Source: a virus
DNA: 34,867 nt
Direction: 5' to 3' (one strand)
Virus record (IMG/VR): IMGVR_UViG_3300037504_000246
Location: 1-34,867 of that record
Shown here piece by piece: positions 1 through 34,867 of the stretch (positions are counted from its first letter, which is position 1; the number at the start of each line of letters is the position of its first letter). Under the pieces are notes generated by a model. That model was not told where the DNA came from. It made no database searches and saw only the letters and a list, made by a program, of their open reading frames with translations. Made by a program: the position numbers and the translations under genes.

Positions 1-127
1 TAGAAGAATATCTTACGTGTATTGAATTATATTATAATTACGGAATAGATTTAATTACATATCCGTTAGTGGGTTTAGGAAGTATTTGCAGAAGGCAAAG
101 GACAAAGGAAGGGATAAAGATTATAGA
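1..127. repeat. Terminal direct repeat (circular overlap), left copy
   Basis: Bases 1-127 are identical to 34741-34867. The dpdA reading frame continues across the join without a break, so the overlap marks a circular molecule of 34,740 bp. The length of exactly 127 matches a common assembler k-mer, which favours an assembly overlap over a biological terminal repeat. Confidence 0.95.
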
Positions 128-359
128 GCATATTTCTAATTTAGGTATAAACTTACACGGATTTGGGTTAAAGACAACAGCGTTACAAAAAGTATCTAAT
201 AAGATCGTATCTAGTGATAGTATGGCGTGGTCATACTCAGGTAGAAGGATACCCGACCCATCAGGGAAAACTAAAAATCTAGCAAATGATTACGATTATA
301 TGATGGCCTGGTATGAAGAATTGAAATGTAAAGTAGAGGGATTGAATGCTAATTATTAG
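1..359 (+). CDS. dpdA: DpdA-like 7-deazaguanine DNA transglycosylase (C-terminal part; gene crosses the circle junction)
   Basis: This is the 3' part of a 251-residue protein that starts at 34344. Base 1 is the second base of codon 133. The part shown carries LVGLGSICRRQ (155-165), LHGFGLK (184-190) and SSDSMAWS (203-210), blocks that I recognise from phage DpdA proteins, distant relatives of tRNA-guanine transglycosylase. In the known family DpdA swaps guanine in DNA for a 7-deazaguanine such as preQ0. The stop overlaps the start of the transporter at 346 by 14 bases, so the two are translationally coupled. An ATG at 69 is internal to the gene and not a real start. See the entry at 34344 for the N-terminal half. 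Confidence 0.85.
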   Translation, partial: EEYLTCIELYYNYGIDLITYPLVGLGSICRRQRTKEGIKIIEHISNLGINLHGFGLKTTALQKVSNKIVSSDSMAWSYSGRRIPDPSGKTKNLANDYDYMMAWYEELKCKVEGLNANY

Positions 360-789
360 TAGTATTTTGTTTGTTCTGTCTATTGTATGCGCTAACATCG
401 TTATTAGTATCTATGGGATCAAAGCGGTTTTGTTAGTGGGTTTCTTCCTAGTCCCTATAGACTTTGTAACCCGTGATAATGTGCATCATCATAAAGGACT
501 AGTTATTAGTTTAATGATCATAGGTTCTCTTTTGTCTTACTGGCTAAGTGACCCGGTTGTAGCTATAGCTTCTGGTACTGCTTTTGCTATAAGTATGACA
601 GTAGATTATATCTTGTATGAGAAATACAACCGTGTTACAAGTAACATAGGAGCAAGTATAGCTGATAGTATTGTCTTTGCTTTTATGGCTTTCGGTTATT
701 TTTCCTGGTATAATGCAGCACAAGTACTTGTAAAGATACTAGGTAGCATATTGTACGACATTTTGTTACCGAAAGAAAAAGGTACTTGA
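346..789 (+). CDS. VUT/YhhQ-like queuosine-precursor transporter, short phage form
   Basis: A 147-residue, very hydrophobic protein with about five membrane spans. It shows VUT-family (YhhQ) landmarks: ANIVISIYGIKAV near residue 16, VPIDFVTRD near 37-45, and AIASGTAFAISMTVDYILY followed by ASIADSIVFAFMAFG near 75-118. The family imports preQ0, preQ1 or queuine across the inner membrane and has been noted in phages that carry DpdA. It is shorter than cellular members (about 220 residues). AGAGGG lies 6 bases before the ATG. It overlaps dpdA, so the pair probably forms an import-and-insert unit. The stop TGA lies inside the -35 box of the next promoter (786-791). The overlap with dpdA makes the substrate likely; the exact base is unknown. 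Confidence 0.75.
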   Translation: MLIISSILFVLSIVCANIVISIYGIKAVLLVGFFLVPIDFVTRDNVHHHKGLVISLMIIGSLLSYWLSDPVVAIASGTAFAISMTVDYILYEKYNRVTSNIGASIADSIVFAFMAFGYFSWYNAAQVLVKILGSILYDILLPKEKGT

Positions 790-814
790 CAATACACGCA
801 AGGTATGTTATAGT
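786..814 (+). promoter_or_regulatory. Sigma-70-like promoter for the 858 gene
   Basis: TTGACA (786-791), 17-bp spacer, TATAGT (809-814), then the shared start-region motif AGTTAAGTAA at 821-830. Confidence 0.8.
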
Positions 815-857
815 ATATACAGTTAAGTAAACGCATATAAAGAAAGAGAGGTATACA

Positions 858-1052
858 ATGTATTATGTAGTCGGAACGTGGATTGATGGGAAACAGCTTT
901 TCATAACTGATTACTGGTTTAATGGAGATAAGCAGTATCACGATATTGGCGATCTTAAAGATGCTGCTGTTGTTGAGAAGGAACTGGCACAAGAATTAAG
1001 TAAACGATTTAATATGACGATTTACAGGTATCACCTGGAAACACACTCCTAA
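858..1052 (+). CDS. Small hypothetical protein in a promoter-terminator cassette
   Basis: A 64-residue protein beginning MYYVVGTWIDG, of unknown function. AGAGAGG precedes the ATG. It has its own promoter (786-814) and terminator (1063-1100), so it forms a self-contained cassette of the kind repeated through this genome. The start resembles that of the small protein at 9191 (MYYIVKYFEGIK), which may be a distant relative. Confidence 0.75.
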   Translation: MYYVVGTWIDGKQLFITDYWFNGDKQYHDIGDLKDAAVVEKELAQELSKRFNMTIYRYHLETHS

Positions 1053-1062
1053 ATCTATATAT

Positions 1063-1100
1063 CTGATACCCGCTATATGTAGTGGGTATCAGTTTTGTTT
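1063..1100 (+). terminator. Intrinsic terminator
   Basis: CTGATACCC (1063-1071) pairs perfectly with GGGTATCAG (1084-1092), followed by TTTTGTTT. Confidence 0.85.
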
Positions 1101-1105
1101 ATCTT

Positions 1106-1429
1106 ATGTATTTATATTTAATCCAACAGAAGGGGTCAGATTTCTACAAGGTAGGGATATCTGGAAATGTAAAGCGTAGATTGGAGAACTTGCAATCGGG
1201 TAATCCACACAAACTATACATTGTAAGGTATTGGAAGATCAGCGATAAGATTATAGAGACTTTAGTTCATAATGTGCTATCTGAATACCATATACATCTA
1301 GAATGGTTTGATATACCAGATGTGGTAAAAGTGCTAGTGCTTATAGAGGAGGTGATAAATAGATATGATTATAGGAATAGATGTGTCTCTACGATCTGTG
1401 GGGATGTGCAAACTAGACAGATACAATAA
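1106..1429 (+). CDS. GIY-YIG-like protein (MUG113/T5orf172 type)
   Basis: A 107-residue protein. The N-terminus MYLYLIQQ, then FYKVGISGNVKRRLENLQSG (residues about 12-31) and the later H and EWF (around 66-72) fit the T5orf172/MUG113 branch of the GIY-YIG nuclease superfamily. Members may be DNA nucleases; activity here is not shown. A GTG start at 1082 would lie inside the terminator hairpin, so the ATG at 1106 is preferred, though no good ribosome site precedes it. The 3' end overlaps the RuvC-like gene by 65 bases in another frame and contains that gene's Shine-Dalgarno site. Confidence 0.65.
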   Translation: MYLYLIQQKGSDFYKVGISGNVKRRLENLQSGNPHKLYIVRYWKISDKIIETLVHNVLSEYHIHLEWFDIPDVVKVLVLIEEVINRYDYRNRCVSTICGDVQTRQIQ

Positions 1430-1838
1430 TTTGTACATCCTTGCAGATGACACACATATAGGGCTATCAGTTAATAGCTCTATGAATGATATTATAGACA
1501 TAGCGGATAGCATATCGTTACATATTCCGAACTATAGCTATGTGATCATAGACGCTACGAAATATCGATTTAAAGCACGTGTAGCACAACAGGAGCAATT
1601 ACATACCTTTATAGGGGCTATAGCAGCATTCTCAAAAAGTTATGTGTACCGGGTAGAGCCTAAAGCTATACGTAAAGTGTTAGGGTTGCCCCTACGGTGT
1701 AATAAAAGCGAAACCTGGAATTACATTTCAGGATCGGTATACGAACAGATACCAGATAATGTTAGCGAACACGTGATAGATAGCGTTGTACTTGCAGATG
1801 TTTACAAGCGATATGGGGAAGCATTGGAGGTATGGTGA
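1365..1838 (+). CDS. RuvC-like Holliday junction resolvase
   Basis: A 157-residue RNase H-fold protein. The first strand MIIGIDVSLRSVG carries D6, VIIDA carries D63, and NVSEHVIDSVVLAD near 132-145 carries H136 and D139, in the order of the RuvC-family acidic active site. The family cuts four-way junctions; in phages it resolves recombination or replication branches before packaging. GGAGGTGAT, a near-perfect ribosome site, lies just ahead of the ATG. It is the second gene of a rightward operon of closely packed genes. Confidence 0.8.
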   Translation: MIIGIDVSLRSVGMCKLDRYNNLYILADDTHIGLSVNSSMNDIIDIADSISLHIPNYSYVIIDATKYRFKARVAQQEQLHTFIGAIAAFSKSYVYRVEPKAIRKVLGLPLRCNKSETWNYISGSVYEQIPDNVSEHVIDSVVLADVYKRYGEALEVW

Positions 1839-1839
1839 A

Positions 1840-2145
1840 ATGTATTTGAGATATATGTCTGGGTATGAAGAATATAAGTATAAGAAGTTTCGCCCTAAGT
1901 ATGATTGGTACGAAGTAACAGACCATACAACGGTTAGCAATCAGTTTAGTATTGGTAATTGTGCATACGGTATATGGGTACTCTACCATACCGAAACGTT
2001 ACAATCTATATGCATAGGTACGAAAGAGGGTATGAAACAGTTAGCGAAACAGATGAAAGGGTATGAGTTTAATGGTGTAGATACGTGGAAGAAGGGTGGT
2101 AGTACAATACGATCATTGCAGAAACTAAAGGAGAAACGGGAGTGA
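1840..2145 (+). CDS. Hypothetical protein
   Basis: A 101-residue, basic and Tyr-rich protein (N-terminus MYLRYMSGYEEYKYKKF) with no recognised domain. GGAGG at 1826-1830 decides the ATG at 1840 over an upstream in-frame ATG at 1786. Its stop overlaps the GTG start of the next gene, implying coupled translation. Confidence 0.7.
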   Translation: MYLRYMSGYEEYKYKKFRPKYDWYEVTDHTTVSNQFSIGNCAYGIWVLYHTETLQSICIGTKEGMKQLAKQMKGYEFNGVDTWKKGGSTIRSLQKLKEKRE

Positions 2146-2777
2146 AACAGAAATATATAACGTTACTACCCATTTCACTTCTTGCACTATCAGCAAGCTA
2201 CGGTATCTATAGCTTTTCACTTTTGTTCGTTCCCTGGTACATTGCAGGTATAACAGCACTAGCCTTTGAAATGACTTATATTTCGTTGGTATTCATAGAT
2301 AGCACTAAAGCGAAACCAGTTTCCATTATGGCGGTAATCGTTTCGGTACTGTGGAATGTAGGGCATAGTATGTTTGTGCTGTATCCTGCTAGTGTGGAAA
2401 TGGTGTATAACTCGCTGCTAATGTCTTTCATACTTGCTGCAATACACGGTATTCCACTTGCAACTTTAGCCTATCTAGTTGCAGATGTTAGTTTACATAG
2501 TGAAATGAAAAAGGAAACGGGTGAAACCTATAGCGGGGATTATCTCACAGAAATGGAAACGGATATGGAAACGAGTGAAATGGATATAGAGCAGAACATA
2601 ACGTTAGATGAGGATGTATCGCAATTAGGAAATAGGTATGAACAAGTAATCACAGAAGGGTTAACACGTAACGAAAAGATCATACAAGATATTGAAAGCG
2701 GTATGAGTACAAAGGAAGTATCAGCAACGTATGGACTAAGTGAAAGACGGGTTAGGCAGATAGTGAAAGGGGTATGA
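2142..2777 (+). CDS. Membrane protein with C-terminal helix-turn-helix
   Basis: A 211-residue protein with a GTG start overlapping the previous stop; GGAG lies about 9 bases upstream. Four hydrophobic spans occupy about residues 8-28, 33-53, 58-80 and 88-112. A strongly acidic linker (130-175) follows. The C-terminus has a helix-turn-helix, with TKEVSATYGLSERRVRQIVK at 190-209. This resembles DUF2637-type membrane proteins with a cytoplasmic HTH. A membrane-tethered DNA-binding protein could anchor the phage genome or regulate from the membrane; neither is proven. Confidence 0.7.
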   Translation: MKQKYITLLPISLLALSASYGIYSFSLLFVPWYIAGITALAFEMTYISLVFIDSTKAKPVSIMAVIVSVLWNVGHSMFVLYPASVEMVYNSLLMSFILAAIHGIPLATLAYLVADVSLHSEMKKETGETYSGDYLTEMETDMETSEMDIEQNITLDEDVSQLGNRYEQVITEGLTRNEKIIQDIESGMSTKEVSATYGLSERRVRQIVKGV

Positions 2778-2778
2778 A

Positions 2779-3015
2779 ATGGAATTTATAGAAACACTTC
2801 ACGGTAGAGGCTATAAAACACTATGGAAAGATGGTAGCAAGTATTATTGTGTAAGCAGTGTACAAGATAATATGTTAAATATTTCTGAAACTATGGTGTT
2901 TGAAAGTGATAAGAACGGTAATGTTATCAATTGGTCGGAGTTGTACGTGTGTGACTACACAGAAGATCATAGAAGTGTAATGGAGAATTTTATCAATGGA
3001 GATTACAACGTATAG
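2779..3015 (+). CDS. Small hypothetical protein
   Basis: A 78-residue, acidic protein (MEFIETLHGRGYKTLWKDGS). AAGGGG lies ahead of the ATG, one base after the previous stop. Its last 20 bases overlap the next gene. No domain recognised. Confidence 0.65.
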   Translation: MEFIETLHGRGYKTLWKDGSKYYCVSSVQDNMLNISETMVFESDKNGNVINWSELYVCDYTEDHRSVMENFINGDYNV

Positions 3016-3556
3016 CGTACAAGGCTTTTATCCTGCTGCATATGGTGCAAGGCTAAGTTATGGCGGTACATCACTGGACAAACTAGACAGCGATCTTGCT
3101 ACCGATACCTTAGGGTACGCTGACTGTAAACTGTTAAGTAAACTAGTAGAACGTGGGGATAGTCACGCTAAAGCAATTAGAATGATCGATGTAAAGTTCC
3201 GTATTGTAGCTAACACAAAATTCCTTATGCAGTTAGATCAATACAAAGTAGATACCGTGTCATTGTCAACAAGCACAATGCATACCATTATGAAACGCGA
3301 TCTAACCGAAGGAGATTTTAGTAATATTGATATGTTTTATCTCATATACCTAAATTCTTTGAGGCATAAGAAAGATTTTAAAACTTTAGTCGGTAGTTTG
3401 CCTATGTCATACTTGTATACTCGCATTATGAAAATGAATTATCAGACATTGCGGAATATTTATATAGATCGTAAAGGGCACCGCTACGATTACTGGGAAG
3501 AATTCTTGTCTTGGATTGATATATTGCCTTGGAGTAAGGAGCTAATCACTATATGA
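2996..3556 (+). CDS. Conserved phage protein, possibly ThyX-related
   Basis: A 186-residue protein. The central stretch (DSHAKAIRMIDVKFRIVANT, then LDQYKVDTVSLSTSTMHTI, about residues 55-100) matches a conserved phage protein family I know only by pattern. Its layout is loosely like FAD-dependent thymidylate synthase, where an HR-x-S motif follows a similar strand, but the canonical RHRxxS residues are absent. A nucleotide-metabolism role would fit the nearby MazG and RNR genes; this remains a guess. GGAG precedes the ATG. Confidence 0.55.
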   Translation: MEITTYSVQGFYPAAYGARLSYGGTSLDKLDSDLATDTLGYADCKLLSKLVERGDSHAKAIRMIDVKFRIVANTKFLMQLDQYKVDTVSLSTSTMHTIMKRDLTEGDFSNIDMFYLIYLNSLRHKKDFKTLVGSLPMSYLYTRIMKMNYQTLRNIYIDRKGHRYDYWEEFLSWIDILPWSKELITI

Positions 3557-3714
3557 GTTTTGTTTGTAGAGTATGTGGGTATACGTGGTTCAGGATCGTA
3601 AAAAGCATACAGTACGAAACACTATACATTGCTGGTAAGGGTGATCATACAGTACAAGTTAAACGTCCTACAAGGCAATGCCGAAGATGTTGTACCAACG
3701 AGAAAGGAACATAA
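3553..3714 (+). CDS. 53-residue zinc-ribbon-like protein
   Basis: The ATG overlaps the previous stop (ATGA). The 53-residue product has CRVC near the N-terminus (residues 5-8) and CRRCC near the C-terminus (43-47), the spacing of a small zinc ribbon. The lysine- and arginine-rich C-terminus suggests nucleic-acid binding. Tight packing between neighbours supports it as real. Confidence 0.6.
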   Translation: MSFVCRVCGYTWFRIVKSIQYETLYIAGKGDHTVQVKRPTRQCRRCCTNEKGT

Positions 3715-3718
3715 CGTA

Positions 3719-3868
3719 ATGTATAATATACCAGCAGATATTAAAGCAATGAGGTATTACAAAGCTATAGCATATGTTAGAGCTTATAATGGTATTCTAG
3801 TAGATTACAAAGACGGGTACATTGTATATGTACCACAAACGGATCAATGGATTGGAGAGAATGAATGA
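3719..3868 (+). CDS. Small hypothetical protein
   Basis: A 49-residue protein (MYNIPADIKAMRYYKAIAYV). AAAGGA 10 bases before the ATG at 3719 makes this a better start than an in-frame upstream codon at 3629, which would lie deep in the zinc-ribbon gene. The end overlaps the next start. Confidence 0.55.
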   Translation: MYNIPADIKAMRYYKAIAYVRAYNGILVDYKDGYIVYVPQTDQWIGENE

Positions 3869-3966
3869 TATTAGATAATATGGGTTTATTGGTCGGGTTG
3901 GTGTACGGGATGTTCTGGGTTTATCTATTTATGTATGCTAGTCTATTAGAGGGGGATGACAAATGA
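3865..3966 (+). CDS. 33-residue single-span membrane peptide
   Basis: MILDNMGLLVG begins a peptide that is almost entirely one hydrophobic helix. It fills the gap between its neighbours exactly: ATGA overlaps at both ends. GGAGAGA lies upstream. Function unknown. Confidence 0.5.
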   Translation: MILDNMGLLVGLVYGMFWVYLFMYASLLEGDDK

Positions 3967-4301
3967 AACTGAATGACTATCAGGAAGCAGCGAAAGAGAC
4001 TATTGTGTACCCACAACGAACACTTGCCAACAATAGTATGGCTACAGGTTACGAAACGGGAATTCTTTACAATGCTCTTAATCTAGCATCAGAGGCAGGG
4101 GAAGTAGCAGGATTGGTAGCTAAGGCTATTCGTAAAGATACGGAAGTACCCTTGGATAAACTGAAAGACGAAATGTCAGATATCCTCTGGAATTTATCAG
4201 TGCTTTCATATGAACTAGGCTTTACTTTAGAGGAAGTAGCACAGCATAATATAAATAAGTTACAGGCACGTAAATCAGCAGGTACATTGAAAGAGCGTTG
4301 A
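3963..4301 (+). CDS. mazG: MazG-like nucleotide pyrophosphohydrolase
   Basis: A 112-residue all-alpha protein with the MazG metal-binding pattern: SEAGEVAGLV near residues 42-51 and KDEMSDILWNLSVL near 68-81 (ExxE followed by ExxD). The family hydrolyses NTPs or dNTPs to the monophosphate. In phages it cleans the nucleotide pool or lowers alarmone levels. AGAGGGGG precedes the ATG. It ends the operon that starts at 1106 and sits just ahead of the ribonucleotide reductase. Confidence 0.8.
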   Translation: MKLNDYQEAAKETIVYPQRTLANNSMATGYETGILYNALNLASEAGEVAGLVAKAIRKDTEVPLDKLKDEMSDILWNLSVLSYELGFTLEEVAQHNINKLQARKSAGTLKER

Positions 4302-4325
4302 AAGACAATTTAAGAAGTAAAATAT

Positions 4326-4360
4326 ACAGACTAGAGGTAATACACTACTCTAGTCTGTTT
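4326..4360 (+). terminator. Hairpin, likely terminator after mazG
   Basis: An 11-bp perfect stem (4326-4336 with 4348-4358) followed by TTCGTTCGTT, a modest T tail. Confidence 0.65.
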
Positions 4361-4372
4361 CGTTCGTTAGAA

Positions 4373-4395
4373 GCAGCTTGCGCTGTGTAAACAGC
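4373..4395 (+). repeat. 23-nt double-hairpin element, copy 1
   Basis: Reads GCAGC-TTGC-GCTGT-GTAA-ACAGC. The middle arm can pair with either flank. The same element with compensatory changes lies in reverse orientation at 14094-14116 and 30877-30899. Confidence 0.7.
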
Positions 4396-4404
4396 CGTTT
4401 GAGA

Positions 4405-4422
4405 TAGGTTTTTGAGGATTAT
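4405..4422 (+). repeat. 18-bp direct repeat upstream of RNR
   Basis: TAGGTTTTTGAGGATTAT is repeated exactly at 8210-8227, ahead of the HNH gene. Confidence 0.75.
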
Positions 4423-4435
4423 AGGGGAAGTATGT

Positions 4436-5216
4436 ATGTTGAATGATATTGGTCAAGTAATTTGGGAAAGTAAGTATTCTGCGTATAAAAAATATTATGA
4501 CTACTTTCATAGCTTTGGGGAATTGCCCGAAAGTTATTATCTTGGTTGTAAACGTGTGGTATCTATAACTGATGGGTACTTTAGTCGAGATGAACAACAA
4601 AAGCTATTCTATTATATCTATAACCAGAAGTTTTCTCCTGGTGGTAGAATTTATTATGCTGCGGGTAAACCTAAACCACAGTATGCTAATTGTATGTTGT
4701 TTGATGTAGCTGATAACCGACAGGGATGGGCTAAAGCACTATATCAAAATACAATGGCTCTTACTGGCGGTGCTGGTGTAGGTAACGAGGTATCCCAAGT
4801 ACGTCATAAAGGGGCATACATAAATGGTTTGGGAGGTACTGCTAGCGGTACGCTATCCGTAGTATCTATGATCAATGAAGTTGCACGGCATATTATGCAG
4901 GGGAATACAAGGCGATCTGCCTGTTATAGTGCAGTACATTGGCAACACAAAGACGTGTGGGAATGGTTGACAGTAAAGGAATGGGACAGTACATACACAG
5001 AACTAAAGGCAAAGAGTGTAGACTACCCGGCTCCATTAGATGTACATAATATCAGTATTCGGTATGACCCTGAATTTATAGAGGCATACCACGATGATAC
5101 ACATAGTTGGCATAATCACGCTGTAACACTATTTGATAAGCATATACAGCAGATGGTTAAATGGGGTGATCCTAGTATTCAGTATGATTGGGATAATCAG
5201 ATATTGCGAAATGCGT
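4436..5216 (+). CDS. nrdJ: Class II (adenosylcobalamin) ribonucleotide reductase, exon 1
   Basis: The first 260 codons plus one base of a 550-residue enzyme that reduces ribonucleotides to deoxyribonucleotides. Seen: NCMLFD with C86 (first redox cysteine), GGAGVGNE (111-118) and the QGNTRRSA block (155-162). Exon 1 ends at RNA, base T5216 being the first base of the codon for the radical-bearing cysteine. GGGGAAG lies 5 bases before the ATG at 4436, which is preferred over a TTG at 4412. No NrdB-like subunit is present, which fits a class II monomeric enzyme. Reading on into the intron gives an immediate stop (TAA, 5216-5218). Confidence 0.85.
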
Positions 5217-5427
5217 AAATTGCTATGCGCCTTTACACAGTAATGTGTATCGAATAACCTGGAATATCAAAGGAAGCCTAGAGATAGGTAACTTTGAGGG
5301 ATAGGCACATATAGTTATGTGTAAGCCCGCAGAGACTACCAACAGGGTACCTTGTATATTTATGAGGTACGTGGCATAGTCCGATCTACAGCTATAATCT
5401 AAGAATGAAACTGTAGTTAACATATAG
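5217..5427 (+). ncRNA. Group I self-splicing intron in nrdJ
   Basis: A 211-nt insert. The exon ends in U (5216) and the intron ends in G (5427), the group I rule. The last exon bases GCGU pair with GCGC at 5227-5230 (U-G at the splice site), and the stem extends to AAA/UUU after one mismatch, giving P1. AGAGACUA (5331-5338) and AUAGUCC (5376-5382) are the typical R and S elements and pair as P7 (GACUA with UAGUC). Splicing restores NACGE in frame. There is no homing endonuclease inside it. Confidence 0.9.
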
Positions 5428-6299
5428 GTGGCGAAATTTTGTCAAATAAAAATGGTGATAGCTGTGTTATTGGATCAATCAATCTAGCAAACATTCATAA
5501 TAACACAGAGCTTACAGACGTTGTAGAGATTGCTACAAAGTTTCTTATGGTGGTCAAGTACATAAACCCCTACCCAATGGATGAGATGCAGCAGGTTGCA
5601 CATACTGATATGCGTATCGGTTTAGGTATGATGGGCTTGCATAATTGGTTATTGGATAGGGGTTATCCTTATGAATGGAATAACGAACTAGAGGAAGTAC
5701 ATAAGCTATGGCAGCAAGTATCAGATGATACAGCAGCAAGCTATGCTAAACGTATGAATTGGAATGAACCTGTCTGTAAAAGGGCTTATGCTCCGACTGG
5801 TTCTATTAGCAGGCTCTTCGGTGGTATATCATCTGGTTGTGAAGCTATATTCTCTGCTGCATACCTATGGCGCTATCAGTCAGGCAATGAACGTAAAGAA
5901 CAAATTACAATTGATCCATACGTACTTAAGCTAGTTCAGTCGGGTAAGATCAACCCTTATGAACCATTCACAGATGCACTGTCACTTGCTACACCAGAAG
6001 GTTTCAAACACAGGGTAGAGATGCAAGCTAACATACAACGGTATACCGATAATGCAATCTCTAGTACGATCAATCTACCACAATGGGGTACAGAAGGGAA
6101 TGATGCTAGCACATTGGATTATTACAAGCAAGTGATATTGGAGTATATGCCATTGCTACGGGGAGTGACTGTGTACCCTGCTTTAGCAAGATCAGGACAA
6201 CCACTAACAAAGGTATCTCTGATAGATGCTTTGCAAAGTAAAGGATATACCGTTGATAGTGAATATAGCAACTGTTCATCTGGACTTTGCGCAACTTAG
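5428..6299 (+). CDS. nrdJ: Class II ribonucleotide reductase, exon 2
   Basis: T5216 joined to GT (5428-5429) makes C261 of the CGE motif, the thiyl-radical cysteine followed by catalytic E263. Next come SCVIGSINLAN with C273 (second redox cysteine), then the C-terminal half of the barrel with APTGSISRLFGG. The protein ends in CSSGLC, the pair of tail cysteines that re-reduces the active site. Total coding length is 1,653 bases including the stop, a clean multiple of three. An internal TTG at 5439 is not a real start. No terminator follows directly. Confidence 0.85.
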
Positions 6300-6300
6300 A

Positions 6301-6371
6301 ATATTGATATCAAATTGCTTGCAAATTATTGCCTAAAGGGTATTGACAAGTGGTTGTGTAGGGTGTATACT
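6301..6371 (+). promoter_or_regulatory. Promoter with upstream boxes for the 6427 gene
   Basis: TTGACA (6343-6348), 17-bp spacer, TATACT (6366-6371), then AAGTTAAAC near the start site. Upstream lie ATATTGATAT (6301-6310) and CAAATTGCTT (6311-6320), both found beside other promoters of this genome. Confidence 0.75.
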
Positions 6372-6426
6372 GAATACAAGTTAAACAAATGGTTTAACAC
6401 AAACACACAAGAAAGTGAACAACACA

Positions 6427-6690
6427 ATGGGTTACAGTATCCGGGTTGACTTCATATCATATACAGGTGGTATATCAGACGGTCCTACATTTAAAGTACG
6501 TGGTAAGGACAGTATGCAAGTATTAGAGTACGGGGATTGGGAAGTAGATTATTTAGAAGAGGTTATAAACGATAGTGAGTATACTATAACCCTGATATCC
6601 ATCGGCTATAACATCCCTATTGATGAGATGAAAAAGGTAAAAGCCTTTTGCGCCAGTAATGGTATAGAGTATGTTTGCACAGCAGGTTAA
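6427..6690 (+). CDS. Small hypothetical protein
   Basis: An 87-residue acidic protein (MGYSIRVDFISYTGGISDGP). The leader (AAGAAAGTGAACAACACA before ATG) matches leaders of other promoter-led small genes here (31279, 32253), which favours ATG 6427 over GTG 6415. No domain recognised. Confidence 0.65.
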   Translation: MGYSIRVDFISYTGGISDGPTFKVRGKDSMQVLEYGDWEVDYLEEVINDSEYTITLISIGYNIPIDEMKKVKAFCASNGIEYVCTAG

Positions 6691-6702
6691 TAGTTATTAT
6701 AT

Positions 6703-6736
6703 GCCCGTTACACTATCATAGCGGGCATATAGAAAG
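6703..6736 (+). repeat. Intergenic hairpin, copy A
   Basis: GCCCG and CGGGC arms around a GTTACACTA loop, then ATATAGAAAG that includes the ribosome site of the next gene. It is 31/34 identical to 6935-6968. Confidence 0.75.
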
Positions 6737-6745
6737 GTTCGGGCT

Positions 6746-6919
6746 ATGTTTATGTCAGTACGACAAGCTTTCTACCATATCGGTACAGGTAAATCAATAG
6801 AATTTCAAAGCAAGAAAGTTATCAATATTACTACAGACGGGTATTATTACAGGTTGTATCTTAGTGATGGTACAGAACGTAACCATATTACAAGTAAGCT
6901 TTTGCTTTGGGTAGAATAA
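6746..6919 (+). CDS. 57-residue hypothetical protein
   Basis: MFMSVRQAFYHIGTGKSIEF starts a 57-residue protein, with AGAAAGG about 10 bases upstream. It lies between two copies of the same hairpin. Function unknown. Confidence 0.6.
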   Translation: MFMSVRQAFYHIGTGKSIEFQSKKVINITTDGYYYRLYLSDGTERNHITSKLLLWVE

Positions 6920-6934
6920 TACATACTAATTATT

Positions 6935-6968
6935 GCCCGTTACACTAACGTAGCGGGCATATAGAAAG
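6935..6968 (+). repeat. Intergenic hairpin, copy B
   Basis: Second copy of the 6703-6736 element; the only differences are three adjacent loop bases (ACG for TCA). Confidence 0.75.
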
Positions 6969-6976
6969 ATACATTA

Positions 6977-7150
6977 ATGGCATACACACTAAAGATACAA
7001 GATCAGTCTATATCCTGGTGCGTTACTTTTAGAGGCACCAATATTATTAGTATTAATGGTGGGCAACAATTCTATACACCAGATAGCCCACAATGGAAGC
7101 ACGCTAAACGGTACGTAGAAGATTTGATGATAGAACAGATAAAACTATGA
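6977..7150 (+). CDS. 57-residue hypothetical protein
   Basis: MAYTLKIQDQSISWCVTFRG starts a 57-residue protein whose stop overlaps the next start (ATGA). AGAAAG lies upstream, at the end of hairpin copy B. Function unknown. Confidence 0.6.
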   Translation: MAYTLKIQDQSISWCVTFRGTNIISINGGQQFYTPDSPQWKHAKRYVEDLMIEQIKL

Positions 7151-7368
7151 ATGATAAACTACTACGGTCAGAGTATAGAGAAAGCCTATATGATCATCTA
7201 TCACTTAGGCAGTTATACGCTGCCCATCACTTTGGGCATATACTTGCATCGTTGGTATTGTGGCATAGGGGACTGATAAACATTACTGCTATACGACGTA
7301 TGCATCCCGGTATGAATAGGCTTATAATACGTAATGCGTATAGGCTTATAAAGGAAAGAGGTTACTAA
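7147..7368 (+). CDS. Small basic hypothetical protein
   Basis: A 73-residue protein rich in Arg and His (MNDKLLRSEYRESLYDHLSL), overlapping the preceding stop by 4 bases. The basic helices suggest nucleic-acid binding, but no motif is clear. Confidence 0.6.
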   Translation: MNDKLLRSEYRESLYDHLSLRQLYAAHHFGHILASLVLWHRGLINITAIRRMHPGMNRLIIRNAYRLIKERGY

Positions 7369-7563
7369 ATGATTGAAGATGAGTATGGAAATAAATACTA
7401 TGTAGTAGGTTTTTGGGAAGGTGATGAATACGTTATGGTATATATACCTGAACAAAAAGTAATACATATGGTAGAGCCGGATAGCGATAGTGTTACAGGA
7501 TATTCCATTACTCCAACAGTACCACTTGATACCTTTGGGAATACCGAACTATACGATAACTGA
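7369..7563 (+). CDS. Small acidic hypothetical protein
   Basis: A 64-residue acidic protein with [20 protein letters not shown] near the start, recalling the small protein at 858. GGAAAGAGG lies upstream. It ends the small operon ahead of a terminator. Confidence 0.6.
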
Positions 7564-7576
7564 ATATCCCATAATG

Positions 7577-7604
7577 CCCCTGTCTGTTATAGGCAGGGGT
7601 TTTG
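7577..7604 (+). terminator. Intrinsic terminator
   Basis: CCCCTG (7577-7582) pairs with CAGGGG (7594-7599), followed by TTTTG. Confidence 0.8.
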
Positions 7605-7612
7605 TTATGAAA

Positions 7613-7632
7613 GCTTTCTATCGAAAGATAGC
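7613..7632 (+). repeat. 20-bp inverted repeat, left arm
   Basis: GCTTTCTATCGAAAGATAGC; its perfect reverse complement is at 8002-8021. The arm is itself a small hairpin (CTATC-GAAA-GATAG). Confidence 0.85.
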
Positions 7633-7663
7633 AGATTGCTTGTAAATTACTCCAAAAAAGGTA

Positions 7664-7692
7664 TTGACAAACGAGGGTATAGGGTTTATACT
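7664..7692 (+). promoter_or_regulatory. Promoter for the 7732 gene
   Basis: TTGACA (7664-7669), 17-bp spacer, TATACT (7687-7692), then AGTTAAGTAA at 7701-7710. An upstream GATAGCAGATTGCTT box at 7627-7641 resembles boxes at the other promoters. Confidence 0.8.
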
Positions 7693-7731
7693 TAGTACAG
7701 AGTTAAGTAATACAGTATAGGAGAGGCAACG

Positions 7732-7932
7732 ATGAATGTATATATTATCACTGCGAGTAACGGTTATAGTGAAGATGACAAAGATTACAGAACAGTACAG
7801 TATACTATAGTAGCGGTATCTGAAACACACGCTAAACTTATGTTTAATGAATACGCGCACTGGGTATTTGATACGTTTGTTATGTGTGAGCAAGTAGACG
7901 CCACACAACCAGGCGTGTATATGAATTTCTAA
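7732..7932 (+). CDS. Small hypothetical protein in an inverted-repeat-bounded cassette
   Basis: A 66-residue protein (MNVYIITASNGYSEDDKDYR). GGAGAGG precedes the ATG. The gene, its promoter (7664) and its terminator (7956) lie between perfect 20-bp inverted repeats, as if they moved as a unit. The N-terminus is similar in feel to the proteins at 30617 and 30404. Function unknown. Confidence 0.7.
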   Translation: MNVYIITASNGYSEDDKDYRTVQYTIVAVSETHAKLMFNEYAHWVFDTFVMCEQVDATQPGVYMNF

Positions 7933-7955
7933 TTAAAAACAATTTACGTTGTTAT

Positions 7956-7985
7956 CCCCTAGCCATTACGGTTAGGGGTTTTTTA
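7956..7985 (+). terminator. Intrinsic terminator
   Basis: CCCCTAGCC and GGTTAGGGG (7956-7978) form a stem followed by TTTTTTA. Confidence 0.85.
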
Positions 7986-8001
7986 TTTTGATCGTACAAT
8001 A

Positions 8002-8021
8002 GCTATCTTTCGATAGAAAGC
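8002..8021 (+). repeat. 20-bp inverted repeat, right arm
   Basis: GCTATCTTTCGATAGAAAGC, the exact reverse complement of 7613-7632. Confidence 0.85.
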
Positions 8022-8209
8022 CCTGAGAGCATTTTAAATAAATTTATAAGGCATTACAATGCAGTCATTTTTCAACTAAGGGGTATAGGGGTATCCCAGG
8101 TAGGGTAAACCCTTAGTTTATAATTGTGTGCCATTCTAAGGGCTTGTAAGTAGTAACTTGATAGTTGGTACCACTTAGTATGTTAACGTTGCACAGTGAG
8201 GCATACAGG
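8022..8209. other. Gene-free stretch with a long-range hairpin
   Basis: No credible reading frame. AACTAAGGG (near 8075) can pair with CCCTTAGTT (near 8110), enclosing a G-rich segment. This could be a structured RNA or operator region; there is no T tail. Confidence 0.4.
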
Positions 8210-8227
8210 TAGGTTTTTGAGGATTAT
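8210..8227 (+). repeat. 18-bp direct repeat upstream of the HNH gene
   Basis: TAGGTTTTTGAGGATTAT, identical to 4405-4422, directly abutting the -35 box at 8228. Confidence 0.75.
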
Positions 8228-8256
8228 TTGACAAGTGTGTGTGGGTAGTGTATACT
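8228..8256 (+). promoter_or_regulatory. Promoter for the HNH gene
   Basis: TTGACA (8228-8233), 17-bp spacer, TATACT (8251-8256), then AGAGGTAAGTTTA, a variant of the shared start motif. Confidence 0.8.
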
Positions 8257-8289
8257 GAGTACAGAGGTAAGTTTATAAAGGAGAGGATT

Positions 8290-8859
8290 ATGCAAAAGGA
8301 ATGCCGTAAGTGCGGTGAAGTGAAGGACGTGTCAGAGTTTAATAAACACCGTAGGCGTAAGGACGGTTTATCCGATTGGTGTAAGACGTGCCAAAGTGAT
8401 TACTACAAGGTTTGGAGAAAGTCCAATAAAGAGCGTCTATCAGAGTACCATACTACTTGGTGCGAAGATAACAGAGAGCGTTGGTTACAGATCAGAAGGG
8501 TAGCTGATAAGAAATATAGACAGACAGAAAGAGGTAAGATATACTACAGGCTAAAAAACCAAAATAGGAATTATCGCAAGAAATACAATACAACCCCTGG
8601 TGATCGTCTAACCACAACACAGATAGAATACTTAACAGAGATATATACACATTGTGCTTACTGCGATACTCCACTAACGCCAGACAACACGCATATAGAA
8701 CATATACAGCCTTTGTCTAAAGGCGGCGCTCACAGTATAGACAATGTAGTGTTAGCTTGCAAAAACTGTAATCTATCGAAAGGGGCAAAGACTTTAGATC
8801 AATGGTTAGCTGATACGGGGTATACCCTAACCATAAACCATAATATACCGTCTACTTGA
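8290..8859 (+). CDS. HNH endonuclease
   Basis: A 189-residue protein. The N-terminal zinc ribbon has CRKCGE (C5, C8) and a WCKTC pair; a very basic middle follows. The C-terminal HNH domain runs from CAYCDTPL through HIEHIQPLSKGGAHSIDNVV and ACKNCNLSKG. HNH enzymes next to terminases help nick or cut DNA for packaging in some phages; others are homing nucleases. GGAGAGG before ATG 8290 and the promoter at 8228-8256 rule out the upstream GTG at 8239, which lies inside the promoter. Confidence 0.85.
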   Translation: MQKECRKCGEVKDVSEFNKHRRRKDGLSDWCKTCQSDYYKVWRKSNKERLSEYHTTWCEDNRERWLQIRRVADKKYRQTERGKIYYRLKNQNRNYRKKYNTTPGDRLTTTQIEYLTEIYTHCAYCDTPLTPDNTHIEHIQPLSKGGAHSIDNVVLACKNCNLSKGAKTLDQWLADTGYTLTINHNIPST

Positions 8860-8880
8860 CAAAGGCAACTTAAGTCATTG

Positions 8881-8908
8881 GCATACCCTATAGGGGTATG
8901 CTTTTTTT
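8881..8908 (+). terminator. Intrinsic terminator after HNH
   Basis: GCATACCC (8881-8888) pairs with GGGTATGC (8894-8901), followed by seven T. It separates the HNH promoter from the terminase and head genes. Confidence 0.85.
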
Positions 8909-8985
8909 ATTATGGTACGGTATAAGTAAGAGGTATAAATATCTCTAAATAAAACACCGCATAACTATAAAGCGGAGTAATATAT

Positions 8986-9207
8986 ATGAACGAAACAGAA
9001 CTATTACAACTTGTTAAAGATAGATTGATAGAAGCATTACAGCTTTCTAGTATAGAGGGTGTACCAATTAACAAGTTAGTCTTTGCATACGTCAATCTAA
9101 AGCGATTAGAACTTGAGATGAATGCAGCAGATAAAGACGAACAGCATACTATCTTTGTCAGGTATGTAGATGAATTAGCACGAGGTAACGATGTACTACA
9201 TAGTTAA
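8986..9207 (+). CDS. Small helical protein, possible small terminase subunit
   Basis: A 73-residue, mainly helical, acidic protein (MNETELLQLVKDRLIEALQL). CGGAG precedes the ATG. Its place two genes ahead of TerL and after HNH is where a small terminase often sits, but it is shorter than most and has no visible DNA-binding motif. Confidence 0.5.
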   Translation: MNETELLQLVKDRLIEALQLSSIEGVPINKLVFAYVNLKRLELEMNAADKDEQHTIFVRYVDELARGNDVLHS

Positions 9208-9352
9208 ATACTTTGAAGGAATCAAACACTATTACATAGGGTGGCATACTTTTAGCCCATTTGAAAGTAAAGTGTTTGATAAACAATATGCAGAATATAA
9301 AGTTAATCAGTTAGGGGCAATGGTAGAATATGCAAACGATAACGCTACCTAA
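9191..9352 (+). CDS. 53-residue hypothetical protein
   Basis: MYYIVKYFEGIKHYYIGWHT starts a 53-residue protein that overlaps the genes on both sides (17 bases before, 23 bases into terL). It resembles the start of the small protein at 858. Confidence 0.5.
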   Translation: MYYIVKYFEGIKHYYIGWHTFSPFESKVFDKQYAEYKVNQLGAMVEYANDNAT

Positions 9353-10538
9353 GTTATACCCTTTGCAAAGTGAGATAAAAGGTAGCTTTAACAAATACCG
9401 CTTTGTAACGGTAAATGCAGCAAGAAGGGTTGGGAAGAGCCTATTAGGAACAGACCTAGTAATCACTAAAGCCTTAGATACTGGTTATGATACTGCGTAC
9501 TTCAGTATCAGTTATAAACAGCTAACATCAATGTATGATCGTGCTTGTACTATTTTAGAACCTATAGCCAGGTATGACAGACAGAATAAACGTATCCTGT
9601 TACCTAACGGGTCAACCATAACTTACTGGTCACTCGAAAACGAGAATACATCAGATAAAGTTAGAGGGCAAAGATATGCTTTTGTAGTCATAGATGAAGC
9701 GGCATATGTTAAAGCATTAAAAGACGTATTTAATAAAGTGATACGTCCCACATTGATTGATCTAAAAGGGCAAGCACTGTTTATCAGTACACCAAATGGA
9801 TATAATGACTTCTACCACCTATACCAGGAAGCAAAGCGTAACCCATACTTATGGCATAGCTTTAGAGCTACCACTTACGACAATCCTTTTATAGATAAAG
9901 ACGAACTAGACCAGCTAAAGGAAGCATTACCAGAAAGAGTATTCAGAACAGAGATATTAGCACACTTCCTAGAAAGTGATCAGGGAGTATTTACAAACTT
10001 GTCTGCATTGTTACAGCCTACAAGTAACCCTTCTGGTATCTGTGTATTTGGTATAGACCTTGCTAGATCAGGTGACAACACATCTATTACCGTTATGCAG
10101 GGTACCTCAGTGATTGATCTGCGAGTATACAAAGATATGAGTTTCGATAGGCAGATAGCTACTATCATTGAACTGTACCAGCGGTATAAACCCGAAGTTA
10201 TAGTCATTGAAGACAATGGCCTATCTGCTCCTATTGTGGAGAAGCTAACAGGTAGCAATCTACCTATAGAACCCTTCCATACGACTAATAGTAGTAAGAA
10301 GCAGATCATTGAAAACTTAGCTGTTGCTATCGAACAAGGGACTATATCTGTAGACAAGACGTTAGATCATAGTCAACAATTAGTTGATGAACTAGCGGTA
10401 TATGAAAGCAAGAAGTCTAGTTTAGGGGCTATAACATACAATGCCCCTGCTGGATACAATGATGATATGGTGATCAGTCTAGCACTGGCATATAAAGCCG
10501 TTAGACAAGACGATGTACCACTTGTAATATGGCAGTAG
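9330..10538 (+). CDS. terL: Terminase large subunit
   Basis: A 402-residue DNA-packaging motor. The ATPase half has a Walker A variant AARRVGKS (30-37), Walker B VVIDEA (119-124) and STPNG (153-157). The nuclease half shows GIDLARSGDN with D243, IVIEDNG with E294 and D295, and YNDDMVISLALAY with D378/D379: the RNase H-like metal sites. It pumps DNA into the prohead through the portal and cuts the concatemer. The length is normal to slightly short. Lysis genes rather than the portal gene follow, which is unusual. Confidence 0.92.
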   Translation: MQTITLPKLYPLQSEIKGSFNKYRFVTVNAARRVGKSLLGTDLVITKALDTGYDTAYFSISYKQLTSMYDRACTILEPIARYDRQNKRILLPNGSTITYWSLENENTSDKVRGQRYAFVVIDEAAYVKALKDVFNKVIRPTLIDLKGQALFISTPNGYNDFYHLYQEAKRNPYLWHSFRATTYDNPFIDKDELDQLKEALPERVFRTEILAHFLESDQGVFTNLSALLQPTSNPSGICVFGIDLARSGDNTSITVMQGTSVIDLRVYKDMSFDRQIATIIELYQRYKPEVIVIEDNGLSAPIVEKLTGSNLPIEPFHTTNSSKKQIIENLAVAIEQGTISVDKTLDHSQQLVDELAVYESKKSSLGAITYNAPAGYNDDMVISLALAYKAVRQDDVPLVIWQ

Positions 10539-10553
10539 AGAAGGAAGTTAAGA

Positions 10554-11306
10554 TTGAAGAATATTACCTACATAATGCCTACAGCTAATTGGAAGCAACC
10601 GTATATGCAAAGGGTTGAAGGTATCACTATACACTTTGCTGCGGGCCCACCTGTAGCAACACAGTATAACAATGAAGATCAGCTAATAGCTATCTTACAA
10701 AGCTATGCCCGTTATCATATAGCAAATATCCCTAACGATAGCATAGCATATACGTATGTTGTTGATAAATGGGGGAACCAGTATCAGACAAGGGATATAA
10801 GGCAGAGCTACCACACAGCTAACATATGGGGAAACCAACATACGTTAGGTATCCTTTGCCCGTTAGGGAGTTATGAAGAGCCTACAGAAGATCAGGTTAC
10901 TAGTTTATTTAACTTAGTTAATACGTTACGAGTGGAATACGGTATACCTGCAGATAATGTCGTAGGGCACCAGGAACTATCAAATACTCCTTGTCCTGGA
11001 AAACTTATGCCCTATGTCATAGAGTACAGAAATGGTACATACAAGCCTGTAGAACCTTCTGAACCAGAAGAAGATAAAGACTTTTTATCCGGGTGGTACC
11101 GGGTAGTGCATAATGGTAAAGCTACTATTAGAGAGGGAGCAAGTACAGATAGTCGGGTGATCCTAACACTACCATCTGATTATAGAGAATACATACACGC
11201 TAAAGTTAAAGGGCAAATGGTAGCAGGTAGTGACGTATGGTATCAGACACTATCAGACTATGGAAAAGGATATATACATTCCAGCGGAATATACAGAGAT
11301 GAATAA
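10554..11306 (+). CDS. Endolysin: N-acetylmuramoyl-L-alanine amidase with SH3-like tail
   Basis: A 250-residue amidase_2 enzyme. Zinc ligands are H27 (GITIHFAAG), H139 (VVGHQELS) and C147 (TPCPGK). A Pro/Glu-rich linker (165-176) leads to a bacterial SH3-like wall-binding domain (180-250, WYRVVHNGKATIREGAS). It cuts the link between peptide and glycan in the cell wall for lysis. TTG at 10554 with GAAGGAAG upstream is the best start; ATG 10575 is possible. The absence of a signal peptide fits release by the holin encoded next. Confidence 0.88.
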   Translation: MKNITYIMPTANWKQPYMQRVEGITIHFAAGPPVATQYNNEDQLIAILQSYARYHIANIPNDSIAYTYVVDKWGNQYQTRDIRQSYHTANIWGNQHTLGILCPLGSYEEPTEDQVTSLFNLVNTLRVEYGIPADNVVGHQELSNTPCPGKLMPYVIEYRNGTYKPVEPSEPEEDKDFLSGWYRVVHNGKATIREGASTDSRVILTLPSDYREYIHAKVKGQMVAGSDVWYQTLSDYGKGYIHSSGIYRDE

Positions 11307-11584
11307 TGGAATTTCTAGATATTGAATTCATTGCAGCGTTAGGGGAAGTTAGTTTCCCTTTAGCATTTTTAGTTATAAGTTATTTGGCACTACGAACACT
11401 AGCACCTATTTTTAAGAATAACTTTGACAGACAGGAAGATTTATTCGAGCGTATAGCGTTAACACAGGATCAAATAGCTGAAACACTTAGAGGTCAAGCT
11501 ATATTGCTACATACTTTAGAACAGAGAGTTACTAGAATTGAAAACCGTTTAGGCTCTAATACTCGCAGTACTGACAAAGGATAG
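11306..11584 (+). CDS. Holin-like protein (one membrane span plus coiled coil)
   Basis: A 92-residue protein with one hydrophobic span (residues about 13-34) followed by a charged helix with heptads (38-83), the layout of BhlA/UviB-type holins. Its start overlaps the endolysin stop by one base, supporting a joint lysis role. Holins open the membrane at the time of lysis. Confidence 0.7.
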   Translation: MEFLDIEFIAALGEVSFPLAFLVISYLALRTLAPIFKNNFDRQEDLFERIALTQDQIAETLRGQAILLHTLEQRVTRIENRLGSNTRSTDKG

Positions 11585-11587
11585 TCT

Positions 11588-13570
11588 ATGCCAGATAAAG
11601 ATGAATTGAATGAAGTATTTAGTAAATATAAAGCCACCGTAAATATGTCTGCTTCTGAACTAGAACGTTGGTCTGAGACAGAATGTAGTAAGAAAGCATC
11701 TCTAGACAGATCACATATAAAGCGTAACCTACGACTATTACGAAAGAAGAAAAGCGAGTGGACAGATAACGATATTAAAGATGCAAATAAGACGATTGGA
11801 TTTATAGAACGTATGAAGAACGGTGAACAGGGTGAGAAAGTAAGCGAAGAATGCCCATATAGTAAACGGGATATATCACTAAGAAACTGGGCATTCAACC
11901 CTGATAAAGGCAGCAAGTCTATGCACGTTAAGTTTATAAGTGAAGATGAAAAATATGTAAAGGTAGCAGGTTATGGTATTGTATTCGGTACCGTTGATCT
12001 TGTAGGGGATACCTTTAGCCCGGATACTGAACTAGGATTTAAGAGATCACCTGTGGGTATGCCTGTCTACTACTCGCATAATATGGAAACGGTAAAGGGT
12101 AACATTGGTCAAGTTACAGATTATAGCATTGATGACGTTGGGGTATGGTTTGAATTAGAGCTAGACAAATCTAACAAGTACCTGGAAGGTATCAGAAAGT
12201 TAGTAGCTAATAAACGACTTGGCTTAAGTACAGGGGCATTACCTCACACGTTGGAGAAAGATGATAAAGGTAACTTAAAAACCTGGATAGCAGGAGAGAT
12301 TAGTTTAACGGTAACTCCTGCCGAAAGTAAAACACTGGGAATATCGGAAGTTAAAGATTTAAGTGGAGAAAACAACAAAATGGCAGAAGATCAGAAGTAC
12401 ACAGCAAAGGATGTAGAAGAAGGGCACATTGTAGACTTGCAGGCTACACTTAAAGACTACAATGATAAAGTTGATCAACTCCTTGAAATGTGGCAGAACA
12501 CGAAAGATGTTAAGACGGGTAAAGTCGGAGGGGGTAGCAAAGAGAATGAAGCAACTTCTTTTGGTGGTTTTCTCAAAGCAGTAGCACAGAAAGATTACGA
12601 ACGTATCGAACAAGTTTACAATGAACATCCTGCTAATGCTATGAAAGACCTTAATACGCTTACTGGTACGGACGGGGGTTATCTGGTACCCCAGCAGTTT
12701 TTGAACCAGTTTATGGCTACCATTGAGCGTATGGAGATTGTACGTCCACGAGCAATGGTACAACCCATCCCATTCGGTAACATTGAAATTCCAGCTATTG
12801 ATTACAATCAGACGTGGGATGCTGGACACGACCCGCTGTTGGGTGGTCTTAAGATGTACTGGACAGCAGAAGGGGCAACCGATACACAGTCTGAACCTGA
12901 ATTCAGACAGATTGAACTACGCAGCAATGAAGCAACTACTAGTGTGCCTGTTTCTAATAAACTGCTAGACAATAATGCTATCGGCCTTGAGGCATTGCTT
13001 ATGCGTTTGTTTACTGCTGCTGCTGCATACACTGAAGATTATGCGTATATCCGTGGTGATGGTGTAGGTAAACCCTTAGGGGTACAGAATGCAGCCGCTA
13101 CTATTAGCGTTGATGTAACTGCTGCTGGCCCTACGGTAGCTGAACTTGCTTCTATGTATGTACGTCTGGACCCTGAATGTGTGGATACAGCGGTATGGCT
13201 TATCAACCCTCTGCTTTATGAAGATATTATGTCATTGAATGCAGATAATGATAGTGCTCTTACATTCTTGCCTGATATTAACGGACGTATTACTCCGATG
13301 CTGTTTGGTATGCCAATGTACCGAACTAAAGTATTGAGTAATAGTTATACTAATGCTGGTTTGATGCTAGTAGACTTTAACAAATATGTTATTGGGCAAG
13401 ATTTGCAACTTGAAATTGCAATGTCTGAACACGTAGCATTCCGTAAACGTCAGACGGTATGGCGTGCAACTATTCGTACTGATGGGCAACCATTGATGAA
13501 TGCTGCTGTACCTATTGGCCCAACGAGTGATGAAACGGTTAGCTTTGCTGTACAGTCTAGCACTGCGTAG
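11588..13570 (+). CDS. Prohead protease-major capsid protein fusion (HK97 fold)
   Basis: A 660-residue single reading frame. Residues 1-108 hold a conserved phage domain (RNLRLLRKKKSEWTDNDIK, SKRDISLRNWAFNP). Residues 112-252 are an S78 prohead protease with H164 (YYSHN) and S214 (GLSTGAL). Residues about 275-330 look like a helical delta/scaffold region, and from about 345 the HK97 major capsid protein follows (GTDGGYLVPQQF, IPFGNIEIPAID). M265 (12380) has GGAG 11 bases upstream, so capsid protein may also be made separately. Self-cleavage would free the capsid part. Normal phages encode protease and capsid as separate genes. Confidence 0.88.
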   Translation: MPDKDELNEVFSKYKATVNMSASELERWSETECSKKASLDRSHIKRNLRLLRKKKSEWTDNDIKDANKTIGFIERMKNGEQGEKVSEECPYSKRDISLRNWAFNPDKGSKSMHVKFISEDEKYVKVAGYGIVFGTVDLVGDTFSPDTELGFKRSPVGMPVYYSHNMETVKGNIGQVTDYSIDDVGVWFELELDKSNKYLEGIRKLVANKRLGLSTGALPHTLEKDDKGNLKTWIAGEISLTVTPAESKTLGISEVKDLSGENNKMAEDQKYTAKDVEEGHIVDLQATLKDYNDKVDQLLEMWQNTKDVKTGKVGGGSKENEATSFGGFLKAVAQKDYERIEQVYNEHPANAMKDLNTLTGTDGGYLVPQQFLNQFMATIERMEIVRPRAMVQPIPFGNIEIPAIDYNQTWDAGHDPLLGGLKMYWTAEGATDTQSEPEFRQIELRSNEATTSVPVSNKLLDNNAIGLEALLMRLFTAAAAYTEDYAYIRGDGVGKPLGVQNAAATISVDVTAAGPTVAELASMYVRLDPECVDTAVWLINPLLYEDIMSLNADNDSALTFLPDINGRITPMLFGMPMYRTKVLSNSYTNAGLMLVDFNKYVIGQDLQLEIAMSEHVAFRKRQTVWRATIRTDGQPLMNAAVPIGPTSDETVSFAVQSSTA

Positions 13571-13591
13571 TTTATAGGGAGATAACACATA

Positions 13592-14017
13592 ATGAATTAT
13601 TACTTGACTGAAAACTTTAGTATCGCGGCTACTGTTGACCCTCAATTGCTCAATAACAATAGCGTTACGAGTGATTGGGTAGATATGTCTTTGTATCGAA
13701 AAGTATCTTTTATCCTTAACGTAGGGGCAACTGATATTACTGTAGACGCTAAATTGCAGGAAGCTACCGATAGTAGTGGTACATCAGCACAGGATATTAC
13801 AGGCTTTTCAATTACTCAGCTAACCGCTACTGACGACAATGAGCAAGTAGTCATTGAAATTGATGCTACGGAAGTATCAGAGGATTATACACACGTTGCT
13901 CTCGTTGTCACTATTGGTAATGGTAGTACGGGTGCTCAAATATCTGCTGTTGGACTTGCTTATGAAGCACGGTATGTAGCAGTAGATCACCTTGCTAGTG
14001 TAACAGAAGTGGTATAG
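13592..14017 (+). CDS. Structural protein, probable capsid decoration
   Basis: A 141-residue beta-rich protein (SDWVDMSLYRKVSFILNVGA; DITVDAKLQEATDSSGT) of a type often found straight after capsid genes. It probably sits on the capsid. AGGGAGA precedes the ATG. Confidence 0.6.
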   Translation: MNYYLTENFSIAATVDPQLLNNNSVTSDWVDMSLYRKVSFILNVGATDITVDAKLQEATDSSGTSAQDITGFSITQLTATDDNEQVVIEIDATEVSEDYTHVALVVTIGNGSTGAQISAVGLAYEARYVAVDHLASVTEVV

Positions 14018-14026
14018 ACAACTTGT

Positions 14027-14061
14027 ATAGAGCGTACTATAAACAAGGTAGTACGCTCTAT
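14027..14061 (+). other. Strong RNA hairpin ahead of the LamG gene
   Basis: A 12-bp perfect stem (14027-14038 with 14050-14061), but no T tract follows, so mRNA processing or partial attenuation is likelier than full termination. Confidence 0.6.
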
Positions 14062-14078
14062 ATGTGAAGGAGTTTGCT

Positions 14079-15527
14079 ATGCCTTATACACAAGCAGTTT
14101 ACACTGCGCAAGCAGCACTATACAAGCAAGCACTGCAATGGTACTGGCTACAGCAACAAAGGTTTAAAGGGGGACAGTCAGATTTACTCAACAATCTTGT
14201 AGTCTATTGGAAAATGGATGAAACAAGCGGAACACGTTTTGACAGTACTGCAAATAGTATCAACCTAACAGCCATAAACACTGTTGGCAGTGGTACAGGT
14301 ATTATTAATAATGCCGCTAAACTTATACGACCCAATAACGAACTTCTGCGCCACCCAAATGACACAGTACTGCAAATGGGTGACATTGATTTTACTATCG
14401 CTTTCTGGTTCAAGGCTACTTCTTTGCCCGACCATATGGGACTAGTGTCCAAGTATGACAGCAGTGCAGAGGAATACCTGGTTGATTGGTTAGACAGTAC
14501 CGAAGTTCTACGTTTTGTTGTCTGGGACGGTTCTAGCTTTGGAGTTACAACATTATCATTTCCCGCTACACAGACAGGTGATTGGTATTTTGTAGTAGCC
14601 TGGCACGATGCGACAAACGATACGATCAATCTACAGCTATTTGATGGCGCTACAAACCCTACCTCCACAACAGCACATAGCACAGGGGTTGCAGTAGATA
14701 CAGCAGTATTTGAAGTTGGTCGGTTCCTATCTAATAATACATATTGCTTTAATGGGTTAATAGATGAAGTGGGCATATGGAAACGTGTACTTACTTCCGC
14801 GGAACGTGTAGAATTATATGATAACGGGCTAGGCCTATCATATCCCTTTGATACCCTTCCTACAAGTAGTACATTGCTGAATGATCTAAATGCTTATTGG
14901 AACTTGGATGAAACGAGTGGGACACGTTTCGATAAAACATCTAATAGCAATGATCTAACCGATAATAATACCGTTGGTAGTGCTACAGGTAAAATCAGTA
15001 ATGCAGGTGACTTTGTTGCAGCAAATAGCGAATATTTGAGTGTAGCAAATAACGCTTCATTGCAAACAGGGGACATAGACTTTACTATAGCCTTTTGGGT
15101 ATATTTTGATAGTTTAACTGCTAATATCATAGCATCAAAACGTGATGGTAGTGGGAGCGAATATCAAATATATATGGGAGGTTCTAGCCCGTATAGAATA
15201 AAATTCGCAGTATTCAACCCCTCGTTATCTGTTGTAGAAGATACAAGCCTAGGCACACCGTCCTTGTCTACCTGGTACTTCATTGTTTGTTGGTATGATA
15301 GCGCAGCGAATACGTTAAATATACAATCAAACAATGGAACCGTAGTAACAGCAACAGGTATATCACCCCCTTCTACTACTACTGCAAGATTTAACATAGG
15401 GGAAGCAGTTGGTTTCTATATGAATGGACGTATAGATGAATTTGGCTTTTGGAAAAGAATACTAACATCGAGCGAAAGAACAGAATTATATAATAGTGGG
15501 TCTGGTTTAACCTACCCGTTTGTATAG
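14079..15527 (+). CDS. Tandem LamG (concanavalin A-like) virion protein
   Basis: A 482-residue protein with two LamG-like lectin domains: about 36-255 (YWKMDETSGTRFDST ... GLIDEVGIWKRVLTSAE) and 265-482 (YWNLDETSGTRFDKT ... GRIDEFGFWKRILTSSE). They are tandem duplicates about 680 bases apart and still share DNA runs. LamG folds bind glycans, so this is the best candidate for host or mucus binding on the particle surface. AGGAG selects ATG 14079. The 5' end contains a copy of the 23-nt double-hairpin element. Confidence 0.8.
   Translation: MPYTQAVYTAQAALYKQALQWYWLQQQRFKGGQSDLLNNLVVYWKMDETSGTRFDSTANSINLTAINTVGSGTGIINNAAKLIRPNNELLRHPNDTVLQMGDIDFTIAFWFKATSLPDHMGLVSKYDSSAEEYLVDWLDSTEVLRFVVWDGSSFGVTTLSFPATQTGDWYFVVAWHDATNDTINLQLFDGATNPTSTTAHSTGVAVDTAVFEVGRFLSNNTYCFNGLIDEVGIWKRVLTSAERVELYDNGLGLSYPFDTLPTSSTLLNDLNAYWNLDETSGTRFDKTSNSNDLTDNNTVGSATGKISNAGDFVAANSEYLSVANNASLQTGDIDFTIAFWVYFDSLTANIIASKRDGSGSEYQIYMGGSSPYRIKFAVFNPSLSVVEDTSLGTPSLSTWYFIVCWYDSAANTLNIQSNNGTVVTATGISPPSTTTARFNIGEAVGFYMNGRIDEFGFWKRILTSSERTELYNSGSGLTYPFV
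14094..14116 (-). repeat. 23-nt double-hairpin element, copy 2
   Basis: On the minus strand: GCTGC-TTGC-GCAGT-GTAA-ACTGC. Identical to 30877-30899; differs from 4373-4395 at three positions that keep both pairings. It lies inside LamG codons 6-13. Confidence 0.75.
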
Positions 15528-15543
15528 ATAATGGAGAAACATA

Positions 15544-15846
15544 ATGGCTACAGAAAACATTGTAACTAATGGCAATCCTTTAGCAGCAGATGTAAGCACA
15601 GCACGTAAACAATTTGTACAAGCGATTGATACATTTCGGGTAAAAGGTAAAAACCTTGCAGCAGCAGCAGATGACGCTACACGTAATAATATGGCAGGGG
15701 TATCTAATGGTGCTAGTATGAGGGATATCCTTGTAGGTATTGCAGAGCTTGCTGATACTGATATCTCTGACGATCAGGTATATGATCGTGCTTGGCTTGC
15801 TACACGGGTTAACTATATCAAAACGCTGATCAAAGAATACTTTTAA
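15544..15846 (+). CDS. Hypothetical structural protein
   Basis: A 100-residue, mostly helical, Ala-rich protein between the LamG and portal genes. GGAG lies upstream of the ATG. Not recognised; by position a minor head component. Confidence 0.55.
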   Translation: MATENIVTNGNPLAADVSTARKQFVQAIDTFRVKGKNLAAAADDATRNNMAGVSNGASMRDILVGIAELADTDISDDQVYDRAWLATRVNYIKTLIKEYF

Positions 15847-15855
15847 GGGATTATT

Positions 15856-17085
15856 ATGCCATTTAGACTATTTGACGGTAAGAAAACATATACAGATGAG
15901 GACTATTACTGGCGGTCTGTATCGTCAAATAGTCTCTCTGACACATATAAACTCTATACATCAGTACCATATCTATACCGGGCTATAGACATTAGAGCAA
16001 AGACTATAGCGGCTATGCCATACAGAGTAGAACGTAATGGTACTGATGTATCTGATAATGCTATCTATGATCCTATCATATCGAATATACACAAGCTCAT
16101 ATACCGAACTGAAGCGGCTATATGTTTGTATGGTAGAGCATACTGGACAAAAGATATAGAGAATAGAATACCTGTACCAGTATGGTTACTGCCTACATTG
16201 GTACAGCCTTTCTATCAGTCTGGTAAAGGACTTGTACGCTATGATTATTGGGCTGGTATAGATAGTGTATATAGTGGTCGGCATATACAATTCCAACCAG
16301 ATGAATTAGTATCTTTTGAACTTCCGTCTGTAGGATCAGAAGGATGGTATGGTGTAGCTCCCGCTTATGTTGCTGCTAATAGTGCTGCTACCCTTTATGG
16401 TATAGATAGGTTTGCATCAGGGTATTTTGATAGGGGAGCCATTAAAGCTACTGTGTTAAGTGTAGAAGGTAACCCCACCCAAAAGCATAAAGACGAACTA
16501 ACAAACTGGTTTCAAAGTATGCTATCAGGTATACGCAATGCGTGGACTACGGCTGTATTGTCTAGTAAGGTTGAACCTATTGTTATAGGTGCTGGCATAG
16601 AAGAGCTAAAGGATAATGATATAACCGAACGCAGAGAGAAACATATTTGTGCAGCGTTAGGTATACCTCACAGCCTTGTAAGTGCTGATGCTGCAAACTA
16701 TGCTACATCTTTGTCAGATCGTATAAACTTCTATACGCACACAATCATACCTGAAACAGAATTCATATTTGAACAGATCAATATGCAATTGCTGGCACCA
16801 TATGGTTTAGAATTTATCCCTGAGCCTAAGAAGTTAGAAGTATACCAGCAACAGGAACTAGAGAAAGCGCAAGCACTAGCAACATTGATTAAAGGTAAAG
16901 ATATTTTGCTACAAAATGAAGCACGTGCTATGTTAGATTATGAACCTATAGAAGAAGAGATTATAGCGGAATCTGTAACGATACCCGAACCAGAAGAGGT
17001 ACTTCGTACGAAAGTACCAGATAATAAATCTATACGTTTGCCTTACCCATCTAAGTTTCTGAAAGCAATTAAGAACTTGCACTAG
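15856..17085 (+). CDS. Portal protein (HK97 family)
   Basis: A 409-residue protein. The N-terminal PYLYRAIDIRAKTIAAMPYR (35-54), the central YGVAPAYVAANSAATLYGID and the stem region ALGIPHSLVSADAANYATS are typical of HK97-type portals. Twelve copies form the ring through which DNA enters and leaves. Its place after the capsid gene, instead of between terL and protease, is unusual. A long hairpin terminator follows. Confidence 0.88.
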   Translation: MPFRLFDGKKTYTDEDYYWRSVSSNSLSDTYKLYTSVPYLYRAIDIRAKTIAAMPYRVERNGTDVSDNAIYDPIISNIHKLIYRTEAAICLYGRAYWTKDIENRIPVPVWLLPTLVQPFYQSGKGLVRYDYWAGIDSVYSGRHIQFQPDELVSFELPSVGSEGWYGVAPAYVAANSAATLYGIDRFASGYFDRGAIKATVLSVEGNPTQKHKDELTNWFQSMLSGIRNAWTTAVLSSKVEPIVIGAGIEELKDNDITERREKHICAALGIPHSLVSADAANYATSLSDRINFYTHTIIPETEFIFEQINMQLLAPYGLEFIPEPKKLEVYQQQELEKAQALATLIKGKDILLQNEARAMLDYEPIEEEIIAESVTIPEPEEVLRTKVPDNKSIRLPYPSKFLKAIKNLH

Positions 17086-17124
17086 TCAGTATATAGCCGT
17101 AGGTATTATTTTAAGAAATTATTA

Positions 17125-17188
17125 AATACCTGATTATAACGCTTAGTACACAATATACACTAAGTGATTGTAATCAGGTATTTTATTA
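17125..17188 (+). terminator. Long bipartite hairpin terminator after the portal gene
   Basis: A 12-bp outer stem (17125-17136 with 17171-17182) and an inner CTTAGT/ACTAAG stem, ending in TTTTATTA. Confidence 0.8.
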
Positions 17189-17220
17189 TGCACTCACACA
17201 TAAAGCGAGAGAGGCAATAA

Positions 17221-17697
17221 ATGGAAGATGAATACACATTGCAGATAGATAATGCACTGGCAATGTTAGCAGAGAAGATAGCAGAAGTTAATCAGCGTAT
17301 AGATAGCCTGTCAACGGTTGATCTGCCAACAGATGTTATCGAGATGTATGCAAAGGCTAAAGTGGTTGATCGATATGTAGCAATGGGAGTACCTGTTAAT
17401 GCTGCACTTGCTATAGTTGGTATAGAAGTAGATACAGATATGCTAGCATCTAACACAGTAGATCAATCAGAAGTAATTGAAGGTTATCAAACTACTATGC
17501 GATCACTACAGTCTAGCATTGAAGCTCTGAAGTCTGTTTTTGATTATGCGAAGATGTATGATGATAAAGAAGATGATAGCGATAAAGCAATGACAGAAGA
17601 GGAAGAGGAAGGGGTATCAGATGAAACAGAAGAAACCAGCGAAACCAGTGAAACCAGTGAAGATGATACAGACGAAGAAGATAGCAAAGAAGATTGA
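17221..17697 (+). CDS. Acidic-tailed head protein, overlaps the next gene
   Basis: A 158-residue protein: a helical N-terminal half, then an extremely acidic tail (residues about 118-158, with ETSETSETSEDD repeats). GAGAGAGGC precedes the ATG. By position, a portal-associated or scaffold-like protein. The last 77 bases are read in another frame by the next gene. Confidence 0.65.
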   Translation: MEDEYTLQIDNALAMLAEKIAEVNQRIDSLSTVDLPTDVIEMYAKAKVVDRYVAMGVPVNAALAIVGIEVDTDMLASNTVDQSEVIEGYQTTMRSLQSSIEALKSVFDYAKMYDDKEDDSDKAMTEEEEEGVSDETEETSETSETSEDDTDEEDSKED

Positions 17698-18112
17698 TGA
17701 TATATCGGGTAACCACGCTCATAAATCTATAAAGCTATCAGACCTAGACAAGTATGAAAAGCAGATGTATGCCACCATACAACCCATTTTTGCTAACGGT
17801 ACTCTTAACGATTTACAGAAACCTTTACTCGATACGTATTACCAGATCATAGCTACATATGTATCAGATAATGTGGGTGATGAACAATTCGAGGTTGATG
17901 TACCCTGGTATGATCTATACATTGAAGTGCTTAACCCCTTTGCTGATAGCTTTGTACCTGATCTAATAGCTTTGTTAAAAGAGAATGATGAACCATTGAC
18001 TAAAGAGCGAGCATTGTCAATTACGGTAACTGAAACCACACGGTTAACCGCTATGTGTGCTACGGGTATGATGATGCTTTACAATGGTCTGATTGATGAA
18101 ATATGGGGGTAA
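17621..18112 (+). CDS. Minor head protein, N-terminal part (MuF-like region)
   Basis: A 163-residue protein whose first 26 residues are very basic (KQKKPAKPVKPVK) because they use the +1 frame of the acidic tail of the gene before. GGAAGGGG lies about 7 bases before the ATG. The helical remainder ends in TETTRLTAMCATGMMMLYNG, like the middle of MuF/SPP1 gp7-type minor head proteins. The C-terminal MuF piece is the next gene, so the usual single protein seems split. Confidence 0.6.
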   Translation: MKQKKPAKPVKPVKMIQTKKIAKKIDDISGNHAHKSIKLSDLDKYEKQMYATIQPIFANGTLNDLQKPLLDTYYQIIATYVSDNVGDEQFEVDVPWYDLYIEVLNPFADSFVPDLIALLKENDEPLTKERALSITVTETTRLTAMCATGMMMLYNGLIDEIWG

Positions 18113-18115
18113 TAG

Positions 18116-18433
18116 ATGTTAGGTGCTATAGCAAGAGGTATAGGTGCTATTGCTAGGGGTATTGCTAATATAGCCCGTAGAATAGGCGGTAGGACAAAAA
18201 CTAGACTAAGGGAACAGGAAGAGAAACCCGAAAGGCGTACATATAGACTAAACGCTATCCGGGATAGTAAAACGTGTAAGCTATGCCGGGATAAGGACGG
18301 TACTACTTTTGTTGTATCTTCAGATGATAGTGTAGAAGATATAGCTGCTCGTATGTCAAGCGTAGTACCTCCGATCCATATAAATTGCCGCTGCACTTTA
18401 GAGAAGGTAGGTATCTTTAGGGGAGTGATATAA
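18116..18433 (+). CDS. MuF-like minor head protein, C-terminal domain
   Basis: A 105-residue protein. The N-terminus is a Gly/Ala/Arg amphipathic helix (IARGIGAIARGIANIARRIG). The rest has the MuF signature RDSKTCKLCRDKDGTTF and PPIHINCRCTLEKV, with Cys pairs that likely bind metal. It follows the previous gene after three bases, so the two may act as one minor head protein. Its amphipathic start could contact membranes or DNA. Confidence 0.7.
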   Translation: MLGAIARGIGAIARGIANIARRIGGRTKTRLREQEEKPERRTYRLNAIRDSKTCKLCRDKDGTTFVVSSDDSVEDIAARMSSVVPPIHINCRCTLEKVGIFRGVI

Positions 18434-18991
18434 ATGGCAGTACGTACAGGTATGGTATCCCTTGTCAATACTTTAGAGTTATTGGTATATGATACGTCAA
18501 ACAATGATCTTACAGAAGATCAGTACCAGGATATACTAGACCTAAATGGGCAAAGGGTTATCCGGCATAAGCTAACTAAATTAGATAAAGATGGGGAATA
18601 CTGGCGGGCTAGTACAGGTTACTGGGAAGGTGATACTAATGCCCCTACTATTAAAGATGAAAATAATAATACCCTAACACATACCGCTGATCTTACCAAT
18701 GGGGTATTTACACTGACTACACCAGATAATAGTATCTGTGCTTACCTGTGGGATGGGTATTATTATGACATTTATAGCGCTGCATATCTAACGTGTAACA
18801 TCTTAATTGCTAAGATAAAGAACGAATATTCTATGACTGTATCAGAAGGTACCTTTAGTCGTTTTGATCGTATCGAAACTTTGGAGAAACTAGCAGAGAT
18901 GTACCATAAGATGATACAGACACACAGCATTGATATGAGCGATTATGATGACTATAGGAGTATCTATGAGCGTCATCCTATCGGATACTGA
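18434..18991 (+). CDS. Head connector-like protein
   Basis: A 185-residue protein. The C-terminal helical part (SAAYLTCNILIAKIKNEYSM; FDRIETLEKLAEMYHKMIQ) fits adaptor proteins that sit under the portal (gp6/gp15 type). It comes right after the MuF gene, the usual place. The identification rests on position and helix pattern. Confidence 0.55.
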   Translation: MAVRTGMVSLVNTLELLVYDTSNNDLTEDQYQDILDLNGQRVIRHKLTKLDKDGEYWRASTGYWEGDTNAPTIKDENNNTLTHTADLTNGVFTLTTPDNSICAYLWDGYYYDIYSAAYLTCNILIAKIKNEYSMTVSEGTFSRFDRIETLEKLAEMYHKMIQTHSIDMSDYDDYRSIYERHPIGY

Positions 18992-19466
18992 ATTACAATC
19001 TATATATAGCGTAGTGCTTGCCTCATACCCAACAGAAGCTAAACTCTATACTCCTGCTACGAGTAACCCTGATTTTAATACTGCTAATCCAAAGCAGGAT
19101 ACTTTTTCTTGCCGTGTGGAGTATATAGGTACACAAAGGGAATTGAAAGAAAGTGCAGATCAATACATCCTGGTTCAGACTTGGAAAGCCTTTGTACCTA
19201 AATATGTTAATCCTGGTGTACCTACATCAGCTAATAACCCGGCTACAGGAGATTGGTTTCTCGCTTTAGGGTATCGGTTTAGGGTTGAAAGTGTAGAAAG
19301 CCCATATACCCATCAGTTTAGCAAAGAAGTTAACTTAAGATGGGAGAGTGCAGATACAACGAACTATGGTACATATACGTTTGATGGTCAGGCACCCTTT
19401 GATTTATTGTTAACTGAAAGTTCACTCGATATATTGACAGAAGATAGTAATCAAATAGCCCTATAA
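18966..19466 (+). CDS. Head closure/stopper-like protein
   Basis: A 166-residue protein in the usual place of a head-closure (Hc1-like) protein. It is beta-rich, with DTFSCRVEYIGTQRELKESA and FLALGYRFRVESVESPYTH. AGGAG selects ATG 18966 rather than 18945. If real, the particle closes its portal even though no tail gene follows. Confidence 0.5.
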   Translation: MSVILSDTELQSIYSVVLASYPTEAKLYTPATSNPDFNTANPKQDTFSCRVEYIGTQRELKESADQYILVQTWKAFVPKYVNPGVPTSANNPATGDWFLALGYRFRVESVESPYTHQFSKEVNLRWESADTTNYGTYTFDGQAPFDLLLTESSLDILTEDSNQIAL

Positions 19467-19479
19467 AGAGAGAAACATA

Positions 19480-19977
19480 ATGCCTAAAATATCTGAATTA
19501 ACTGATCTTGCATCCTTAGCTGATGCTGATGATACCGTAATAGTAGACGATACTGATGATACCACAAAGCGTACTGGTATGGATGCTATTGCATCTTATA
19601 TGGCTGTTTCTAGTATATTTATAAGCGGTGTCAGTACCGTTGCTGATGATAGCTTTGAACTAATTGCACAAGACTTAAGTGCAACTTCTGGTACTGTAAC
19701 CCTAACATCACCTGATAGTACCTCTGTACTTGCTTATTATAACCTTACAAACCCTGATACAAGCGGAGGTACTACAGTAGAATATGATAATACAGGTAAG
19801 TACTTACTTGTCATATATAATAATAGTGCTTATAATATTACTATAGAAGACCCATCCGGGGGTGCTGCGCTACTACAACCAGGTGTAGGTGGTGTAACTA
19901 ACTTTGTGCTAGCGTCAAATGAAGTATTTTTTGGGTTTATAGCCTTTAATGCTTGTTACGGTATATATGTGGGGTAA
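19480..19977 (+). CDS. Short appendage/fibre-like protein 1
   Basis: A 165-residue, Thr/Ser/Asp-rich protein. The N-terminus (MPKISELTDLASLADADDTV, then a TTKRT segment) is the 'KISEL...DD...TKK' start seen on many phage fibre and appendage proteins. A C-terminal beta domain follows. It resembles the next protein, so the pair looks duplicated. It probably forms short fibres on the particle. Confidence 0.55.
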   Translation: MPKISELTDLASLADADDTVIVDDTDDTTKRTGMDAIASYMAVSSIFISGVSTVADDSFELIAQDLSATSGTVTLTSPDSTSVLAYYNLTNPDTSGGTTVEYDNTGKYLLVIYNNSAYNITIEDPSGGAALLQPGVGGVTNFVLASNEVFFGFIAFNACYGIYVG

Positions 19978-19979
19978 CT

Positions 19980-20510
19980 ATGCCAGATAGAATTATAGAC
20001 TTTGACGATCTTACTTCTTTAGAAGGTACTGACTACGGTGTAATTGTAGATAGCAGTACCGAAACTACGAAGAAATTTACTATAGATAGCTTAACAACCT
20101 ATGTACTAAATAATAATATAGTTAAAAACAATATAAAAGGTACTTTAAAGGACTTATGGTTATTTTTTCCAGTTACGCTTACCTCTGCAAGTGCTATAGA
20201 TGTATATTTCAATTACATAACTCTTAATGGTACATCTACTAGAATTGAAATAGATATATTAAACGCTACTTTAGAGGCTTATGATGGTGCTACTTTAGTT
20301 AATACAAAAGCAATAGATAGTGTTGCACAAATTATCGCACTGCGAAGCGCTAATTCCAGTAGTTTAGACCAAGACATTGACATTATCAATTCAGGGGAGT
20401 ACAGTGATGGTACTACATCTATAACCCTAACAGATGAAGATAACCTTTGTATCTACCTTGATCGTACTAATAACAAAGCTATCATACTAACTAAAGTACT
20501 CACACCATAG
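19980..20510 (+). CDS. Short appendage/fibre-like protein 2
   Basis: A 176-residue protein with the same start pattern (MPDRIIDFDDLTSLEGTDYG ... TTKKFTIDSLTTYV). GGGG precedes ATG 19980, which is preferred over a TTG at 19953 inside the previous gene. The last gene of the rightward head region. Confidence 0.55.
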   Translation: MPDRIIDFDDLTSLEGTDYGVIVDSSTETTKKFTIDSLTTYVLNNNIVKNNIKGTLKDLWLFFPVTLTSASAIDVYFNYITLNGTSTRIEIDILNATLEAYDGATLVNTKAIDSVAQIIALRSANSSSLDQDIDIINSGEYSDGTTSITLTDEDNLCIYLDRTNNKAIILTKVLTP

Positions 20511-20643
20511 AATGCTCAAAAAGGGCACTGTACGCCATTTTAAGACACGTTAACTCCCCTACCCGTATGCTACTATACGTAAGCTACTATAGGTTAACTC
20601 TTAAAACATAAAAAGAGCCTACCCGGTAATGGGATAGGCTCTT
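20511..20643. terminator. Convergent bidirectional terminator region
   Basis: AAGAGCCTACCC and GGGATAGGCTCTT (about 20612-20643) form a stem with A/T runs on both sides, able to end transcripts from both strands. Just before it, GTTAACTC and GCTACTATA each occur twice (20540-20600). Confidence 0.75.
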
Positions 20644-20667
20644 ATCAGAGATAGGCTCTTAACAATA

Positions 20668-20859
20668 TCAGTTATACAGTGCTTCAAACAAGTTACGTGC
20701 TTCCTGGAATGTCATTATACCGTGTGGTGATACCGACCCATCTTCTAAATAACGGTATACCTCGTACTTGTCTTCTATTGCTGTGATGTAACCCACTGGT
20801 CTAAAGTCTTTGAAAACTTTGTAACCATTTACGGAATGTGCTATAAGCATTCTAATCAT
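20668..20859 (-). CDS. Small hypothetical protein in a promoter cassette
   Basis: A 63-residue protein (MIRMLIAHSVNGYKVFKDFR). AAGGAG lies 9 bases before the ATG; the promoter is at 20905-20933. Function unknown. The last leftward gene before the terminator. Confidence 0.7.
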   Translation of the reverse strand: MIRMLIAHSVNGYKVFKDFRPVGYITAIEDKYEVYRYLEDGSVSPHGIMTFQEARNLFEALYN

Positions 20860-20904
20860 CAGTAATCTCCTTCATTGCTTGTGTATTACTTAACTCTGTA
20901 ATCA

Positions 20905-20960
20905 AGTATAAACCCTTTGACACCACTTGTCAATACCCCTTTGATAGCAATTTACTATCA
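20905..20960 (-). promoter_or_regulatory. Minus-strand promoter with upstream box
   Basis: TTGACA (20933-20928), 17-bp spacer, TATACT (20910-20905), then AGTTAAGTAA. Upstream, GATAGTAAATTGCTATC lies inside the end of the ATPase gene and matches the box at other promoters. Confidence 0.8.
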
Positions 20961-21712
20961 TAAGTATACACTCCCTGTATACCACTACCATACACCACAA
21001 GCAATACTTCGCTATGCTTTAACTTACCAGTATCAGGTATATCAGTTATACCCGTAGACATTCTACCATCCTTTACCCTCTGCCTTAATGCTGCAAATGA
21101 TACAAGGCTATCTCTAATATCGGTACCCCCTACCGATTTACTACTCCAATGTTGCCCTATAAGCCATATGTAACATTTATACTTTCTACCTTGCTGTACA
21201 TAGTCGAGTACCTTAGCTTTAAGTGTCGGCTTTTGCCTTAACAAAGATGTGTACTCATCTATGACAGTTATTCCCTCTCTCATCTCTGATAGATGCTGGT
21301 CTATGTCATCTATATCGCTATATATCTTAACGGGTATACCTTCCTTCTCTATCCTTACCCCTAAACTCTGCTGGTCAGGGTAATGTATATCTAATACATA
21401 TATGGGGATACCCGTTACTTGTTTCAGTAAGTACGTTGCATATGTACTTTTACCTGATCCTGGCATACCAGATATACCCATAGATGATAGCTGCTGCAGA
21501 GGTACCTGTACATTGTTTGCTAAACGTAGCATATCAGCCTGTATAGGCCTTTCTTTCTGTACCTGTACAAAGTATCGTCTATAAACATACAATGCCCTTA
21601 ACGTGGCATACACAGCCACTATAGCCAGTGTTTGCCATACCCCTACAAGTACCACTGATAGAGTAACCGAAAGAGCCAGTAAAAGAACCTTTTCATTATG
21701 TTGTAGCTCCAT
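20930..21712 (-). CDS. Membrane-anchored FtsK/HerA-like ATPase
   Basis: About 260 residues. Two hydrophobic spans (residues about 14-47 counted from the upstream ATG at 21727) are followed by a RecA-like ATPase: Walker A GMPGSGKS (87-94), Walker B ITVIDEY (153-159), and IWLIGQHWSSKSVGG with an arginine-rich C-terminal segment. Such pumps move DNA or protein across or along membranes (FtsK, conjugation coupling, Zot, A32-type packaging). TerL is already present for packaging, so this may serve DNA transfer or segregation. GGGG selects the ATG at 21712; 21727 is possible. It overlaps the small membrane gene upstream. Confidence 0.75.
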   Translation of the reverse strand: MELQHNEKVLLLALSVTLSVVLVGVWQTLAIVAVYATLRALYVYRRYFVQVQKERPIQADMLRLANNVQVPLQQLSSMGISGMPGSGKSTYATYLLKQVTGIPIYVLDIHYPDQQSLGVRIEKEGIPVKIYSDIDDIDQHLSEMREGITVIDEYTSLLRQKPTLKAKVLDYVQQGRKYKCYIWLIGQHWSSKSVGGTDIRDSLVSFAALRQRVKDGRMSTGITDIPDTGKLKHSEVLLVVYGSGIQGVYTYDSKLLSKGY

Positions 21713-21780
21713 TGTAATAGTCCCCATTCATAAAGCAATAGGGAGAATAGCAACAGAGCTATGATTAATCCTTCACTCAT
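21643..21780 (-). CDS. 45-residue membrane peptide
   Basis: MSEGLIIALLLFSLLLYEWG starts a one-span peptide. ATGA overlaps the previous stop, with GGGAGG 8 bases before the ATG, a stronger ribosome site than that of the overlapping ATPase. It would be coupled to both neighbours. Confidence 0.5.
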   Translation of the reverse strand: MSEGLIIALLLFSLLLYEWGLLQWSYNIMKRFFYWLFRLLYQWYL

Positions 21781-22199
21781 TGCATATGACCTCCCCTTAC
21801 TCTATGTGATTTACCTACATTAAACAGTATTTCAGCCAGTACCGATATACCAACAGCAGCAAACCATTGTGCTAAATTGTTAAACGTTACAACGTCTATT
21901 TGTTGCTGTATCTGTGTAGGCATTATAGCGTGTAAATTTCCAAGTTTGCCCGATAACCCCCTATAGTTAAGCCACACATCTAAACTAATAAACACTGTAG
22001 CAAATAAGAGTATGATCTTCTGTTGTGTTTGTGGTAATGTTCGGTATCTTTCGTTTACTATCAGTGATTGCCCGAAGGATAACACCACCTGCACTATAAA
22101 TGCTGTGATTAGTGGATTACTCGCACCCATAAAGTTCATAGCGTCATACGTAAACCATAACCCTAACAACCATAGTGTGATAGCTACCCCATAGAACAT
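21777..22199 (-). CDS. Four-span membrane protein
   Basis: A 140-residue protein with about four hydrophobic spans (MFYGVAITLWLLGLWFTYDA; then ITAFIVQVVLSF; IILLFATVFISLDVWL; AAVGISVLAEILF). GAGGAG precedes the ATG. It lies between the recombinase-like gene and the membrane ATPase, with overlapping starts and stops, so these four form one unit. Not recognised. Confidence 0.6.
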   Translation of the reverse strand: MFYGVAITLWLLGLWFTYDAMNFMGASNPLITAFIVQVVLSFGQSLIVNERYRTLPQTQQKIILLFATVFISLDVWLNYRGLSGKLGNLHAIMPTQIQQQIDVVTFNNLAQWFAAVGISVLAEILFNVGKSHRVRGGHMQ

Positions 22200-22528
22200 T
22201 TAATAATCTCCTCTAGTTCCTTCATAAACCTTCTCTCTAACTCATCTGCTATAAATACAGATTTACGCCTACGAATTTCTTTATCTATTTCGGGACAACG
22301 AGTTAACCTATCCGATGCCCATACAACAATCCCTGGTACATCACTATCTAGTATCTTCTGCATACCCGGTTGCATTTTACTTCCGGTACCTACATCACAT
22401 ATTACACCGATCACGTTAAGCCCTAATTTCTTAGCATACTCCAAACACATCTTTTCTTGCCCACCCAAACTATACCCGTGCTTTGCTTGTGTCTTTGTAC
22501 TTACACGTATATATACATAACAGTCCAT
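22184..22528 (-). CDS. Catalytic-domain-only serine recombinase
   Basis: A 114-residue protein equal to the N-terminal catalytic domain of serine resolvases: YIRVSTKTQ with R8 and nucleophile S10, GYSLGGQEK, and ASDRLTR with D73, R74 and R77. The long E helix and the DNA-binding domain are missing; the C-terminus is a short basic helix. Family members are 180-500 residues. It could need a partner for DNA binding or have another job. AAGGAAGG precedes the ATG. Confidence 0.75.
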   Translation of the reverse strand: MDCYVYIRVSTKTQAKHGYSLGGQEKMCLEYAKKLGLNVIGVICDVGTGSKMQPGMQKILDSDVPGIVVWASDRLTRCPEIDKEIRRRKSVFIADELERRFMKELEEIIKCSMG

Positions 22529-22821
22529 TAGTACCTACCTTCCTTGATAAACTCTAGTAGCAGTTCCTTAAATTCTGTATAGTCCTTCCGTTGGTATGCA
22601 ATGTGTACATCTGCAGATAACTCCACTAAATCGAAACGAGTATTCTGCATATGACATATCTCTTTTTCTGCCTCTAAGAACCACTTATAGAGCCATACCG
22701 AACTAACAAGTTCATACGGTATACGCTGCGATCTTAGTAGCTCTAAACGTTCCGCTTTACTGATTACTTTATCCCAAGTAGTACCCTCGTTGATATACCC
22801 ACTAAATGTGTTCAAATACAT
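22528..22821 (-). CDS. Hypothetical protein
   Basis: A 97-residue, mostly helical protein (NTFSGYINEGTTWDKVISKA). It overlaps the exonuclease gene by 20 bases and the next gene by one. Not recognised. Confidence 0.6.
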   Translation of the reverse strand: MYLNTFSGYINEGTTWDKVISKAERLELLRSQRIPYELVSSVWLYKWFLEAEKEICHMQNTRFDLVELSADVHIAYQRKDYTEFKELLLEFIKEGRY

Positions 22822-23545
22822 ATCGGTTGTATTCTCCTTCTTTTACTAAATTGTATACATCTTCCCTATCTAATACCATTCCTTGCAAAGCATAGGGGTT
22901 GGGAAGTATGGCAGCATAGAGATTATCTAGTAATGCTGTACCATACAAGTTATATGCTACTTCCCAAGGGTTAACCGCTTCATAGATCGTAAGACTTTCC
23001 TGTATTGCCTTCCTACCTTTTGGTATTAATCGCGGTATATTGTCGCTCTTATCACCATATAAACATAGTGTTAGCAAATAACGATCTGGTGTCATCTCTA
23101 AATGGTGCATAGACTTAGGCAACCCTGCATAGAGGTTATCTCTTAGTGGGGTACCGTCTAGTTTCTCAATGTTGCACCATTCAGGTAGTTGGCTCAAATC
23201 TTTATCATTTGTTACTATTATAAAGCCTTGTAATGCTTTAATAGCTAGTATGTCATCTGCTTCTAAAAGGGGGTTATAGACGGTTTGAAATATGGCATTA
23301 TCATTTACATCACGCCATATTTCTTGGGCCTTTTTACGTGCTTCTATCTGGTCTAGTGTTAGCTGATCTACAGCCCTATTCTGTTTGTACCAGGGAAATA
23401 ACTCTTTACGTATAGATGAGAAGCCCTCAGTTACTAGCACACAGCCTGCATACTTACTATACAAAGCACGATCTTTCACCCATTGTTCATAACCACCTTT
23501 ATAAACATATTGGTATACAAGGTATCCACAATCAATATACTTCAT
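22802..23545 (-). CDS. 5'-3' exonuclease (PolA/FEN family)
   Basis: A 247-residue protein with the acidic metal-site motifs EADDILA, VTNDKDLSQL and LYGDKSDNIPRL, in family order. It removes RNA primers and flaps during replication. The start overlaps the polymerase stop (ATGA), the usual two-gene split of the PolA functions. AAAGGGA precedes the ATG. Confidence 0.85.
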   Translation of the reverse strand: MKYIDCGYLVYQYVYKGGYEQWVKDRALYSKYAGCVLVTEGFSSIRKELFPWYKQNRAVDQLTLDQIEARKKAQEIWRDVNDNAIFQTVYNPLLEADDILAIKALQGFIIVTNDKDLSQLPEWCNIEKLDGTPLRDNLYAGLPKSMHHLEMTPDRYLLTLCLYGDKSDNIPRLIPKGRKAIQESLTIYEAVNPWEVAYNLYGTALLDNLYAAILPNPYALQGMVLDREDVYNLVKEGEYNRYVFEHI

Positions 23546-25626
23546 TCTTTATCCCTTTCGCTTGTCAACTTAATTACTTCTTCACTCTCATCTTTCATCG
23601 TTCGGTTATAACTCAATTTACCTTCTACAGCTATAAGGTTCCACCCCGGCAATTTATTAAGATGCGTATCATTTAGATACTGGAATGCTTCCTTGCAAAT
23701 ATCTTCTATACGATCTTCTTCACCTGGATACACGTCTATGAATACACTATCGTGTACCTGCGCAATGAAACAGCTATTCATATTCTCTAGTTCCCTATCA
23801 ATATAACAGCATAGTTCGTAGCATATGAATGCCGACAAACCTTGTATAGGCGTATTCATTGCAGCACGTTTAACCCTACCTTTCCAGTACACGGTACCAT
23901 CTACCATACTGCTAACATCTCTGATAAATCCGTAATGTGCTACGATCTTATGTGTCCGATATGCCCGTGCTATTTGCTCATCTTGCCATTGTGCTAAATG
24001 AGAAAATGTATTTTTAACATTTAGTACGGCTTTCTCTAATACATCTACACTAGCACCTGTTGACTGTGCAATACCTTTAGCTGAACCACCATATAAAATT
24101 CCAGCAAAGCTAATAACTTTAGCTATCTGCCTTTGTTCTTTGCTTACTTCATCGTAAGGTACTCCGAAAGCATTTGATGCAACAGTTCTATGATAATCAG
24201 AATTTTGCAATGCTTCTGACATTGTGGTATCCCCACTAACAAGTACAGCGCACCGTAACTCTGATTGTGCTAGATCAAACTGTGCAATGCTACCACCTTC
24301 ATATCTACTAACAAATACCCCTTTAACCTCTGTTGGTACTTGCTGCAGGTTAGGGTCTTTACAACTAGACCTTCCAGTATCAGTCCCCCATACCAACATA
24401 GACGGATGTATCGTACTTGTACCATCCGCCGTTAGTTCTACATACTTATCATAAAACGTAGACAGTAGCTTTGTAGCTTCTCTATACTTTAGCAGTGTAT
24501 CCACTACTTGCCAGTCCCTATGATCTTCTAACACTTTACTTGCTACACTGTAGTTTCCCCCTTGTGTCAGTTCTGTCAATGGGATACCCATATCAGTTAG
24601 AAATTCAGATACTTCCTTGTTAGATTGCCAATTTATAAAACCAAATTCTTCTAACCGATCCCATAACTGTTCAGTCTCTACCTGTAGTTTATACTGTTCC
24701 GTTAGCAGGGTATCTCTATTAACTGCTATACCCCTTTGGTGTGCCCTTTGAAACACTATAGCTGTCTGCATTGCCAGGGTATCAATGGGTCGGATACCCT
24801 TACGTACTAATCGCTGATACAATGCCCTGGTAGCTACAATATCAGCAACCGCATATACAGTATCAAAACTATGTGCAGCCTGTGCATAAGCATCAGGGTT
24901 GTTTACATCAGTATACATAGTTGTTAGATGTTTCAATCCCAAAGGCTTAAGACCACGGTTATGAGCTAAGATCATTGTATCGTATATCTCAGGGATGTCT
25001 AACCAATCACAACCTGTGTGTTTTGATAATGCTGGCAGATCAAACGATATGAGATTGTGACCTATCAGTTTATCGCCTTTTCTTAACAACAAGTAATCAT
25101 ATAGATCACTGAGTAATTTAGACGATGGGCTAGCAATATAATACACATTGCTGTTATCCCCTATCTGTATAGATGTAATCGTATTAGCTTCTAGGCTGTC
25201 TGTCTCTATATCAAGGTATATAGCACCCTCTAACGTTGGTAGCTCAGTTACTTCGGAGTATTCTGGTACTTCATACTGCAATATCTTAGCTCGCTCTATA
25301 TCCCTATCAGCATACTGTTCATAGACAGGTACCACTATGCTACCATCGGTCATACTGAATAGCCCACCGTGACATTTTCTAATGTCTGTGTACCTCTCCT
25401 GTAACAATACCTTACTGGCTACAGTACCAATAGCCAATATACGATCAGGGTTATACTCTTCTATCTCTGTCTCTAGTTCGGCATAAAACCTTTTAGTGTT
25501 TGGTACCGTCTTTGCTTGCAGATCAATGACAATACATTCTATGAACTGTTCCCTGATACTATCAATCACCCCATTACTAAATACTATCATATACGTTGTA
25601 TCATTACCATACTCTATGATGTTCAT
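23542..25626 (-). CDS. Family A DNA polymerase with 3'-5' exonuclease and N-terminal UDG-like segment
   Basis: A 694-residue replicative polymerase. Residues 1-125 look like a uracil-DNA-glycosylase-fold segment (RILAIGTVASKVLLQERY, then a CHGGLF turn and VVPVYE). The exonuclease begins at YLDIETDS (D139, E141). Polymerase motifs are A (SIAQFDLAQSELRC), B (RQIAKVISFAGILYGG, with Lys and Phe of the O helix) and C (QVHDSVFID, H625, D626). The O-helix Phe is the usual bacterial-type residue. AGAAAGG precedes the ATG. Confidence 0.9.
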   Translation of the reverse strand: MNIIEYGNDTTYMIVFSNGVIDSIREQFIECIVIDLQAKTVPNTKRFYAELETEIEEYNPDRILAIGTVASKVLLQERYTDIRKCHGGLFSMTDGSIVVPVYEQYADRDIERAKILQYEVPEYSEVTELPTLEGAIYLDIETDSLEANTITSIQIGDNSNVYYIASPSSKLLSDLYDYLLLRKGDKLIGHNLISFDLPALSKHTGCDWLDIPEIYDTMILAHNRGLKPLGLKHLTTMYTDVNNPDAYAQAAHSFDTVYAVADIVATRALYQRLVRKGIRPIDTLAMQTAIVFQRAHQRGIAVNRDTLLTEQYKLQVETEQLWDRLEEFGFINWQSNKEVSEFLTDMGIPLTELTQGGNYSVASKVLEDHRDWQVVDTLLKYREATKLLSTFYDKYVELTADGTSTIHPSMLVWGTDTGRSSCKDPNLQQVPTEVKGVFVSRYEGGSIAQFDLAQSELRCAVLVSGDTTMSEALQNSDYHRTVASNAFGVPYDEVSKEQRQIAKVISFAGILYGGSAKGIAQSTGASVDVLEKAVLNVKNTFSHLAQWQDEQIARAYRTHKIVAHYGFIRDVSSMVDGTVYWKGRVKRAAMNTPIQGLSAFICYELCCYIDRELENMNSCFIAQVHDSVFIDVYPGEEDRIEDICKEAFQYLNDTHLNKLPGWNLIAVEGKLSYNRTMKDESEEVIKLTSERDKE

Positions 25627-25638
25627 TCTATTACCTTT

Positions 25639-26235
25639 CTAAATCCATTGATCTGCCATTGCTTTAGCTATACCAGCAAAAAATTTACTACGTTCTTTTG
25701 CTGAACTAGCTTTACTTGTAAAATAAATCTTACTGTATTTTTTATTATTACGAAGACCGTATACCGTAGGTTCTACTACATTAGTTTTCTCTAGTAACGG
25801 CAAACCTTTTAGCCACAAACATATATTCTTGTATTCTGTATCTCCAAAATAATAAGGCTGTACTATCTGTGACGGTTTTTGCCACATACTACTAAGATAA
25901 CCTACAGGGTTCTCTATTGCTATTTTCGGTATACCACTATTCCACAATAGTTGTACAAAGTCTATAGCTCCTAACCTTAACTGCTTACGTTCTCTAGCTT
26001 TATCACCGTGCTTTTCTTCATTGAACCAAGGAGCACCAGCAGTAGATAAATAAGTACAGGGAGGGTGGGCTATCATCATATCCCACTCCTCGTATAGTAT
26101 ATCTCTAACATCACCCTGATAGTGTAACCCTTCGCTCTCTGTTGGTAGTAGATCACAGCTAACCGCATAATGGCCTTTTGCTGTGAAAGCATCCCTAACT
26201 ATTCCGCTATATTCACAAGCTACTAATACACGCAT
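25639..26235 (-). CDS. Cytosine DNA methyltransferase-like protein
   Basis: A 198-residue protein of a widespread phage family. MRVLVACEYSGIVRDAF matches the SAM-binding start, IAHPPCTYLS has the PC motif with C60, and AIENPVGYL matches the ENP motif of C5 cytosine methyltransferases. The target-recognition region is very short, so it may be inactive, non-specific or act on another target. It could add a second layer of DNA modification to that made by DpdA. Confidence 0.7.
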   Translation of the reverse strand: MRVLVACEYSGIVRDAFTAKGHYAVSCDLLPTESEGLHYQGDVRDILYEEWDMMIAHPPCTYLSTAGAPWFNEEKHGDKARERKQLRLGAIDFVQLLWNSGIPKIAIENPVGYLSSMWQKPSQIVQPYYFGDTEYKNICLWLKGLPLLEKTNVVEPTVYGLRNNKKYSKIYFTSKASSAKERSKFFAGIAKAMADQWI

Positions 26236-26438
26236 TATTTACCCTCTTTCACATATCTCTCACCCTTGTTAATAGCACCCTTCTCTGTCTTATAAAAATA
26301 CTGTGTTATGAAACTACCATTAGTATACAGCACAACCCGGTATGATCTACTGTTTATCGGTACCACTTTGTAACTTCTGTTTAGCGGTACTGATAAATTC
26401 TTCTGCTGATAACACCGTTCTTTGTCTGTTTTCTTCAT
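26235..26438 (-). CDS. Small basic hypothetical protein
   Basis: A 67-residue, Lys/Arg-rich protein (MKKTDKERCYQQKNLSVPLN). AGGGAG before the ATG at 26438 makes this the start over an upstream TTG. It overlaps the primase 3' end by about 92 bases. Confidence 0.6.
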   Translation of the reverse strand: MKKTDKERCYQQKNLSVPLNRSYKVVPINSRSYRVVLYTNGSFITQYFYKTEKGAINKGERYVKEGK

Positions 26439-27132
26439 ATACACTCCCTGGATCATACCCTCTTTCAAATATTTCTACTCCCTTTATATTATAACCCTTT
26501 ACCAGTAGCTTGTCAACCATACGAACAAACGACTGTAGTTTGCTCCTTTGCCTTATAACATCACTGTCTGGTGCTAACAACAATGTATACAGTTTCAGTC
26601 GCTGTACCATACCATAAGACAAAGAACCAAAAATACACACATCGTTATGATATACAACATCATAAGGACCTTCTACAATTCTTATATAGTCAGTGTTAAC
26701 CAGCGAGGTGCCTACATAACCATAACCCCTTACCCCTTCCGTATGTATACGTTTGTCTGGTGTCCTATGTTGGTATCCGGTAACGTTACCGTGTATGTCT
26801 CTCATAGGGACTGTTACATTACCAGAACTGTCTGTGTGACGATCTAAGAGGCTGTATCTGCTATCCTGATAGTTGGTACTACTATACTCTCTTTCGTCTA
26901 CTGACAGGGCGTACAATGCCGTTTCTGGGCATTCTATATTGTGTTGTGTTAGTACGTCTATAAAGTCAACCTGGGATAATTTACCTGATACTCCACAACG
27001 AAAGCAGTAGAACAGCCCGTCTTCAATCTTAATTGATAAATGACCGATATATGATCTCGACTGGCTATCACCGCAATGTGTACACCGTATAAACAAATTA
27101 CCATCTTTAACCGTTCCTATTCGATAACTCAT
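26347..27132 (-). CDS. DNA primase (zinc-binding and TOPRIM)
   Basis: A 261-residue protein. The zinc-binding domain has C17, C20, C43 and C46 (CTHCGDS; FYCFRCGVSG). The TOPRIM domain has E154 in RIVEGPYDVV and D189/D191 in LLAPDSDV. It makes RNA primers for lagging-strand synthesis. It is compact compared with DnaG and lacks a helicase part; the DnaB-like helicase is encoded two genes upstream. Confidence 0.85.
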   Translation of the reverse strand: MSYRIGTVKDGNLFIRCTHCGDSQSRSYIGHLSIKIEDGLFYCFRCGVSGKLSQVDFIDVLTQHNIECPETALYALSVDEREYSSTNYQDSRYSLLDRHTDSSGNVTVPMRDIHGNVTGYQHRTPDKRIHTEGVRGYGYVGTSLVNTDYIRIVEGPYDVVYHNDVCIFGSLSYGMVQRLKLYTLLLAPDSDVIRQRSKLQSFVRMVDKLLVKGYNIKGVEIFERGYDPGSVYEENRQRTVLSAEEFISTAKQKLQSGTDKQ

Positions 27133-27382
27133 CTAAACGCCTTTTGTGGTATCTCTCCAAGTAACGTACCCCTTTATCAGTTACTTTGTATGCTTCTGCA
27201 TACCCTGATCTACGATAGTCTACTATAGTCAAGTAACCACGGTACTCTAAAGCCCGTAGAGTTTTATCTCTAATATCTATACGATCAATCCATTGTGCAT
27301 GGTCTATCTCTCCTGTAAGTACTTGTACACTACTAGCATATACGTCTATCAGTGTTTGTAGCATTGTATGACTAACTGCCAT
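27107..27382 (-). CDS. Winged-helix-like small protein
   Basis: A 91-residue protein. DKTLRALEYRGYLTIVDYRRSGYAEAYKVTDKGVRYLERY looks like a recognition helix plus beta wing of a winged helix; this is inferred by eye. AAAGGAG selects ATG 27382. It sits between helicase and primase and could be a loader or regulator. Confidence 0.6.
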   Translation of the reverse strand: MAVSHTMLQTLIDVYASSVQVLTGEIDHAQWIDRIDIRDKTLRALEYRGYLTIVDYRRSGYAEAYKVTDKGVRYLERYHKRRLDELSNRNG

Positions 27383-27393
27383 TATATACTCCT

Positions 27394-28473
27394 TTACCAA
27401 TCTGCATCATAGTCAACACGTGCATCCCCACTAACTGATACCTGTCCATAATGCAATGTAGCATAGTTAAAGGGGAAGATTACTTTTGTCCCTGATTTAC
27501 CGTACCTATTCTTAAAGCATTCCAATTCTACAGTTTTATAACCAGGGTGACTATAATCGTTACCGCCTTGTGTGATACCTAACACAAGTGCGGCATCGTG
27601 TGTTACAGCCCAGCTCTCTGCTCCTGCTTCTAAAGATAGTGATTGACCACGTTTAGCTTGCTGTGCAGTGATAACTGCTTTACAGCCAATAGCCATACTT
27701 GCTAGTTCGCTTGCGATCTTGCTAAGTCGTATCCTTTCCTCTTTTTCACTGTGGGGTACTTTAGATATATAGTCGACAAAGATTATAGTATCCTCGTCTA
27801 TGTACTCTCTGATCTCATCTAATGTATATGCCCCTGTCAATAATACATCTTTAGTGCATAGATTATTAAGATACTGCGTACGTTCCCATACCGCAATTTC
27901 TGACATTTCATAACTGATATACACCACTCTGTAATTGTATGACAGACTATTCGCTAATGATAGCATTACAGATGTTTTACCAGCCCCGGTATGAGCAAGA
28001 AACAGTATCAGGCTATTAGATGGTACCCCTTCTGTGAGTGTATCCAGGGGATCAAACCCTGTACCAAATATAAAATCTTGTTGCCCCTTTTCTGATAGTA
28101 GCCTTTTATCAAATGATGTTATCTTCTTTTCAACAAGTGATAACTGTCGTGCTTTACTCCATTGATCTAATACAGCATATAATTCTACTTTCTCCCTACC
28201 CGTTAGATTGCTACTCTCTACACCGTGGTATATCGTATCAGCTATGATAGCTTTGTATTCCGCTATTGTACCCGGCTCTCCTGCTTGTTTTCCTTTACGT
28301 ACCATACCCATTAACTGATCTGGTACGCTTTCCATATTAGCAGATACTCCGACTATACCATACTGCTGTATACCCTGTATAACATCATACAAAGGTACAT
28401 AGCGCTGTAATACCTTTGGCAGTTCTGGCAACACAAGGATGGTTGCTAGGTAGATTAATCGCTCCTGTTTCAT
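27394..28473 (-). CDS. DnaB-like replicative helicase
   Basis: A 359-residue protein. A helical N-terminal domain (1-120) is followed by a RecA-like core with Walker A (AHTGAGKTS, 160-168), Walker B (TIIFVDYIS) and the Gln-containing ITAQQAKRG motif. It unwinds DNA at the fork as a hexamer. AGGAGG, a perfect ribosome site, precedes the ATG. Slightly short for DnaB (about 450), which is common in phages. Confidence 0.85.
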   Translation of the reverse strand: MKQERLIYLATILVLPELPKVLQRYVPLYDVIQGIQQYGIVGVSANMESVPDQLMGMVRKGKQAGEPGTIAEYKAIIADTIYHGVESSNLTGREKVELYAVLDQWSKARQLSLVEKKITSFDKRLLSEKGQQDFIFGTGFDPLDTLTEGVPSNSLILFLAHTGAGKTSVMLSLANSLSYNYRVVYISYEMSEIAVWERTQYLNNLCTKDVLLTGAYTLDEIREYIDEDTIIFVDYISKVPHSEKEERIRLSKIASELASMAIGCKAVITAQQAKRGQSLSLEAGAESWAVTHDAALVLGITQGGNDYSHPGYKTVELECFKNRYGKSGTKVIFPFNYATLHYGQVSVSGDARVDYDADW

Positions 28474-28482
28474 AGGTACCTC

Positions 28483-29313
28483 CTATTCGCATAGACCTTC
28501 ACTACAAGTACCGTCTAGCAGATCGTTTTTGCTTTTTGTAGTATCCTTACTTTTATCCTCTGTTGCCCACTTTATAACAGCGTCTATACTAGCACTACTC
28601 TTCTTACTTATTTTTGTGACAGTATCCCTAAACCTTTCTGGTGTTTTTCTGTAAAAGTATGTGGTACCCCTTGCTTCCTCTATATCTCTGATCTGCTGTA
28701 TTCTATCCGGTTCATTTTTCAATAAAGCTAACTCTGACTTTTTCGCATATATACAAGGGAAACAACCTACCCGTGTACATCCTAAATCATATAACTTATT
28801 GCGGGGGAAGTCATACCTATCGTGTATATTCCATACATCTTGCAAGGTATATTCATATATAGGATACCAACTATAATGCATACTACCTAGATCAAATTCG
28901 AATATATTTTTATTACCTCGATCATTACTGTGTGTACCCTCTTCTTCTCGTATCCCTTGGGCGGTTACAAAATCCGTAAAAGTGTTTTGGTATTCTCTTA
29001 GTGGGTAAAGTTTTAATTCGTGTGTGCAAAATTGTGAAAGCCTAGTAGGTATACCACGTCTTTTCATAAGATCATAAATACCATCATACTTTTCACTTCT
29101 TACTACTTGCACGGGGTGTCTTTCTGCCATCTTTAATACTTGCCAGTATGTATAATGGTGCTCCCATCCTGTATTAGCAAAGACTATATGCAGTTGCTCC
29201 CTGGTAATACCACTTTCATATAACAAGTATAGTACCAATGCCGTGCTATCTTTTCCTCCACTAAACGACGCTATAACTGGTATCTTTTCATCTATGATCT
29301 GCTGTTTATTCAA
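28483..29313 (-). CDS. PAPS reductase/DndC-like PP-loop protein
   Basis: A 276-residue ATP-pyrophosphatase-fold protein. The PP-loop SFSGGKDST is at 16-24. RLSQFCTHELKLYPLREY (91-108, C96) and GCTRVGCFPC (178-187, C179, C184, C187) are Cys sites like those of DndC/PAPS reductases that hold an Fe-S cluster. The C-terminus CSEGLC (270-275) closely resembles the redox tail CSSGLC of the RNR. The family transfers sulfur or reduces sulfonucleotides; no dndB, D or E genes are present. It is not a clear QueC, which would make preQ0. Role unknown. Confidence 0.75.
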   Translation of the reverse strand: MNKQQIIDEKIPVIASFSGGKDSTALVLYLLYESGITREQLHIVFANTGWEHHYTYWQVLKMAERHPVQVVRSEKYDGIYDLMKRRGIPTRLSQFCTHELKLYPLREYQNTFTDFVTAQGIREEEGTHSNDRGNKNIFEFDLGSMHYSWYPIYEYTLQDVWNIHDRYDFPRNKLYDLGCTRVGCFPCIYAKKSELALLKNEPDRIQQIRDIEEARGTTYFYRKTPERFRDTVTKISKKSSASIDAVIKWATEDKSKDTTKSKNDLLDGTCSEGLCE

Positions 29314-29372
29314 TACGTTACTCCTCTAAAGACTTATTCAGATTACATCCGATATACACATAGCATAATACT

Positions 29373-29403
29373 AGAGACTATAGCCGATGTGACTATAGTC
29401 TCT
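29373..29403. terminator. Hairpin, probable terminator
   Basis: An 11-bp perfect stem (29373-29383 with 29393-29403) between the 29416 gene and the PP-loop gene; the T tail on the minus strand is weak. Confidence 0.55.
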
Positions 29404-29415
29404 TTATATCCCTCA

Positions 29416-29691
29416 TTATATACTTACTACAAAATCCTGTAGGTTGTTGTAATATCCTACCATACCGTAAGGAGCTATTTGACAAAACGTTTTCTTAGCT
29501 AACCATACGGGACAAACAATAAACAAGTAAGTGCTAGTTTCATAAACCTCGGTTTGTGATTTAGGAAACCATTCAGTATGCTCTGCTTCACTATTGACTG
29601 ATACTGTACCGAAACTAATCAACCACGCCTTTTCAGTTTCCTTTACAATCCGTGTAATAGGGGTTGCTGCTACCGTCTTGTCTGTCCACAT
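29416..29691 (-). CDS. Small hypothetical protein in a promoter cassette
   Basis: A 91-residue protein (MWTDKTVAATPITRIVKETE). AGAAAGG upstream; its own promoter at 29735-29763 and a hairpin after it. Function unknown. Confidence 0.65.
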   Translation of the reverse strand: MWTDKTVAATPITRIVKETEKAWLISFGTVSVNSEAEHTEWFPKSQTEVYETSTYLFIVCPVWLAKKTFCQIAPYGMVGYYNNLQDFVVSI

Positions 29692-29734
29692 AACTCATTG
29701 CCTTTCTGTATACTTGTTTCTTAACTCTGTATAC

Positions 29735-29785
29735 AGTATAAACCCTATCAACGTCTTTGTCAATAGGGTTTATGCAGCAATTTGC
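29735..29785 (-). promoter_or_regulatory. Minus-strand promoter with upstream box
   Basis: TTGACA (29763-29758), 17-bp spacer, TATACT (29740-29735), then AGTTAAGAAAC. Upstream, GATAGCAAATTGCT (near 29785-29772) matches other promoter boxes. Confidence 0.8.
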
Positions 29786-29792
29786 TATCAAT

Positions 29793-30338
29793 TTACCATT
29801 CTATTTGATCGCTGTCGTCTTTAGCAGTTTTATCAGTTTTGTCTTTAGTCAATTGATCAATCGCTTCTTGCAACGTCATAACACCATCGGTACTATAACC
29901 TGAACTATCAAAAGCCTTTTGTCCTGCTGCAACATAATAGGAAGTATCCATACCAGAGCCAGACTTTGTAATGGTAATAGGTGCTCCGCCTTCTGCTGTG
30001 TATACATCCATTTCTGGATCAGCAAACAATGTGACGAATTGCTTAAAACTGCTTACGTTTAATACCCAAGGTTTTACCACCTTCTCAGTATCCTGCACAG
30101 TCCCATCTTTACCGTATGTCCGCAAGCATACCGCGTGTACCATATACTTCATAGTTGGTTTGGGGTTACCGGGAAAGTACTGCTTAAAAGAAACAAACCA
30201 ACTTGTGTCATTCCGTTCTTTAGCTCCCTCAGGTACCATAATTTTCAGTACCGTCTTTGGCTCTTTCAAAAGTCCAATATCACCACCCTCGTTACTGCTA
30301 CCAATACCACTTGCCAACTGCTGCCAAAAGTTACCCAT
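29793..30338 (-). CDS. Single-stranded DNA-binding protein
   Basis: A 181-residue protein. The OB-fold-like body (TVLKIMVPEGAKERNDTSWF; KYMVHAVCLRTYGKD) and a strongly acidic C-terminus ending DDSDQIEW fit a phage SSB, whose acidic tail recruits replication partners. It has its own promoter (30450-30478). AAGGGGAA precedes the ATG. The identification rests on pattern and context. Confidence 0.65.
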   Translation of the reverse strand: MGNFWQQLASGIGSSNEGGDIGLLKEPKTVLKIMVPEGAKERNDTSWFVSFKQYFPGNPKPTMKYMVHAVCLRTYGKDGTVQDTEKVVKPWVLNVSSFKQFVTLFADPEMDVYTAEGGAPITITKSGSGMDTSYYVAAGQKAFDSSGYSTDGVMTLQEAIDQLTKDKTDKTAKDDSDQIEW

Positions 30339-30403
30339 AACTTATTCCCCTTCATTTACAATATAAACATAAACGTCCATACTAAACAATTCCGCTACGT
30401 ACT

Positions 30404-30604
30404 TCATACCAACCCGCTTTCTACGATATAAATTTCTGAATACTCTTTAAGTATACATCCTGTAGAAGTATTTGTCAAGTGCTTGTTAGGATACATCTCT
30501 GCTGCTAGTTTCCTAGCACGTCTAACAGCTTTATTAAATAGCTGAGCCCTATGTGATAACTGCTTGCGAGTGCCATCAGTCTCTAGGATAATGTGGTATT
30601 TCAT
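30404..30604 (-). CDS. Small basic hypothetical protein
   Basis: A 66-residue protein with an Arg-rich helix (RAQLFNKAVRRARKLAAEMY). Its 3' end contains the SSB promoter. Function unknown. Confidence 0.6.
   Translation of the reverse strand: MKYHIILETDGTRKQLSHRAQLFNKAVRRARKLAAEMYPNKHLTNTSTGCILKEYSEIYIVESGLV
30450..30478 (-). promoter_or_regulatory. Promoter for SSB
   Basis: TTGACA (30478-30473), 17-bp spacer, TATACT (30455-30450), inside the end of the 30404 gene. Lacks the GTTAAG start motif. Confidence 0.7.
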
Positions 30605-30616
30605 ATTCTTGTCTTT

Positions 30617-30856
30617 CTAAATACTGTCTAACGCTTCTTGGTTAACATACTGTTCTGGTATTAGACACAAATAAACATCATAATTAGTCCAACCAGCGTA
30701 ACTTGGAAATTTATCTTTAGCTACATCTATAGCAATATCATAAGCTCTTTGTTCATTTGGTGCAACATTAGCACCTACCATTGTCCCTACAGAAAACCAT
30801 CCGTCATTATTAGTCTTTCTAGCAGTAATTGCATACGCGTATAAATTCATTTTCAT
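30617..30856 (-). CDS. Small hypothetical protein
   Basis: A 79-residue protein (MKMNLYAYAITARKTNNDGW). Its start resembles the one at 7732. AAAGGAAAAG lies upstream. Its leader contains a copy of the 23-nt double-hairpin element at 30877-30899. Confidence 0.65.
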   Translation of the reverse strand: MKMNLYAYAITARKTNNDGWFSVGTMVGANVAPNEQRAYDIAIDVAKDKFPSYAGWTNYDVYLCLIPEQYVNQEALDSI

Positions 30857-30876
30857 TCTTTATCTTTTCCTTTCCT

Positions 30877-30899
30877 GCAGTTTACACTGCGCAAGCAGC
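30877..30899 (-). repeat. 23-nt double-hairpin element, copy 3
   Basis: Identical to 14094-14116 over all 23 bases; lies 20 bases upstream of the 30617 gene's start, so it would be in the leader RNA. Confidence 0.75.
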
Positions 30900-30982
30900 T
30901 GGTATTGTCTATCTAACCCTCTTACGTGTATCAAGTAATGCCGGATGTATAGACCATAGAAGCATTGTGTAACCCTTTCTGC

Positions 30983-31279
30983 TTACTTATACGCAGTATA
31001 ACTTAATTTAAATCTAATTCTATTACAAGTGCTTTTAAACATACCAAGGTCTGCAGATATCATAATAGTTTCTTCTTCGGTATCTTTGATAATAATGTTA
31101 CCGTTTGAGTTCACCGCTTTACTTATCTCATATATCCTAGAAGATGCAATATAACCAGTAAAGATAATATTGTACTCAATATATTCATCATCACTAAAGT
31201 CAAACAAGTCACCTTTACTAATAATCCAATCGATAGCCGCTATACCAGTCTTGATATTTCTCAGTTCGTTTAGTTCCAT
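30983..31279 (-). CDS. Small hypothetical protein in a promoter cassette
   Basis: A 98-residue protein (MELNELRNIKTGIAAIDWII). The leader AGAAAGCGAGTAACACA before ATG is nearly the same as that at 32253. Function unknown. Confidence 0.65.
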   Translation of the reverse strand: MELNELRNIKTGIAAIDWIISKGDLFDFSDDEYIEYNIIFTGYIASSRIYEISKAVNSNGNIIIKDTEEETIMISADLGMFKSTCNRIRFKLSYTAYK

Positions 31280-31318
31280 TGTGTTACTCGCTTTCTGTTA
31301 TCGCTTAACTTGTAATCA

Positions 31319-31372
31319 AGTATAACATACTACCTATCACTTGTCAAGTATCAATATCAAATATCAATACTT
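31319..31372 (-). promoter_or_regulatory. Minus-strand promoter with TTGATATT repeats
   Basis: TTGACA (31347-31342), 17-bp spacer, TATACT (31324-31319), then AGTTAAGCG. Upstream TATTGATATTTGATATTGAT, likely operator or UP element. Confidence 0.8.
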
Positions 31373-31399
31373 GACTTTACAAAGACAGATATGTATTAC

Positions 31400-31642
31400 T
31401 CACTCTTTCCAGTTACGATGTACTACACCGCTATATGTAAACGTATAACTTTCATCCAATTGTTTGCTGATCTCTATAGCATCAGACAAAGATACTGATA
31501 CATCATCTACCAACACTTCTTTTGTACCACTAAATTTAATAAATGATACCAGATCAGAAAGAGAATTAAAAAAACAAAAAAAGTATTGTTCGCTACTAAC
31601 ACGTACCATATACCCGCTATCCGTATCCATTACTTTAATCAT
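31400..31642 (-). CDS. Small hypothetical protein in a promoter cassette
   Basis: An 80-residue protein (MIKVMDTDSGYMVRVSSEQY). AGAAAGG upstream; ends in FTYSGVVHRN, similar to KFTYSGVSV in the 33915 protein, a possible shared module. Function unknown. Confidence 0.65.
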   Translation of the reverse strand: MIKVMDTDSGYMVRVSSEQYFFCFFNSLSDLVSFIKFSGTKEVLVDDVSVSLSDAIEISKQLDESYTFTYSGVVHRNWKE

Positions 31643-31700
31643 TGTTAACGCCTTTCTGTATATCAGTTGTTTAACTTGTAATCAAGTATAGTATCTTACG

Positions 31701-31741
31701 ATAGTAACACAGTCCTTATGTGTTGTCAAGTATCAATATCA
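31701..31741 (-). promoter_or_regulatory. Minus-strand promoter
   Basis: TTGACA (31729-31724), 17-bp spacer, TACTAT (31706-31701), then AGTTAAAC further on. ATATTGATAC upstream. The -10 is the same unusual one as at 34288. Confidence 0.65.
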
Positions 31742-31944
31742 GAAGAGGGTAGCCATTTATCTTTACATACTTCACAACAATAGTCAGTATATACGTTTCC
31801 AGAAAACAAAGACTTTCTTGTTACTGTATAGTAACCCCGTTCTGGTATTCCGCAGAAACTACAATCAAAAGAAAGTAGTTTACTGCGGAAGTTGTATAGT
31901 GTATTAGCGTGATCTATCCGTATGTATTCCCATTGATTGCTCAT
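31726..31944 (-). CDS. Small zinc-finger-like protein
   Basis: A 72-residue protein with CSFCG (residues about 28-32) and CCEVC (56-60), a four-cysteine site. Its ATG follows directly on the stop of the previous gene. The 3' end contains the next promoter. Function unknown; nucleic-acid or protein binding is likely. Confidence 0.65.
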   Translation of the reverse strand: MSNQWEYIRIDHANTLYNFRSKLLSFDCSFCGIPERGYYTVTRKSLFSGNVYTDYCCEVCKDKWLPSSDIDT

Positions 31945-32253
31945 TTACTTAGCCCACATATGACAGAACTTAAATACTACCTGAGTACTGCCTTTGTTCT
32001 TCTTATAGTCTATATGATACGCTTTGTACTCAGTGTCAGTATCTAGCAACTTAACAGTATATGTACACCCTCCTTTACCATCTTTCCATTCTTTTTGATC
32101 CCGTGGTAGATCATACAAGTAATCTAGCAAGTCATTGTACATCTTAGCAGGTAGCTTACCTTTGAAGTAGTACTGTACTTCTACCCCGTCTATATCATCA
32201 TACCGCTCTACCTCTTCTGATTTATCAAACAACCACTTGATTACTGCGTTCAT
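31945..32253 (-). CDS. Small hypothetical protein
   Basis: A 102-residue protein (MNAVIKWLFDKSEEVERYDD). ATG 32253 is chosen over GTG 32265 because the leader AGAAAGTGAGTAACACA matches that of the 31279 gene. First gene of the leftward strand. Confidence 0.65.
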   Translation of the reverse strand: MNAVIKWLFDKSEEVERYDDIDGVEVQYYFKGKLPAKMYNDLLDYLYDLPRDQKEWKDGKGGCTYTVKLLDTDTEYKAYHIDYKKNKGSTQVVFKFCHMWAK

Positions 32254-32292
32254 TGTGTTACTCACTTTCTGTATATCGCTTAACTTGTAACT

Positions 32293-32344
32293 AGTATAGC
32301 ATACTCGCTATCACTTGTCAAGTATCAATATCAAATATCAATAT
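32293..32344 (-). promoter_or_regulatory. Leftward promoter at the divergent region
   Basis: TTGACA (32321-32316), 17-bp spacer, TATACT (32298-32293), then AGTTAAGCG. The same TATTGATATTTGATATTGAT block as at 31350 lies upstream. Confidence 0.8.
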
Positions 32345-32495
32345 GTCCCTATACAATGGCAGATATTGATATGTGTTACTCGATATGTGACAAAGAGATT
32401 ATGAGTTATGGATTATAAATTAAATGATAAATGCGCCCCCTTAAGGGGCGCTGTTACATATTAGACGTTATAAAGTATCTATATGTTGCATTTAC
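32335..32495. other. Divergent control region, origin candidate
   Basis: No gene. ATATCAATAT (32335-32344) and ATATTGATAT (32363-32372) form an inverted repeat. GCGCCCC-CTTAA-GGGGCGC (near 32433-32451) is a strong GC hairpin in very AT-rich DNA. The two transcription units split here. An origin or repressor site is plausible but unproven. Confidence 0.45.
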
Positions 32496-32524
32496 TTGAC
32501 AAACATAACTATTCGTGTTATACT
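32496..32524 (+). promoter_or_regulatory. Rightward promoter for the helicase gene
   Basis: TTGACA (32496-32501), 17-bp spacer, TATACT (32519-32524). No GTTAAG motif. A long leader of about 160 nt follows. Confidence 0.75.
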
Positions 32525-32581
32525 GATAGATGACTGAAACATTTTTGTTTCTTTGTTCGTATAATATTTATAAGTATATTT

Positions 32582-32669
32582 AGGGGGATTTCTTTTTGCG
32601 TAACCCCTATTTTTAAGGCTTTGTAATCAGCTAAAATTTACAAGGTGAGCACGTCTAAATGCTCACCCT
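32582..32669 (+). terminator. Two leader hairpins, likely attenuator
   Basis: AGGGG/CCCCT (32582-32608) followed by ATTTTTAA, then GGTGAGCA/TGCTCACC (about 32644-32668) just before the ribosome site. Both lie between promoter and gene. Confidence 0.6.
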
Positions 32670-32687
32670 TAACAGAAAGAGGAATGT

Positions 32688-33851
32688 ATGACAGAGATTT
32701 ATGTAATTGATGAGCTACCTGGAACTGGTAAAACTTCTTGGGTTATCAACCGATTAAAGGAAAGTGGAGAAAGGTTTGTATATGTTACCCCACTAAAGCC
32801 AGAGCAAGATCGTATATGTAAAGCTATACCTAACACTATAAAGCCTATGCCTATGCTATCTGAAACAAAGTATACTTTACGAGAAGGTTTCAGACAAAGT
32901 ATTTGCCACCATAATATAGCTACTACACACGCTTTGTTTCTACAATTAGATAGTGCAGAGATACCAGATAATACTACGCTGGTTATTGATGAGGCACTAG
33001 ACGTTATAGATACCTATGATATATCGCGGGGTAGATTAAAGAATATGTTATCTAGCGGTGACCTTGTAGTATCTACAGATAACCGCTTGCTATTTATGGG
33101 TAACATAGATGACTATGACGAGGAGCAAGATCAAGTAGAACATATTATATATAGAGCTTGTAAAAGTGGGTTGGCTTATTTGTTTGAACAAAATGTGGTT
33201 ATAGCGGAGTTATCTCCGGCTATACTTAAGCAATTCAGTAAAGTATATATCCTAACATATAAGTTTATAAACTCTTTGTTCTATTCCTGGTTAACGTCTC
33301 ATTGTTTGCTTGTTAAAATGATAAAGCCGGAACTTATGAAGTCTAGTTCACAGGTAAAAGCAGAGATCAGGGAACTAATACATATGCCAGATGTTAGCGG
33401 TATAACAGCGTTGGGTTACTCATATACTTGGAATGACTGGAAAAAGAAGATAAAGAAGCCAGAGCTAAAGAAAAAGATTAGCACGTACCTTGGACACAAT
33501 ACACATATCAAAATAGAAGATATGCTTTTTACTTGCCCGAAAGATCAATGGGATAAACTAAGGGGTACTCGCTATAAGACAGCTACCTGGCTTGCAGTAA
33601 ATACCAGAGCTACCAATGAATACAAAGACAAGACCGTTATATTCTACCTATGGTCAAGGAACTATAAACCAGAGATTAAACGCTTTTGTGAGCAGCATAA
33701 GATACCCCTTGACAATGATCAATATGCTTTAACGGAACTGATACAATTCATATTCCGATCAGCACTGAGAGACAACAAGCCCATTACATTGATCCTACCA
33801 TCAGCACGTATGCGCAAGTTGTTTGTAAAATGGTTAGGTGAAAGTACTTGA
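32688..33851 (+). CDS. SF2-type helicase/ATPase
   Basis: A 387-residue protein. Walker A is ELPGTGKTSW (9-18), Walker B TTLVIDEALDV (about 94-104), and a late IQFIFRSALRDNKPITLILP block resembles motif VI with its Arg. It is the first rightward gene, after a long leader with two hairpins, so it may act early in replication or recombination. AGAAAGAGGA precedes the ATG. Its stop lies inside the next -35 box. Confidence 0.7.
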   Translation: MTEIYVIDELPGTGKTSWVINRLKESGERFVYVTPLKPEQDRICKAIPNTIKPMPMLSETKYTLREGFRQSICHHNIATTHALFLQLDSAEIPDNTTLVIDEALDVIDTYDISRGRLKNMLSSGDLVVSTDNRLLFMGNIDDYDEEQDQVEHIIYRACKSGLAYLFEQNVVIAELSPAILKQFSKVYILTYKFINSLFYSWLTSHCLLVKMIKPELMKSSSQVKAEIRELIHMPDVSGITALGYSYTWNDWKKKIKKPELKKKISTYLGHNTHIKIEDMLFTCPKDQWDKLRGTRYKTATWLAVNTRATNEYKDKTVIFYLWSRNYKPEIKRFCEQHKIPLDNDQYALTELIQFIFRSALRDNKPITLILPSARMRKLFVKWLGEST

Positions 33852-33876
33852 CAAATGGTAGCGGGTATGCTATAGT
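33848..33876 (+). promoter_or_regulatory. Promoter for the 33915 gene
   Basis: TTGACA (33848-33853), 17-bp spacer, TATAGT (33871-33876), then AGTTAAGTAA. The -35 contains the stop of the helicase gene. Confidence 0.8.
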
Positions 33877-33914
33877 ATAGACAGTTAAGTAATTTAGTTG
33901 AAAGGACGCTAACA

Positions 33915-34268
33915 ATGAAACTAACAAACGATAACCAGCAGGCACTTACCATTACAGAAGATACCGTAACCATACGGGATAATGGTAAGACCTATAAGTT
34001 TACGTATAGTGGTGTTAGTGTCCAAGATGCTAATAGCAGTGAGCATTATACTTACTTGCGTTTCAATGTTGGTAATGCTAGTGCTTATTCTGGTAATCGA
34101 CAATACTTTCGGTACCTGTCTATCGGTTACAATGAAGTACATAATTCTGTAGTATTCACATCCACGTTTATTAAAGAACTTAAAAAAGAAAATAAGGCTA
34201 TTACCATCAATGGTAGCTTTAAGTGCAATGTAATGGAATGGTTGCGAACATTAGATATTGGTACTTGA
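33915..34268 (+). CDS. Small beta-rich hypothetical protein
   Basis: A 117-residue protein (MKLTNDNQQALTITEDTVTI) with KTYKFTYSGVSV, similar to the end of the 31400 protein. AAAGGA lies upstream. Its stop is in the -35 box of the dpdA promoter. Function unknown. Confidence 0.65.
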   Translation: MKLTNDNQQALTITEDTVTIRDNGKTYKFTYSGVSVQDANSSEHYTYLRFNVGNASAYSGNRQYFRYLSIGYNEVHNSVVFTSTFIKELKKENKAITINGSFKCNVMEWLRTLDIGT

Positions 34269-34293
34269 CAAATGCTAGCAGGTATGTTACTAT
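34265..34293 (+). promoter_or_regulatory. Promoter for dpdA and the transporter
   Basis: TTGACA (34265-34270), 17-bp spacer, TACTAT (34288-34293). The region to the gene start at 34344 lacks GTTAAG. Same -10 variant as 31701-31706. Confidence 0.65.
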
Positions 34294-34343
34294 CGTAATA
34301 TACTATACTAAGTACCAATAGCAGATATTTATGAGTACGTAGG

Positions 34344-34867
34344 ATGAGTATATTTTATATTGGTATTCACAATGCAAAGTGGATAGATCGAATTAGTATT
34401 CCTTTTATGGTATCCAGGAGGATACTAGAAAATAGAAAGACTTTTTATAAAGCTAGTGTTCCGTATGCTTTAGATAGTGGTGGGTTTACAGAATTAAATA
34501 CATATGGTAAATGGAGGATCACAGAACGACAGTATGTTGATATAGTAAAACGCATAGTGGATAATGTTGGTGCCCCCGTCTTTGTAGCACCACAAGATAG
34601 AATGTGCGAACCTTTTGTTTGTCAGAAGTCGGGTAAAAGTGTAAACCAACATATACAAGAAACAGTATATAACTATATTACTTTATCAGAGCTATTCAAT
34701 GATTATGTGTATTTACTCCCTGTAATTCAAGGCTATACATTAGAAGAATATCTTACGTGTATTGAATTATATTATAATTACGGAATAGATTTAATTACAT
34801 ATCCGTTAGTGGGTTTAGGAAGTATTTGCAGAAGGCAAAGGACAAAGGAAGGGATAAAGATTATAGA
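34344..34867 (+). CDS. dpdA: DpdA-like 7-deazaguanine DNA transglycosylase (N-terminal part)
   Basis: The first 174 full codons of a 251-residue protein that continues at base 128 of this window after the circular join. YALDSGGFTEL (41-51) is the active-site Asp region of the TGT superfamily; PQDRMCEPFVC (83-93) and VIQGY (127-131) follow. The enzyme would exchange guanine in phage DNA for a 7-deazaguanine, which protects DNA from many restriction enzymes. The genome has no folE, queD, queE or queC, so the base must come from host or medium, fitting the transporter encoded next. No queF-like or amidotransferase gene is present, so the base is probably left as preQ0 or used as imported. ATG 34344 is the first in-frame start; its ribosome site is weak. 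Confidence 0.87.
   Translation, partial: MSIFYIGIHNAKWIDRISIPFMVSRRILENRKTFYKASVPYALDSGGFTELNTYGKWRITERQYVDIVKRIVDNVGAPVFVAPQDRMCEPFVCQKSGKSVNQHIQETVYNYITLSELFNDYVYLLPVIQGYTLEEYLTCIELYYNYGIDLITYPLVGLGSICRRQRTKEGIKII
34741..34867. repeat. Terminal direct repeat (circular overlap), right copy
   Basis: Identical to 1-127; see that entry. Confidence 0.95.

Follow-up and report, generated by a model that had tools for sequence, protein, structure and literature searches.

The window, i.e. the complete 34,867-bp virus record IMGVR_UViG_3300037504_000246, probably represents a lytic-type virus of bacteria that is autonomous, belongs to the HK97 lineage and has undergone loss of the tail. For the more specific proposal that this free-living lineage, after secondary loss of the tail, infects via a bare portal vertex at which adaptor and stopper rings, a lectin and spike proteins replace the tail, we consider the chances to be evenly balanced. 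Tails are regarded as the organ that defines the class of tailed phages, and to our knowledge a self-sufficient HK97 virus of bacteria that is naturally tailless has not been described. A search of the open-licence literature likewise revealed no description of such a virus.

Closed genome and head genes

An exact direct repeat of 127 bp is present at the two ends of the record, which therefore forms a circle of about 34,740 bp. The open reading frame starting at 34344 continues over the join into positions 1-359 and encodes a single protein of 251 aa, a DpdA homologue with a near full-length Pfam match (E = 2e-59), which provides independent support for closure. The sequence-only reading had described the genome as closed, and both the repeat and the DpdA gene reading through the join confirm this. 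The late operon extends on the plus strand from TerL at 9330 to 20510, where it abuts a minus-strand replication block.

TerL (terminase large subunit, 9330-10538; PHROG_2, E = 4.7e-35) is followed by an N-acetylmuramoyl-L-alanine amidase endolysin with an SH3 domain (10554-11306; Pfam Amidase_2, 3.6e-14) and by a small membrane protein (11306-11584) that is presumably holin-like, judged from its N-terminal hydrophobic stretch and its position between endolysin and capsid, which is kept in the relatives G001, G002, G003 and G010. The gene at 11588-13570 encodes an S78 prohead protease fused to an HK97-fold major capsid protein (PHROG_10, 2.3e-42; Pfam Phage_capsid, 1.2e-39; Peptidase_S78 in the N-terminal protease part, 2.3e-6). 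The 141-aa capsid decoration protein encoded next (13592-14017) is homologous to the product of the post-capsid gene in tailed relatives (profile E = 3e-14; hhalign 98%), and among the relatives the type of decoration protein changes together with the C-terminal half of the capsid protein, which establishes the decoration protein as a part of the head. The possibility that this protein is a tail tube was ruled out by the same two observations.

Inside the head operon, with the decoration protein upstream and the portal downstream, lies the gene for a double LamG lectin protein (14064-15527; Pfam Laminin_G_3, 1.5e-32), which is variable among relatives and likely a glycan-binding appendage. A conserved 100-aa protein (15544-15846), also present in G001, G002, G003 and L012, precedes the portal protein (15856-17085; PHROG_12, 7.1e-39; Pfam Phage_portal, 9.7e-34). 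Downstream of the portal, a 158-aa acidic-tailed protein (17221-17697) weakly matches a portal-MuF profile (E = 0.006), and the MuF-type minor head protein, which is fused to the portal in tailed relatives, is divided in the window between an N-terminal part (17621-18112; portal-MuF profile, E = 0.001) and a C-terminal MuF domain (18116-18433; Pfam Phage_Mu_F, 7.3e-11). The HK97-fold capsid, portal and terminase of Caudoviricetes are thus all present, and the strong PHROGs and Pfam scores substantiate the initial assignment of TerL, protease-capsid, portal and MuF. The capsid belongs to the HK97-fold family and not to the single or double jelly-roll type of Varidnaviria.

Search for tail genes

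Downstream of MuF, the late operon comprises only 2.1 kb, and the largest late protein after the portal has at most 185 aa, so that the large nozzle or tail tubular proteins and internal virion proteins of podoviruses are missing. Among the window proteins, no significant match to the tail families in PHROGs, Pfam and NCBIfam was found. Weak tail-family matches were obtained for the holin-like protein (0.18) and the LamG protein (0.13), and the protein encoded at 33915-34268, outside the late operon, weakly matched a 'tail assembly chaperone' (E = 0.026); with about 40 proteins scanned, approximately one match of the latter kind is expected by chance.

Profiles were also derived from tailed relatives. 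A capsid-protein profile search of viral contigs detected 75 further loci, many of which have a complete siphovirus-type late operon with TerL, portal-MuF, protease, capsid, decoration protein, sometimes a glycosyltransferase-like gene, adaptor, terminator-position gene, tube-position gene, tape measure and distal tail genes. The adaptor of these relatives matches the PHROG head-tail adaptor family (9.9e-15) and the tape measure of L097 matches Pfam TMP_2 at 1.1e-6, slightly below the curated cut-off, while the names tube and terminator were given from position and pattern. Sequence of 5 kb or more past the capsid was visible in 26 loci not belonging to the window lineage. Of these, 24 had a tube match and 25 a tape-measure match, which is a consistency count and not an independent test, because the profiles were built from the same loci.

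When the profiles made gene by gene from the tailed-relative loci were searched against all ORFs of the window, the head proteins were readily recovered (TerL, 9e-31; portal-MuF, 7e-101; protease, 1e-57; capsid, 2.5e-64; decoration protein, 3e-14), whereas the adaptor, terminator, tube, tape-measure and distal-tail profiles gave no credible match (best E values 0.003-0.01). We discarded the tube-family match with E = 0.003, which fell on an antisense shadow ORF (2540-2683) within the gene at 2142-2777. The match of this gene to one tape-measure profile (0.011) was likewise set aside; its 211-aa product, which is hydrophobic in the N-terminal half and has a helix-turn-helix at the C-terminus, is an unrelated membrane/HTH protein. 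Profile-profile comparison of eight late families of the window with 15 families of the tailed relatives yielded probabilities of at most 2.1%, except for the decoration protein, which served as positive control (98%). All ORFs of at least 250 aa in the circle either have a non-tail assignment or lie outside the late operon, indicating that no tape measure of usual size is hidden among the late genes. Two statements made from the sequence at the outset, that tail genes are lacking and that no unassigned gene has the size of a tape measure, therefore withstood the family databases, the relative-derived profiles and the profile-profile comparison. Neither a tube with a tape measure nor a nozzle or knob was found, and the window would thus belong to Caudoviricetes by descent without having the tail that gave the class its name.

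A probably tailless lineage among tailed phages

Three close relatives, G001, G002 and G003, originate from two metagenomes. G001 (36.0 kb) is short of closing by about 75-100 codons (0.2-0.3 kb) of one fibre gene, G003 is a 24-kb fragment, and the 12-kb sequence of G002 stops within the stopper-like gene. In G001 and G003, the late operon ends as in the window, with MuF, adaptor, stopper-like protein, two anchor-motif proteins and a convergent ATPase gene. A portal scan additionally detected G010, which is closed as well (28,597 bp with a 97-bp terminal repeat) and shares 36% identity with the window in the capsid, 36% in the portal, 34% in TerL and 40% in the DNA polymerase. Its layout is the same and its late genes also end in appendage proteins. 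A scan of the G010 proteins revealed no tail family, and tail-labelled matches were confined to short pieces of a 374-aa fibre-like protein.

Tailed siphovirus-type relatives, e.g. IMGVR 3300046777_002295 (41.8 kb), have TerL, portal-MuF, protease, capsid and decoration proteins homologous to those of the window, but they also possess adaptor, terminator, tube, tape-measure and distal tail genes, none of which is present in the window. The window further differs from them by a different adaptor family, a rearranged order of the head genes and the split MuF. With the tailed siphovirus-type relatives, G001 and L012 also share a glycosyltransferase-like gene that is located in the head operon.

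In the portal tree, the window, its close relatives and G010 form one group (support 91/77) within a larger set (97/95) that includes L126, which has tube and tape-measure genes, and the wider branches include tailed phages. G010 is placed on a long branch and the support for the group is moderate. The capsid tree does not unite G010 with the window lineage exclusively, as L132 and G011, two fragments of undefined tail status, are placed between them, and the same tailed relatives are found outside. Since the tailless group is nested among tailed phages, loss of an ancestral tail is the simplest scenario, and this loss probably occurred only once. The recurrence in the closed genome of G010 and in the near relatives indicates that the absence of a tail is an inherited trait of the lineage.

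Putative neck and appendage proteins

The late operon ends with four small genes. The protein encoded at 18434-18991 is probably a head-completion adaptor, according to its position and the helical pattern of its C-terminus. It has a homologue in G010 (28%, E = 2.8e-18), and a scan of viral contigs gave matches in the tailless lineage only, which makes it a lineage marker. The next gene (18945-19466) encodes a candidate stopper (head-closure) protein, suggested by its conserved position; G010 contains a possible, marginal homologue (E = 0.044). Direct sequence searches of phage genomes and solved structures gave no match for either protein. Candidates for the connector- and stopper-like proteins named in the sequence-only reading are thus present, but the identity of the stopper is unproven and its AlphaFold model has a pLDDT of 34. 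In G002, both homologues are extended at the N-terminus, the stopper-like protein by a LamG domain (7.9e-17) and the adaptor by a fibre-like domain (Pfam gp9/10 at 0.011, under its cut-off). The LamG fusion suggests that the portal vertex may bind the host, and the occurrence of binding domains on both neck proteins fits a vertex that is exposed to the host.

The two short appendage proteins that had been recognized from the sequence are indeed found at the end of the late operon. The first (19480-19977) has a conserved N-terminal anchor motif, which is 51% identical to its G010 homologue over 35 residues, and a variable C-terminal beta domain, and the second (19953-20510) has an N-terminus of the same kind. 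Fold comparison, which was run for part of the late proteins, indicated for the first appendage protein a similarity to a Pseudomonas phage capsid spike, to tailspikes and to receptor-binding head domains rather than to tubes or nozzles, with low confidence (pLDDT 51).

Homology shows that heads are assembled in the usual way from the protease-capsid fusion, portal and MuF, with proteolytic maturation, and are packaged by TerL. After packaging, an adaptor ring and a stopper-like ring, proposed from position and conservation, would shut the portal channel, and only short appendages would be located beneath the latter. Host binding might be mediated by the LamG lectin and the anchor-motif appendages, on the head surface and/or at the portal vertex, and the DNA may exit straight through the portal-adaptor-stopper channel. 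Lysis would be carried out by the virus's own amidase and holin. In SPP1 and Staphylococcus phage 812, gating loops of the stopper can retain DNA in tailless heads (PMC12886913), making a bare head a plausible end product.

Alternative explanations

We regard it as unlikely that the stopper-like, appendage and other small unassigned late proteins constitute a minimal short tail, in the form of a new knob or nozzle that has diverged beyond the reach of any profile. Such a structure would be compatible with the lack of significant protein-family matches for the proteins encoded at 18434, 18945, 19480 and 19953, the first two of which are conserved across the lineage, and with the fragments L128, L130 and L139, in which distal-tail-like genes occur without tube or tape measure, so that a stepwise reduction is possible. 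However, in the short-tailed HTVC010P and the related Skadi-4, tail genes of about 194 and 740-855 aa are annotated together with several kb of internal virion genes, whereas the late proteins after the portal in the window do not surpass 185 aa, and the combination of an anchor with a variable C-terminus in the appendage proteins appears fibre-like and not ring-like. The degeneration of a defective phage or an assembly closed around a missing tail module is very improbable: Wrong closure happens in metagenome assemblies, but two independent closed circles and two more long contigs show the same tail-less gene order with intact frames, and the genes flanking the expected position of the tail are conserved.

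A satellite-like element that produces its own heads and lysis proteins and, in the manner of capsid-forming PICIs, obtains its tails from a tailed phage infecting the same cell would account for a complete head and neck without a tail, and a helper tail could naturally dock onto the stopper. We nevertheless consider it quite improbable, as the minus strand encodes a 5'-3' exonuclease, a family A DNA polymerase and a DNA methyltransferase (22802-26235, with homologues in G010) as well as a primase, a DnaB-type helicase, a PAPS reductase-like protein and SSB (26347-30338). Ribonucleotide reductase, MazG and an HNH endonuclease are encoded in addition, besides the endolysin and the holin-like protein, and most of these replication, nucleotide metabolism and lysis genes are also found in G010. 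Apart from a 114-aa resolvase-domain fragment, no integrase was found in the window. Binding-type domains on both neck proteins of G002 would also be odd if a tail covered that surface. Between the options raised in the sequence-only reading, the evidence thus favors a tailless or almost tailless HK97 particle, which recurs in G010 and kin and is nested among tailed phages, and disfavors a satellite.

Comparison with known systems

Capsid-forming PICI satellites share with the window an own capsid, portal and terminase without a tail. They have about half the size of the window and lack full sets of replication and lysis genes, both of which the window contains. The Streptomyces satellite phages Mulch and Flayer have head genes but are devoid of key replication genes and require a helper (PMC10690885). 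As reduced phage-like genomes with head genes they resemble the window, which is their reverse in having replication genes but no tail. The short-tailed pelagiphages HTVC010P and Skadi (34.9 kb) are similar to the window in genome size, and their TerL is a distant relative of that in the window (27%). As another candidate for a reduced phage of this kind, the pyrovirus genus was considered and set aside, since tail-type genes are reported for one of its members in the paper on this genus.

Herpesviruses and mirusviruses likewise have an HK97-fold capsid without a phage tail, but they infect eukaryotes, whereas the window encodes lysis proteins that degrade peptidoglycan and has its close kin among tailed phages. 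The amidase endolysin and the phage kin indicate a bacterial host, which sets the window apart from the tailless HK97 virions of Herpesvirales and Mirusviricota. A first scan of bacterial and archaeal genomes for the host gave no match, and a second scan only capsid matches in a Chloroflexaceae and a Patescibacteria assembly, which are too distant to name a host. No integrated copy was found in the bacterial genomes scanned. If the proposed loss of the tail is true, the lineage would be a bacterial parallel to herpesviruses and would reveal the small number of parts with which a portal-vertex virus can find its host, hold its DNA and deliver it. Genomes filed as incomplete or defective for missing tail genes may then be real viruses.

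Convergent to the late operon, the window encodes a membrane-anchored FtsK/HerA-like P-loop ATPase (20930-21727, minus strand), which is present in the tailless members and in G011 and absent from the tailed relatives compared. It is adjoined by a protein with multiple transmembrane segments (21777-22199, minus strand), and a similar neighbor is found in G011.

A membrane-anchored FtsK/HerA-like ATPase is common to the window lineage (the window and its close relatives of tailless layout), the deep closed relative G010 and the fragment G011, and was found in none of the tailed relatives compared; for three of these, represented by long contigs of 36-42 kb, the search covered the entire contig. 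In the window, the ATPase and an adjoining multi-TM protein are encoded at 20930-22199 on the minus strand, and a multi-TM protein likewise adjoins the ATPase in G011. The corresponding loci outside the window are L144:1920-2675 and L162:8992-10160 (minus strand). The weak match of a 117-aa protein of the window (33915-34268) to a PHROG tail assembly chaperone (E 0.026) is probably due to chance.

Four GC-rich relatives (L128, L129, L130 and L139) have a portal about 42% identical. The L129 fragment covers mainly the head part, and the other three, fragments of 8-9 kb in which neither tube nor tape measure was seen, contain head genes followed by distal-tail-like genes, a layout that possibly represents an intermediate stage of tail reduction.

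Within the head operon, recombination between relatives appears to exchange the C-terminal half of the capsid protein and the decoration protein as one unit (L002:12260-15355; L006:9883-11972). The head operon of relatives also holds inserted methyltransferase-like and glycosyltransferase-like genes (L002:14268-14840 and L002:15438-16178; L012:5084-5653 and 6423-7166), whose products possibly modify the capsid surface.

The ribonucleotide reductase gene is split at an identical site in the window and the close relative G003 by an insert of about 0.2 kb (window 5218-5439; L006:3569-3780), and is uninterrupted in G001, another close relative. The insert resembles a group I intron of small size; a below-threshold match to Rfam RF00028 (20 bits) was obtained for G003 only. 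In the window, a DpdA homologue (7-deazaguanine DNA modification) spans the contig join (34344-34867 and 1-359), and a DNA methyltransferase is encoded at 25639.
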